A stretch of 64,000 nt of DNA, from positions 13,578,501 through 13,642,500 of the forward strand of contig NC_088320.1 of assembly GCF_910592395.1 (NCBI RefSeq). Direction: 5' to 3'. Within the stretch, counting starts at the first letter, position 1; each line of letters opens with the position of its first letter. Under the pieces are notes generated by a model. That model was not told the DNA's origin, made no database searches, and was given only the letters and a program-made list of their open reading frames with translations. Made by a program: the position numbers and the translations under genes. Shown here piece after piece: positions 1-64,000 of this stretch. The stretch comes from Lineus longissimus. Taxonomy: Eukaryota > Nemertea > Pilidiophora > Heteronemertea > Lineidae.

Positions 1-100
1 TGTTTTAGGAGCTTGAAAACATTTTTAACCATATACACCCTATTATTTTGCGTTGGACGCTACTGGTCGCCACTGGACGCTAAATAGGATGACCCGTCTC

Positions 101-360
101 GAGCGCCACCCAACGTCTGTTTTGATATACGACCGCGTTCGCCGACGTCCTCTTTCACAAAAACATGTGAGGGAAGTTTGCGCGAGCGCCACCCAACGTC
201 TGTTTTTTTTTATACGACCGCGTTCTCCGACGTCCTCTTTCACAAAAACATGTGAGGGAAGTTTGCGCGAGCGCCACCCAACGTCTGTTTTGATATACGA
301 CCGCGTTCTCCGACGTCCTCTTTCACAAAAACATGCAAGACAAGTTTGCGCGAGCGACGA
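101..360. repeat. 84-bp minisatellite, three copies plus a partial
   Basis: The start GAGCGCCACCCAACGTCTG recurs at 101, 184 and 269, and a degraded start lies at 352, so the period is 83-85 bp. Copies differ by small changes, such as a T-run replacing GATA in the second. Open frames on both strands here come from the repeat and are not taken as genes. Confidence 0.9.
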
Positions 361-410
361 CCGCTTACAGAAACATGTTCAGATTTTTTGCGGTTTTCAC
401 GGCCCATACT

Positions 411-577
411 ATCTATTAAGGACACCCTAGGGACTGACAAGTGCTGTCCCTAATAAAGAGGTGTCCTGATTAGAGAGCTCAAATTGAATGGAAACACCCA
501 ATTTAGGACCAAAACTAGTGACCTTGATATAGAGGGTGTCCTTAATGGAGAGGTGTCCGCTATGGGAGGTTCTACTG
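411..577. mobile_element. Pogo-type MITE, left end eroded
   Basis: This matches the complete copy at 60968-61131 over nearly its whole length (ATTAAGGACACCC, then a CTAATTAGAGAGGT-like core). It ends GGAGGTTCTACTG followed by TA. The CAGTAGAACC-type terminus is missing on the left. The terminus and TA target are typical of pogo/Tigger (Tc1-mariner superfamily) non-autonomous elements. A third fragment is at 53698-53752. Confidence 0.75.
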
Positions 578-1860
578 TATATGACCAATCACAGCAAAAC
601 CTGGTGCAGGTCGCACAGAAGATGAGCCTATGTGACACCAGGAAGAAATTGATGTGCTCAGATTTTACGACAGGTAGACAACAGAGAAATGAACAGTCCG
701 TCTCAACCTGCCAAGCTCAGAGCGACATGCGCCTGGTATTGACGTGATGGGCCACATATGTTTAAACACAAACAGCCTTATCCCTGTGCCAATTTCTTTT
801 TAACTCATTGCACCTTTGAATGAAAATGACCTATGTGACCTTGAAAAGTACAGTACATAGTTATTATGTCATGAAGTCTCATCGGAAGTATCCACAGTGA
901 AATGTCATGATCTGGCTCTTAGAGTTCTTGACTCACTTTTTCCCGATGAGGAAATTGGGACATGCCCTGACAGACATCCTGTAGCGACACATATTTCACT
1001 TAGGATATCACCACTTGAAATATTATCAAAAAGAAATGTTGCGGTTTCCAATGGTTAAGTACAAAGTATCACCAAACATAATACTTGAGAGTGATAAATG
1101 TCAGGCAAGATAAAGCTGACAGTTTAAATTACTTTAAAAAGGTCAGAGGACATAAAGTTTTCATGTTTTATTTACTTAGGTGTATAGTTCTTTGTATCGA
1201 CAGGTCTATAGATTATCAGCAAGCATGCAGGATGTCCAGTGACGGCATCCAGAATTATTTTGGTGGAATCCAGGCGGCCGCTGGTATCCTGGCAGCTCTC
1301 AAAGCTGTTTCTGATGCCACAACATTCTTCTTCCAAAAAATCATCAGAAAAAGACGTTGCAGGCTTCTGAAACACTAATTATGTGGGGAGAACAAACATA
1401 CCCTCCCTTCAAGTCTTCACTTTGAATGTTTCGAAAGCATTTTGTGAATTTTACAAATCTTAACATTGAAAATGTCCCACTCCCACAGCGAACCCGACGT
1501 CTTCTGGGTAACTCGTGTCAAATTTCACCATATAATGTTTTAGCTGTTTTTGACAAATGACTCCGTCACTTTCTCATAAATCGGTAAGGTTTTCGAATCG
1601 AAATGCACATTTTCTAGAAATTTATGGTTTAATCCCGCCCGGACGGCTCGCTTCGATGCTCTTTTCGTTGATGACATCACAACATGAAAAGTTTTGCGGT
1701 CGCGGTGGTTTCCATTCAGCGATTTTATAATAAATCTAATCAAAAATGGAAAATTTGAGCTTTACATTTGTGATCAACAATTAAAAACGGACGTATTTCC
1801 GCAAAGTTGTAAATCACATCATAATATCACTTTACATTATCCTAATGTCATTTATGATTA
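578..1860. other. Intergenic, no recognised gene
   Basis: Unique AT-rich sequence apart from one small reading frame at 1232-1378, listed separately. I see no tRNA, repeat or splice-flanked exon otherwise. Confidence 0.5.
1232..1378 (+). CDS. Unrecognised 48-residue small ORF or terminal exon
   Basis: A GC-richer stretch inside AT-rich DNA reads as a 48-residue peptide. It has an alanine-rich, helix-prone middle (QAAAGILAALKAV) and a basic C-terminus (KIIRKRRCRLLKH). The frame is open upstream to 1085. An AG at 1229-1230 (CATGCAG) could act as a splice acceptor, so this may be a last exon rather than a stand-alone gene. I recognise no family. The compositional shift and the amphipathic look are the only support, and it could equally be a chance frame. 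Confidence 0.2.
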   Translation: MSSDGIQNYFGGIQAAAGILAALKAVSDATTFFFQKIIRKRRCRLLKH

Positions 1861-2745
1861 ATAATGATCAGGAAATGGCCCACGTAAAATGGGTCCAACA
1901 GGAGTGAAGAGAAAGTGAGACACGTCTCGATTGGCGATCACAGGTTGATTGGGTGGATCTAGGCTTTGTCGTGTTAATAGTCTATGGCCAGATAGATGAT
2001 TGAGTACGGTGCTGGTCAGTTAATTAGCCGCGGCCTGATGAACTTGGCACAATAGCGACCCCAGTGTGGTTCCATCGAATACTCTCATACCGACTGAGGT
2101 ACATCAAGGGCATTATATTACTCGTTCAAGAATCGCTTTAAAGGCCTACGCCGTTCGTTCGTTCAAGGTTCGCTTTAAGAACAAGCTAGGCCAAGAAGTG
2201 CTTGAAACTTGGGCATATCATTGAGTATCTCAGTATAGATGCACGTATTATCAGTGACACAATGACATTTTCAATATTTGATAAGGCCGAAATTCGAGTT
2301 TCACTTTACATTCACTTTATTGATGGGGAATAATGATTTTTTGAAGATGATGTGTCATTAAGAAGAAGAAGAAACTAATAATGATCAGAATATGGCCCCG
2401 TAAAATGGGTCCAACAAGAGTGAAGAGAAAGTAAGACACGTTTCAAGTGGCGATCAAAGGCCGCTTGGATGAATCTAGGCTTTGTCATGTTAATAGAACT
2501 AGTCTCTGGCCATATATATGCCTATTTTAGAACAAGCCAGCAAAGATGAGTTTGAAAACATCAGATCACACAAACTCGGGCATGCCTCAGTACATATGTA
2601 CATATGTCACTGAGACAATAACACTGTCACTGACACAATAACATTTTCATATTTGATCAGGCTAAAGTTTGAGTTTCACTTTACATTCGTTTCATTGATC
2701 AGGTTGATGGGGAATAATGATTTTTGAAGATGATACAATGTTATT
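1861..2745. repeat. Local direct duplication, about 500-bp units
   Basis: 1861-2360 and 2378-2745 share long stretches in the same order: ATAATGATCAG..ATGGCCC, GTCCAACA.GAGTGAAGAG, TCTAGGCTTTGTC.TGTTAATAG, and GAGTTTCACTTTACATTC followed by GATGGGGAATAATGATTTTTG. The second unit is shorter, with internal deletions. The units are separated by a short AAGAAGAAGAAG tract. Confidence 0.8.
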
Positions 2746-2838
2746 ACATCTACCTGTGATAAAAACTTAGTGACAATCGAGTCCCAAGTTAGCGAGATAT
2801 AGCACTTTCTGTGTTTTTGGTCAATACTCTAAACTCTC

Positions 2839-2942
2839 CGATCTAAGACTGTTTCTGGATATGTAAGCCAAGCCCCCTAGATATTATGCGCATTGTCGTT
2901 GGATGCCATCCAACATTCAACTCAATCGGGATGAACAGTGGG
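2839..2942 (+). repeat. Interspersed repeat, copy 1 of 2
   Basis: About 100 bp, repeated in inverted orientation at 24018-24119 with only a few differences. The shared core includes GGATATGTAAGCCAAGCC and a small hairpin around TTGGATGCCATCCAA. No coding potential is seen. Confidence 0.8.
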
Positions 2943-3293
2943 TGGGTAATAACAATTTGTTCAATGCTTATGCCTTTCGCCATTGGATCAACTTCAAAGT
3001 AAGAGTTGAGGCCCTTAAGGATTTCGCTTTATTATCAACGCGATTTCATTCACTGAAGATTCCTTGTCAATAGACTAAAAGACAGGGAAACTCAATGATC
3101 ACATTATGACTATTGATAGAAGTATTGTTGGTTAGGTCACAAGTGATCAGTTCATTCCCAATGCCAACCACTGTCAATCAACTTACCACAACTTGAAGAC
3201 CAACAATGAACCGGTCATAGATCGTTGAGTCCAGAGTATGTATGTGTTTTAAAACTAGCTGGTCGTTCCTGGTTATAAAACGCTGTAGTAATT

Positions 3294-3355
3294 GTGACTC
3301 GCTCTACCAAAACGAGGCGCTTGTCGCATCTGAACTCGACAGGTTGATACGGACT
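3294..3355 (+). repeat. Solo arm of the foldback element found at 48027-48247
   Basis: These 62 bp (starting GTGACTCGCTCTACCAAAAC) match the outer arm of the 221-bp foldback at 48027-48247 almost exactly. The inner arm and spacer are absent. Confidence 0.85.
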
Positions 3356-4316
3356 ATGTAACTAGAGAAGCAAAAAACATTGAATTCACTCCACCCTTAT
3401 TAACTGAACACAATGTCTTATTCATCAATTATGGAAACTTCTCACTTGTTAGGCCTAATCAGAAGTGTTTCACAGATCCGGGCCTAATCAACTCCCTAAG
3501 TGCATACGGGAAGCCATTGCTTTTGTTCACTGTCTGTAATTGCGATGTTACTTGTTATTGATTTAACAAACTAAAAAGTTCACTTTCTACAATCGACATC
3601 TTTTCCTAACATAGATTCGAAAAATATGAATGAAAATGTGTTATTTGCAAGGCTTCAGCCCCTAAATCTCGGCAAAACAATGCGACCTTCACTGCCCTGT
3701 TGGCAGGGTGAAATCGAAATGACATCACAGAATTATCCACCAGTTTGAAGAGCAATTCCTGCACCAGGAGTTCATTCACAAAAGTGGGAATTTTGAACAG
3801 CCCAATAAAAAGCTTCGGTGGCAATAAAGTCGTTTTGAAGACATGGCCACAGGTGGGATTTTTTTGGGGTATCCCCCATTCCCACACTTTTTACTCTTTC
3901 TCACTTGAAATCTTAATCATGATACACCCAAGTTTCACCGATCAAAGACAGTTTTTTTATTCATGTCCAGCCCCAAATGAGCACATGGTCCTTGGATGCC
4001 TACAACAACATGATTTTTTTCCAAAAACAATTGGTTGGGAACATCCCTTATCTGATAGTCATGACGTCCTGGTTTTTGGGTCGATTTTGTAGTAATTAAC
4101 AAAGCAGTCTTAGATTGCTGAAAGTTTGTCAGAGAGAAAGTCTGACACAAAAATGTAGCATTGCAAAGAAATGACAATGAAACCACACCAAACTCATCTG
4201 ACAGAGATGAAAGGCAATATTTGCTTGTTCCATAGAAATTAGAAACTAGATATTGAATTTGAGATTTTTCAAATAGGACATACTAGAACAATAATATGAA
4301 CGAACCATGGCCTTAA

Positions 4317-4516
4317 AGTGGGACTATAGGCAGGAGCAGAGGGGCTTATTTGGCCATCCTCAGCTGACTAATATACAGAGTAAGGGCCCTGGGTCATGTC
4401 TGATTCAGCACTATTCCTCATACAAGCATGAATCGTTTTGACATACTGTGAGATGTTAAAGACCCCTATTGGCGATTTCGTGCAACGTTGCCTGCCTAGC
4501 TGCCTATATTGTCCCT
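4317..4516. mobile_element. 200-bp MITE flanked by TTAA
   Basis: The left end AGTGGGACTATAGGCAG and the right end (reverse complement AGGGACAATATAGGCAG) are imperfect terminal inverted repeats. TTAA lies directly outside both ends (4313-4316 and 4517-4520). A TTAA target duplication is characteristic of piggyBac-type elements; no transposase is present. Confidence 0.6.
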
Positions 4517-5092
4517 TTAAATCTAGATCATGTAGAAAGTTGATATAAAATGAAACTCAGCCTTATTCAAAACTTGAAATGTCAATGAGATAATACTTGT
4601 ACTTATAAAATAAACCAATCGATTGGTACATAAATCTTTGCCAATGTGACCTTCAAAATCTTGTTGACTGAATTTTTAAAGATGTTATCTTGAGGTTTTG
4701 AACATTTTCAAGTGTTTTTGTCCATGACAAATCTGTTATTTCATGGTTTGTTTTTCGAAAATATGTGAAGTTACATATAATTGTTTTTTTTATAGACCAT
4801 ACACAAATCTCGCATGAAATTACATGATAGAATACCTTGAAGCTGGTAATGTTTACATGCTTTTTACCTCTACGTTAAAAGATAATGGCGAAAATACTAT
4901 AATCGTGAAAAAAAGGTGATTGAATTTAAAGTTCAGGGATTGTCAATGGTCAATTAAAGGTAGCGGTATTCCAAAGTTGCAATTTCACAAAACCACAAAA
5001 TAAGATGGCCACAAATATTTCCTTGTTTGAGATGTATCGGAATGTACAGTCTAGCTCATGAAATATCAACACCTGCAATCCATGATAATTAG
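4517..5092. other. Intergenic, nothing recognised
   Basis: AT-rich DNA with no frames of interest and no repeats that I can match elsewhere in the window. Confidence 0.5.
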
Positions 5093-5172
5093 AGGAGCCT
5101 CATAGACTAGTGGTTAACACTGCTGGCTACCACGCAATAGGGCCTGGGTTCAATCCTGGGGAGAAAACAGGA
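5093..5172 (+). mobile_element. tRNA-derived SINE head next to the L2 LINE
   Basis: A tRNA-like block has an A box (TAGACTAGTGG, 5103-5113) and a B box (GGTTCAATCC, 5147-5156) spaced as in RNA polymerase III internal promoters. The order of elements resembles tRNA-Glu/Asp/Val-type heads. The stems do not pair cleanly, and it runs straight into sequence leading to the L2 reading frame, so I read it as a SINE head or a chimeric retrotransposon 5' end, not a functional tRNA gene. Confidence 0.6.
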
Positions 5173-5300
5173 TTATATGTCTGGATGAACCGGCGTGGCT
5201 TTCAAGGAACTAACATTTCTGGCTCTTCACAACACGTACAACGCATGAAATACTCGAGGGTCTGTCGGATGAGATTAAAGCTGTGGTCCCTTGTTCTTGA

Positions 5301-7088
5301 GTGCCTATGCGAGGACAAGTAAATGAGCTCCTGGGTAAGAGGAAAACATCTCCCTTACCAGACCACGATGACCCAAAGGAGTTGGCTGAGAAGTTCTGTA
5401 GTTTTTTCACAAGTAAGATCAGTAAGATACGGGAAAAACTCGTTTCGAGCAATGCTGTGTCGACACCAATTTCAGAGGACTCTGTTGAAGGCTGTGTTCC
5501 AGGCCTGTCCAGTTTCACCCATGCAACTGAGGATGAAATAAGGAAGCTGGTGTTGTCAATACCCGCCAAGAGTTGCACTCTGGATCCGATCTCGACTGTC
5601 CTATTGAAAAAATGTGTCACTCCCCTTGTGCCAGTGCTCACATCTATAGTCAACAAATCAATGCAGCAAGGGCATGTACCTAAAGACCTCAAATTTGCCT
5701 TAGTGAAGCCTTTGTTGAAAAAGCCAACCTTGGACTGTGATGAACTTGCCAACTATAGGCCAGTTTCAAACCTGACCTATTTATCCAAGCTAATCGAAAG
5801 GGTTGTAGCTGTTCGTCTACGAGAGCATATGACAGTGAACGAGTTGTATGACCCGAATCAGTCGGCCTATCGAAAAGGCCACAGCACCGAGACTACACTT
5901 CTTAAAGTTACCAATGACATACTCACATCCTTGGATGTAGGACATGAGGGTCTCTTGGTGTTACTCGATCTTTCTGCGGCCTTTGATACGGTTGACCACA
6001 CCATTCTGCTTGGCAGACTCCAGGAGAGGATAGGACTCTCGGACACTGCCCTGCACTGGTTCAGCTCATATCTCGAGGACAGACAACTTTCTGTGTGTAT
6101 ACAGGGTTTTACGTCAGCTGCTGTGTCACTGGAGTATGGAGTGCCGCAAGGGTCTGTGTTGGGCCCAGTACTTTTCACGATATATACAATTCCATTGGGA
6201 GACGTCATGAATAGAGCATGCATTCCATATCAATTGTACGCTGATGATAATCAGTTGTTGACTTCTGCTCGATGTGGTGACAACGCCCAGTGTAGCGCCA
6301 TGGTTGCCTCCACGGAGGGTGGAATAGGCCATATCCAGTCTTGGCTGTCAACAAATTGGCTCTGTCTTAATGCCCCAAAAACGGACATGGTCAATTTTGT
6401 GTCAACGCGTCGACAGGGATCCATTCCCAGTATCAGTATCAGCGGAGTTCAGATTCCAAAATCTGAATGCGTTAAGGACCTGGGAGTGTGGCTTGATGAG
6501 GGAATGACTATGCAGACTCAAGTGAAAATGACATGCAAAGCTGCCTATGCCAGCCTCTACAAAATTGGGAGGATAAGGAAATACCTAGATCGTCACTCAG
6601 TAGTAAGGCTTGTGCACGCATTGGTTGTCTCCCGACTAGACACTAACAATGCCATACTCTATGGTCTACCAGATAAGACCCTGGCTCCTTTGCAACGTGT
6701 GCTAAATTCCGCTGCTAGGCTTGTTTGTCGCCGCAGGAAATTTGACAGCATCACCCCACTGCTCCGCGAGCTCCATTGGCTTCCTGTCAAGGCAAGAGTC
6801 GTTTACAAAATTCTGACTCTTGTACACAAGACAGTAGTGAGCAGTGGGGGTCCGATGTACCTGTCAGATTTGCTGGTGGCGACAAGCGGCTGTACGAGGT
6901 CCACCACGTTCAAGGCGCTTAAAATCAAAAGAAGTAAGTCCAGGTATGGTGACCGCAGCTTCTCATGCTGTGGCCCATACCTGTGGAACAAACTTCCTGT
7001 TTCCGTCAGGGCTCTACCAGAAACATCATTTAAGAGGCAACTCAAAACTACCTTGTTTGAGGACTATTTAGGGGGGGTGGCGCCTTGA
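5301..7088 (+). CDS. L2/CR1-type LINE reverse transcriptase (ORF2, 5'-truncated)
   Basis: A 595-residue uninterrupted frame encodes the reverse transcriptase of a non-LTR retrotransposon, which copies element RNA into DNA at a nicked target. Motifs in order are NYRPVSNL (151-158), YRKGHSTET (190-198), LLDLSAAFDTVDH (221-233), PQGSVLGP (282-289), the catalytic YADD (313-316), and the L2-typical C-terminus LHWLPVKARV..DRSFSCCGPYLWNKLP. The apurinic endonuclease domain expected before the RT is missing. A stop codon sits immediately upstream (5298-5300) and the frame opens with GTG, with the first ATG at 5307, so this is a 5'-truncated copy and not a complete gene. It is GC-richer than its surroundings. 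YADDNQL replaces the usual YADDTQL. The intact frame suggests a young insertion, but the copy is unlikely to move alone. Confidence 0.92.
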   Translation: MPMRGQVNELLGKRKTSPLPDHDDPKELAEKFCSFFTSKISKIREKLVSSNAVSTPISEDSVEGCVPGLSSFTHATEDEIRKLVLSIPAKSCTLDPISTVLLKKCVTPLVPVLTSIVNKSMQQGHVPKDLKFALVKPLLKKPTLDCDELANYRPVSNLTYLSKLIERVVAVRLREHMTVNELYDPNQSAYRKGHSTETTLLKVTNDILTSLDVGHEGLLVLLDLSAAFDTVDHTILLGRLQERIGLSDTALHWFSSYLEDRQLSVCIQGFTSAAVSLEYGVPQGSVLGPVLFTIYTIPLGDVMNRACIPYQLYADDNQLLTSARCGDNAQCSAMVASTEGGIGHIQSWLSTNWLCLNAPKTDMVNFVSTRRQGSIPSISISGVQIPKSECVKDLGVWLDEGMTMQTQVKMTCKAAYASLYKIGRIRKYLDRHSVVRLVHALVVSRLDTNNAILYGLPDKTLAPLQRVLNSAARLVCRRRKFDSITPLLRELHWLPVKARVVYKILTLVHKTVVSSGGPMYLSDLLVATSGCTRSTTFKALKIKRSKSRYGDRSFSCCGPYLWNKLPVSVRALPETSFKRQLKTTLFEDYLGGVAP

Positions 7089-7142
7089 GCGTGGTGGACC
7101 ACGGAAAGGCGCCCAATATAAGTTTTTCAATTCATTCATTCA
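7089..7142 (+). mobile_element. 3' end of the L2 LINE with ATTC repeat tail
   Basis: After the RT stop comes a short 3' UTR with a small hairpin (GGCGCC..GGCGCC) ending in ATTCATTCATTCA. Short microsatellite tails are typical of L2/CR1 elements and fix the 3' boundary near 7142. I found no target-site duplication. Confidence 0.7.
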
Positions 7143-8548
7143 AGTAAAGGATCCAACAAAGGTGGACAGTAGCCTGGAGTTGACTTTTCAATGCGTATTT
7201 CATAAGGTTGTCGCAAATGCTATTGTTTGGCATTATGATTACAGTGCATTGTCATCATTGTTATCATCTGTTTACAAAAGGTAAACACAAAAAAGTTCTT
7301 GAAAAAACCCGCACAGAAAGCAATTAAAGTTCAGGGATGGTGTTGTCGTACAGCAAAAATAAGACTACCTTATGTTGAAAATCACCCCTGGATAATTCTC
7401 ATTTGTGATGACTTTTGACACTGTCCCACTGTCCCACTGTAAGCTCAGAACACGGCTACCCTCCCAAGGTGATGGGGTTGGTCACACACTATCATTTCCT
7501 CAGAATTATACACTACCCACCCAAACAAGTCTTAGTTCGTACTACAACACTAGTGATTTTTGGTGGTATTTTTCCCGATATAAAAAAGTGTTTTGTGGAC
7601 CTTTTTAAAATGGTCGATTACGTCGTATATGAAGACAATTATGACGCATGATTGCAATAGTACTCAGCAGTCAGAAATACCTTACAACTAAGGTTTTCGA
7701 CCAAACTTTTAACTTTCATGATGCATAGTTTCATTTTGTGATGAGTATATCAGCGAAAGTGAAGTCTACTTGAGAAATCTGGGCACAGGCATTCGCACAT
7801 CATTATCTAAATAGTAACAGGTGCCAAAATGGAGAATTCCTGGACCGAGTGACATTTCAATATCAGTCTAGGAAACTCGGTTTGGGCATGTTGGAGTGGT
7901 AAAGATCAATGAATGAATCGTGAATGATTACCTGATAACAAACCAGGGCTATAAATAACAGGGCACCAAGTTGTTTAAGCTATCATGTCATGGTGATTGG
8001 AACCAATCATTTGGCCAAGTCATGCATACTTAGGATTGCTCCCCTCTGAGCTCGGAGTGATGGACTTTTGGTTGTGATTTTTTTAATCACTATCAACCTA
8101 AGGTTTAACAGTCTTCAAGTCTACGCCAAAAACAGGTAAAACAATTATATTTCTACTTATTTTGGCCTTACAAGGCATTGACATTCACAGGTTCATTTCA
8201 TTTTAACTGACCAGTATTTTTCCTACAAATTTCTTTAGAAAGAAGAAAAAACATTTGCAAATTTGTCTTTCCAGTATTGATCATAATACATTGCTATAAG
8301 ACTGACATGATAAATGTGTGCATTTTTACAACCAGTTGGAATAGAAACTTGCAAAAGGAGTCTTAGAGTAGTCTTATATCAGACAACGTCATAAGCAGTC
8401 AATTTTTTCAAAGTCAACTGAAAAAAACTGCACCAAGGAACATATCAATCAGTGATTATTTTCTTTTTCTCAAAAAGTTCTAGTTTAGAGTTGGACTAAC
8501 AAATTGACCTCTTGGTTATCATCCTAATGCAAGCCAATACAATACCCT
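7143..8548. other. Intergenic, nothing recognised
   Basis: AT-rich; frames at 7405-7651 overlap one another and resemble nothing known to me. No repeats matched within the window. Confidence 0.5.
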
Positions 8549-8996
8549 GAGACAAGACCACTAATGAATATTCATAGGTTGGAGGGTCGAGGCCTATCAA
8601 TTAGACGAGTGCATGTTTTTTACTCTCAAGTAAATGTTTGGAGAGGTATTGAAAAAATATTTGCTGTGGCAAGTCTACAGATATAAATAAATTGTTTGGT
8701 AAAAAAAATAATTTTGAATTTCGACAACCTGGCCATAGGGGGGGGGGGGGGGTTCAAATTTGGAGTGAAAATGGCCGATATGGGTAAAAATGTCCACTTG
8801 TGTCAAACTTGTCAACTTTAAAAAGAATTTCCGTGGTCAATCACCAATTTAAATCGCACCAGTTACTCGCAAGACTAACCCGTATATCATATCCGAATTT
8901 CAGTTTCACTACTTGACGCATTCTTTGATGCGTCGCGGTCAAACATTGACAATTTAACTACTAAAAGGCTTAAAAAATCAATTGTGGTCTTGTCTC
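8549..8996 (+). mobile_element. 445-bp MITE family, copy 1
   Basis: Perfect 13-bp terminal inverted repeats: GAGACAAGACCAC at the left, GTGGTCTTGTCTC at the right. Four further copies lie at 9538-9979, 10243-10685, 37553-38691 and 26760-27008. A G-run at about 8739-8752 is specific to this copy. Copies 3 and 4 show 4-bp target duplications (AGAG and ATGT). This copy has CCCT on the left but CATT on the right. No coding capacity. The 4-bp target duplication does not identify a superfamily by itself. Confidence 0.9.
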
Positions 8997-9537
8997 CATT
9001 TACACTACATTTTGGGTCAATTTAGTGAAAAATATGAATGTGCTCAAATCACTCCTATTCATTTAGAATATTGTATTGCTGATGATTTAAGGTCAAAACA
9101 AGCTAAAATAATGAGAAAAAAAACTTAATTTGACCCAAATATGAGTCAACCTACCCCCGGTCTAAGTTCGGTTTCATTTTTACAAGTCTTGTTGTGTTGC
9201 CATTCATTTTGTAATTTCTTTGAAACTACTTAGGCCTTGATTCTGAAAGTTGTGCCCTAAGCAGCAAAGATATTCCTAAATCACATCCTAAAGTTTCAGC
9301 TCCATAGCTTGCTTATTCTGGCCAGGGCTGGTCTTATGATTTTGCAGCAAAATCATGACTTTTTGTCGATTTTGTCCTCTTTCGTCGCTTTTGGCACAGT
9401 GTACCACTCTTTGAAATGTCTCTCATTTCTCCAAAAATGTCCAGATATGACTTTCCTTTTTTGGAGAGTTGTGGGATGTCATGTACATTAGTTTGAAAAA
9501 ATTCTCAAAATGTTAACCCCTGAAATGTACCTTCATT

Positions 9538-9979
9538 GAGACAAGACCACTAATGAATATTCATAGGTTGGAGGGTCGAGGCCTATCAATTAGACGAGTG
9601 CATGTTTTTTACTCTCAAGTACATATTTGGAGAGGTATTGAAAAAATATCTGCTGTTGCAAGTCTACATATATAAATAGATTGTTTGGTAAAAACAATAA
9701 TTTTGAATTTCGACAACCTGGCCATAGGGGGGTGGTTCAAATTTGGAGTGAAAATGGACGATATGGGTAAAAATGTCCACTTGTGTCAAACTTGTCAATT
9801 TTAAAAAGAATTTCCGTGGTCAATCACCAATTTAAATCGCACCAGTTACTTGCAAGACTAACCCGTATATCATATCCGAATTTCAGTTTCACTACTTGAC
9901 GCATTCTTTGATGCGTCGCGGTCAAACATTGACAATTTAACTGCTAAAAGGCTTAAAAAATCAATTGTGGTCTTGTCTC
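9538..9979 (+). mobile_element. 445-bp MITE family, copy 2
   Basis: Same 13-bp inverted termini as copy 1 and very similar throughout, but without the long G-run. Flanked by CATT (left) and CCCT (right), the reverse of copy 1. Confidence 0.9.
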
Positions 9980-10242
9980 CCCTAACCCACTATAACAGAA
10001 AGGATTGCATAAAAGAACATCAAAATCTGTAATACATTAACCATTTGCTTGGAACGCAGAAAATTATACAAAGTAAGATTCAGTGCACAGACAAAGGTAA
10101 ACAATCACGAAACAACTACTTCTTCTTCAGACAAGTCAAATAGTTTCACTTTACGGATTAAACAATTCTGAATCATATCAACGATAAATATATTTAACTT
10201 CTATTTTATCAAAATGGCCGCGGCGATAACTTCACAAAAGAG
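9980..10242. other. Spacer between MITE copies 2 and 3
   Basis: AT-rich DNA with no frame or repeat of note. Confidence 0.5.
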
Positions 10243-10685
10243 GAGACAAGACCACTAATGAATATTCATAGGTAGGAGGGTCGAGGCCTATCAATTAGAC
10301 GAGTGCATGTTTTTAACTCTCAAGTACATATTTGGAGAGGTATTGAAAAAATATTTGCTTTGGCAAGTCTACAGATATAAAGAAATTATTTGATGAAAAA
10401 ATTTATTTCGAATTTTGCTAATTGGGTAATAGGGGCGTGTTTTGCGTTTTTTCTGCCAGTTGGCTGAAAAGAGTGGAAATATCAAAGTCTGTCTAATTTG
10501 TCGATTATCAAAAAATTTCCGTGGTCAACTACCAGTTTATTTTTCACCATTTACTTGCCCGACTGTCTGGAATAACATAATCTAAATTTCAGATTCACAA
10601 CCCCACGCAGTATTTGATGCGTCGTGGTCAAACATTGACAATTTAACTGCTAAAAGACTTAAAAAATCAATTGTGGTCTTGTCTC
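10243..10685 (+). mobile_element. 445-bp MITE family, copy 3
   Basis: Perfect inverted termini and a 4-bp target duplication AGAG on both sides. The interior diverges from copies 1 and 2 in the middle third and is closer to the copy at 37553. It sits 48 bp before the first recognisable codon of the ankyrin-cGLR pseudogene, so it may have helped separate that gene from its 5' part. Confidence 0.9.
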
Positions 10686-10732
10686 AGAGTAGTGGTGAAA
10701 TGCCACCTGGTGAGAAACCTGAATAGTATCCT

Positions 10733-12467
10733 TTACACAAAGCGGCCAAAGATGGCAACTTGGATCAAGTTTAGTCTCTTGTCCACCAGGGGGCAGATAT
10801 CACCGTGGGCATGCTAAGGACAAAAATCGAAAAGCCTGTACTCCCATTTTACTTAATTAGGAATCAAACCAACTGCGTGTATCAGTTGATGCTGTGCATT
10901 GTGTTCACTTCGATGACTGGCGGGAGGAATTCAAACAAAGCACCTGGTTGATGGACCACAATGAACTCAAGAAGTGGGGATACCTCCTGGTACCTAAACC
11001 ACCTCATGAAAAGAGCAAACTAGCCAAGCAGTTGACGCAAACAAAACTAGATGAACTCTGGCGGATATCGTTTTCACATCTTGAGATGGAATAGATCAAT
11101 AGCCTAGAAAACAGGATCAAGAATGCGTATATCACAGCCAAATGTCTGAAGAACCCAGATGTGTGCCGCATCATGATTGCTGAAGGTGAAGGTCTACCTA
11201 AGAATGTTGATGACTACATCAGCAGTTACAAGCTGAAGTCCATGTTTCTGATGAATGCTGAGGATTTCCGTATGTCAGAGCAGAGTCTTAGTGAGATGGT
11301 GTGTAAGGTGTATGAGGACCTTGCTGACGCCCTCCACAAGGGTTTCATCCCTACATTCTTTGCACCAGGTCACAATGTCTTGGCGGGACTCAAATTTGAT
11401 GTTACCTAGAGTGCAAAAGTGGCCAGCATAATGAAAGCATTTGTGAGAAGACTGTGCAGAAAGGGAGAAGAAACCAAAGATGTTGGTGTTGATATTGAAT
11501 GTCAAACAGCAACGATGAAAGACAATGTAAGGACCTCACATGAAAAGATTGAGGACGCTGCAAATCCTCTGGCTGTTTCAATGGAGGATGAATCCATCAC
11601 AGAAGTGGAGGGTAGAGACCATGCTAGCAATTGCCTTGGAAAGACCAAGGACATCATAGATACAGGGGCAGTTCCACTGGAAACTATATCCACAGAAGTG
11701 GCCGAGGGGAGAGACCATGCCAGGAGTTGCCTTGGACAGACCAAGGACACCAAAGTTCCTGGGACAGTTCCACTCGAAACTGAATCCACAGAAGCGGAGG
11801 GGAGAGACCATGCCAGGAGTTGCCTTGGACATACCAAGGACACTAAGACCTTGGGACAGTTCCACTGGAAACTATATCCACAGAAGTGGAGGGGAGAGAC
11901 CATGCCAGGAGTTGCCTTGGACAGAACAAGGACAGCAGAGTCCCTGGGACAGTTCCACTGGAAACTATATCCACAGAAATGAAGGGGAGAGACCATGCCA
12001 GGAGTTGCCTTGGACAGACCAAGGACACCAAAGTTCCTGGGACAGTTCCACTCGAAACTGAATCCACAGAAGCGGAGGGGAGAGACCATGCCAGGAGTTG
12101 CCTTGAACAGACCAATGACACAGGAGTTCCTGGGACAGTTCCACTGGAAACTATATCCACAGAAGTGGAGGGGAGAGACCATACCAGGAGTTGCCTTGGA
12201 CAGACCAAGGACACCATAGATACTGGGGCCGTTATCCGAGAATTGGAATCTATAAATGAGAAATGGACATACCTCGCCCTTGACATCATCAGTGGTCAAA
12301 TGACCAGATGGAAGATGAAAGAAATTAGTATTCCAGACATTTTAGAGGGGATGATTTGCAGCTTTTTCTCCGAGCTGAATCTCCATCGAACGATTTTGAC
12401 TTCGATTAACTTTGACACTGCAGGGCCTTCATGTGCTACTCACTGTTCTTGTAAGAACAGTCACTGA
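10733..12467 (+). pseudogene. Decayed ankyrin-cGLR (Mab-21 domain) paralogue with repeat tail
   Basis: The remnant starts with a single ankyrin-like unit (LHKAAKDGNLDQV, stop at 10772-10774, then SLVHQGADI). It then jumps to the Mab-21/cGAS-like C-terminal half: SVDAVHCVHFDDW with the third catalytic Asp at 10888-10890, GYLLVPKPPHE, WRISFSHLE, a TAG at 11092-11094, then NAYITAKCLKNP, SSYKLKSMFL and a final region ending FDVT with TAG at 11407-11409. Homology to the tail of the intact gene continues past that stop (SAKVASIMKAF). A seven-unit, 31-residue repeat follows and is frameshifted once. The nucleotidyltransferase N-half carrying the other two acidic residues is absent. With at least three stops or frameshifts this cannot be a functional enzyme. 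It aligns with the C-terminus of the protein at 19132-22527, so it is a tandem paralogue. A possible acceptor (TTAATTAG, ending 10860) leaves room for a missing intron. Confidence 0.8.
11600..12235 (+). repeat. 93-bp (31-codon) minisatellite, about seven copies
   Basis: GAGAGACC recurs at 11709, 11802, 11894, 11987, 12080 and 12173, with a diverged first unit near 11610. Spacing is 93 bp except one 92-bp unit (11802-11894), which shifts the frame. The translated unit reads EGRDHARSCLGQTKDTK then a VPGTVPLETISTEV-like half. The 31-codon period shows it expanded while coding. It has no counterpart in the intact paralogue. Confidence 0.9.
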
Positions 12468-14991
12468 CTTATATATGATCAGAAAATCTTGAAAAAAACA
12501 ATGACCTTTGAGAACATATCTATTTAAATCACTGCCACTAGAATACACAGACAAGTTTCAACACCTTTCCTTTGATCCCACAGCATTGTGTGACTGAAAG
12601 CCATTAAATAACTTTAATTCATCTACAAACAGAACAGAATTCGATACAATAACAGAACCACAAAAAATTCTACAAAAAAATTCTCTGCATGTGCAGTACA
12701 CAAATATTATGGGGGAAAAGAGACAAGCGGTAGAAATAAGTTGGAGTCCGGTAGGTTCTGTTCACTTCTTCTAATTCAATTGACAGTTACAATTACAAAT
12801 ACAGATTGGAAGTCCAAATATGTGTGTTCCCAGTCTGGAGTCCAAACCTGAATTCCTCTACAATAACATTAGATTCACAAAGAAAACATGTAACTAACGA
12901 CATAAATTACCTAGAGACAGAAATACAAACAATGCAAAACAATTGTAAACAGTAACATGTTTTGGAGTGGCTAATCCTACATCTATAACATGCTTATTAA
13001 TACTAATCATAAAACCATTGTTTAAATGTAAATCCTGACCAAGCTGTGTTAAGTCATATCAGAAGGTAAAAGTAAAATTGGAGAATGATTGTGTTTAGAA
13101 ATAAAGAATAATGAACAAAATACATATCTGCCAAATCATCAAAGATTTCCACCATAAAAGACTCCTGTTGTTTTAAAATCAAATTCGCTCCTGCGAATTA
13201 CACGCTGTCTACAAGAGACATGATTAAATAACAGTTTAGATGAAATTACAAAATGAAGTCACTAAAGACGAAACCATATAAAAGTATAGATGAAATTGCG
13301 AAATGAAGTAACATGAAATTCAATAAGTGAACATAATTCTTCACACTATTCTATAGTCAAAATAGCTATATTGTGCACATAAACTCATCAAAATGAAAGT
13401 CAATTTTATGATTCATAATATCTTTTTCGAGGCAGATGGAAATAGTTGTGTCTTCAGAATATGGCCGGAAGTCCAGTATAAATGTCAAACGCAGATCAAA
13501 TCATTTCATTGTTCTAAAATTCAGTTTATATCCAGTGTCATGTGATGATAAAATTTACTCCATAAACTTAGACTTAGAGACATTCCCATCCTTTTTGATA
13601 AGGGTCAGGGTTATCACTACAGCTTTGAAACTGAACATCTACTACGCACAGCAAATTTAGGTAAGAGCAATTTTATAATTATTTTCAAAGGTTGGTTGAG
13701 GTTTTCCCAACAAGGTTATAATCAGTACAAAGACAAAGTTACTCAAAACCAAAATGCCTCTGTATGAAGCACCTAAGTGTGCACATTTATCCTGATGACA
13801 TAGCGGTGATTGGCACCTTTATAGAACTTACTAGAAGAATTGGTTGCTTTCCTCCAGGAAGTTCTAGATTTTTTGACTCGTTTGATTGGTGGTGAGGACA
13901 TAGATAATGAGCTTGTACCCTGCCATCAATCATTTGGTATAAATTCGATCTCTGTATGACTATCATCCCATGTCTGTAAACAATTTTACCACATTTATTG
14001 CCACTGTTGTGAGGTGGGAATAAAGCTTATGATTTATATGAGAAGTATTTTTGCCTTTTGTGATAGTTTAGAGTAGTTGTTTCATCCTGACTCATATTGT
14101 CAGCTCTGTACTCAGTATCCTTATGTCAACAGGACGTACCATTGTCATTTTGCCCCCTGCCCAAGACCCTGAACTATTAGCCGAGCCCCTCTGAGACAGC
14201 TGTGGTTTGCCAGACTTGGGTGTGACATTGTCCCTGTCTCATAGTTTGGTGAAGCCTTAACGCTCGACCCGGTTTTAAGCTACAATATCTTTATGGAACT
14301 AGTTTGGCCAATAAAGTTACTGGCTACGGAACAAAAGTTCCGGTGGACGTACGTAGCTTTAGTTGTTAAGAGTAGTTACCAGATTTCGGAGACAGTTCGT
14401 GTGAGGCGAAGTTTCGACCTCATTAGCATTGATGATGCATTTTGATATTGATACTGAGTATGCCAATAAGATCTCTTCGGACGATCCAGCCGAATTAAAG
14501 ACCAACCTTGGAATATGATATTTGTGTGGTTAATGTGTTTCTTATTTAAAGTTCCAGGTGGAATCCAAGAACTCAAGACTGTACTTCCTCCTCATACAGC
14601 TGCTGGCACTGGAACGATGCTGATTACCCCGAGCACGAGGACTCAAATAGGATCTGAAGGTAATATTTTTCTCTTTACTTTTCCTGACCCCTTAGAGAAC
14701 CTTACATGTTGTTCCCAATCAGACAATTACATTCGTGGCCGAAACTTTGGAGGAATACATTTCTGCTAAGTCATATCCAATTGGTTGTCCTAAAGTCAAC
14801 AAACATGTACTGGATTTCAACAATAAAAGGGACAATATAGGCATTGACAAACTATGTCGTAGCTTGGCAATTTTAAGTTCGCTTTCAAAAACGCATATCG
14901 CCCCTTCCACCAAACCAATTTCAAATCTCCGCGAGCTTGTTCCGAAGCATTGCTATGTAGTGCATAGCGATACATAGCAGGCCTAGACCGG
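12468..14991. other. Intergenic, one candidate orphan exon
   Basis: Mostly AT-rich DNA without frames of interest. The one stretch that looks exon-like is 14552-14659, listed separately. Confidence 0.5.
14552..14659 (+). other. Candidate internal exon, unknown protein
   Basis: A 108-bp GC-richer block lies between a pyrimidine-leaning acceptor (TTTCTTATTTAAAG) and a donor-like GAAG/GTAATA. One frame is open throughout and reads PGGIQELKTVLPPHTAAGTG and onward. A second frame is open to a stop at 14655-14657. I recognise no family and no neighbouring exon. Composition and splice-like borders are the only evidence. Confidence 0.25.
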
Positions 14992-15098
14992 CGGGCAGAA
15001 AATGCATGCTGCATACCGTCTGCAGACTGGGGGTTTTCTCATGAGTCAATAGAATCTAAGGTTTGGAATTAGGGGACCATATCAGTAGTTGCTTTGCG
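14992..15098 (+). repeat. Left arm of a long inverted repeat
   Basis: About 107 bp (CGGGCAGAAAATGCATGCTG and onward) recur inverted at 15806-15913 at high identity. The arms are 707 bp apart. The inner end motif (GGTCCCCTAATTCCAGA in plus sense) also occurs once more at 15764-15780, so the right side carries an extra partial copy. Confidence 0.85.
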
Positions 15099-15805
15099 CC
15101 AACTTTTTTTCAAAGTTTGTTTTCTTATATTTGAATTACCTGTGAATCATCTTGCAGGAAGATTTTTTTGGGTGTGCATGACAGATGACGTACTCAATAC
15201 AGAACATGTATATTGTATCGGCCTGTTGTGCCTCGTGCGCCTGGTTGATTGGCCGGCAAGGTTGGGTTCGTTTCAAAGGCAGCATTTCATGATAAAAAGT
15301 GCTGAATGACATGGGTAAATATAATTAAAGATAACAGAATGAAGAAACCCAGGGAACAGAAAACCATTGTATATCAAACACCCACCTTGACAGTTCTCCT
15401 CTGTCTCTTGATGTTAAGTGAAAATACCGGCCTCTTTGACATTCTAAACAGGTGTTGTTAGGCCAGATAAAAAATGTTTTCAGGCAAATGTTTATTACTA
15501 CAGTCCTGGTCACAAGATACATCCTAGCTGATAAGCATCATGTAGGCCCTACGTGCTAAATCCGTGCGAGTCACACATACATGTAGCGTGCCAGTGGATG
15601 CACTTGGTTCACAGTTAAAGGAATTTAGGCCTACACCCCAAATCGTGGTGTATCGCAAAGCCTGTTTGCACAACGGCCTAGATAATCTTTGTTCTACCGT
15701 TTGGCATATACCTGAAATGGCCTCTTATTTTTTAGTGTGAAAATCACATGGCAACTGTTGAGATGGTCCCCTAATTCCAGATCTAAATTTTGATACAGAA
15801 GTTGG
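15099..15805. other. Spacer of the inverted repeat
   Basis: No transposase or other gene is recognisable between the arms; short frames on both strands look random. Confidence 0.5.
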
Positions 15806-15913
15806 CTGAAAGGAACTGCTGATATGGTCCCCTAATTCCAGACCTTAGATTCTGTTGACTCATGAGAAAACCCCCAGTCTGCAGACGGTATGCAGCATGC
15901 ATTTTCTGCCCAC
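15806..15913 (-). repeat. Right arm of a long inverted repeat
   Basis: Reverse complement of 14992-15098 with a handful of substitutions. If the pair bounds a transposon, its termini would be near CGGGCAGAAAATGC, but I see no clear target duplication outside. Confidence 0.85.
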
Positions 15914-17727
15914 CGAGGCCTAGACCATGTATTCGCCGGGATTCTGGTCACACGGGTCGGTTTTGGGATAGAAGGGGTTGGGTTGGTTAGCAAGGACATA
16001 CCTGTAAACAAGCTAATGTTTATTTCAACGCTTTTGAAGGCCATTGTGGTCGTAAGCAAGTGATCGACCTCATTAACAACTAATTCCCGTGATTTTCAGC
16101 GGGTGCGTCCCGGTGTAATGTTTTTGAGTGTTTCTGTTTTTGAGTGTTTCCCCTCATTGTTTGGGAACGCTCAAAAATAGATTGACAAGTTTTTCTGTGT
16201 ATCCCCCTATTGAAAAGTCTTGGTCTCTCTAGCTGCCTATTGTTTGGAAACACTGACACATGGGAAACAACCACAGATGTTACACCGGCTTTAATTAGAC
16301 CGTGGTACGTACATCTCATTCATGGGTGATTATCATGGTTGGCACTGTATCGTAGAAGAAGCATAAAGATAGCTTGAACAATAGCATTCCGCGATGATGA
16401 GGTCACTGCAGCTGCTGCCCTCTATTTCCCCATCGCTGAATTACAGGCAATGTCGGACAAACATGCGGTTTCGTAATGGATTCAGGCTTTGTAACTAGGG
16501 CAGTTAGATTCAATCTGGCACATGTCCGAGTGTTGGAAATACTACATAATTGTTCTGAATATTTCTCTCTCTGACTCTATGGTATCATTCATGCGAAAAA
16601 CAATGCAGGGTCAAAGATAATTGACTTTGAAATAAGCTCAAATGCGTAGAAATAAGTGTCGATGTCCGACTGTCACGTGACTAAAACGTCATCAATATCT
16701 TATGCAAATGACCTTGTGAGCTATAAATAGTATCTTCGCGGAGTGCTATTTAGCAATGTTTCGTTTCATATCGCGCGCTCTCAGTCATAAAATGGCATCG
16801 GCACTTCTGATTACCGTCCATCAAGGCATGCATATAAGCATGTGAGATACGAACGATGAGGCCGAGGTTGCTGAAGTAGACTGGAAAAGAAAAGTAATAA
16901 TTACAAAGTGCCGAACGACTGCAACAACCTGAGCATTTCTGTGTGCCTCCTCAGTGTAGAAACGCACTGTTGTTGCTCAAATTTTACTTCGGAGTTCCGG
17001 ACCGTTTTTCTTTCCGACCTGCCCTCCCATGCCCAGCTCCTACGTAACTGGTATACGGAAGTGCTAGCATTGGCATTGAGGCGTCTGGTACGCCCGTGAC
17101 GTGACTGCATGATATGAAGTGGCTTCGGTAGAGTTCATCAATTTTTTCATTGTAAAAGCCTTCATTCCTTAGGGACTTCATTCGATTGGTTGACACTAAA
17201 ACAGTATGATATAACTGATTCAAACACATTCGACTGTAACGCAGCATTGATTTATATGTATTATATAATACCAAGCATTGATTAAAGACGACAATTTTTA
17301 AAACAAGCTATTGGTGAGGTAACACTCAGTTTTGAATATAGGGGGCTTTTGTAATTTGATTAGCCTTGACTCTTCCAAGGTTGGACTTATCTCACTGCTT
17401 CTGCGTGAAATAGTTCATTAAGACAAACGATTATACACTGGGCCTCATTTTCGAGACAGCGGTCTTAATTTCTTATCTTGATCTGTGCGACATTAAGATA
17501 TCGTCTTTCATTGCAGGCAAACTTGTAATCGCCTGGTAAAGCACTGACCCAACAAGTGATAACCGTCGCATGTGCTTTAAATCGCGGCTTTCACCAATCT
17601 AAATCGCTCGTTTGTGGAGCTGTTACTATTTTTTCTCGTGGACGAGAGATTCTTTTAACTCTCCGTTTTTTGCAGGATTATATCAAATTAATTGGACTTG
17701 TTGGACTTGTTGGACTGTCGTTATAAT
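15914..17727. other. Intergenic, one promoter-like site
   Basis: Contains the octamer/TATA arrangement at 16702-16729. Opposite-strand frames at 16901-17274 overlap and are not convincing. Nothing else recognised. Confidence 0.5.
16702..16729 (+). promoter_or_regulatory. Octamer plus TATA-box promoter candidate
   Basis: ATGCAAAT (16702-16709), the POU/Oct octamer, is followed 12 bp later by TATAAATA (16722-16729), a spacing seen in histone-type and other POU-driven promoters. Transcription would start near 16755. The next ATG (about 16756) opens only a 28-codon frame, so the transcript is not identified; it could be a first exon. The fusion gene starts 2.4 kb downstream on the same strand, but no link is shown. 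Confidence 0.35.
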
Positions 17728-18110
17728 AATATATAATAATGTCTAGTATTTGTATAGCGCTACTCAGAACGCATTGCTGTTTAAGCGCTATTTGTTGATT
17801 TCCACTCATCGCCACTGATAATGCCTCTCGAACAGCCAACACTTCAAGCGCTTCCTAAATGAGTCCTGATTGTCAATCGCAGTTAGTTCCGTCGGCAACT
17901 TATTCCACAGCCGTGCCGAGGACGCTGAGAAACTGCGATCCCCGTAAAGTGTCTTTGTTCGTTTTACGGCCAATTTCGAAGAACATTCGTCCATCGAACG
18001 CGTTGTACAAGGGCAATCCAGACATTTAACCAGCTGTTCAAGGTAAACTGGTGCCCTTCCATGTAATATTTTATGCGTCTAGTTGATGATTTTGTACACG
18101 TCGTTAGCAG
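17728..18110 (-). pseudogene. L2-type LINE 3' fragment
   Basis: On the minus strand the frame reads the last part of an L2 reverse transcriptase: THKILHGRAPVYLEQL, then DRSFSASSARLWNKLP and FRKRLKCWLFE, stopping at 17806-17808. A stop codon replaces an expected sense codon just before THKILHGR. The element then ends with AGCGCTATACAAA and an ATT-rich tail near 17728. It is a 5'-truncated dead copy. Its tail resembles that of the SINE at 40734-41020. Confidence 0.8.
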
Positions 18111-18183
18111 GTGGCAACATATTATATCATCGCAATTCTCTGCATATAAAGATGCTTCAACTGCGAAAATGGACTGCATTATA

Positions 18184-18968
18184 CAGTGCGTATCAACAAA
18201 AGGTAATCCAAAGTCAAGGGGTTAATATTCCAAGGCTATTTAGTTTCAGAAGCTACATATGGTCTACTAATAAAGAGGAGATCCTCAGATTTCCATTGAT
18301 GCAATTCTTGCATTATTACGGTCTCGCATGACCGAGTAAATTGTAATTGAAAAAGACGAGTTCAAATCGAAAAATTTCCAAGTTTGTGTAATCAGTGCAA
18401 GTTGAATGAATACGTTCAAATTGTACATTTACCAACTTAAAAAGATTAAAACAAACACGATTTTCTCATGAATTATTTGGCTTTATTCAGAGATCTTCTA
18501 AACTTGTATTTTATGCACCCACACTTTCAACATACCCTCCGCCTCTTGCAACACAAAGTTCACAGCGATAGAGCATGTCCTGAACTGCTTGTCTGATCAC
18601 TGCTGGATTCCCGCGTAAAACATCCACTTCGTGTTGAATTCGGCCCTCCGAGTCATTATGATCACGGGGTGGAGTCGCAAACACCTTGTTTTTCATGTAT
18701 CCCCAAAGGAAAAAGTGACATAGTGTGCGATCAGTTTGTAATCGTTTATTTCAATTCACCAAACTTGGACATTTTTAGATTTGAGCTCGTCATTTTCAAT
18801 TACAATTTACCCGGTCATGTGAAACTGCAATTAATGCAAGAATTGTATTATTGGAAAGCTGAGTATCTCCTCTTCATTAGTAAACCACATGTAAACCACA
18901 TTGTTAAACTAAATAGTATTGGCATATTAACTCCATGAATTTCGATTACCTTTTTTTGATACGCACTG
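18184..18968 (-). mobile_element. Tc1/mariner element with long inverted arms, internally deleted
   Basis: The ends are CAGTGCGTATCA and TGATACGCACTG, each flanked by TA (18182-18183, 18969-18970), the target duplication of Tc1/mariner. The arms continue as an inverted repeat of about 215 bp (18184-18398 against about 18750-18968). The middle holds only the C-terminal part of a transposase on the minus strand. The element lies about 160 bp upstream of the ankyrin-cGLR start codon. Confidence 0.85.
18511..18737 (-). pseudogene. Mariner-like transposase C-terminal fragment
   Basis: The minus-strand frame reads CHFFLWGYMKNKVFATPP, then QHEVDVL, YRCELCVARGGGYVE and a stop at 18511-18513. The FFLWGY.K.KV..TPP motif and the C...GGG.VE ending are the usual end of mariner/Tc1 DDE transposases. 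The DNA-binding N-terminus and most of the catalytic core have been deleted, so no active enzyme can be made. Confidence 0.75.
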
Positions 18969-19131
18969 TATTGTGAAAATGTTTGATTTCCAGCTCCCAA
19001 GAACAGTCCATGATGCCAGCCACACGGCCACAACTTGCTCCGTTCGATGCAGCAGCATTCGGTTATTTTTGGCTAATCAGATTCGTCCTGTCATTCTGTG
19101 AACTGGAGTACATATAAAATGCAAAAATTAC

Positions 19132-20520
19132 ATGGATTCCCTAATCATCGCCTCGATTATAGGAGACAAAGAGGTAGTGGATCTATTGATGAAAGCGGGG
19201 GCGAATATAGAATGTAAATACAATGGCGGGAATACTCCAATTATCATCGCCTCGATTAATGGACACCAAGAGGTGGTGGTTATATTGATTAAAGCGGGAG
19301 CGAATATAGAACATACCAACGATGAGGGAAGAACTCCTATAGGGTGTGTTTCTATTAAAGGACACAAAGAGGTGGTGGATCTATTGATTAAAGCGGGGGC
19401 GAATATAGAATGTAAATACAATGGCGGGAATACTCCAATTATCATCGCCTCGATTAATGGACACCAAGAGGTGGTGGATCTATTGATTAAAGCGGGAGCG
19501 AATATAGAACATACCAACGATGAGGGAAGAACTCCTATAGGGTGTGTTTCTATTAAAGGACACAAAGAGGTGGTGGATCTATTGATTAAAGCGGGGGCGA
19601 ATATAGAATGTAAAGACAATGGCGGATGTACTCCAATCATCATCGCCTCGATAAGAGGACACCAAGAGGTGGTGGATCTATTGATTAAAGCGGGGGCGGA
19701 TATAGAATGTAAAGAAAATGGCGGGAATACTCCAATTATCATCGCCTCGATTTTAGGACAAAAAGAGGTGGTGAATCTATTGATTAAAGCGGGGGCGAAT
19801 ATAGAATGTAAAGACAATGGCGGAAATACTCCAATTATCATCGCCTCGACTAATGGACACAAAGAGGTGGTGGATCTATTGATTAAAGCGGGGGCGGATA
19901 TAGAATATAAAGACAATTGCGGGAATATTCCAATTATCATCGCCTCGATTAATGGACACCAAGAGGTGGTGGATCTATTGATTAACGCGGGGGCGAATAT
20001 AGAATGTAATAACAATGGCGGGAATACTCCAATTATCATCGCCTCGACTAATGGACACCAAGAGGTGGTGGATCTATTGATTAAAGCGGGGGCGGATATA
20101 GAATGTAAAGACAATGGCGGGAATACTCCAATTATCATCGCCTCGGCTAATGGACACCAAGAGGTGGTGGATCTATTGATTAAAGCGGGGGCGGATATAG
20201 AATATAAAGACAATCACGGGAATATTCCAATTATCATCGCCTCGACTAATGGACACCAAGAGGTGGTGGATCTATTGATTAAAGCGGGGGCGGATATTGA
20301 ATGTAATAACAATAGCGGGAGTACTCCAATTATCATCGCCTCGATAAAAGGACACCGAGAGGTAGTGGATCTATTGATTAAAGCGGGGGCGGATATAGAA
20401 TGTAAAGAAAATGGCGGGAATACTCCAATTATCATCGCCTCGATTTTAGGACACAAAGAGGTGGTGGATCTATTGATTAAAGCGGGGGCGGATATAGAAT
20501 GTGTAGACAATGGCGGGAAT
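19132..20520 (+). repeat. Array of 14 near-identical 99-bp ankyrin-coding units
   Basis: Units are identical or nearly so at DNA level, including third positions (for example GAGGTGGTGGATCTATTGAT recurs in most). Units 2-3 (19225-19422) and 4-5 (19423-19620) differ at only 3 of 198 bases, a recent two-unit duplication. Units 15-21, up to about 21190, are diverged. The homogeneity creates a 361-codon open frame on the minus strand that is not a gene. Confidence 0.95.
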
Positions 20521-22527
20521 ACTCCAATCGCCATCGCCTTGGGTGAAGGACATAAGGATATAGTGGATCTATTGATTAAAGCGGATGCAATCATTGAAGG
20601 CAGTTACTTTCAAATCGACACTCCGATAGTTATCGCAGCTAAATTGGGATATGTTGACATTTTAGACGTTTTGTTGAAAGAAGGTGCTTGTTCCAGCAAT
20701 TTTCGTTATGGATCGATATTAAATATCGGTGCAACGTTTGGTCAACGACGGGTCGTTGAATATCTTTTGAGACGCGGGATGTCATTAGAAATCCGTGACT
20801 CGAAAGGAAACACCCCACTTCAAAATGCAATCATAAAGGGTCATTTCTCAGTGGTCCAATTCCTAATAAGGAGTGGAGCAGATACACACCCTTCGTCAGA
20901 GAGTATTATATATTCTGCTGCTTCGTGTGGCCATGCCGATATCGTGAAATACTTGGGAAGCAGGGATGCACGGAAGTTATTAGATTTGCCCAATGCCAGT
21001 GGGTGGTCGCCTATTGCCAAGGCAGTTTCAGGTGGTCATTTTCGGACAGTTAGACAACTTCATCAGCTTGGAGCTGACATGAACTGCAGTGTAAATGGAA
21101 AAGGACTGCTTCATCTAGCAGCTGAGTCCGGTTGCCTAGATATCTATCAATATCTTATCATCGCTGGGCTTGACTGCAAACGACTCAACTTTAATGGATT
21201 GAAGGCTTATGAATGCTTCCCCTTTCAATCAAAACTTAATTATCAAGCAAGCAACCGATTAGGACATTCCTCCGAACAAAGTCTCTCTTTCGTCATGTCG
21301 CGATTAAATGAGCAATATGCTACACCCGCGTATGGATACAAACTTTCAGAATTATCTGGTGTACTGGGACTAGGCAGCGTGAATATTATCGAGGGTGGTG
21401 TTTCGGAAACTATCATGAGGTTTGTAAGGGAGAAGGAGGTTGTTGAGGGCTTAGAGCTATGCGGAAGTTCGGCTGAGGGCACGAAGGTTCAGCTGCCTGA
21501 TGAAATGGACTTCCTTAGATTGGTAAATGCAAATCCTCTCTCTCGAAACGAAATGGTTGACACCTTACATGGATATAAGTATATGCAAGCTAGACAAATT
21601 AAGAAGAGGTTTTTATCAAGTAAATCACTCCATGAGTATGAAAGCCAAAACCTAGAATCTAGCGCAAAAGCCCAAGAGTCTAAAAAAAGCGGAGAAATCC
21701 TTTTGCAGGCAGTTGCTGGAGGAGGCAGTGCCAGTGTTCCTGTGACTATCAGATGGCCCGATGATAAACCTTCAAAACGCATTGTCTCAGATCATATAGT
21801 AACAACCTTACCTGTAAATGATTGGCCCGATGATTGGCAAGATGATTGGTCAGATTATGCACTACAGAAAGGAGAATCTGAAAGTGAGGTAACGGCGGAC
21901 GTTTGTGCTTATCAACGGACTGGATACACCTTATCTCAAGCTGATGCTAGAAGAGGATGGGCCAGTATTCCTGTAACTATCAGAAGGCTTGAACATATAT
22001 CATCCAGTCTCCTTATCTCTGTGGATATAGTACCGATATTTCATGTTGATGATTGGCCAGACGATGCTATCAAGAAGACCTGGCGAATGGACGAGGACAC
22101 CTTGAAGAAGAGTGGGTACAGGCTGGTCCTCAAACCGCCACACAAGGACAGTGAGTACGGACGGTTGCTACCCGAGGAAGACAGAGAAAGAATGTTGCGG
22201 ATCTCCTTCTCTCATCTAGAACCTGTCACAATCGCACCTTTGGATCCAAGAATCAAAGACGCATACATCACAGCAAAGTGTCTGAGGTCGCCTATGGCAT
22301 GTGGCGTTGTGATTAGAGACACCGACGGCGTCATACATTTCGTCATTCACTTCCTTACAAGTTACCTCCTGAAGACAGTCTTCCTCCATAACATAGACGA
22401 CTTCCTTGAGACAAACAGGAGCCTGCCAGAGATGGTCTACATCATCTACAGCCAACTTGAGGAGTACCTTGGCAAGGGCAACCTACCGTTCTACTGGCAG
22501 CCAAGCGTCAATCTGCTGAAGGTTTGA
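19132..22527 (+). CDS. Ankyrin-repeat / cGAS-like receptor (Mab-21 domain) fusion protein
   Basis: A single 1131-codon frame. Residues 1-687 form about 21 ankyrin repeats, the first 14 or so nearly identical 33-residue units of the form GGNTPIIIAS.NGH.EVVDLLIKAGADIECK. Residues about 735-1131 match the Mab-21/cGAS-like nucleotidyltransferase fold. They carry an activation loop (GSSAEGTKV, 778-786), the acidic pair in PDEMDF (E791, D793), the third acidic residue in SVDIVP (D965), then SFSHLE (1025-1030) and SYLLKT (1077-1082), as in the C-terminal lobe of cGAS. All three metal-binding acids are present, so it may make a cyclic or linear nucleotide signal; that is inferred. No cGAS-type zinc-ribbon insertion is visible. 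Residues 867-898 duplicate 944-975 without gaps, but with His888 where Asp965 stands. A conserved tail continues in another frame after the stop. The ATG is preceded in frame by KCKNY, which resembles the end of an ankyrin unit, and a stop lies at 19099-19101, so an upstream exon is possible. The fold assignment is firm; the function is inferred. Confidence 0.88.
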   Translation: MDSLIIASIIGDKEVVDLLMKAGANIECKYNGGNTPIIIASINGHQEVVVILIKAGANIEHTNDEGRTPIGCVSIKGHKEVVDLLIKAGANIECKYNGGNTPIIIASINGHQEVVDLLIKAGANIEHTNDEGRTPIGCVSIKGHKEVVDLLIKAGANIECKDNGGCTPIIIASIRGHQEVVDLLIKAGADIECKENGGNTPIIIASILGQKEVVNLLIKAGANIECKDNGGNTPIIIASTNGHKEVVDLLIKAGADIEYKDNCGNIPIIIASINGHQEVVDLLINAGANIECNNNGGNTPIIIASTNGHQEVVDLLIKAGADIECKDNGGNTPIIIASANGHQEVVDLLIKAGADIEYKDNHGNIPIIIASTNGHQEVVDLLIKAGADIECNNNSGSTPIIIASIKGHREVVDLLIKAGADIECKENGGNTPIIIASILGHKEVVDLLIKAGADIECVDNGGNTPIAIALGEGHKDIVDLLIKADAIIEGSYFQIDTPIVIAAKLGYVDILDVLLKEGACSSNFRYGSILNIGATFGQRRVVEYLLRRGMSLEIRDSKGNTPLQNAIIKGHFSVVQFLIRSGADTHPSSESIIYSAASCGHADIVKYLGSRDARKLLDLPNASGWSPIAKAVSGGHFRTVRQLHQLGADMNCSVNGKGLLHLAAESGCLDIYQYLIIAGLDCKRLNFNGLKAYECFPFQSKLNYQASNRLGHSSEQSLSFVMSRLNEQYATPAYGYKLSELSGVLGLGSVNIIEGGVSETIMRFVREKEVVEGLELCGSSAEGTKVQLPDEMDFLRLVNANPLSRNEMVDTLHGYKYMQARQIKKRFLSSKSLHEYESQNLESSAKAQESKKSGEILLQAVAGGGSASVPVTIRWPDDKPSKRIVSDHIVTTLPVNDWPDDWQDDWSDYALQKGESESEVTADVCAYQRTGYTLSQADARRGWASIPVTIRRLEHISSSLLISVDIVPIFHVDDWPDDAIKKTWRMDEDTLKKSGYRLVLKPPHKDSEYGRLLPEEDRERMLRISFSHLEPVTIAPLDPRIKDAYITAKCLRSPMACGVVIRDTDGVIHFVIHFLTSYLLKTVFLHNIDDFLETNRSLPEMVYIIYSQLEEYLGKGNLPFYWQPSVNLLKV

Positions 22528-22706
22528 AACTCAACATAGCCAAGTCTCATCAAGTCGCCAAGCTGATGACGGCAACCGTTGGTAGGATGTCCCGCCTGGA
22601 GCGTGGTGGAGAGAACCATGGTGATGATGCGAGGGAAGATGGGCCAAGCATTGAAGCCGCTGATGACGAGCCTGACATAGGTTGTTACATCGTCAGATTA
22701 GAATAG
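22524..22706 (+). CDS. Out-of-frame conserved C-terminal tail of the ankyrin-cGLR protein
   Basis: This frame overlaps the end of the fusion ORF by 4 bases and has no ATG (it opens at TTG within AAGGTTTGAAAC). It reads GLKLNIAKSHQVAKLMTATV, then an acidic end ..EAADDEPDIGCYIVRLE. The pseudogene paralogue shows the matching segment (GLKFDVT, stop, SAKVASIMKAFVRRL) in the same frame as its Mab-21 domain. So the tail was once continuous with the domain, and a one-base loss near 22517-22520 now separates it. Possible explanations are a true truncating indel, a polymorphism, or a sequencing error in the short G run. If it is an error, the protein is about 60 residues longer. Confidence 0.6.
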   Translation: MKLNIAKSHQVAKLMTATVGRMSRLERGGENHGDDAREDGPSIEAADDEPDIGCYIVRLE

Positions 22707-24017
22707 CCAGCAAGGTAACTCTCTTGGTCAATCCCAATGAAGACAATTAGCTTTAAAATTAATAATTCACTCATCTTCGCGTACATTGTATATTCCGAGA
22801 TGTCGGATATCAGAAAAGAGAATTTCCTGATGATAGATCATCTAGAATTCATTACAATTTATATCTAAACTTTTTGATGACGTTATATTATGTTCAAGAC
22901 ATGCTTAATTTTTTTACGACCTTAACCTAAATGTCCATGCTTGATATCATAGTTTCGTTTGTGAGTTCCATTGCGTAAATAACGCTAATTACAGCAAGTC
23001 CTTTTTAGGATGTAAAGACCATACTAGATTATAGCACAGCCGGTAGAAATAATTCTTTCATTGTCTTTGATTACAGTGACCAATTCCCCTCTTGGTTCAA
23101 AAATGCATATATACACTTGGTATTGAATGAACTATCTAACTACAATATCTCTCGTATTGGCCTACCATCCACCGAATAGATTCTTGGAGGGCTGGACAAT
23201 GATTTGTCGTGCCTGACTTAATTAAATCAAATACTGTCATGGTTTTTGGGGCTTTCTTTCTTTTGTCTATCCCTCAAGCATGCAAGGTGATGGCGTCACG
23301 TGAAACCACTTCATACACAATAAATATACAACCTGCCTGTGTTGATTAATCGCTTTCAGAAGTACAATGTGCCTGATATCAGTACGTTTATTTCCAGTAA
23401 TCTTCACCCCGATGAACACTTTGTATGCGATACGGATTCTTCGGTGTAACCACATCTATGGTTGTTCCCTGGCCTGCCCTGGCCCGGCCGGTTCAAACCA
23501 CGAGAGTGCATGTGTGCGAGTTGGGCCGACGCGACAGGCGCAGCGGTCGGAAGCGAGTCTCTGGCAGGATATCTCGGACTTTGGTTCGACATCGAAAGCC
23601 TCAAGTGCGTCAGGACCTTCAAAGCCAAGTGGTAGGGAATCTGTTCTTGAAATGACACCGGGCTCAAAACAGCTGCTATGTTGACTTCGAGAGAGAGAAT
23701 GGTGAAAGATCGTGTGGTGTACAAAGGAAAACAAGCCCGACCGTAAAATTTTAGAAAACTTCTGAAATTATTCAGACCCCCTCCACCTCTTACACCTCTC
23801 CGCTATTCAGATATGCAATTGCAAAACTGTAGACTTTCCGAGGTTGGGGACACATCACGGAGATGATATACCAAATGTTCACCACTTCTGAAAAAAAGTA
23901 GCAGGACTTTCAGATTTTGGTAAAAATGCCCCCCCCCTAATTTTCGATGATTTCTGAAGTTTTACAATGTATTTTCTACTTGCAACTACGAAATTGATAC
24001 AAAGAAGACACATTGGC
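22707..24017. other. Intergenic, nothing recognised
   Basis: AT-rich apart from a GC-richer patch at about 23460-23640, where overlapping frames are open on both strands. None resembles a known protein. Confidence 0.5.
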
Positions 24018-24119
24018 ATTGTTCATCCCGATTGAGTTGAATGTTGGATGGCATCCAACGACAATGCGCATAATATCTACAGGGGGCTTGGCTTACATAT
24101 CCAGACACTCTCAAATCGG
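24018..24119 (-). repeat. Interspersed repeat, copy 2 of 2
   Basis: Inverted match to 2839-2942 with few differences and one small insertion (CTGTAGA for CTAGA). Confidence 0.8.
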
Positions 24120-25333
24120 TATTATGACATAGGAAGTTGGATGTTGCACTCAATTCCTTTCATAATACTTATGAGTTACTTACACCCTTTGATATGCTGA
24201 CTGCATGGGTGAACAAAGGTATGGACTGGTATATCTTGTATTGACATGTTAACTTGTATTGATATTGTAATTGTATGAGGTAGGGTAGCTACTATAACCT
24301 TGATTCCACTATGTATAGACTTGTATAAATTGTATTGTCATGTATTGACATGTATAAACTTGTATCGACTTATATTGTAATTATGTGCGGTGTAACTTTA
24401 TATAATTATATGTGTCACAATATCATATGGTAGAAGGCAGAAGGCCTAGAGATTGCAAGCTGTTTGAAGCCAGTCTATTACTATCATAACATTATATAAC
24501 AAGAGAGTCACATTCATTATTTCCTATATTTTGTGAGTAACATTTAAGAGTGTGAAGCCTGGTAGGGCCTGTCACAAATTTTAAATGATCAAGTGATTTC
24601 GGTTTTGTGTACGCTTGTAACGACTCTCATTACAGAATGACTGCAAACTTGTGGATGGATATAGATTGAATACTCGTTAGGGTGATGCTATACATGCTTC
24701 CCGAAATTGGTGGCTTGCATTGGAACTAACTTTTTCCCCCTTGTCCGTCATTAAAGGCATTCAACTGTGTTGGTCAACCATGACTATCTCCTTTGTCCCT
24801 CCACCATAAGGCCTAGTTTCCCCTTATGACATCACTATTTCGGACACTCAGCGCCCCATTTCTGGAAAGGTGTATAGTGCCTCCATGTTGCCAGTCAACA
24901 AGAATTCATCCAAAATATCCACAAACTGATAAAAGTGTTACTCGGAGAACATAATTGTTTGCGTTGCCACCGAACAATATGTTATATAGACAAGCAAGTG
25001 CTTTTACTTCAATTTTGTGCAGAAATGTTTTGTGTACATGTGCAGTACATATAGCGTTTTAGATAAAATCACCCGACAGTCTCTTTCATATCTGCCATTA
25101 TCTGGTCCGATTTTTTGGTGTTTGAAAGAGTTACGGTGTTCCTAATACATTAACATAATAAAGAGTGACTATATAGTTTCACCTTAAGGGTTGACCATAG
25201 GTATCGCCATATTGTCGAGAACTCCAAATCCTAAAGCCTTTAGAGCTCTTTCAAAACATAGTGAATGCTCATTTCAAGGGCTGGAGTCTGTTCTTTGTTT
25301 TACAGAGAACAGCTTCCAGTCCAGGGTTTTAAA
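24120..25333. other. Intergenic with a degenerate TTGTATTGACATG repeat
   Basis: 24226-24385 has several imperfect repeats of the words ACTTGTATTGA and GACATGTATAAACTTGTAT. Nothing else recognised. Confidence 0.5.
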
Positions 25334-25987
25334 TTAAGGAATTGAACCCGAGGCGGAGGACCTTGGTTGAGTTACCAAGACACTCGAGGGTGGAGCTAAA
25401 ATACAGTCCAAACCCGAGCCGACAGGCGAGGGTTTGGACGAAATTTTAGCTCCACCCGAGAGTGTCTTGGTAACTCAACCAAGGTCCTCCGCCTCGGGTT
25501 CAATTTCTATTCTAAAATACCTCAAACTTAAAAAGATAGGCCACGAAAATAACTTGAATATGTGCGAATTTGGCAAATTCCATCCATCGCCGGCCCGGCC
25601 GGAGCGCCGGTAGCGCCGTTGTTTACATTATGTTAGCGCGCATAGGAAGTCCGCATCGGCTCGCTCAAGTGATGCTAAAATCCGCGCAAATGGGCTATTT
25701 GGAGCGTTTTTCTCGGCAAATATGTGTAGTGCTCATTAAAAAACTTAGGGTGGTTGATGCTTCCTTGACTGATTTGTGTTTGAAGCAGTGTTTTGAGAGT
25801 CTCAAACTTCTGAAGTGAGGTGAAATTCCTTTGACGTGACGTGTGCATGGTTTTCACATTTTAGTGCAACCCGAGGGAACTTTGGTAGAGCATCTTGGTT
25901 GCGTGTCCAAAACACTCCGCTCTCAGAACGAGGCTTATGCATTTTCCATTTAAAAGTTGACTTTACGGTACCAAGGTATTTTAGAAT
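25334..25987 (+). mobile_element. Palindrome-bearing element, copy A
   Basis: About 650 bp repeated at 37901-38594. It has a 166-bp palindrome (25340-25505) at the left end and a unique body ending AAGGTATTTTAGAAT, which is inverted relative to ATTCTAAAATACCT just right of the palindrome. It lacks a 40-bp segment present in copy B. No coding capacity; a body frame at 25570-25818 is disrupted in copy B. The superfamily is not identified. Confidence 0.75.
25340..25505. repeat. 166-bp palindrome (hairpin) of copy A
   Basis: The left arm starts AATTGAACCCGAGGCGGAGG and pairs with the right arm ending CCTCCGCCTCGGGTTCAATT. The apex loop is about 14 nt (GAGCCGACAGGCGA) between GTCCAAACCC and GGGTTTGGAC. 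A few mismatches in the middle of the arms are shared with copy B. Confidence 0.95.
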
Positions 25988-26759
25988 GAGCATTCACTAT
26001 GTTATGAAGAAGTACTAATTGCTTTTTGATTTCAAGTTCTAACCAAAATGGCGGTATCTATGGTCAACCCTTAATTTTAGTGCAGTTTAAGCTTTCCGAC
26101 AATTGTTTGGGTGTCTTTTTAGACTTCAAACTATTTTGAGTTTCTCTTTAACGTTGTTTAAGCCAACTGGCTGGTCTTAATGACTGATCATAAAACTCAG
26201 TTTTATTTAAGCTACATGTGTGTATCTTTTCCCAATATTTGTACCGTTAAGATATTCGCTGCAGTGGCGATTTTTACGTGATCGTAATGAGACCTTAGAA
26301 GGCTATTCTAACGTGAATTATTTTGGCCGATACGCGAATTTGTTATGAAAGATAATTATTTTATGAAGATCGAAAAGATTTTATGGCGGTAAGGCTGGGT
26401 AATGACTAGTAATGTAGTGAGTGGGTTAACGTGACAAAACAACTGCGACTTGATCACTCGTTGCAACCATTTCAGCGAACCATATGCAAGTTATTGTAAA
26501 CATTTTCAGCGAGATTTTGATTTTTGAAGGCCTAGGTGTCCTTGGTCGAAGTTGCTCAATGCAAATCTCCTCACATTGAGAGTTTCCTAATGAGAATTTC
26601 ATCACGGCATGGAAAAAATAGAAGTAGTCGCTGTGAATGGTTGATCTTGGGTTGCAAACAATGGCTTGTGTGCCAAACTGGTGGGTTTTGAATGTGGCAA
26701 GATAGGTTTTATTAAAGTGGTTTGGTGTTATTAGATTTACCTTAGTAAAATTCCAGTTC
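25988..26759. other. Intergenic, nothing recognised
   Basis: No frame or repeat that I can match. Confidence 0.5.
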
Positions 26760-27008
26760 GAGATAAGACCACCATTGAATATTCGTAGGTTGCAGTATCC
26801 AGACCTATCAACGAGAAGCTTGTCCGATTATCTTAAAAAATCCGCGGACAACGACCACTTTAATTTCCACTAGTTTGTCGCCAGACTGTCCGGAATATCA
26901 TATCAACATCTAAGATTCAAAATTGCCCGCAGTAATTGGTGCGACGTGGGAAAACTTTGACAAATGAACTGATGAAAGTCTTTAACAAATCAATGGTGGT
27001 TTTGCCTC
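26760..27008 (+). mobile_element. 445-bp MITE family, diverged 249-bp deletion derivative
   Basis: The ends GAGATAAGACCACC and GTGGTTTTGCCTC match the family termini with changes. The interior keeps about 55 bp from the left and the right-hand third. Flanks GTTC (left) and GTTG (right) could be a mutated 4-bp target duplication, so this is an older insertion. Confidence 0.75.
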
Positions 27009-29147
27009 GTTGGACGAGCGAGTCCTTCAGTTCTCACCCCCTATTCTAGTAGGCGCTGTCTACCTGTCTCAACACTTGCGACAGGCGACACTTCAAAAAA
27101 GAATGTCCATGCTTTACTGTGTGTTCCTGGACCGAAGTTCGTTGCGATTATATTTTATAGTTCGGCTAATTAAAGCCATTATATGTGTACATACAATCAT
27201 GTGTAATTTCGCAAATCATTTTGATTACAGCTCGGAAATGCACAGATAGGGGGAAATATTGCTTGTCAATGGAATGTTTCATAAAATTCGTGTCCGTCTT
27301 CAAGCAGTAAGACTCGAAATATGGTTAGACGCTTTATGTCATTCGGTACAGATTCATCCGGTTTCACCGGTGAAGAAGTAGAAATTGTCCGAGGGAAAAA
27401 CCGTCCACCCTATTGTATTTTGTCGGATTATGGTATTATAGTTCTTTCGGTGACATTACCGTCAATAGGTCAGAGATTAAAGAGCATAATAGAATCCTTT
27501 GCTCCCCCGGAAATTCTATCCTGGGACATTTCAAACTTCTACACCGGACTCATTGAAAACACTCACGTTTCCATAATATGAGGGCGGTTCATGCGCGGGG
27601 GGAGGGGGGGTTGTCTCAGATGTTCCTATATCTTTGATACTCTCTGTAGTCAATGTGGGTCTTAGAGGCAGCACGTACTTGGATATCACTGTGTATGTTT
27701 ATTGTTGCTTTTGCGCTGTTTAATTATCATGTTGTATGTATTCTAAACGTGAGGGACAGGATTTGCAACACTTACGAAGTATACAAAGTATGTAGCCATC
27801 ATGACAGATGTATTTTATCGACGACTGTCTTTGATGAGCTCGCTTAGTCCAAGTACTACTAAGTGTGAAAGCCTATTTACGAGTGTCCCGTAAATGGATT
27901 CGCCCAGGACATGATGATAATACGTTCAGACCTTCGTACCTCGTAATATGTTGCTCATAATGATTGCGAAACCTCCCTATTATTTCAATAATTAGATTAT
28001 AGCCTGATGCAAGAAATTGACAAAAATTGTTGTCCGAGTTCGATATATATGTATAGCTATTATAGTAATCAACGGTGACTGGAGGGCACCGTAACTGTGG
28101 ACGAAGCCTTTAAATGAACATGGATGAGATGCCCTTCTCTCGAAGTGAGGACTGGATAAGTGAGGCAAGGATGCCCGTTTTGGAAATTGCACTAGATCCC
28201 CCCCCCCTGAAATGCGTCGATTTGAATATGCAGCATATACCACGGCGTAGCTAGACCGGCGTAGCTAAATCACCCGCCCCCCTCGAAACCCCTCGATTCG
28301 ACTATGTCAGGAGATACTAGCGTAGCTAGATCGGCGGGTTCGACCGAGATCGCTCGAGCGAGCTTCGCCAGTATGCGGCTGAATATCCTAAATGCACAGC
28401 CCTTGACACACTTGTACATAGAAAGCTGAAGTTGGTCGGCGATTTTCAAACATGGAATATTTTATTGAATTGAATTGAATCCGCTTGTCTATAGGCCTAC
28501 TAACAATCAAATTTGTGTAATTTATGACTCAAACAGACAACTTATATGAAAAACCAACTGTAAGAAAATTATTTGCGACGTTAAAACACTAAAACTTATT
28601 CCTAGCCGAAGATTCGTATTTTCCAAAATTCTCGGCAAGGATTTACAAAAATGAAATTGTTAAGAATTAGGCCCCGGTCGGCCGCCACTTCAGCGCCACC
28701 CGTGGGGCCTAATGGTATTAGGCTAACCACGCGACGGAAAACTAGAACTTCCCTTCGGCATTTGTTGTAATTTATTGTGGTGACTTCCACAGTAGCCGTG
28801 GCTGGAGCTGCAAAGTATTATTTCGCACATCAGGCGTCTGCAGGTGTGCAGTAGACTCCCTGCACGGCCCATTGCGTAATCCTAATTTGGTCTCCAGGAC
28901 GAGACCGGTCCAATGCGTCCTGAGTGTAGGGTGCGGGCACAGCTTGGTCTAACGCCAACTCGTCCTACCAACTCACCGTATGATCAGGTTATGGCTATAC
29001 TCCTACCTCGTATACAAACCCTGAGAAAATCAAGTACAATCCGCTTGGAAAAATTTGAAATAGAGATGAGTATATTGATAATCACTGGTTACGTCAGGAT
29101 GCCTACCAACTCGGCCTCCATGTATATCAACTTGGCCCAGGTTTTTG
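27009..29147. other. Intergenic, one diverged repeat
   Basis: Contains the dispersed repeat at 27345-27560, a C-run at 28199-28207, and a short CGTAGCTAGA.CGGCG duplication around 28245-28345. No gene recognised. Confidence 0.5.
27345..27560 (+). repeat. Diverged dispersed repeat, copy 1 of 3
   Basis: Aligns in order with 30800-31028 and, more weakly, 54870-55055. Shared words include GTAGAAATGTC or AATTGTCC, CCCTATTGTATT, and ATTCTATCCT.GGACATTTC followed by CTACACCGG. This copy is open as an 86-codon frame (27321-27581) but the others are broken, so coding is doubtful. Confidence 0.6.
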
Positions 29148-29582
29148 GTGGTGAAAGACAGTTAGGTAACCTACTTTTTCCAGTTGTCTTATGGTGAAAG
29201 ACAATCGGACTATCAGTGCTAACTACTCTCGTCCGGAACGGTGGTGTAGGACAATTTGTTCACTACACCAATCTCGTGGTAAAAGACCGAGTGAATTGGG
29301 CAACCTACCTACCAAACCCTTCTCGCGGTGAAAGACAATTGGACAATCTGCTTACCACACCCGTCTTGCGGTAAAGGACAATTGGTCAATCTGCTCACCA
29401 CACCCGTCTGGCGGTGAAGGACAATTGGTCAATCTGCTTACCACACCCGCCTGGCGGTAAAGGACAATTGGTCAATCTGCTTACCACACCCGTCTGGCGG
29501 TAAAGGACAATTTGACAATCTGCTTACCACACCCGTCTGGCGGTAAAGGACAATTGGACAACCAGAGGACCAAAACTATAAA
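29148..29582 (+). repeat. 43-bp minisatellite
   Basis: GCGGT(A/G)AA recurs at 29325, 29368, 29411, 29454, 29497 and 29540, exactly 43 bp apart. The unit reads GCGGTAAAGGACAATTGGTC, then AATCTGCTTACCACACCCGTCTG. Diverged units extend left to about 29148. It lies just beyond the 3' end of the Rho-GTPase exon. Confidence 0.95.
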
Positions 29583-29883
29583 CTTACTTACTACGGATTC
29601 ATTTTCCAAAAAATATTTCATTGTAGGTTACAAGGATACATCATATTATAGAACGTTTTTTATGTGACCTATTTCAGGTCGCAGAGTATAATTAATCTCA
29701 GTCGACCTCCAAAAACGAGGACCAAAAAGCTAGCTGTGGGCCTTGTTCACTATTCTATGTCCTTTTGGAGCATAATGATATTTCACAATAACAGTACGGT
29801 GAACTTTACAACGTATGGTTAGCTGATGCACACCGATGTAGCCCATGATTCTCCCACCGAAAGTTAGCACATCCGTATATTTG
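29583..29883. other. Presumed 3' flank of the Rho-GTPase exon
   Basis: No feature recognised between the minisatellite and the GTPase stop codon. Confidence 0.4.
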
Positions 29884-30228
29884 TCAAAGTAAAACACAGC
29901 GCCCGTTGGATTGCTTCTTCGGAGTGAGAACGGACCTAATGGCTTCGTCAAACACATTATGTACCCCTTTCATTGCCTTAGCAGAACACTCGACGTACTT
30001 CACCGCCCCGATCCTCTTCGCTAAAGAAATGCCTTGTTCGTATGCGATTGGGGCTTGTTTCTTTTTCCTAAGATAATCCAAAGCCTCTCTATCACTCCTC
30101 AAGTCCGCCTTCGTCCGACCAGAATCACAGGAATGGTCCCTTTTGGAGAAAAATGACGCACTTTCGGGTGGCAGTTCTCCCTCGCGTTGACGAAAGAATC
30201 CGGGGAGACTAGCGAAAAACAGATCAGA
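29884..30228 (-). pseudogene. Rho/Rac-family small GTPase, last exon with a frameshift
   Basis: On the minus strand the exon opens after an acceptor-like TTTTGCTCCAG and reads [33 protein letters not shown], then after a one-base shift [52 protein letters not shown] and the prenylation box CVLL. This is the C-terminal half of a Rac/Cdc42-type GTPase, including the TKxD guanine-binding and ECSA motifs. The intron-like border argues against a processed copy. The P-loop and switch exons are not visible upstream on the minus strand. One missing base in the LVG-TKAD junction breaks the frame, so it is a pseudogene, a sequencing error, or an orphaned exon. It lacks the polybasic stretch of Rac1 before the CAAX box. 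Confidence 0.75.
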
Positions 30229-30470
30229 AAAACGTCCTGGAGCAAAATATGATGTGTATTATGTTTATACTGTGGAGACGCTATTTAGCCGGTTTAATTC
30301 CATGTTCGCCACAGGCCTAAGTAGACTCATCAGCATATTCATATGGGGCTCTTTTGGGGACTAGGTGAAGTCATGGCAGGCTGGTTTTGCATTGTAAGTT
30401 TCACGGGCTGAGTATTGCTTTCATTCATATTGTGTGGCTATGAGTAAATTATCGGGTTAGATTTGAAATG

Positions 30471-30640
30471 CCGGTGTGGCGGGGATAGTAGTCCTAGGGC
30501 TGATAGTCCATGTAACAATAGCCCGCATTGCTAAATGTTTTGGTTAGGGTTAGCGGTACAATAGATCATGCTGCTTAATTGGTCAAATACAATGCTACCG
30601 GACTATGACTCCAGGGGGACTATATCCGCTGTCACACCGG
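30471..30640 (+). mobile_element. 170-bp MITE, copy 1
   Basis: The ends CCGGTGTGGCGGGGATAG and CTATATCCGCTGTCACACCGG are imperfect inverted repeats. A second 170-bp copy in the same orientation is at 33493-33662 with about six differences. The pair brackets the pogo-derived gene. No clear target duplication. Confidence 0.8.
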
Positions 30641-31071
30641 GAGGGACATGGATGTTGATTTCAAGTAATGTCTGATGACTCTTGAAAATGGTATCGAAAC
30701 TGTGATTAACCATCTAATCTGTGGTTATGGCGATTGACTTCTTGAAACAAGCAAGCTGCTTTAATTTTCAAAGACAATCAAACAATCTCTGTGTTCGTAA
30801 AAGCGTCAGGTGTTGTTTCAATGATTCCACTCGCACTTTTTGTAACCGGTGTAGAGGTAGAAATGTCACCCTGGAAAAAGTGTCCGGCCCTATTGTATTC
30901 TGCTGCGCTGTATGGTTCTAAAGAGGCCATGGTCGTCAATAGCTCGGAGTTTAAAGCGCATATTAGAATAATTTGTTTCCCGGACATTCTATCCTAGGAC
31001 ATTTCAAACTGCTACACCGGCGTTATTCTTTTGCGGTAACAACTCTTTTTTTTAATTACGTTTTATTTTGA
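30641..31071. other. Spacer with a dispersed repeat
   Basis: Mostly occupied by the repeat at 30800-31028, followed by a T-run at 31046-31053. Confidence 0.5.
30800..31028 (+). repeat. Diverged dispersed repeat, copy 2 of 3
   Basis: Same family as 27345-27560: AACCGGTGTAGAGGTAGAAA, GTGTCCGGCCCTATTGTATT, and the ending GGACATTCTATCCTAGGACA. No shared reading frame is kept. Confidence 0.6.
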
Positions 31072-31092
31072 ACAACATTACATCAGTGACCT

Positions 31093-32496
31093 CTACTCCA
31101 TTTCGTGGAACTGCAAGTCTTCTTCGTCACTAGAATTTTCAACATCTAGCTCATCCCTATCCCTCTCAATCCCATTACCACCAATTAGTCCTGCAGCCCC
31201 GAATGCACGATCAGTGGCATTTGGAGCCACTTCGTTCCATGCATAGCCAACAATTTTCACGACATTTCTAAGAGATATTCGGGGACATTGTCCATCGTCG
31301 TTAGTATTGTTGTTCTTCCACAGTTTCCACATTCGCATAACAACTGACTTAAATCCATGTATGACAGTTAGGTCCAAAGGCTGAACCAAAGAGGTGCAAC
31401 CAGCGGGAATGTAATCCACTATCAATCCTGCTTCTGTAACAACATTGCTGAAGTCTTCCGCTAAATGTGGACGAAATCTGTCTAGAATTAGCATATTGCT
31501 TGCTGGTTCGGCATTTCCTACGATTGGTAAGAGGACAACGTTCAGCCATAGGTCTAGCGTTGCCGCATTCGCCCAACAACTTCTTGAAGATGTTACCCTC
31601 ACATTGTCTGTAATGTCATTGGCCCGCAATGCTCGGATTTCACGCAGAAACCCCGGCTCTCTAAAGGTTATCTGCGCCGGGAGTTTAAGTCCATTGGTTC
31701 CGATGCCCAGCGTGACAGTGCATCCTTGCCTGTGGTTTCCGCGACTCGTTCGTATATTCACGTTTTTGGTGCCCTTCTTTTCAGCTTCTTTGTATCGTGG
31801 TGGGAAGTCAAGCTGCATGAACGTTTTGTTCATGTTTAACAGGGTAGTTACATCCAAATCTCGAACAGTTTCCTGCACACGTCCCTGGAATTCTGCAACA
31901 CGTGCTGCTGCATCCGCCGGTAATGTTGACGAGTTGGTCGTTGATTTTCTAAACGTAATATTTTTCCGTTTCATGAATCCCGTCACCCATCCATTGCTTG
32001 ACTTAAAATCATGGTGCTGAGGCCTTTTGCATATCAGACTGTCCCTTTCTGCATCTGGCCGATTGCCAAACCAGTCTCTAAACATTGTTTTCGCATAGTT
32101 TCTTAGATCTGATCTAGAGACAGGTAATCCTAATTCTCTGGTACCCGCAAACCCATGGTACACCTGCTGTTCAACCTCTGGCCATCGTTCATCGTGATCG
32201 TCCCGAACTCTCCTCGCATTTGGGATCGCTACGAGTTGTTCAAGCAGGACATCTAGCGTCCGTATCCAGTCCGTTAGAGTCGACGTTGGGATATGATACC
32301 GTCGCGCATATTCCGTAGCATCCAGTATCCTGCCTTGGGTGATAAGGCCCTCACAATCCAGTACATGTCTCACCTTTTCCTGAACGGTGTAGCTACGATG
32401 CTTCCTTGGTAATGGTACATTTCCATCACCTTGCTGCATAGCATAGGCAGCATAAGCTGTAATTATCACAACGTTCACTAATGTTTTCTTCATCAT
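31093..32496 (-). CDS. Pogo/Tigger-type (CENP-B-like) transposase-derived protein lacking the first catalytic Asp
   Basis: An intact 467-codon frame. Residues 35-80 form a psq-type helix-turn-helix (YTVQEKVRHVL..TLTDWIR), 104-180 a CENP-B-type HTH (WPEVEQQVYHGF..NGWVTGFMKRKN), and 214-390 the DDE_1 core. In the family the core starts with NMDET; here it reads NMNKT, so Asp is replaced by N223. The other two acids are present: D339 in MLILD and D375 in SLVQPLD. The C-terminus is acidic (EDEED-like, 451-467). The first 19 residues look like a hydrophobic leader and may not be used, since M20 (MQQGDGN) is a plausible start. The frame has no stops although catalysis should be lost, which suggests either a very recent death or a domesticated DNA-binding protein. 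No pogo inverted termini are visible; instead a perfect 14-bp direct repeat flanks it. GC content is above its surroundings. Confidence 0.85.
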   Translation of the reverse strand: MMKKTLVNVVIITAYAAYAMQQGDGNVPLPRKHRSYTVQEKVRHVLDCEGLITQGRILDATEYARRYHIPTSTLTDWIRTLDVLLEQLVAIPNARRVRDDHDERWPEVEQQVYHGFAGTRELGLPVSRSDLRNYAKTMFRDWFGNRPDAERDSLICKRPQHHDFKSSNGWVTGFMKRKNITFRKSTTNSSTLPADAAARVAEFQGRVQETVRDLDVTTLLNMNKTFMQLDFPPRYKEAEKKGTKNVNIRTSRGNHRQGCTVTLGIGTNGLKLPAQITFREPGFLREIRALRANDITDNVRVTSSRSCWANAATLDLWLNVVLLPIVGNAEPASNMLILDRFRPHLAEDFSNVVTEAGLIVDYIPAGCTSLVQPLDLTVIHGFKSVVMRMWKLWKNNNTNDDGQCPRISLRNVVKIVGYAWNEVAPNATDRAFGAAGLIGGNGIERDRDELDVENSSDEEDLQFHEME

Positions 32497-32565
32497 GAGG
32501 TCTATGCTCAGAGTGATTCTTACTAGGTTTAGGCTGACTGAATGGGACTAGACAACATTACATCA

Positions 32566-32960
32566 CAAACATCCAAGTGACACTTTTCATAGATGTGTCT
32601 TTACAAAAAGCTTTGTGCTTTAGAAACAACGAAAACAAGTTCAATTAAAATCTGAATTGTGAATTTCTCCACGTTTTTAATAGTGTCTTATCAAACGGAA
32701 ATGTTTGACAAAAGACCATCATTCTGCTGACGGTCATTTTGTTTGAAATGAACATCGTACGCATGAAATTAACCAAAAGCACGTTTGATAACTGCACAGT
32801 CAAAGCTTTCAATGGAAGGACTGGCCATGAATTGCAGTTGCCCCATTTGGTACCCCATATGAATATGCTAATGATTTAACTTAGGCCTTTTTCGATCTGA
32901 CCGAAACCGGCTTAATAGAGTCTTCACAGTATGTATGAAATGTATATATACTATATATAT
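32566..32960. other. Upstream flank of the pogo-derived gene
   Basis: AT-rich, no TATA box or repeat that I can identify with confidence. Confidence 0.4.
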
Positions 32961-33182
32961 ACTCTCAACTCGGCTCTATGAGACCAGGTTGATAATAGCG
33001 CCCAATACCACATTTATGATTATTATTCATAAGGATAATCATCCAGGTTGGGGGTAGTAGTAGGCCTATAAAAATTCTTATCAAACCTCATTGGTTGGAA
33101 TCGTGATTTTGGGTTATCCTACATGTATGTAATGGAAGGGCAAGAAATATATGATCTGATCTTATACAGCCGAGTTGAGAGT
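32961..33182. mobile_element. 222-bp MITE with 15-bp inverted termini
   Basis: ACTCTCAACTCGGCT at the left and AGCCGAGTTGAGAGT at the right are perfect inverted repeats; the match extends by AT on each side. The interior is non-coding. A TA target duplication is possible but ambiguous in the TATATAT flank. Confidence 0.75.
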
Positions 33183-33492
33183 ATCGGCATATATACATGT
33201 ATAATCTATTTTACTGGGGCCGTCTCATCCGTCACTTAATCAATTCCCCAGTGACAATAAAAACAGTAATATGTTCAGTACCATGTCAGCTATATCAACA
33301 GGGTGGTGATAATGTACGGCCGAAATTTGGCGCTATGTCCATAAATATGCAACTCGGAGAACAGACCGTTACCTCTGGTGTCTCCAACGTGACGCAAATA
33401 TGCCGTGTTCTCGATCACGAGTCATTAAAACCATATTGATTCCGTGCTTTTGACTTGATTCTCACCAAGTGTTCCACAAGATCCGAATTAGT

Positions 33493-33662
33493 CTGGTGTG
33501 CAAGGGATAGTAGTCCTAGGGCTGATAGTCCGTGTAACAATAGCCCGCATTGCTAAATGTTTTGGTTAGAGTTAGCGGTACAATAGATCATGCTGCTTAA
33601 TTGGTCAAATACAATGCTACCGGACTATGACTCAAGGGGGACTATATCCGCTGTCACACCGG
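33493..33662 (+). mobile_element. 170-bp MITE, copy 2
   Basis: Near-identical to 30471-30640, same length and orientation, with CTGGTGTGCAAGGGATAG at the left and CTGTCACACCGG at the right. Confidence 0.8.
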
Positions 33663-34689
33663 TTTGAATTTGCACTATTTAAAATGGCTTTTGCAGCGTG
33701 TTGAAATTTGAATCTGCTTTCCGCAAATCTTGATCAGCAATGGAATAAACTGTGGCCAGATGGTCTTGATCAACAGCGATGATATGGATCTAGCGAGACA
33801 GGATTGCGACACATGATGTGCTGTCAAATTGTACTTTTCATTCAATGTCAAGTTTGTTTTCATTTGCTCATATATATCATGAATATATCAGATGTGCGCT
33901 CTGATTGCGCCACTGACCGAAAATTTACTGGTTTGACGAATAAATCTCCGTAATCGGTCGCGTTCTGGATATTTTGGCATTTCCAGACAATATGCTAATT
34001 TTACACAAAAATAGATGGCGCGGTTGCTTTACAGGCTGAAGTTCCTTTATAGATTTTACAATTACAAATCAACTGTCATAACTGTTTGAGCTGGTTTATT
34101 GAACCGTGGTTGCACCTGAAGGTTGCAGAACTGCTATTTGTTGAATTTGGTCTCAAATTTCAACGTATATACGGTCGGAAAAATGTAGTTCCAAATTTGC
34201 CCTTTACATGCCATCTTTCTGAAGTAATAAAATATCTTGCATCTGTTTTAGCATGTTTTAAAAAGCCTCCCTTTGATATGTTATAGAAAATGACTTTTCA
34301 AATAGGTTTCTACGGAAAGCAAGGCATATCAAAGCAAAATACATAAACAAGTCATTTTCAACCACACTGCATCTTAAAAATAAATAAAAACATGCTCATC
34401 TCACTTAGAAGCACCATGTTTCTATCACATCTATAGGACCTAAAGCCAACCGTTCATGATTTACGTGTACTTTGATGTTTGTGCTCCTGTACAGAGCTTC
34501 CATTCGTGGTCCAATGATGAAGCTATTAACAAAAATTCTAACTCCTCTATCTCCTACACCCACCACTGGAGAAACTTAAGAATTGGGTTTATATGGTCAG
34601 GGAGGCGTACTCTATCCCTCAACACATTCAACTCATTTTTATCTTGCATGTTAAATAAAAGTCACTCAGCTCCCGGACTATTGGTACTG
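33663..34689. other. Intergenic, nothing recognised
   Basis: AT-rich with chance frames only. Confidence 0.5.
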
Positions 34690-34910
34690 TCATTATGTAT
34701 AGACACGAAGCGGGCCAGGTGCCACGTGGAAAATAAACTATTCTTTCACTAAATTTGGACATTACCCCTATATCCCTTCAGGTTGGCAGACACCCTTGCT
34801 CGGCTCTGCTACTCTGGACCTCGCAGGGCTATATTTTTAAGCCTTCGCAAGGCTGCCCTCTTAGGGCTATAATATAATATCAAACTTAAACTTAACAACT
34901 GCTGGACACG
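34690..34910 (+). repeat. Dispersed repeat, copy 1 of 2
   Basis: Matches 48310-48585 in inverted orientation in several blocks: TTATGTATAGACACGAAGCG, TAAATTTGGAC, CCTTGCTCGG, TTTAAGCCTTCGCAAGGCTG and CTATAATATA.TAT.AAACTT. The 48-kb copy is longer between the blocks. Not recognised as a named family. Confidence 0.65.
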
Positions 34911-34973
34911 ACTGTAGCCAAGAACCCACACCTAACTCAACAGACCAGGCCTCAAACAAACACCAGTGGCGAC

Positions 34974-35322
34974 GGCCATGTAGAATTGGTGGAATTAGCG
35001 GAATGAGCGGATTCTGTACAAAATATGATATAATTTCATACAAAATGGAACTTAATTTGTTCGATACGTCACAAAGATGATTTGAAAATTGCTTTTTACA
35101 GTAGTTAAGCCATGACTCGCAATGATGATATGAAAACTGGTTTGTAGGGACAGTTTAGTTCAGTCGGCAGCCGTGCGCAGCGCTGTATTACCGTACCTCC
35201 TTTTGTCTTCATAGGTCAGGCATGGCGACGATCATCGCGACAAATGCTGGCTTTTCCAGGTGATTGAAGCCCAGAATCAGCTCATTCCGCTTGTCCGCTC
35301 ATTCCGCTAATTCTACATGGCC
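34974..35322. mobile_element. 349-bp element with 9-bp target duplication (MULE-like MITE)
   Basis: The ends GGCCATGTAGAATT and AATTCTACATGGCC are inverted repeats, continuing with GCGGAATGAGCGGA blocks. The 9 bp AGTGGCGAC lie directly outside both ends (34965-34973 and 35323-35331). Nine-bp duplications are typical of Mutator-like elements. No transposase is present. Confidence 0.8.
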
Positions 35323-35465
35323 AGTGGCGACGTCTATAGCCAGCAACTTGGCCTGCACTTCACTTGTTCTTTATTCCCTCAGCGGCCTTTCGAGTCGGAT
35401 CACCCGGTTTATCTCCTCCTTCAGCTTTACTGTAAGTTAATTCGCTTTCTTTCGGCTGACGGCTT

Positions 35466-35645
35466 ACCTTGCAAGCATTTGCTTTTAGCGACAGTTGCAT
35501 GCTCAGGTACTGCCTTGCGAGCATTTTTTACTTGCAGTAGTAGTATGCTGGGGTATAGATAAAATTCCGCTGCGATCTTTGCTGGCAGATAATACATTGC
35601 GAGGCATTTGTTACTAGCAATAGAAGCATGCTGGGGTATGTACAT
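35466..35645 (+). repeat. Diverged tandem repeat, three units
   Basis: ACCTTGCAAGCATTTGCTTT, GCCTTGCGAGCATTTTTTAC and CATTGCGAGGCATTTGTTAC, each followed by a GCATGCT or GTATGCT motif and GGGGTAT in the last two, start at about 35466, 35512 and 35596. Spacing is irregular. Confidence 0.55.
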
Positions 35646-37552
35646 ATATGTTTAAATCAGTTGCGAGATTTTCTGGCCGTTACCTTGCGACCATTTTCTG
35701 TGGTATAAATGTGACGACTCTAGGAGAAGTCACGCTCAATTATTTTTTGTTCCTGAATATCAGATGTGTGTACGAGCTCGTTTCCCAATCACGTTCTCGA
35801 GATTTTCTTGGTGTACTGCATATAGGCCCTGCACCGAGATGTGTGAATGCGTGTTTTTCCCCCTCGGGGAATGTATCTTGCAAGTAAATTTGAATCGACC
35901 CCGTGTTACGCTCTCATTTGCTTATATAAGACGGCGAAAGTGGTATTTTGGAGCTGAACCAATGCCATTGCGTGTTGTATTGGAATTATTGATCACTCGA
36001 TTTGTCGTTCACATAAAATCACATAAAACCACATAAAATCAATAATATGGGCCGTTCATTGCATAATCTCAGTTGGCTTTCTATTGTGAATGTTGGACTC
36101 GACATTTGCTGCTCGTGCAATTGTCTAATAGATCTTAGTAGGTCTTGCGGTGTGATTTTTTACCTCGCTTTCTCTTTTCAGACAGACACGACAGAATGAC
36201 GGATGAAGATGGGGATACTAAAGTGCAGTCCAAAACAATTTACAGTAGCTCAGCTTCTTTTCCCGGATGCGCCTGACCTAGTGAAGCTTTGTCTTCACGT
36301 GGGTTCTGAGGCTGAGTTTCCTTTCCATAGCGGTATACCATTTTGTGAACTGCATTACTACAGTAGTTTAGGTTTTATTGTTTTTTACTTGCTGGCCAAT
36401 CACAACTCTTGAGTCTATGTTGCCTTTAGGTCATTCATCAACTCGGTATAATAACGTTGACAGGACAGGAAACTCAGTCCTCAACTCATGTAATCATATG
36501 GGGTCGATTTCAACAATTTATGCTATTGTATAGTTTTCCCGACGTTCTATATTTAGTTTGGCACCAAGAAGTGTATTATTTTAAATCAATGCGCTTCTTT
36601 TCTACGCCTTTTTTTGGAGGTTTTGGGAGTTTTGGGTAGTCATGGGGATATTTGAGGAGTTTTCGGGGGAAATGTGGGAACTATTTGTATGCCACACGGT
36701 TAACTCAAGTAAATTCCTAGCGATGACAATAGATGTTACCGAGAATCGGTTGTCAACACCCGTGGCGACATATATGACGTCTAGCGCGCATATTGCCTGG
36801 CCTACCTTTCATTCGTTCATTTTCCCTCCGCCGACGCGGAAAAGATAGCACGGGAGGCGCTCCATCCGGACGATTTGCCCCTCGCCAACACCCCCGTCTC
36901 AAAACCGAATTTTTCGAATAGAACACAGTGATACAAATTGCTTTCTAGTTACTCAATAAGACATATTTCATTCATTTTGTACTTTAATTGACACTTATAT
37001 TATTCTTTTGTGGTATTTATCTACGTTTTTTCTCCGATTGCGGGCCAGGGGGATGATGATTGCTCCTTACGATATCGTGTATTGAATCGTGTGAGAACAA
37101 GAAATTCCGCACGTGATCGATGTGTCTCATGCATTTTTAATTTCAGCCAATGATAGCGCGTTTTAGATACGGTGATCGTTTTCAATAGTGACTAAGTTTC
37201 TAGCAAAGATGTTAGGGCCGTTTTGATTTGTTCGAGGTTGATGTATTTATTTTCATATATTTTACCTCGTCAATTAACTCCACTTTTTGGCTGAAGGTGT
37301 AGGCGTAGCTGTGAAGGGGAAGGATTGTGGGAACTAATTTCATTTACTCATTTAACCAATGGTTAAATGATGTTTTGTATCAAAGGTATTTATATGTACT
37401 TCTCCCACTTCACCTTTTCTCTTTCCAGTGATGAATAATCACTTCGAACTACTTTTTCGTTGTTTTCTGGCCATTATTGTTTCACTTCCCAATACCCTAT
37501 AGAGCCAGGTGTGGTGATCAAGATGGCTGCTTGCTGTCTACATGTTCTATGT
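35646..37552. other. Intergenic, nothing recognised
   Basis: No gene or repeat matched. A CACATAAAA triplet repeat occurs at about 36010-36040. Confidence 0.5.
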
Positions 37553-37900
37553 GAGACAAGATCACTAATGAATATTCATAGGTTGGAGGGTCGAGGCCTA
37601 TCAATTAGACGAGTGCATGTTTTTAACTCTCAAGTACATATTTGGAGAGGTATTGAAAAAATATTTGCTGTGGCAAGTCTACAGATATAAAGAAATCATT
37701 TGATGAAAAAATTAATTTCGAATTTTGCTAATTGGGTAATAGGGGGCGTGTTTTGAGTTTTTTTCTGCCAGTTGGCTGAAAAGAGTGGAAATATGAAAGT
37801 CTGTCTAATTTGTCGATTATCAAAAAATTTCCGTGGTCAATCACCAGTTTATTTTTCACCATTTACTTGCCCGACTGTCCGGAATAACATAATCTAAATT

Positions 37901-38594
37901 TAAGGAATTGAACCCTCGGCTTCGGACCTTGGTTGAGTTACCAAGACACTCGAGGGTGGAGCTAAAATACAGTCCAAACCCGAGCCGACAGGCGAGGGTT
38001 TGGACGAAATTTTAGCTCCATCCGAGAGTGTCTTGGTAACTCAACCAAGGTCCGAAGCCGAGGGTTCAATTTCTATTCTAAAATACCTCAAACTTAAAAA
38101 GATAGGCCACGAAAATGACTTGAATATGTGCGAATTTGGCAAATTCCATCCATCGCCGGCCCGGCCGGAGCGCCGGTAGCGCCGTTGTTTACATTATGTT
38201 ACGGCAACGTTGCAGAAAATGAGACATGTACATTTTGTACAGCGCGCATAGGAAGTCCGCATCGGCTCGCTCAAAGTGATGCTAAAATCCGCGCAAATGG
38301 GCTATTTGGAGCGTTTTTCTCGGCAAATATGTGTAGTGCTCATTAAAAAACTTAGGGTGGTTGATGCTTCCTTGACTGATTTGTGTTTGAAGCAGTGTTT
38401 TGAGAGCCTCAAACTTCTGAAGTGAGCTGAAATTCCATTGACGTGACGTGTGCATTGTTTCCACATTTTAGTGCAACCCGAGGGAACTTTGGTAGAGCAT
38501 CTTGGTTGCGTGTCCAAAACACTCCGCTCTCAGAACGAGGCTTATGCATTTTCCATTTAAAAGTTGACTTTACGGTACCAAGGTATTTTAGAAT
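37901..38594 (+). mobile_element. Palindrome-bearing element, copy B, nested in a MITE
   Basis: Near-identical to 25334-25987 but with 40 extra bp (about 38202-38242) and different outer palindrome arms. The interrupted host site (CTAAATTT.CAGATTC in sister copies) fixes the boundaries within a few bases. The insertion is younger than the MITE that contains it. Confidence 0.85.
37906..38071. repeat. 166-bp palindrome (hairpin) of copy B
   Basis: Same length and loop as the hairpin in copy A. The outer arm reads GAACCCTCGGCTTCGGACC, paired with GGTCCGAAGCCGAGGGTTC. Compared with copy A, five arm positions differ and all five are matched by complementary changes in the other arm. Confidence 0.95.
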
Positions 38595-39892
38595 TCAGAT
38601 TCACAACCGCACGCAGTATTTGATGCGTCGCGGTCAAACATTGACAATTTAACTGCTAAAAGGCTTAAAAAATCAATTGTGGTCTTGCCTCATGTTGATA
38701 GGCTAACTAATATTGCTCCCAAAGTCTCATCGGGTCACGGTGCTTGGCGATGTTGGATAGTTCATCTTAGGTCTACCCATAAATAAATAGAACGTTTTCT
38801 TCGGTGTGTGTCATAATGATTGAGCAAAATCTGCTCTGTCTTTCAAATCTGAGAAGTCATAATTAGAGCTGATCACTCCAACGGTAGGATGCCTGGAATT
38901 CTGCACAAGTACTCAGATAATAATGAATGAATACAGTGAAAGGCAGCTCATAATCATTTTCAGGGTTCTTATTCATTGATCTGAAGCAAAAGAATGGTCA
39001 GGGTTGGGGTGAGAACTCTAAATTTTGATGTTTACTCCGTTCGAAAATAGGTCGTCGTACTTTTCAAATACGTGTACATGCAGGGTCATGCATCATTGTT
39101 GATCAACGGTAAATTGTGACCCGACTCTTTATATTGAAAGACTCTGGGGCTACGGAGTACACTGTCGTTGAATTTCTCTGAAGTTTGCTGGAAGAATAGT
39201 TTATTTCTTCCTGAAACGTGGCCAATACGCTCTGTGACGAAAATAATTGCCGCAAATAATTATCTTGATTGAAACTTTCACACTCAAAATTATTTTTCTG
39301 TACTGTTATTCTAACCAGTATGCTATAATTTTTGATTGTTTAGAGGGCCGACTTGGGCATAAGATTTGTTGGCTTTCCAACCAAACTGGCTTCCAGCAGG
39401 ACCGCAACTTCTCCAAATAGGATAATTGACAAATCTGTGAAATGCAATAAACAATGCAATTGAACGAGGTGTAGTCTTAGGCCTGCCTGAAATTCGCAAG
39501 CCAAGTCCAAAACTACCTCGCAACACTGGTGAAAATTGTCAACAAAGATAAGCATTAGGGGGCTGCTACAAATAGCGGCGCTTGGTGTCAAGCAGAGGTA
39601 CTATCCCCCTGGTAAATTCCACACTGATGTAATCCCTTTAGAAGAAACAACCGGAAAATAATCCGGTGTTTTACAGATATTGATCACTGGTCAGAAAGTT
39701 AGCCTCACTTGAGTTGGTGGCTTGCGTATTCCTATTTTGAATGACGCAGTGGATGACCCGGAAGAATGCTCTCAGAATATCGCTGAAGGAATTCTGACAT
39801 CCTCTTGAAGCATGTTCTCTCTGCAATTGTCGGTCAATATAATAGTTCCAATGTACATTACTTTACATACATGGACAGGTCTAGGCTGGCTA

Positions 39893-39950
39893 TAAAGGAA
39901 TGGGCGGCTTTTTACTGCAGTATGTTTGTTCTTCGTCTGGTTCATCAGCA
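39893..39950 (-). repeat. Short dispersed repeat, pair with 59190-59247
   Basis: The minus strand reads GATGAACCAGACGAAGAACA and AGTAAAAAGCCGCCCATTCC; the plus strand at 59190 has the same words with few changes. Function unknown. Confidence 0.65.
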
Positions 39951-40369
39951 AACAATTTTTCTTAACGTTTTTGTTGCTTTTTACAATTTGTTGGGCTTTC
40001 AGATAGATGAACAACGCGTTATTCGTTATTTCTAGTACGCACAACCCCTGGCTCGAAAGACCTTTCCCGCCACATGAGTGCACGCCGATATCCGAGTTCA
40101 GGTCATCCCCAACTTCATTTCCATTATCGTCGCTGTAGTGGGATAATCAAGCGCCATCAGCTTGATGTCTAAAAAACCAATATCTACACCAAGTCGTCAC
40201 TGGGTAGATAAGATCCATGCCCCAGGAAGCGCCTTAGTAGTGCATCGTTCCACATGGAAAGGATCGACGCACGGAGAGCTGACTCTGGTCAATTCGGTGT
40301 CAATATCGGAAAGGCGTGATAATTCAGTCAGATTTAGAATTGTTCCTTTGTTGTGCAATTTGGTTTTTG

Positions 40370-40446
40370 CTGGAAACTATGTAGAATAGGAGGTAACTGG
40401 CCAGCTGACAGCGTGGCACTATTGCCCTTAATACAAATGGTCCTTT
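40370..40446 (-). repeat. Short dispersed repeat, copy 1 of 3
   Basis: The minus strand reads AAAGGACCATTTGTATTAAG, then GGGCAATAGTGCCACGCTGT, GTTACCTCCTATTCTACAT. The 45529 and 58017 copies share the order ACCATTGG.ATTATTAAGGGC, CCAAGCTG and GTCACC. Confidence 0.65.
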
Positions 40447-40733
40447 AAGGAAACGGTTCCTAGATTTAGCACCCCATTCAAAGGTTAAAGATGCAACTCT
40501 CTGCATAACAATCGCGAACTTGTATAGGTTTAGTTTCTCTGCGGCTCAATGGGGTACTTGTTGCCCAAAAATTTACATTTGGGCGTGACTTACTGCATTT
40601 TATGCTAACTGTAGACAACCTTCTAAGAAAATCCTTCACTTTAATTTTTTAAGTTGTGAAATTAGTTGTTTTATCGAAATAGTAATTCTTAACCATTTGA
40701 TTTGTTTTACTGCGTTTTTTAGCTAGACAAACT

Positions 40734-40737
40734 AATT

Positions 40738-40781
<44 letters not shown>

Positions 40782-41020
40782 TAATAAGTCTTTTATATAG
40801 CGCAATTCCGTGACACTATAGTTCTCGCTCAAAGCGCTTTGGGATATGATATTATTACCCCGGTCTCCACAGAAATCAATCAGGGGTTTCATGGAGCAAC
40901 CACAAGGCGCTCACTTGAACTCGACCAGTAGGGGAACTAAGCAGTGACTCGACCGGGAGCCGAACCCACGACCCCCTGATCATGAGGCTGACTCTTTTCC
41001 ACTGCGCTACCGCTGCCCCT
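40734..41020 (-). mobile_element. tRNA-derived SINE with LINE-like tail
   Basis: On the minus strand it starts GGGGCAGCGG and has an A box (TAGCGCAGTGG, at 40999-41009) and a B box (GGTTCGGCTCC, near 40955-40967). A body follows, then the tail AAAGCGCTTTGAGCGAGAAC .. GCGCTATATAAAAG and an ATT repeat. The pol III boxes and tRNA-like head define a SINE. The tail resembles the ends of the L2 fragments at 17728 and 42769, as expected if an L2-type LINE mobilises it. Confidence 0.85.
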
Positions 41021-42660
41021 TTATGGTTAGTTTCACAACTATTTTTACTTATTTCATAGTTGGTGCAAATAGAACTACCAGATTAGTTATTTTGCCATAA
41101 CATTTAAAAGTGTGAAACGTAGTAAATCTCAAATTGCATTGCATAATTCTGATAGAGGTTGACTAAAGCAGGATAGGCGAACACCCAGTGCGGGGAACAT
41201 TTCCGCCATCCGTGTGTTATCGAGGTTGGATTTTAGGTCCACCCAGTAGCACAACGTTAAAGTAATTGCCACTTTCCTCGTGGTATCGGCGTTAATGATG
41301 TCATGCTGCTGTTCCTCGCCTATGCGCAGCGTCGCCAATGCATCGACCGGCACGAAGGTGATCGTTAATCGGAAGGCTCAGGTCGGTCAAGTTAGGAATA
41401 AAATTAAGAGACAATCAATCCATCAGTCATTCTCTTTTTCCATTTTACGTGTCTCTGTCTTACCTTAGAGTCGAAGGTGACTGGGCAGGCGGCAGCTTTC
41501 ATGTATGCCATTGGACTTTAGAATTCGGGCGCTGGCGATACACGTGTCAATACGAGTGCCCTTGCGTCCTCCCCGTTATCATATTTTAGGTATTTGTCTG
41601 CAGCTCAGTGACAGAATCATAATGGAAAAGTAGACGCAGTGGGATCATTTAAGTTCTATGGCAGCTGGATCTGCCAAATTTCTGTTTGACAGTTACCGCT
41701 GCTACGCAACAGAATCGTACTTCACCTGGACGATTATCAACAGGGCGCATATAACCGTTATCGATAGCTACAACGTGCTGCGGCTGTGTGTGCTCTTGGT
41801 TAAAGCACCAGCGTTCACAAAAAGTGCGTGTTAGGCGGTATCTTCGTTGGCACCAATCAAATCTACTGCCGGTGTAAATTATGAAAATTCGTATTGCAGC
41901 TGGTCTGGGGTAGAAATATAAAAAGATGCAATCCATTGAGGAAGCCTTGTAATGCGAGAACCAAAAACGAAACATGAGATTTGTTGTTGTTGTCGCTACT
42001 AAACAGTCGGGCGAATCACTGAAAACTGTGAAAAAACGTCAGTCACTGCTGGATATCGATCAGGATGCCAAACCCATTTCTGAATTTCCGATAACTTCAA
42101 GGGGATTTGAACAAGAATCATTCACGATGAATTAGGAACGGAAAATGAAACTACATTGATGTCCCCGTGACTGTGACCATATCCAATTCAAACTGTGCTC
42201 CACATTATTACCTCTAGCTTTTGGCCTGCTCATTCACGACTCTAAATTCGTTAGTCTCACCGCATCCAAGCAAACATGGATGCATTATCATTTTCAGGAA
42301 TAGCTCCGAATCGAGCATTTTCAGTGACCAGTGCTAACTCTTCCAACTAACTATGCGAGGAAAGAATTCCCTTTTATACACGGTTGTCCAAAAATCTATT
42401 TTGAATATCGATACCCCATTGTGATCAAGTGAACAATGTTAAGTGGACAAGATATCACACTCATGTGGCCCTCACTCCTCGACAATAAACCTCGTCAGCA
42501 GACTGCGTATTGCAATGGCTGTGACTCACCTGTCGTCGAGGTTTGCCCCTATCCTTTATAATCATTGGTTCACCTGCTGACGACCACCACAGGACCAGTC
42601 ATCGTTTCGGTTTCCCGTTTATTTCACATCGCTATCGGAGAGATATCTAGGATTGTTAAC
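41021..42660. other. Intergenic, nothing recognised
   Basis: Several short frames overlap on both strands without recognisable motifs. The 3' end holds the putative promoter of the next feature (TTTATAAT at 42555-42562). Confidence 0.45.
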
Positions 42661-42708
42661 ATGAAGTATCATGCTATCACGCTTATCGGCGCTTGTGTTG
42701 GCTTGATG
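42661..42708 (+). CDS. Candidate first exon encoding a signal peptide
   Basis: ATG at 42661 opens MKYHAITLIGACVGLM, a short basic start followed by a hydrophobic core with small residues, as in secretory signal peptides. It is followed immediately by the strong splice donor GTGAGT (42709-42714). A TATA-like TTTATAAT lies about 100 bp upstream. This arrangement is typical of exon 1 of small secreted proteins. I could not identify the downstream exons, because the next 500 bp are a LINE fragment. The evidence is composition and splice consensus only. Confidence 0.35.
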
Positions 42709-42768
42709 GTGAGTACTCTTACGCACTTACTGTTGTGTAATCTGGGGTGGGCAACATAAAACCCGGGA

Positions 42769-43330
42769 CAATCAATCAATCAATTAATCAATCAATGTTG
42801 GCATTTGTAAAGCGCTCTAATTACTCAGCGATTCGGTATTCTGAAGCAATTTTTCCCCAAAGTCAACTGCAAAAAGGTGGGCCTTTAGGAGGGAATTGAA
42901 AGTCTAGTGGGAATCAATGTTACGGAGCTTTTGCGGCAGCTGGTTCCACAGTTTTGGAGCAGCTACCGCAAAGGAACGACCACCAAGAGTGTGGCACTTG
43001 AACCGAGGATCCTCAAGGAACATCGCAGATCCTGATCTAAGGCTTTGGCGATCGATCCTTCTTAATTGAATACCCTGGAGCCTCCTCAGTCAAGAACTTG
43101 AACACTAAGAGCAGAATCTTGTACTGGATCCTGAACTTGACTGGTAGCCAGTGCAGGTGAACCAGCACAGGGGAAATATGGTCAAACTTTCCCACCAAAC
43201 ACACAACTCTTGCGGCAGAATAGAAAAACCGTTGGATTCGGTTCGAAAACTATGCGGTGATACCATTTAGGAAAGCATTACAATAGTCAAGGTGGGCGAT
43301 GATAAAAACATGTACCAAGGTCTTGGTGGA
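42769..43330 (-). pseudogene. L2-type LINE 3' fragment with frameshifts
   Basis: Read on the minus strand in shifting frames it gives TLVHVFIIAHLDYCNAFLNG, FDHISPVLVHLHWLPVKFRI, QYKILLLVFKFL, then GGRSFAVAAPKLWNQLP. These are the standard C-terminal blocks of L2/CR1 reverse transcriptases. It carries stops and at least one frameshift. The 3' tail is a TTGA/TTGATTAA repeat (plus strand AATCAATCAATC, 42769-42797). A dead, 5'-truncated copy unlike the one at 5301 in detail. Confidence 0.85.
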
Positions 43331-45312
43331 TTTTTTCCGACAGGAAGGTTATGATTTGCCGTAACGATGGGACATATATGTTCGACCCCGCATAAGGTTA
43401 CTTGTTTCCGGGCTTCTTTTATAGTATAATCGTAAGATGTGCCACACTCATCATATTGGATTGCCCATTCAAAGATTGTTGAGAATGTTCCGCGCACCAA
43501 CATTTATCTTTTGAGGCAGGTTTCACTACCCAGGCCACCCTTCATCTTACCTTATATGCCATGACTCCTGGTATTTTGCCATTTCCTGCTGTAAGACGAT
43601 TTCAAAAATGCACCTAACAACCTATATAATACAGAAAACCCCATGCAATTTACTCCATCTATTTTGAAGATATAGCCATTCATGTGTTTGACAACTAGAT
43701 TACCAAATCAGGCTAGCAACTGGCTTGTGAGAGCCAGGCGGCGGATTCACCAATAGTTGTGGTGTAGATCAGGTTATTGCCCTACTTGGAAGGACAAATA
43801 TCAATTAATGCTCTTGAAATTGATACATGAAGTATGTTTTCATTTTCAATGTTCAAGTATGAAAGCATACTTTTGCCCATGATAAACGAGTTTATTGTAT
43901 TCCAAAAAATATATCATTCCAATTTTTTATTTTTTTTGGAAAACCGGTTATATTTATATTCGAAGCCAAATCTCACATCCAGAAAGTGCTATTTGTGCTA
44001 ATTCATGAAGTGGGAAAAAATAATCAATGCCAAAAACAACATAGACCCCCACAAATAAATATGGTCCAATTTAGGTTTTATAGACAATTTAGGCAAATTT
44101 ATAGAACTTAATTAATTTTTCAAATTGGATTCTTTTTACAGAAAATTGCATCAAATGCATCAATTTATACAATACTTGAACTATCATAATGAATTTCGAA
44201 TTCAAAGCTTAGATATACCTTATAATAAGGTAAGGTAATACAGACAAATGTATACTATTTATAGTAAGAAATCCAACATCAGCCAGATCTATGTCAGTAA
44301 ACCTGCCGCCTGATATCACTTAGAAACCTAACCAAGGCTGTCACATAACATGTAAACAAAACAGTTTGCTATATCTCTGGCTGAGTACTTCAATTTTGAT
44401 CAAACTTGATTTATTGCCGAGCTTTAAGTCCAGTGTTTGAGGATTTGTACATGTCATGCAATCATAAAAGCAGGAGTCATGGCATTTAAGCTATGGAATC
44501 TCATGTGGGGGGGTCTCAACTCCATAGCAAAGACAGAATGTGGTTGTCTCTTCAGGATCAATAAGCAATCATCACCACACCTTAGACTTTCGTTATGCTG
44601 TGACCGTCTCGTGTCAGATTTTATTTTTCAACTTGCATGATTCACCAAGAGTCATATCTTAGTGGCCGAATTGACGGTAGGGACTGGACAGAGAATTGAC
44701 TGAACGGATTGCGAAGTGATACTTTCAGGGCAGCTGATGAAATGTCGTCAGAAGTTCTGTAAGTTTACGGAAACATGACTTCTCATTAAAGATTCAAACG
44801 ACACTGTTTGGACATTGACAATCTGTTGCGATGGCCTTAGTTGTGATGTGGTCCGTTGCGCTTTTGTATTGCTACTCTTTTTATTTGAATTCCGGACGGT
44901 GAGACGCGAGTCTCTCCTTCTAAAACATCGATGCTGCCCGACGGTGCTGTCTACTGCAGTATAGCCTAGCAGGGAAGGAGAAGTCCCCCCCCCCCCCCCT
45001 GGAGGACATAGGAGAAGGAAAGGGCATGGAAAATACCCCACACCAGTGAAATATATGTGAGGTGAATTGCTTATAACCCAACATAATCATAAGCACGATG
45101 AATACCTTGTTTCGAAGAAAATTTCTACGCTCAAGGCCATACATCTTCATTAGACATACTATCAAAGAAAGTGTATTGTCCAAGGACCTATACACATGAG
45201 CAAAAAAGTGAAGCTGTATCACGTAATGCCGTGACATTTTTTTCATCGTGATTTTCATCGATTGACTTTCTATGATCTGATAAGTCTTAATGACGAATCA
45301 ACGTTACGTGAC
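43331..45312. other. Intergenic, nothing recognised
   Basis: AT-rich. A C-run (about 44986-44998) lies in a chance frame. No gene or matched repeat. Confidence 0.5.
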
Positions 45313-45350
45313 GTTATGTTATGTTATGTTATGTTATGTTATGTTATGTT
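45313..45350. repeat. (TTATG)n microsatellite
   Basis: About seven and a half uninterrupted copies of the pentanucleotide. Confidence 0.97.
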
Positions 45351-45528
45351 TAATCCGTCATCTTATCTCCGATCCGCGTCGACTTAAATCGAAAGTATTG
45401 GAAGTGATCTGCCGATCAAATCATATTGATCTTTACTCTGAGGTGAATGACTGACCATCATTGTGTCACCTTTGGTTTTCGGTTAGGAGATTGGGAGTCC
45501 GTCTTATCCTCCAGCACTTCCACCTAGT

Positions 45529-45600
45529 TTAAAGGACCATTGGTATTATTAAGGGCATTATTAAAATTGCCAAGCTGACGGCTATCCCGTCACCTTCAAA
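45529..45600 (+). repeat. Short dispersed repeat, copy 2 of 3
   Basis: AAAGGACCATTGGTATTATT, then AAGGGCATTATTAAAATTGC, CAAGCTGACGGCTATCCCGT. Related to 40370-40446 and 58017-58092. Confidence 0.65.
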
Positions 45601-47882
45601 TTCACAGTCGCGGTTCCCATCAAATCATTGGATAGCACACACAATGGAAAAATTCAAAAACTGACTGCATTGACACGCGCAAACACAATGAAGTAAAAAG
45701 CCGCCAGTCCTTTAAGCTGCCGCATTATTTTATTTTCCTTATCGAAAGTGATGCGTTGTCAACAATTTTCAACCCATCAACATAAGATTCGTAGTAAAAC
45801 TGTGGGTTAGAAATATTGAAATGGCCTATATCGCATCCCCATAGAATTTCTATTTCAGAAGCGTAATGGTTATCAATTGAATGTGTTATTGGCGGTCATG
45901 ACATGCTGACGACATGTTTATGCATTGTGTAAAAATCATTATTCTTGATCAACATGTTCAATCAGACATGTGAATGACAAAGATCGACGACTGTACTATC
46001 TGCGTTTCCATAATGGAGTTGTTAGGTCGTGTGCGCGGGCTCAGCGAAGAGGATAATTGTGCTTTTTATCAGGAGAGTGGGCACATCACGCTAAAGGTTT
46101 TGCTTCCAAATGGAATAATATAGTATCTTAGTGTTGACTTTTTCTCCTCTCGCCTGCTAGCACTACAACCTGAGCCATTTATTTCGATTCATGACAGTAA
46201 TGGGTACATTATTTGCGCGTTTACAGAATACAGGAAACATGAATTGTAGACGGGCTGGGTCAACCGGCAAAGTGTGAACAGAAACTAGGTTCAATCAGAG
46301 TCTTTCAAACAAAGAGTGAGGCAACTTAGGGAACGTATGGTTTCAACATCAAAGCCACCACCCTTTCCGAAAGGCGCGCGCTGGGACAGAGCTCTCTCGG
46401 GTCACGCCTTGACCGAAAAGGATTCAGCACAACTTGAACTTGAACGATTCTTCGATCAGCTGAACATAATCATTACAAATGCTCCGTTTCAAAGCAAACG
46501 TCAGCTTCAAATTCACTGATTCCTATAAACCTTTTTTAGATATAGAGACAAAGACAACATTATGAAAGCGATATATTTCGCCTTTTGCTTTTCGACAGTT
46601 TTGAGAAGTTGTGATGGCGGCGTCTTCCCATTTCGCCCCTTTCCACTTCGTCCCTAAATGAGTCCCATTTCGCCCTTTTTCCATTTTGCCCCTTTTGCAT
46701 CTCGCCCCTTCCCAATTCGCCCAACACTTCTGGATGAGCTTATTGTTGGATTTCATGAGAAGATTAAGGAATTTGATGATTTTTCTCCAGGTGATGAATG
46801 ATATCCCCATCACTGATTATAAATGGAATTAGGTCATTAAGCATTCTCTGAGAGATATCTAAGATTTTTCGTATACACTTTCTCCATGCCACAGAGAGGC
46901 ATTCAGCAAACTACATGTATTGTTTAGACAATGTCCTTAATCTGGCAAGAGTATAGAGGCATACAATAGGTTTTGAATAGAGAATACTTTACAGAGACAC
47001 TAGCATATATAAAACATGACAACATAACAGTGGTCCTTCTGTGAAGGTCATTCGCTGCGACTTCAATTATTGTCTTCCCGATATCTTGTCCAAAGGGAAT
47101 CCCAAGGTGCACGTCCCGGGCGTGCTTTTTCTTTTGACCAATCAGCGCTTTGTTTATGTTCTAATTGTATCACTGACCGAATCCACGTGAATGTATTGAC
47201 GTCATCACTTCTCACATGCTTTCGGAAATCTTCGGCCATGTTCGCTCGCTGGCTCATTGAGTTGAATAGACTCAGACACGTGCATTTTTGTTGGTGCGTG
47301 GACTAATAATTATTCGCTACTAGCAGTGAAGCTCATCACAATACATACAATGGAGTATGTGTATCTCTCTATTCCACGCTGTATTGAGAGGCAGGCAGAT
47401 TCCGTTGCATTGAGAGTTCTACTGTATTGAGCGATGGAGAAAAAGAATTAAACAAAAAAAATACTAATTGATAGTTAATTACACGTATTCATTGCAATGC
47501 CAGAAAATGAAATCTGCACGATTCTTGAATGCACCAGTTTCACATTAGAGCAAAATCAAGTTAACCCTTCACTGCCATTGTGTATGTGTGCCAGTGTGTC
47601 TTTTTTGTATTAGAAAAAGTTCTTTGAATCCGGTATGTGCATATGCTCGCCTCTCCAAATGACTCCACCCATATGTATCTACTTCCTTTACTGTTGAAAG
47701 CTACAGGCGAAGTTTTGCTTTGAAAGATCCATCTTGTTTACTCTCAAACTGTAGACACAGTATACTGCTTTGGGCAATGCCCCTATAGGCGTAATTCTTT
47801 CTGACATGGTTTTTGGGTTTCCTGTTTCACCTGCGGCCCCCGGCACTAGACCGGGTGGAAAGTATTTTATTTTCCATGGCTG
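45601..47882. other. Intergenic, one short degenerate repeat
   Basis: Only the CATTTCGCCCC repeat at 46611-46722 stands out. The frame at 46316-46519 resembles nothing known to me. Confidence 0.5.
46611..46722. repeat. Degenerate short tandem repeat (CATTTCGCCCCTTTC-like)
   Basis: About seven imperfect 12-16 bp units of the type CCCATTTCGCCCCTTT, with CACTTCGTCCC, CATTTTGCCCC and CATCTCGCCCC variants. Confidence 0.75.
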
Positions 47883-47996
47883 CCTGAGAGACTTGAAAGC
47901 CCCTCACCCAGTTTAGCTGTCATTTTTAAAGTGACTATACATTCCCCAAGTTGCTATCTACTATCAACTTAAATTGAGGGGCTTCAGTCTCTCAGG
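47883..47996. mobile_element. 114-bp MITE-like inverted repeat
   Basis: CCTGAGAGACTTGAAAGCCC at the left pairs with GGGGCTTCAGTCTCTCAGG at the right with one or two differences. Non-coding interior, no clear target duplication. Confidence 0.7.
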
Positions 47997-48026
47997 TTAA
48001 ATTTAGACGAACGTTTGTTGTAAAAT

Positions 48027-48247
48027 GTGACTCGCTCTACCAAAACTAGGCGCTTGTCGCATCTGAACTCAACAGGTTGATACGGACTTGTTGTTCATTT
48101 CCCTATTGTAGACCTTTTGTGAAATCTATTACAAACTGATTTGGTCACATTTCACAAAAGGTCTACAATAGGGAAATGAACAACAATTCCGTACTAACCT
48201 GTCAAGTTCAGATGCGACAAGCGCCTAGTTTTGGTAGAGCGGGTCAC
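48027..48247. mobile_element. 221-bp foldback element
   Basis: Arms of about 98 bp (GTGACTCGCTCTACCAAAAC .. inward to CATTTCCCTATTGTAGACC and TTTTGTGAAAT) are inverted around a spacer of roughly 20 bp. Differences between the arms are few. The outer 62 bp occur alone at 3294-3355. Confidence 0.9.
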
Positions 48248-48309
48248 AAATTTACTTTGCGATGATTGAGTTGTTGAGTTGGGGGTTGGTTCTTGACTAC
48301 GTTCTTGTC

Positions 48310-48585
48310 AGCAAATGTTAAGTGTAAGTTTTATACTATATTATAGCTCTGCGATCGCGAGGAAATGCCAGCCTTGCGAAGGCTTAAAGATATTGCCCTG
48401 CGAGGGCAGAGATAGCGCTTCCGAAAGCTAAAAAGCCATGCGAGGGCCATATTGAGCAAAACCGAGCAAGGGTGTTTGCAAACACAACGGGTTATTGGGA
48501 TGAGGTCCAAATTTAGTAAAAAAAAAAGAAGTTTAATTTCCTAATGGTGTCTGGCCCGCTTCGTGTCTATACATAATCAATATAC
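48310..48585 (-). repeat. Dispersed repeat, copy 2 of 2
   Basis: Inverted relative to 34690-34910 and longer. It contains CAGCCTTGCGAAGGCTTAAA, CCGAGCAAGGGTGTTTGC and GCCCGCTTCGTGTCTATACA. Confidence 0.65.
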
Positions 48586-49520
48586 AAAGTATTCCAACAT
48601 GGGTAGTGTATAGGGCCTACTGCATTCTTTTTAGCCCTCGGGCTTGTGGTCGATAGGGTCAGCGAGTGGGCAATTACATGTAAGGTGAAATGGGGTAATT
48701 GTAGCCCCGGTCTAATAGTAGCCCGGTCTAATTGTAGCCCCTGACTAAGTTTTCGATTTATATTCCGGTCACCATGGAATCATTCAGCAAACCCAAGCAT
48801 GGATATGAAAGAGGTGACTCTTGAGTATCACAACATAAATCGTTTTGGATTATGCAACATGCTATGTAAGAGCTTTGTATATAAGAAGTAAACAAATCAG
48901 ATGCATGCACAAAAAAAGTTGGGATCGAACTTTTTACAGCTATGCATTTTCCACACTTACAGAGCATTGATATATTTGAAACTTAATTCAGGTAATCAGT
49001 AGTGAGTGTAGATAATGATTATTACTTGAACAAGTCCAGCAAATGGTTGTGGGAATTGCCAACGTCATCCGTGTTTGTGCTGGAACTATTCACCGAATGA
49101 GTTCTTACGGATACAGTCAGTTATTCACGAACAAAGTGGCGCTGACTTAGGGGATACATTGTATTTATCTTCCATATCTTTGATTAGTAAATTTTTCAGC
49201 TGACTTGGCTAAGTATAGCCTTTAATTTGAACCGTCATAATCATCAATTTGCTCTATTTCCCGGTGTAACAGTGCAACATCAAATTACACTGTCCTTTTG
49301 GGTATCAAGTGCGAAAACGACTGGGCCGATTTCTTCAAAGTAAAGTTTGTTTCCTAAAATTTAAACTTGGAGTCGAACAAAATTTCCAGGTTGAAGACAA
49401 AACCCTTTTCTTCATTGTCATGATTGCAGCCATTTTAAGGTTTTTGGGAGTCTGGACAATAGGTGATTTTTACTAATGCATATTCTTGAATAAAACTCGG
49501 CACATTGGATGATACACGCG
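48586..49520. other. Intergenic, nothing recognised
   Basis: A short repeat of GTCTAATTGTAGCCC-type words at 48695-48745; otherwise nothing. Confidence 0.5.
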
Positions 49521-50458
49521 CAAGGAGGATACCGCGGTGACGTCATATCACGTGATCACATCCCATATTACTGATCGCTATGGCCAATCAGATACAGTCT
49601 ACTGACAGCACCAGCACTGAACACATCTCCACGTCTCACTGTCTGGTGCGCTCCTGTACACAAAAACACCAATAGATATAAAATATTGCAATACCTTGTA
49701 TCGATTCCTGTGTAAAAAAAATTAACAGAGCAGATTAACTTCAACGAATAAAAAAGACGTTTGGCGTGGCCAAATTGCGGAAATAATGTCTCCGCTAAAA
49801 TACACTACGAAATACACTAGGCAATGCACTACGCGATACACGGTAGAGATGCAGTTTAGTTTGCTATTGTTTTGACTTAGAAGCCCGCCCATATCATAAT
49901 ATATTCATGTATTCATGAAGTATGAACTCATTTCTGTCCCATACAACTCTAAGAACAGTCAATTTCTCCTTAAATCATCACCGAAACCGCGATATCCGCA
50001 GGAAGATTTCGTTCTAGTGTCCAAAAAAGCATGATCTTACAGGGGGGCTAACTCAAATAGAGGGGATCTATGGGGATCTATGCAAGTTTTAGGTCCTACA
50101 GGTCTAGAACTTGTAAAATCTGTAAACATGCCTCCAAATCCCATTATGATAATGAAGAGATTGCCCCATATCTGGGAGACTGTTTTGAAACCATCGCCAA
50201 TTTTGGAAGATCGGTGCCCGGCTATTTGGTTTTAAAACCCCTATTTTTCCCCATCAAAACAGCACTTTTTATTATTCAAATGATCACTTATTGTCTGAAG
50301 ACTGATTTCATAGCAGAAAAGTACTAATAACTCTAATTTGATGCGAAAAATCTAACTTTATTTGATGACTTGATTTTCCCTTGGCCGTGGATCGAGTTTG
50401 TTTACAATATGCAGCGCCATCTTGGAAAAGCCGTGACGTCACCGCGGTATCCTCCTTG
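49521..50458. mobile_element. 938-bp element with 25-bp perfect inverted termini and 9-bp target duplication
   Basis: The left end starts CAAGGAGGATACCGCGGTG and the right end is its reverse complement, perfect over 25 bp. The flanks are ATACACGCG (49512-49520) and ATACCCGCG (50459-50467), a 9-bp target duplication with one mismatch. This is the pattern of Mutator-like elements. The interior holds an 85-codon frame (50070-50327) with no recognisable transposase motif, so it is probably non-autonomous. Confidence 0.8.
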
Positions 50459-52737
50459 ATACCCGCGAAAATAAATAACCTCAAGATTTCATCCAAATTT
50501 GTCGAGAAATGTTAATAAGTACAGAGCGGAACATGTCAAAATTCAAAGTACTTCATCAATGCACACAAATATATTATTTGGTAACCATGAGTATTACAAG
50601 ATTTCAGAAAAACAAAATTTAACGATATCTGCCCATTAGTTTTCACACAGTGACATTTGCCTGAGAAAAAGCCTTTAACATGATTAAGTAGCCAAAAGAA
50701 ACTTAGTATTTCAATGCCAAGACAGTATTGGAATTCGAAATTTACTTATTCAGGTAAGACCAGCTAAACATAGTAAAAACAACTGAATATGTGATTACAT
50801 CTGATGCAGTTCATTGACTGGAGTCAGTAATATCATGCAACGTTATGCAATGTTACCCAGATTCCCAGCTTACATAATCAGCTACTTGCTAAGATTTATC
50901 GATGGAAGCTTATACCACCTTAGATTTTAACCGGGCCGTTCAAAACTCCATTTTTAAAAGGGTTACGTGATAGGTTTCCTTTAATGGCATGCATCACGTG
51001 AAATTACGAGCAATTATTTTCTGTCAGCTTAGCCATTTAAATGAACAATCAATGTAATGCTAGCCATTAGAGTTTAATGCTAGCCATTGGAGTCGTGGGA
51101 GTCAGATTACAGGTGACAATTAGACACTACATGAATATATCGCCTCTTCATGAGAACAGCATCCAGATTTTCTGTAGCTGGCTAAATGGTTTACTGCCTA
51201 AAAAGAAAATGCCTCGCGTTTCTTGATAAGGATTAACATGCTGCCAATCTTAGTTATTAAACCTCGGTAACTGCGAATGATGTTGTTTAGTAACACTAAT
51301 TTACCCATTGTCGTACATTCTTAAATGTGCCTTAAAGTAAAATGTGTCTTAAAGTACAACGAAGCAACATTACTATAAAACTAAACTTCCATGAATACTA
51401 TTGTAAAACATGATCATTATAGCAACTAGCATATACCCGTGGCGCGGGCTGTTCGAGATATAAAAATCGGATTGTGTGGGTGCTGGTATGTTGTGGGTTT
51501 GGTGTAAATGGGTTGTGAGTAAAATCACCGGGCGTTATCTATATTTACGTCAATGGCGACAGTGGTATATTGATATTGATAGATTATATGTTACTCAGAG
51601 TCATAAAATTTCCACTGTTTTTCTGTGTAAAATGTATCCAGTTTTGTTGTTGTTGCTAACAGTAAACTATGATGCGGCCTTACTGGAATCCCCTACTTAC
51701 TTATACTTCTAACAACAACAACAAACAACTACTGAAACTACCAACTACTGTACATGATGTGATCATGAAAACTGGACTACAAAATGCATGATATTGTCGC
51801 AATGACTTTATTCAAAGTACTCAAACATACCTATTAACCTCCCTTGTGTAAAACTACATCATGTCAGTTGATAATGGATGACAGTAGAGGTAAAACCAGG
51901 CTTATTAAGGTGTTCAACGCTAAGTGCAACTCGTCAATTATAATAGTGATGTCTGCCTGATAGTGTTTAATGTGTATAATTTGTATGTTATTGAACATTC
52001 CTCCATTTTCTAAGGGTTTTACCCTGACTTGTAGCTTGGTTCCCCAGGTAAAACAATTTCCGCATCATCATTAAGAATGTTTTTGACGAATTTGTGAGGT
52101 ACAGACTGAGAGGGTATTAGCATACGCTTGACCTCATTTTTTCGATTTGTTTTTTAAAAAGTTAAAGCACAGTTCATAGCATGATCTGACATGTTACCTC
52201 ACTGACAACATCTGGTAATGTTTATAACATGCATGTGCTATGTTGATGATCAAGCCAAAAAATAAGATAAGGCGAGAATGTGGATCAAAATAGAAGTGAT
52301 ATTAAGCATGTGGCTTAAATTGTTTTGAAACTTCGTATGTAGTAATGCTCAGTGAATTACTGGTCACTTGACAAAGATTACTGGCGAAGGTTGGCAATGC
52401 TACTAGCTGTATGGAGAAACCTGCACGTGTTGTATGCATGCAGTGCGTCTTACGTTCGGTTTGTGATGTTCAGTGGCGTGTGTGGTGACTGCATGGACTG
52501 TCCAATACAACAAGGCGAGATGTCTAGATACTTACTCTTTCCTCATTTAGCTGTTACAACCAATAATCCAACCCTCACGCCCGAGAACGCCTCGTTTGAT
52601 TAGGCTATATGAGCATCCCCCCTGTAATTATAATCTTCTGACCAAGCAGCTAACATGGCGAACGGCTTATCACTATCAGAACGGAGCTTATCTCGCTGCT
52701 TGCGTATAGCATCAAGTAACTATTCCGCAGACCGCTT
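50459..52737. other. Intergenic, nothing recognised
   Basis: AT-rich with short chance frames; (CAA)n-like patch near 51712-51725. Confidence 0.5.
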
Positions 52738-53107
52738 CCGCTAGTCCGAAGGCCCGCTAGTCGGAAAGCTTGCAAGTTCGAACATTGAAAAAAGGCCCGC
52801 TAGTCCAGAAATGAAAAAGAAAACGGAAAACGTGTAATCCTGGACGCAGTTTTTAGAAAGCATGATAGCTCATAACATCATGCTGTCATGTTGTTACATG
52901 TGCATTGAAGTACATGAAAAGACATGTCAACATGATGTTATAAGCTAACATGCTTTCGAACAACCGGGCCCTGAATGATAGGTTAAAATAAGGCTGAGTC
53001 AGGTCTTTCATCATAAAATAACCATCGGAGTAATTAGGAAAAAATTCAAATGACGGTGTATTTTTCATTTTGGATTAGCCGGTCTTTTCCTGATTTCGGA
53101 CTAGCGG
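52738..53107. mobile_element. 370-bp MITE-like element with repeated CCGCTAGTCCGAA ends and an internal hairpin
   Basis: The 13-mer CCGCTAGTCCGAA at 52738-52750 is inverted at 53095-53107. Near-copies of the 13-mer follow at 52755 and 52797 on the left. Inside, a 27-bp arm (52856-52882, GAAAGCATGATAGCTCATAA) pairs with 52931-52957. No coding capacity. Confidence 0.6.
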
Positions 53108-53697
53108 ACAATCGGACTATCGTTTTTTTTTCAAAATGAATTTTATAGTGTAATTTTGCGACCAGCAGATATTTGCCAAGCCGGACTTCATACTAGTGGA
53201 CGGTTACCGTTTAACTCTCCAGGCCCGCTCAGTGCTCGTGAACACTCCTTGCTCGACGGAAGTAACTTAGGTTAGGTAGGTTTAGTCATGCTCAAAGACA
53301 CGGAGGTAAAGACAGCGGTGATCCTCGAGAAAGTCGAGTCCACGACCTGGCATGGAGCTCAGCGCTGACCACCACGACACTGATCTCAAAAGTGGACTGC
53401 TCTATTTTTCTGCAACCCGTTTTCGGACTCATTAAAAAATGACATGTCTCTTGTTTAGGATGCAGTAGTCAATAAAAGAATGTGCTCTAACTGTTTAATC
53501 GTTCGATTATCTCATCACGGAATAACATGAACATGTCTTTCTTGTAGGACTGTATATTGTTGACTAGACTAATTAAAAGCTTTTACATTTACAGACACAC
53601 ACAAAACAGATTAAAGGCATTACATCAGATCAACAGTTACACCCATAAAACATTATGTAAAATTAAAAGACTGCGGCAGACAAACTACAATATAACT

Positions 53698-53752
53698 TTT
53701 ATATCAAGGACACCGTCGGCACTGACAAGTGCTGTCCTTAAGAGAGATGTGT
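53698..53752 (+). mobile_element. Pogo-type MITE fragment
   Basis: ATCAAGGACACCGTCGGCAC, then ACTGACAAGTGCTGTCCTTA matches the left third of the element at 60968-61131. Both ends are missing. Confidence 0.7.
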
Positions 53753-54048
53753 CCATTGATCATTTCACCCCCAAACACTAATGCTGCAGACAAAGAAAAC
53801 CCTGCAAGGACGCACTTCCGTCTCCTTGAAAAAATTTCAGGATCAGGATTCGGCAGTTGTTTTCATGGGCTTCAAAACATTTTGACTTGAATGTATGCGT
53901 TCATCATCATGTGTATATTTTAGTCATGAGGATCTAAATACTACTAGCCTTCACTGCATTCTCACATATCATGCGTTACTTTACATTGCGAGTACAAACC
54001 GTAACTGCTTTCCCTTACCTGAATGTCCGGTGTTTCTTGTATTTGCAG

Positions 54049-54100
54049 ATGACAGTACATGCTGCAACCGTGGCCACGCACAAGTGGACTCTAAATGATG
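54049..54100 (+). other. Candidate 52-bp internal exon
   Basis: A strong acceptor (TTTCTTGTATTTGCAG, ending 54048) and a strong donor (GTGAGT at 54101) bracket 52 bp. One frame reads MTVHAATVATHKWTLND. The pair of near-consensus splice sites at this spacing is unusual in the surrounding DNA. The protein family and partner exons are unknown. Confidence 0.35.
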
Positions 54101-54869
54101 GTGAGTTGAATGGAGGGCGTAAAACTGTATGTTTCGTTATTTGGTTGTTTGGCTCACTAACGTTCTGCCAGTGGAAATATCGCGGTCAAACCTCCTCACA
54201 ATCTGCGTCAGAAACAGCTTTAATTCACAATATCAGATCAAGAGAAACGATGTCCGCCATATTGAATAAAGTGAGAACTCAACACACGTTGGTTTTTTAA
54301 AAGCGTCCAAAACATCATTTTGCAGTTTGTTCATGTATAGGCCATTTTTTGCCGAACGATTCTACTACATACGAGTGCAATGCACGGATGAGACTAGTCC
54401 TTTAGTCGACCGTTCAGCAGTATGCATGTAGACTGAAGTTCTTGGGTGACCATATTCTATCAAATTTTGACGGACTTCGGATATAATGCACTGGAGTAAA
54501 TACAACATTGGCGGCTATGGGCCTATCGACCACCCTGAAAGACGTTTCCTAGGGGTTGTTTTCTTAACAATTTCCTATGAATGAAGCACTGGACGAAGCA
54601 CAAAAGCACAACACGACAAATGTTGTCGCAAGCTGCTTCTGAGACTTTAATTAGGTCTCAACGTATCTTGCCTCCCGATTTATACATGTATATCTTTTCC
54701 CACACTGGTTCATCAAATTGATTTCACCAGTTCTCGACCATAGCTATAGAACACTCGCCGAAATGTCTTGCCCAAATTTATTTTGTACGGGTAAAAGGTG
54801 ATTCTTAGGTTTCTTTCACTCCTCAATTTCATTTACTACAACCCGGGAAATATATAAGACGTCGCCACT

Positions 54870-55055
54870 ACCAGTTTAGCAATCGACCCCCCCCTGGAAA
54901 AAGTGTTCGCTTTTTGTATTCTGACGAATTATGGTATATTTCTTATTCTGCAGACACCATGACTGTCGACAACTGATAGATTAAAAACGCCTGACGGAAT
55001 CCTTTGGTCGCCGGACAGTCCATCAAAGGCATTTTAAGCTTTTACAACGGCATGT
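54870..55055 (+). repeat. Diverged dispersed repeat, copy 3 of 3
   Basis: Weaker match to 27345-27560: CCTGGAAAAAGTGTTCGC, TTGTATTCTGACGAATTATG, GATTAAAAACGCC and ACGGAATCCTTTGGTCGCCG in the same order. Confidence 0.5.
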
Positions 55056-56103
55056 TAATTTTGATGAAACAGTGTGCTTTCAGACAGAAAAAAAGAAGAA
55101 AATAATGAAATGGTACAGACAATTCGCCCGAGTTTTATCAGTGATTGTTATCCTTCTAAGTCGTTAATAGCAGACGCTGAGGTCGTTTAGACAGACATTT
55201 AAAAACCTCAACGATGGATGGTTCGTTGTTCACCAGCGGCAGAATAACAAGCTTCTCTTGTGACCCTTTTTTATAGGAAGGCGGATTTTTGCTATCTTAG
55301 CTTTCGAGATTAATTGCATGCAGTATCTAGTCAAAAAGAAACCCTAGCTAAAGAGGTGCCGCCGGCGTAGTGTGCCTGCTCTAACTTATGTTTCCACGGA
55401 AATAATCTGAACTCTTTGCGATCGCGTCATTTGTTTTTGTCGCAAAACCAGGAACGTGCGACTTTTCTTGAAAAACACTTTTTTCAACAAAAATAAAACC
55501 AATCATCAAAGCTATCGGCATTATATATCTCCTGAAAGGTCTTTCTGAGTACATTTCTTTGCTTTATAGCATACTAATTTAGGTAAAACACCAGATTTAC
55601 AGTATTTTTTTATGAAGTTTAGTTTTTATCCCTCATCGCCGAATGCCGAAATAATTGGCAGAACTAGATATTCCACTATGATTCTTCTAGAAAGACACAA
55701 AAAGTTATAAAAACAACACAGAAATGTTCCTAGAACTCCCCAGCAACAAACTGCATAATAAAACATTGTTAATAAAACATTGAGCTGACATTTTGACAGA
55801 AAATCGTCTGCTAGCTATCATCAACATATACATCCAACCATCACCCGACCATAGTGAGAAAAATTATTGGAACACAGCAGTTAGTAATCTAGAATGACTG
55901 TAGATGTCTCTCAGATCGATTCCAGACCGTGCTGAGCACAGCTAAACCGTGAATAGAAAGTAATGGATGCAAACGGCAAAGGTAGTTCAACGTTACTGGT
56001 GCCTGATTTACCGAAACGACTTATGCCGTTCAACAGTCTCGAAGAGTGAAACTACTTCAACAACAATGCATGACTTTGCCCTCATACTGTATATTCAGGT
56101 TAG

Positions 56104-56439
56104 GACAATAGGGCCGTTTAGACGACAGGCGAAAAGACCGCATTCGGATCGAATCTGGATGAATCCGGATTAAAACCACCCAAGGCGATGGTACCTTTTT
56201 AGTCCGGATGCAACCACATTGATCCGGATCTTTTTGCGTTTACACGACGAAAAATTAATCCGGATTCGGGACGCATCCGGATTTTTTCGCGTCGTCTAAA
56301 CGGCCCTATAAAGGGCCGTTTAGATGTGGTTGCATCCGGACTAAAAAGGTACCATCGCCTTGGGTGGTTTTAATCCGGATTCATCCAGATTCGATCCGAA
56401 TGCGGTCTTTTCGCCTGTCGTCTAAACGGCCCTATTGTC
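56104..56439. mobile_element. 336-bp giant palindrome from two head-to-head MITE copies
   Basis: About 110 bp on each side (left arm from 56104, right arm 56324-56439) are perfect reverse complements. The left 200 bp (56109-56309) form a complete element with AGGGCCGTTTAGACGAC termini. The right part (about 56312-56436) is an inverted copy of its first half, joined by TATAA. Non-coding. Confidence 0.9.
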
Positions 56440-56518
56440 TGGTATGTCTGGCGTTTTGTGCATCCAAACTTCGTCTCTCTCAAGGTTTCATAATATTTAT
56501 GTACTCTACTCTAGGGGT

Positions 56519-56745
56519 AGGTGTCACACCTGTACATTTCTCCAATGCATTTGCCTTGTTTCTTCAGATGGGCCAGGGTAGGTGTAACTCTAGTGCCGGA
56601 AATATGTAACACTTTCCCAACACTAGTGTTGAAATCTTAGGGACTCCCTCCTCAAACACCGGTGTTACACCGGTGTAATCCAACAGGGTGGTCAAGTGTT
56701 GGTGTAGTGATGGTGTTACCTTGGTGACGGTGTTACACCAACACT
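56519..56745. promoter_or_regulatory. Cluster of GGTGT/ACACC palindromes (possible T-box sites)
   Basis: AGGTGTCACACCT (56519-56531) is followed by AACACTAGTGTT, ACACCGGTGTTACACCGGTGT, GGTGTAGTGATGGTGTTACC and GGTGTTACACCAACAC within 230 bp. AGGTGT half-sites in inverted pairs resemble T-box (Brachyury-type) binding sites. They could equally be a palindromic repeat without regulatory role. Confidence 0.3.
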
Positions 56746-58016
56746 TTACACTTTCTCAACCCCAAGACTTGACCTGACCTTGTATGCAAAGGAAAAACGT
56801 ATAGCATAGAGCAATTTTGTCACGGTTTTCCTTTTTACTATAGCGTGATACTCACAAGAATTATTGTATCACGCGTGTATCGTTATGAACGTAGATGAGC
56901 GCAAGTTATGTAGGATTTTAAGTCACGCGTTTGTGATGAAAGATTTTACTTTCGAAAGAAGATTTGTTGTTCGACTGTCTTGAGCATGTGCTCAGGCAAG
57001 AAAGGTTAACGACCCCGGCCCATATATGCATGATATGAGGTAATTTGTGGATAGATCCTATGCAAAGCAGGGCATTTTTGTTGTTGGTACGAACACATTA
57101 CATTTTTCAATTATGAAACTGTACAATCCAGTGTACAATATGTAACCCGTTATATTAAACGGCGCTAACACCTCGAGTCGGTCGCCTCAAATTAGCAAGA
57201 AAACAGACCCTTTGGCAAGACTCTCAAATTAAAGACCTGGACGTGTTTTCATCCGCTATCATTGTTTAATCATCCACCTCCTGACGAGGTATAGCACGTT
57301 TGGGAGTGTGAGGCCGCCTCAGGCAAACTCAGAGCATGAAACGCTTTCGTGTTCTATTCACCAAAAGTTTACTTTTGAGTTTATTCTCTTTACATAGTAC
57401 TACACCGGAAAAAATTGTCTGAGAGGCAGTGGAGAGGTATATTGTTCTAAGAAGTTCGCGTGGAATATATAAATTTCAGCCTTGATCGTGCTGATGATAG
57501 TGTTCTTCTAAAATGGTCTCATCTTCGAAACGCTATTTCTGACTGTGCACGATGTGTAACCAATACGCCGTATTAATGAGTAATCACGGACATGAGAAAC
57601 ATTCTTATCACTCGTCTTTCTTGGTGTCACTCATATTAACCCGACTGGATTCACACTTTGGTACGAAACGATGATTTGCAATTTCAAGCACATTATTCTT
57701 GCCACCCCTGAACAGTTTTTGAACAAAATGCTAAGACTCATTCTTTATGACGACCTATTACTTTCACTCATCTGGTATGAGGTCATTCATCTTTCAGGTC
57801 AGCCTCCTTATAGCCAGAATACACGCTCATTTTTTAAAAAGAATGGTTGAAACTATCCCGCACTGTTCATCATGAGCATGAGAAGTCGTTTGGTACAGGT
57901 CATTTAAGTTTGCCAAGATTCGGTTCGCATGCAAGCCTTGCGTTTTGCATGTCTTGCGTTTTAAACAGCCACCTTAAGTTCGCCGGGAAGGTTGTTAATG
58001 CTTATGCTCTCTCGCT

Positions 58017-58092
58017 TAAGAACCATTGGCATTATTAAGGGCAATGTCACCAAGCTGTCGCTCCCAGTCACCTCCTATTCTACATGTAGTTT
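58017..58092 (+). repeat. Short dispersed repeat, copy 3 of 3
   Basis: TTAAGAACCATTGGCATTAT, then TAAGGGCAATGTCACCAAGC, AGTCACCTCCTATTCTACAT. Closest to the inverted copy at 40370-40446 at its 3' side. Confidence 0.65.
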
Positions 58093-59189
58093 CTATAAAC
58101 ATATTGCACAAAAAAGGAAACATACAAAATTAAATTAAATTCAAATCCGAGTTAGCTCTCCTTGCGTCGATTCTTTCCATTTGGAATAGTGCGCTGGTAA
58201 GGTGCTTTCTGGAGCCATGGATCTACCCTGTGACGACTTGGTGTAATATCGATTTTTCCGACATCACGCTGATGGCGCATGGGTCTCGTGAGGGAGTTTT
58301 TCCCGAATGTACGCGATGACGACGTGCCCCATTAACACGACGTAACATCTATTTTAAAATGCGTTTCCAATGTGATTTCATGAGGACAAACCATTTGTGT
58401 CGTATATCACTGGAAACGCCCGATTCCCCTGATTCTGTAAGATGTTAAATCGGGCATTATATTTCTTTGAATAAATCATAAGCGTCGCATTTGCTCCTAG
58501 CTCTGTTCACCATCCCAAATGGCAATATTGCCAATTTGGCCGGACAATCACGGAAAACCCCAAATATTATACATTTCTTCCTGGATAATACTTCCAGTGA
58601 ACATTCTCCCGTGAAAGACAGTTGCTTACGCTACACAAAAATCAAAAGAAAATCGAGGGTCAACCATTGAACTTTTGAGATATGTTGAATTTTGCACAAA
58701 TCAGTGAAAAACGCACCAACTGGCACTGGACGGCAATTCAACACTGGGCCGACGCACATCCCAAGCTCAGTGTACACATACGTCGGCAACAACAGTAAAA
58801 TGCAAAGTTTCATGTTAGCCTCCTATTGAGTAGTGCTCCAGGTTTCAGGTACTCCAAAAAAATCTTTGCCCAAACAACTGCTAAATCAACACTAGTATAC
58901 TGTGAGGACCAAGAAATCAATGATTTTTAGGAACTACGTTTAACCGCGCATGAAGACAAAAAAAACTCCCTAATGAGACCTTGATAACCCGCTACTGCGA
59001 TGGTAATGAAATGACGTTGCGTCATAATAGCAGGGTGACGTGAACTCGGATCTTGGCACTCACGTTGCGGGAAAGGTATTTCGCGCCAAGATGTGTGCGT
59101 ACTGAAATTAACGAACAACGCGCTTTTCCTCTATCTAAGAGCTGAACAAAATTGGAAAGGCATTAACACGTTTAGAAAAATAGTAAACT

Positions 59190-59247
59190 GATGAACCAGA
59201 AGAATAACAAACGTACTGTAGTAAAAAGCCGCACATTCCTTTTAAAT
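59190..59247 (+). repeat. Short dispersed repeat, pair with 39893-39950
   Basis: GATGAACCAGAAGAATAACA and AGTAAAAAGCCGCACATTCC; see the 39.9-kb copy. Confidence 0.65.
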
Positions 59248-60559
59248 GTCTTCACTAAAAGTGTTAATGCCAAGTTAGCAACTCATCTCTGCGAATATGA
59301 CCAGGTTAACGGGTTGCTAAAGTATCAAGGTTGGCCGTCCTCCGTTATAAACAGGCAATGGACAAATTTCCCGAAGGGTTCATGGACGACTACATGAGGT
59401 AATAACATGTTGCGCAAAGCAATCCTGAATGTAACTTTCAATTCGAATGAGGTCTCACAGTCTCTTTCCTTTACCTGTCCATGTGTAGTGAAGAAACGGC
59501 TCACATCTGCAGGCAAATGACGTCAGCCTGTTTATTAGAGAGGTTGCTCACGCTAAATACTCCAACTCCGACTATCTCCGAGGTTGAATAACAGTTACAT
59601 AAATATGATGATGAAGTCTGTCTTTCAATGTCCTCCTTGGAAATAATCAGAGATCTACGATACCTTCCCTCCCTGCTCGAAATGGCCGCCATTCTACTGG
59701 CCTCGACTAGGCCATATCAATGTCACGCAAAAGTTTGTGACATGACTAACAGATAATACATTAAAACATTTTTGAAGAACCTAGTCTAGTTGAAAGGCGA
59801 GAGCTATTGTTTTAGTTGATATTGTTTATATAATGTTGATAACATTTTGATATTTTTTTCTGATATTGCGCAAAAAAAACCCAGCTTAGAACATTATTGG
59901 ATTGAGAACGTAATACGCGTGGCAGTGCTACCTAATTCAGAATTGTTTTTGCATCATCACCATGCAATAATCACTGCGAAATTGCGACTATATGAACTCG
60001 GTTTAACTCTTTTCTACAGGTTGGCCCAGCATTATTTCCCTCACACAATGGATACACAATGTTATTCTATTCTGGGAGGGAAAACGATTATGGGCCACCC
60101 TGTACATTGTCTGGTCACTCCAGTTCCACCTCCCACCACTGACCAGGTGACTTGAATGACAGGTACCAATTTTTATTTGCAAAGCCCATTAAATGGGGGC
60201 TATTGATTTTATGCTCAGTTGACTGAGGTTACTGAGACGATCCTAGTCAGATTTCAATCCACTTATCTACCAACTGACCATGGTCACGGTGGCCCATCAT
60301 ACAGGTTGACACAAAAAAACCGGTAGTGACTTCAAGTAGAATGCAACAAGTATGCAAGCAAGTGACAAAGGAACTTCAGTCAAAGAGTCGATTACGCTAC
60401 TTCCGATGCGAGAAACCTTCTGAAAAATGGCTACATAATGCCTATTCATCAGAAGCAGATAAAGGAAAAAGGAAATCACCCAATCGTGAGGTTTTCTATG
60501 ACAATTTTGCCTTTTTAGATGCTACTTTCAGAAAGTTCCTCGCAAGTTGAATAGCAACC

Positions 60560-60963
60560 TTAATCTACAAGTGATGTATCTCGAAGCGCTTCCAGATCTA
60601 GGTCCTCGTCTTCACCCTCAATGTCCAAACACTGCAGGCCTGGCAACTTCCTCACCATTTGGCAATAACTCCACATTTCTGAGGAGAACATCGAAACCAT
60701 TTGGAACCACAAACTGATGGACATCATTCCACGCCCTAGAGACAATTTATACCACATCACTAGGTTGAATGGGATCAGAAATGCCATCATCATTTGTCCT
60801 CTAGTCTTCCAGTCTTCCTAGTCGTTACGAACTTTAGCCTTGAAAGAACGCACAAAAGCAATGTCAAGAGGCTGAGCAAGGGACGTCCAACCAGCTGGCA
60901 CAAAGTCCAAAATTCCACCCATCTCTGTTACACTGTATCTATAACGGTCAACAAGAAGAAGGA
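60560..60963 (-). pseudogene. Pogo/Tigger transposase C-terminal remnant
   Basis: On the minus strand, starting near 60963, the frame reads LLVDRYRYSVTEMGGILDFV, PAGWTSLAQPLDIAFVRSFK, AKVRND and a stop. This is the part of the DDE_1 core containing the second acidic motif (LLVD) and the third (QPLD). Beyond the stop a frame continues with an acidic end (DIEGEDEDLDLEALRD). Compare IPAGCTSLVQPLDLTVIHGF in the protein at 31093: same family, different lineage. The N-terminal two thirds are missing beyond 60963, where a pogo MITE is inserted. Confidence 0.8.
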
Positions 60964-60967
60964 ACTA

Positions 60968-61131
60968 CAGTAGAACCTCTCTATTAAGGACACCCTCGGG
61001 ACTGAAAAGTGCTGTCCTTAATAGAGAGGTGTCCTAATTAGAGAGGTCAAATTGAAAGGAAACTACCAATTTGGGACCAAAACTAGTGTCCTTAATAGAG
61101 AGGTTGTGCTTCCACTGTAGAGGTTCCACTG
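60968..61131. mobile_element. Complete 164-bp pogo-type MITE
   Basis: Ends CAGTAGAACCTCT and (reverse complement) CAGTGGAACCTCT, flanked by TA on both sides (60966-60967, 61132-61133). Related copies at 411-577 and 53698-53752. It lies against the broken edge of a pogo transposase remnant, so it interrupts that remnant or is a deletion product of the same element. Confidence 0.85.
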
Positions 61132-61133
61132 TA

Positions 61134-61882
61134 CTCTATTTCATTTTCTCCTAAGGGCTGCTTCCACCGAGCACGGTTATCGCAGCGATTTGCGATCCTT
61201 TTGTCGTTGCGGCGGTCGCAGAGGATCACTTTCATGGATTACCTAGTAACACTTCCCACCAGTGAAGTGCGATTCGCCAAAAATTTGGTCAGCCGCTCCG
61301 ATAATCGGTGGATATCACTTTCAAACTGATTTTAGTGCAATGATATGCACGATTTATATAATCCAACCAATCAGAATGTTCGTTGATGGGGGAAACCATT
61401 CGGAAGCTTCCAATGAGGGTAAAGTCAAAGGTACAATTTATACATAGGACTGTATACGAGTATTTGGACTTTCATCTTCAGATGCTCATTACGGCATGAT
61501 CATGAGTGTATCCCAAAGCCCGTATGCAGGAGGTGCCAATTATTTGTTCTAGTTATTGTAACTACAACTTATGTGCTTGGTTTGTTTAGATGCAAAATTC
61601 ATTAGTTGGCCCTAGTGTGGAGAGAGGCAGAATCCGACCATTTGCAACTATGATAATAGAAGATAGATAAAATTTATGAATGAGGAATATTTCGAGGTTT
61701 TTTCTGCTCACCTGAGACAAATGGCTAGTGTCTCTTTCGGTGTGATTGTTTCTCGATAGTTGGAATCTTAGTTCAGCAAGTCTCCCTCTATCAAGTTCAG
61801 GATCTCTCCAAACTGACGTTAATCATACGGAAATACTGGTGAAACTTGCCTTCTTGCGAATAAAGTTCTTTCATATTAGCTG
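61134..61882. other. Intergenic, nothing recognised
   Basis: No gene or matched repeat. Confidence 0.5.
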
Positions 61883-62245
61883 ATGATACCCTCCATATGT
61901 CTTTCTCTCCATGAAAATCTCATGGACCCATATTCTATGCTGCCTCTGTCGCTCTCTTGTCCTGGTATAAAGATACAAGGCCAAAATATCATCATGGACT
62001 ACTTTGGTGACGCGGGGACTATGAGCGAACCGGTCACCCACATTACTCTAACCTATGTACCGAATGTCTCGGAACACCTACATCGAGTTTTCAGGAAGTA
62101 TGGTATACAGGTGCACTTCAAGCCCACTAATAAGTTGCGTCAGTTGTTGGTGCGGCCCAAGGACCCCACTCTCTCCAAGGAGCGGTGTGCACCGGAGTAT
62201 GTGATAAAATGTGAAGTAGGTGAATATGATGGTTTTGCCCTCTAA
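61883..62245 (+). pseudogene. Penelope-like element fragment (linker before GIY-YIG)
   Basis: The frame contains LTYVPNVSEHLHRVFRKYGI, then QVHFKPTNKLRQLLVRPKDP and APEYVIKCEV. This pattern (Y..G.SE....R.....I....KP...LR.LL..PKD......VY.I.C) is the stretch linking the reverse transcriptase to the GIY-YIG endonuclease in Penelope-like retroelements. Neither the catalytic RT motifs before it nor the GIY-YIG motif after it is present in readable form. The upstream ATG and first 40 or so residues are probably not part of the element. Confidence 0.65.
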
Positions 62246-62419
62246 ACGTGTATTTTCTCTTTTTTAACAACGTTTGTTTTTTCTAAACCTGGCAAAATTT
62301 GATTAATATAAAAATACTATTTCCTCTTTAAAATCAATAGTGTGTTTTGATGCCGGCTGCTTAATGGGACTGGTGATGTGAGCAAGCGGGATATTTTACG
62401 GACATTTCACGGCCATATA

Positions 62420-63454
62420 TCATTCATGGTTGCATTTCAACACCTTCCATAATGCTTGTCTAAACCGTCGTCCTGTTGCACAGTAGATAAAGAAATTAAC
62501 AAAACTATTTAAATTGCTCAAAAAGTATGACATATTGAGAATACCATGAGTGGTATTGGAGTCGAAATCAAGATCTGAGTAAGTTTGAATGAGGGCAAGA
62601 CCTTGAGAAAGACCGCCCGGGAGTTCTAGAATAATAAATATCACCACCACTGTGACCACCCTATACGTAACCATCTTAATCAGTTTGGCTCGCTGTGCGT
62701 CATTCTTGGTTAGAGGTCCAGCAGTTGCCTGATTTAGGCTCAATAATATCAAGCGACTGAAAATTGTAAGACTTATTATTGGTATAAATGAATTGATTAT
62801 GCCATGAATGACGCTAATGTAGGTGTGGTAAAAGTAATAGTCATAGTACAAAGCAGAATTGCCCCACCTGGGTAGGATCATACGCGAGCAAGGGTCGTAA
62901 CGAAATGTTACCTCGTACGTGAGGAACAGAGGGATTCGATACAAGAAAGCGCAAATGCAGATTGCGGATAACGAAATGTAGGCATTCTTCTTTGTACAAA
63001 TAGCTGTCGCCGACAGTGGCCTGCAGACAGCAATGAATCGCTCTGTGGCCACACAGACAGTGATATAGATAGATGCCGTCTTTGAAAAGAACTCCAGTGT
63101 GCTAAGATAACTATATGCTTGCGCATGAAACAAAATATACTCGAACCACAAACCTGTGTATAGGTACAGGTCCTGCAATGATTCACCTAATACCATTGAA
63201 ACCAATACAAGACTGTCAGTAACCGCTAAACCTTGTAGCAGCACAGAAGTTGATGTGTATGGCCGCTCATATCCTATGCCAATAATCGCAAGTATATTTG
63301 CTGGAAAGCCAATCGCTGCAATGATTAATGTTAATGGTGTATTAACGATGAAGACCGCCAAATTATAGAAACCAATCAATGGATATATCGAATACAAACA
63401 TCTTCCATTCTGTCTGGACATGATGAAAGGAATGGTCTTGTTAGTTGTCGCCAT
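62420..63454 (-). CDS. Rhodopsin-family GPCR, FMRFamide/neuropeptide-receptor-like, intronless
   Basis: A 344-codon single-exon frame with seven hydrophobic segments. Landmarks are PANILAI in TM1 (51-57), LAVTD in TM2 (76-80), ERF in place of DRY at the end of TM3 (138-140), ELPG in TM6 (277-280), and NSFVNFFIY in TM7 (316-324) in place of NPxxY, followed by a short amphipathic helix. These variants are typical of invertebrate FMRFamide-type peptide receptors, which signal through G proteins at the plasma membrane. An NKT glycosylation site is at 5-7. The Cys expected at the top of TM3 (3.25) is Tyr114, while the partner Cys in loop 2 is present (C189), so the conserved disulphide looks absent. 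The first ATG is used here; Met12 is an alternative. The ligand is unknown. Confidence 0.88.
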   Translation of the reverse strand: MATTNKTIPFIMSRQNGRCLYSIYPLIGFYNLAVFIVNTPLTLIIAAIGFPANILAIIGIGYERPYTSTSVLLQGLAVTDSLVLVSMVLGESLQDLYLYTGLWFEYILFHAQAYSYLSTLEFFSKTASIYITVCVATERFIAVCRPLSATAICTKKNAYISLSAICICAFLYRIPLFLTYEVTFRYDPCSRMILPRWGNSALYYDYYFYHTYISVIHGIINSFIPIISLTIFSRLILLSLNQATAGPLTKNDAQRAKLIKMVTYRVVTVVVIFIILELPGGLSQGLALIQTYSDLDFDSNTTHGILNMSYFLSNLNSFVNFFIYCATGRRFRQALWKVLKCNHE

Positions 63455-64000
63455 CGCAGTTGTTTTTAATATTCAAATCCTTTAACCTTCGATCATAACA
63501 TAAATATATTTGTAACATCTAGTTCAGCAGATGGCACCCCTGGATAAAGAAGCTCTGGGTTATACTTCAAAGCAGGAACTACACCAATTTCTAATCGTTG
63601 CTGTGTATCACTCCGTTGTACAAACGGCAATCATATTAACCTTAACTACTACGACTAAATCAATTTCTACAAGCATGGCTGTAGTTTCCATAAGTTGGGT
63701 CACTGGATAAAGAAGCTATCGGTTATACTTCAAGTCAAGATCAAGATTGATACCCTTATCTTCTGGTCGATGTTGCGTATCACTGCCTTGTCGAGGTGTC
63801 GTCATGATCCAGCTTTTTTGGTGAATGGAATGAGAAAGACATGACTTTTTCAATTTGATTTTTCAATGTTGCATGAAATACCTAACATTCATGCGGTGTC
63901 CGGTGAACATTTGTGTTTTGGCTTTTATATTGCCGACAAACTGGAGCGATAAAAGAAAAACAAAAGCCTCTGAAAATGATTTCATCAATGTATTGAGTAT
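63455..64000. other. 5' flank of the GPCR with a local duplication
   Basis: 63541-63618 and 63702-63787 are diverged direct repeats (CTGGATAAAGAAGCT, GGTTATACTTCAA, TGTGTATCACT or TGCGTATCACT) 161 bp apart. No promoter element is identified with confidence. Confidence 0.6.

Follow-up and report, generated by a model that had tools for sequence, protein, structure and literature searches.

The window, a stretch of 64,000 nucleotides from the nemertean Lineus longissimus, carries a gene in which an ankyrin-repeat array is followed in the same frame by a nucleotidyltransferase domain with a predicted cGAS fold, all three catalytic acids and a conserved C-terminal lobe (Table 1). On balance, this gene appears to be a recently duplicated and slightly damaged member of a family of ankyrin plus cGAS-like nucleotidyltransferases expanded in L. 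longissimus, the intact members of which would be cytosolic sensor enzymes. Judged from sequence, the family is best read as a large, fast-changing set of likely innate immune sensor enzymes that is diversifying and may signal by way of STING.

Repeats and enzyme in one frame

The frame starts at ATG 19132, the first ATG downstream of an in-frame stop (19099), and runs through 1131 codons to the TGA ending at 22527 with zero internal stops; its start corresponds to the start codon position of the RefSeq paralogue P0003. In Pfam searches, ankyrin families matched the protein with E values as low as 4.6e-153, and Ank_2 reached 498.7 bits with 12 stretches above its cut-off, which identifies an ankyrin-repeat protein. 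Mab-21_C (PF20266) scored 29.0 bits (cut-off 24.1), which assigns the C-terminal part to the Mab-21/cGAS superfamily. The original prediction that about 21 ankyrin repeats and a Mab-21/cGLR domain are joined in one frame was confirmed by the frame and these domain matches. Repeats and enzyme also share one frame in the RefSeq models P0004 and P0014, which are present letter for letter in paralogue loci; the model P0002, likewise found letter for letter in a locus, spans the enzyme and, of the array, just the final repeats. Matches of the array to EPSP synthase, Response_reg and other odd Pfam families contained no qualifying stretch and were taken as chance matches to repeats. A frame of 361 aa on the opposite strand (19128–20213) overlaps the array.

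Table 1. Features of the window (positions counted from its first nucleotide).
Feature	Position	Strand	Basis or remark
ORF, 1131 aa, ankyrin array and cGAS/Mab-21 nucleotidyltransferase domain	19132..22527	+	frame scan, domain search
Ankyrin-repeat array of about 21 33-aa units, spanning roughly residues 1-685	19132..21186	+	end approximate
14.6 near-identical 99-bp units with 14 AG/GT sites exactly 99 nt apart, same codon phase	19144..20584	+	
cGAS-fold domain, model residues 44-439 (protein residues 736-1131)	21337..22524	+	predicted structure
GSSAEGTKV, nucleotidyltransferase GS motif, residue 778	21463..21489	+	
Catalytic acids E791 and D793	21502..21510	+	sequence, profile alignment
Residues 802-861, fast-changing among 13 paralogues	21535..21714	+	bounds chosen post hoc
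68-residue insert (residues 883-950) absent from L019, belonging to a tandem duplication	21778..21981	+	
Catalytic acid D965	22024..22026	+	sequence, profile alignment
Mab-21_C (PF20266) match, residues 1074-1130	22351..22521	+	Pfam search
Conserved 62-residue C-terminal tail, open in another frame than the ORF; frameshift	22515..22706	+	
Second family member, a broken relative of L033 with an internal deletion, stop codons and a 93-bp repeat in the tail	10686..12233	+	
Segment with blocks in common with family copies on contig C17; identity of direct blocks outside the array about 88-98%	14001..24419	+	

The enzyme motifs listed in the original prediction are all present: the acids E791/D793 and D965 at the positions it gave, GSSAEGTKV at residue 778, SFSHLE at residue 1025 and SYLLKT at residue 1077. 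Structure prediction, which it had suggested as a check, returned a cGAS fold for the domain in a model of moderate confidence (mean pLDDT 59.3), which resembles known cGLR/CD-NTase enzymes in predicted structure. A profile built from eight domains, among them that of the window, matched pig cGAS (4jlx) at 1.3e-15 over 309 profile positions and the cGAS-like receptor 8gjw at 5.7e-14; in both alignments the three acids are in register. A cGAS fold bearing all three acids is supported by the model and the profile. A search with the single sequence retrieved only a Mab-21 chain (0.0014). The Pfam nucleotidyltransferase model PF03281 matched neither the window protein (up to E 1) nor its domain (up to 0.1); among 11 relatives scanned up to 1e-6 it matched L021 and L036. 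This model served as a detection aid only, profile and fold matches being the stronger tests of Mab-21/cGAS membership. Inspection of the alignment by eye did not reveal the zinc-thumb motif of cGAS in the aligned part of the window protein.

Ankyrin–cGLR fusions, such as those of the coral Stylophora pistillata, were catalogued by Li et al. (2023; PMC9980059). The architecture is therefore not new; the original prediction knew of no characterised protein of this kind, but the idea that such fusions are unreported is not supported. The fusions described there likewise combine ankyrin repeats and a cGAS-like core in one protein, but the main text of that paper mentions neither Nemertea nor Lineus. 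The Lineus proteins differ from them in array length (about 69 units, judged by length, in L018, whose array is the longest of those examined in the subfamily of the window gene), in the occurrence of the fusion in at least 29 loci, and in one subfamily with tandem duplications in the core between the acids. The cGLR motif given by Li et al., h[QT]GS [X8-20] [DE]h[DE]h [X50-90] h[DE]h, is not matched literally in the window, where Cys precedes GS and the gaps are 11 and 169; judged by acid spacings, the second gap falls within 50–90 in 8 of 29 examined loci. Their paper was the sole description of ankyrin repeats fused to a cGLR, cGAS-like or Mab-21 domain recognised among the matches listed in our literature search. 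No report on nemertean cGAS or Mab21 was found among the matches listed, and none on the L. longissimus genome and ankyrin; for Trichoplax, a placozoan paper reports no cGAS.

Family size and rates of change

Mab-21_C was located at 66 places in the genome, 45 of them within open frames of at least 800 codons. Twenty-nine of these 45 long frames were examined, and every one contained repeats and all three acids. The subfamily of the window gene comprises 14 copies, five of which are damaged: the window copy, L012 and L017 (frame change inside the array), L016 (stop inside the array) and L015 (array start missing). The query for the segment shared with contig C17 spanned only 14001–24500, and the segment may extend further. 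A retrogene origin was rejected because the flanking blocks within this segment are common to copies on another contig. P0010 was absent from the loci compared. RefSeq names the L. longissimus family proteins ankyrin-3-like, ankyrin repeat domain-containing protein 50-like or tankyrase-2-like, automatic names that reflect the repeats only. Neither the second family member in the window nor the insert in the enzyme core had been part of the original prediction.

Among 13 paralogues, residues 965–1116 are conserved (ratio 0.19). The ratio for residues 802–861 was 1.87 in the same number of paralogues, with bounds chosen post hoc and a weak test against neutrality (p 0.044). In whole-domain comparisons among the other copies, dN/dS exceeded 1 in 11 of 66 pairs (median 0.79). 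In the ankyrin repeats, variation clusters at the positions through which proteins of this type usually contact ligands. Under a looser definition of the repeat pattern, the ankyrin ratio was 1.50 versus 0.52, and 109 of 5000 random position sets reached that value. Within L018 it was 1.34 versus 0.51 (reached by 346 of 5000 sets) and within the window gene 1.54 versus 0.72 (1416 of 5000); in two other subfamilies, the corresponding counts were 1414 and 567 of 5000. Elevated nonsynonymous change at ligand-type positions is partly general to any ankyrin array. The proposal that the array senses or scaffolds in cis is not proven, but the concentration of variation at these positions fits recognition in cis.

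Frameshift, core insert and possible array splicing

The window copy lacks the final helix of its paralogues, as the conserved last 62 residues lie in a different frame; in the 13 other copies of the subfamily the tail is in frame with the enzyme. In a model of the paralogue P0002 the tail forms a helix (residues 663–688; block means 86 and 83, then 60 at the end). The displacement of the last helix from the frame probably impairs the window copy. The catalytic triad called intact in the original prediction stands as far as the three acids are concerned, which are present and in register, but not for the copy as a whole. Both the frameshift and the gene family had escaped that prediction.

The core contains a tandem duplication between the catalytic acids, in which residues 842–901 match residues 919–978 (42%, E 7e-12) and a His aligns to the catalytic Asp. 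As a result, the acids are 172 residues apart, compared with 84–130 in 14 of 15 loci outside the subfamily; this spacing also sets the window protein apart from Cv-cGLR1 (8gjw) and vertebrate cGAS (4jlx, 7fui). The insert evolves at a neutral-like rate (p 0.71).

Three alternative explanations concern the state of this copy. It might be a young pseudogene in a family with working members, its product being useless after loss of the C-terminal helix, and we consider this a serious contender whose chances fall somewhat short of even. The contrast between its displaced tail and the in-frame tails of the 13 other copies fits such decay, as does the damage in four further copies. However, the 3.4 kb are otherwise free of stops or frame breaks, dN/dS of the window copy versus 12 others (0.48–0.77) lies inside the range of the rest, and the out-of-frame tail is nearly unchanged; therefore, the break is either of very recent origin or spurious. 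An error of assembly or polishing in an intact gene is a rather less likely source of the frameshift, although the tail, read in its own frame, is intact and short reads were used to polish the assembly (PMC8593623). Such reads may be misplaced in multi-copy regions. The same assembly is built on HiFi reads (PMC8593623), and the break site lies outside any long homopolymer. Further, the core insert could be an intron, which would bring the acid spacing of the mature enzyme near normal. In-frame GT...AG options that remove about the inserted length do exist, and the neutral-like change of the insert agrees with them, but GT/AG pairs are common, the candidate sites fit the splice consensus poorly by eye, and the RefSeq models P0002 and P0003 retain the insert as coding, which makes an intron improbable.

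AG/GT occurs at the same codon boundary in 286 of the 298 array units of the window's subfamily, so that a splice between any two units would remove complete repeats without disturbing the frame. Two RefSeq models have such a form, each with one possible GT-AG placement only: P0003 equals the frame of L011 minus exactly seven repeats, and P0011 equals that of L024 minus exactly four, L024 matching all 888 residues of P0011. It is conceivable, if a long shot, that splicing within repeats varies array length and, together with fast-changing ligand positions and core duplications, allows one locus to yield many sensor variants, in effect a combinatorial immune receptor with a cGAS-like enzyme at its base.

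Proposed function of the family

Intact members would act as cytosolic sensors whose repeats bind a protein or other ligand via quickly changing surface positions. Ligand binding might position or release the enzyme, which would then make a nucleotide messenger from NTPs. The likeliest messenger would be a cyclic dinucleotide read by STING, because the genome contains one STING-like exon. This single exon scored 27.4 bits (cut-off 27; 3.7e-7 alone) and matches STING chains in PDB; no further STING exon was recognised in the two open pieces neighbouring it.

Two other functions were weighed against this sensor reading. The domain might in practice belong to a Mab-21-like structural or developmental protein, the array being a scaffold, rather than to a signalling enzyme. 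Mab21L1-type proteins have the same fold and, according to Li et al. (PMC9980059), are not known to synthesise messengers; the unmatched literal cGLR motif and the neutral-like core insert point the same way. We nevertheless consider such a role unlikely, as the three acids are retained in 29 of 29 examined loci, and developmental genes would not usually show growth in copy number together with surfaces that change fast. A relay or feedback unit whose array senses a nucleotide messenger seems very improbable. The precedent is RNase L, which joins an ankyrin sensor to an effector enzyme in nucleotide-based immunity. The likeness lies in this joining; the enzyme is a different one. RNase L ankyrin chains were among the structural matches of a paralogue array, but they lie near in Z to many unrelated ankyrin chains and are not distinct from them.

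In the best-known cGAS-like sensors the enzyme itself binds nucleic acid, and NLRs and plant receptors use repeats for recognition. At least 29 loci with such enzymes behind long, changing arrays in one animal suggest a second route by which recognition feeds into nucleotide signalling, one nearer to the use of repeats in NLRs or plant receptors. Filters based on motif spacing could miss these enzymes, because tandem duplications separate their catalytic acids. Splicing within the array, if real, would further widen the diversity of receptors in an animal that lacks antibodies.

The window gene and its surroundings

The single reading frame predicted for 19132-22527 was borne out: it runs uninterrupted for 1131 aa from the first ATG downstream of an in-frame stop at 19099, and all motif positions of the original prediction hold in the encoded protein. 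Pfam places ankyrin repeats over the first part of this protein and Mab-21_C close to its end, and TRF resolves 19144-20584 into 14.6 units of 99 bp with 85% matches. The fusion of an ankyrin array to a cGAS-like enzyme is genuine in this gene; the architecture is already known, the setting is new. According to Li et al. 2023 (PMC9980059), 87% of cGAS-like receptors stand alone and some carry ankyrin or TPR repeats; the main text of that survey names neither Nemertea nor Lineus, and the word 'ankyrin' is absent from the main text of a further survey (PMC10732462).

Paralogues carry about 62 further conserved residues at the C-terminal end, beyond the end of the window frame. In the window copy this tail sits in a different frame, open to 22706. 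It corresponds to a helix in the model of the RefSeq paralogue P0002 (residues 663-688 of that model), confident over most of its length. As the tail sequence in the window is nearly unchanged, the frame break is either recent or an error; the assembly is described as built from HiFi reads with one short-read polishing round (PMC8593623). With its last helix out of frame, the window copy is poorly suited to assay.

Features of the window and damaged copies of the window's subfamily
Feature	Location	Strand	Detail
Retroelement open frame with reverse transcriptase domain	5301-7088	+	PF00078, 4.1e-26
Broken second family copy, related to locus L033	10686-12233	+	93.5% identity over 10806-11716
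467-aa open frame with Tc5-type and DDE_1 transposase domains	31093-32496	-	profile match
Single-frame rhodopsin-type GPCR, 344 aa	62420-63454	-	PF00001, 1.9e-18
Damaged subfamily copies	L012, L017		frame change within array
Damaged subfamily copy	L016		stop within array
Damaged subfamily copy	L015		array start absent
Damaged subfamily copy	window		frame break at tail

The broken second copy has lost the array and the first half of the enzyme and contains internal stop codons; a 93-bp tandem repeat (11598-12227) is its tail repeat. Its relative L033 shows, beyond the enzyme domain, a 31-aa tail unit followed by the beginning of a second, at which point the fetched sequence ends. Just upstream of the window gene lie inverted repeat arms (18181-18386 and 18760-18971; ~212 bp, 83.5% alike) that resemble a small DNA transposon, and matching arms adjoin several family copies. 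At L015, a 760-codon frame (7621-9900, +) beside the family copy looks, by eye, like DNA polymerase B of a large DNA transposon.

A large gene family

A protein search, in which 41 of 453 candidates were scored, yielded at least 104 genome matches to the window protein. PF20266 (Mab-21_C) was found at 66 places, 45 of them within open frames no shorter than 800 codons. Among these long frames 29 were examined (the window, 22 loci from the protein search and six picked among long frames), and all 29 encode the GS motif, the acid pair and the third acid. Ankyrin repeats were recognized by Pfam in 12 loci and by alignment to the array of the window protein in the other 17. Four RefSeq proteins of L. 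longissimus (P0002, P0004, P0009 and P0014) occur without a mismatch within fetched loci.

Searches outside the worm listed 8, 4 and 11 proteins, the worm's own counted in, and provide no basis for statements on other animals; in the first, scoring was confined to the 7999 candidates with the most shared words. Five metagenome proteins with ankyrin and cGAS-like architecture fall among the Lineus clades on the tree. Three changes on well-supported branches are needed, and long branches make single placements unsure. Given this interleaving, the fusion probably predates the Lineus expansion.

The window's subfamily comprises 14 copies (window and L009-L021). Thirteen form a clade with support 100/100; L021, which the tree does not include, was assigned by sequence. 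Array, enzyme and tail lie in one frame in nine of the 14 copies, the longest frame being that of L018 (2789 codons, ~69 repeats by length). Between window positions 14001 and 24419 there are blocks in common with copies on contig C17, the direct blocks outside the array being ~88-98% alike (query 14001-24500). Segment 22810-22922 is matched in full in L013, L016 and L018, almost in full in L014 and in part in the three copies on contig C8; the alignments of L010, L011, L012, L015 and L017 pass over it. To judge from these alignments, the copies arose by segmental duplication, and pieces have since been gained or lost. The nearest neighbour of a repeat lay in the same gene in 136.7 of 298 cases (28.1 expected); repeats are thus alike within their own gene more often than by chance, a pattern that growth inside an array would produce.

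Array length also differs between annotated proteins. P0003 and P0011, both designated isoform X2, equal the frames of L011 and L024 minus exactly 231 and 132 residues, respectively; among nine RefSeq proteins compared with the loci, eight were placed and only these two showed such a gap. GT-AG fits exactly one placement of each gap (1 of 45 for P0003, 1 of 30 for P0011), and this placement falls at AG|GT inside the repeats. This fit argues only weakly for splicing, because transcripts of an allele with a shorter array would be indistinguishable and annotation prefers canonical junctions.

Duplication and selection in the enzyme core

Residues 842-901 and 919-978 of the window protein align without gaps (42% match, E 7e-12), the catalytic Asp standing opposite a His of the first copy. 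Compared with L019, the window protein has 68 residues inserted (883-950). In 12 of the 14 subfamily copies the third acid follows the second at a distance of 172-174 residues; the distance is 104 in L019, whereas L021 gives 250 and 387, its 2444-codon frame containing additional core segments as well as part of a second enzyme core. Of the L021 frame, RefSeq P0009 (316 aa) represents only the last part. Of 15 loci outside the subfamily, 14 have a spacing of 84-130; the remaining one, L029 (328), has a different repetitive insertion in the corresponding stretch of the enzyme, between acid pair and third acid, which suggests that this loop tolerates repeats.

That the insert is an intron is a less likely reading: in-frame GT...AG pairs are present that could excise it, but RefSeq models retain it as coding. 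Model confidence in the insert is low (block means 21-40 in the P0002 model, ~43-50 over the greater part of the insert in the window model), but such values do not single it out, since the P0002 model has low confidence across most of its NTase core as well.

Minimum changes per codon were counted over 13 subfamily copies (L021 left out); five are damaged elsewhere, with domain frames open in all. Residues 965-1116 showed 21.5 nonsynonymous and 30.5 synonymous changes (ratio 0.19, p 1.5e-8 against neutrality). For residues 802-861 the counts were 55.5 and 7.5 (ratio 1.87; p 0.044 against neutrality, 3e-7 against 965-1116, and 0.012 against 697-801, ratio 0.67), p-values that are optimistic because the bounds of 802-861 were taken from a sliding window. 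Without the C8 copies L019 and L020, this region retained 44.5 nonsynonymous and 2.5 synonymous changes. The insert showed 35 and 8 (ratio 1.26, p 0.71).

Array surface and signalling setting

In 298 repeat units matching a strict pattern, positional entropy was highest at position 3, followed by 14, 1, 10, 5, 33, 2, 13 and 32. Six positions that DARPin libraries make use of were then compared with the remainder, the entropies being already known: pN/pS was 1.85 at the six and 0.56 elsewhere. With a looser pattern (308 units) the values were 1.50 and 0.52, the ratio being reached by 109 of 5000 random sets and pN by none of 5000. Corresponding values were 1.54 and 0.72 within the window gene alone (1416/5000 random sets), 1.34 and 0.51 within L018 alone (346/5000), 1.54 and 0.99 in the C12 subfamily (1414/5000), and 1.32 and 0.65 in the C16 subfamily (567/5000). 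The data support a variable putative binding surface on the array; positive selection is suggested for the pooled window subfamily only.

Searching the genome with the STING profile PF15009 gave one place, which scores 27.4 bits (cut-off 27). The 57-aa STING-like piece scores 3.7e-7, and its best 60 of 75 matches in the PDB are all STING; two open pieces neighbouring this exon gave no STING match. L. longissimus likely has a STING-like gene. The new setting of the ankyrin-cGAS-like fusion is a nemertean family that is large and changes fast; within one of its subfamilies the enzyme core itself grows by tandem duplication.
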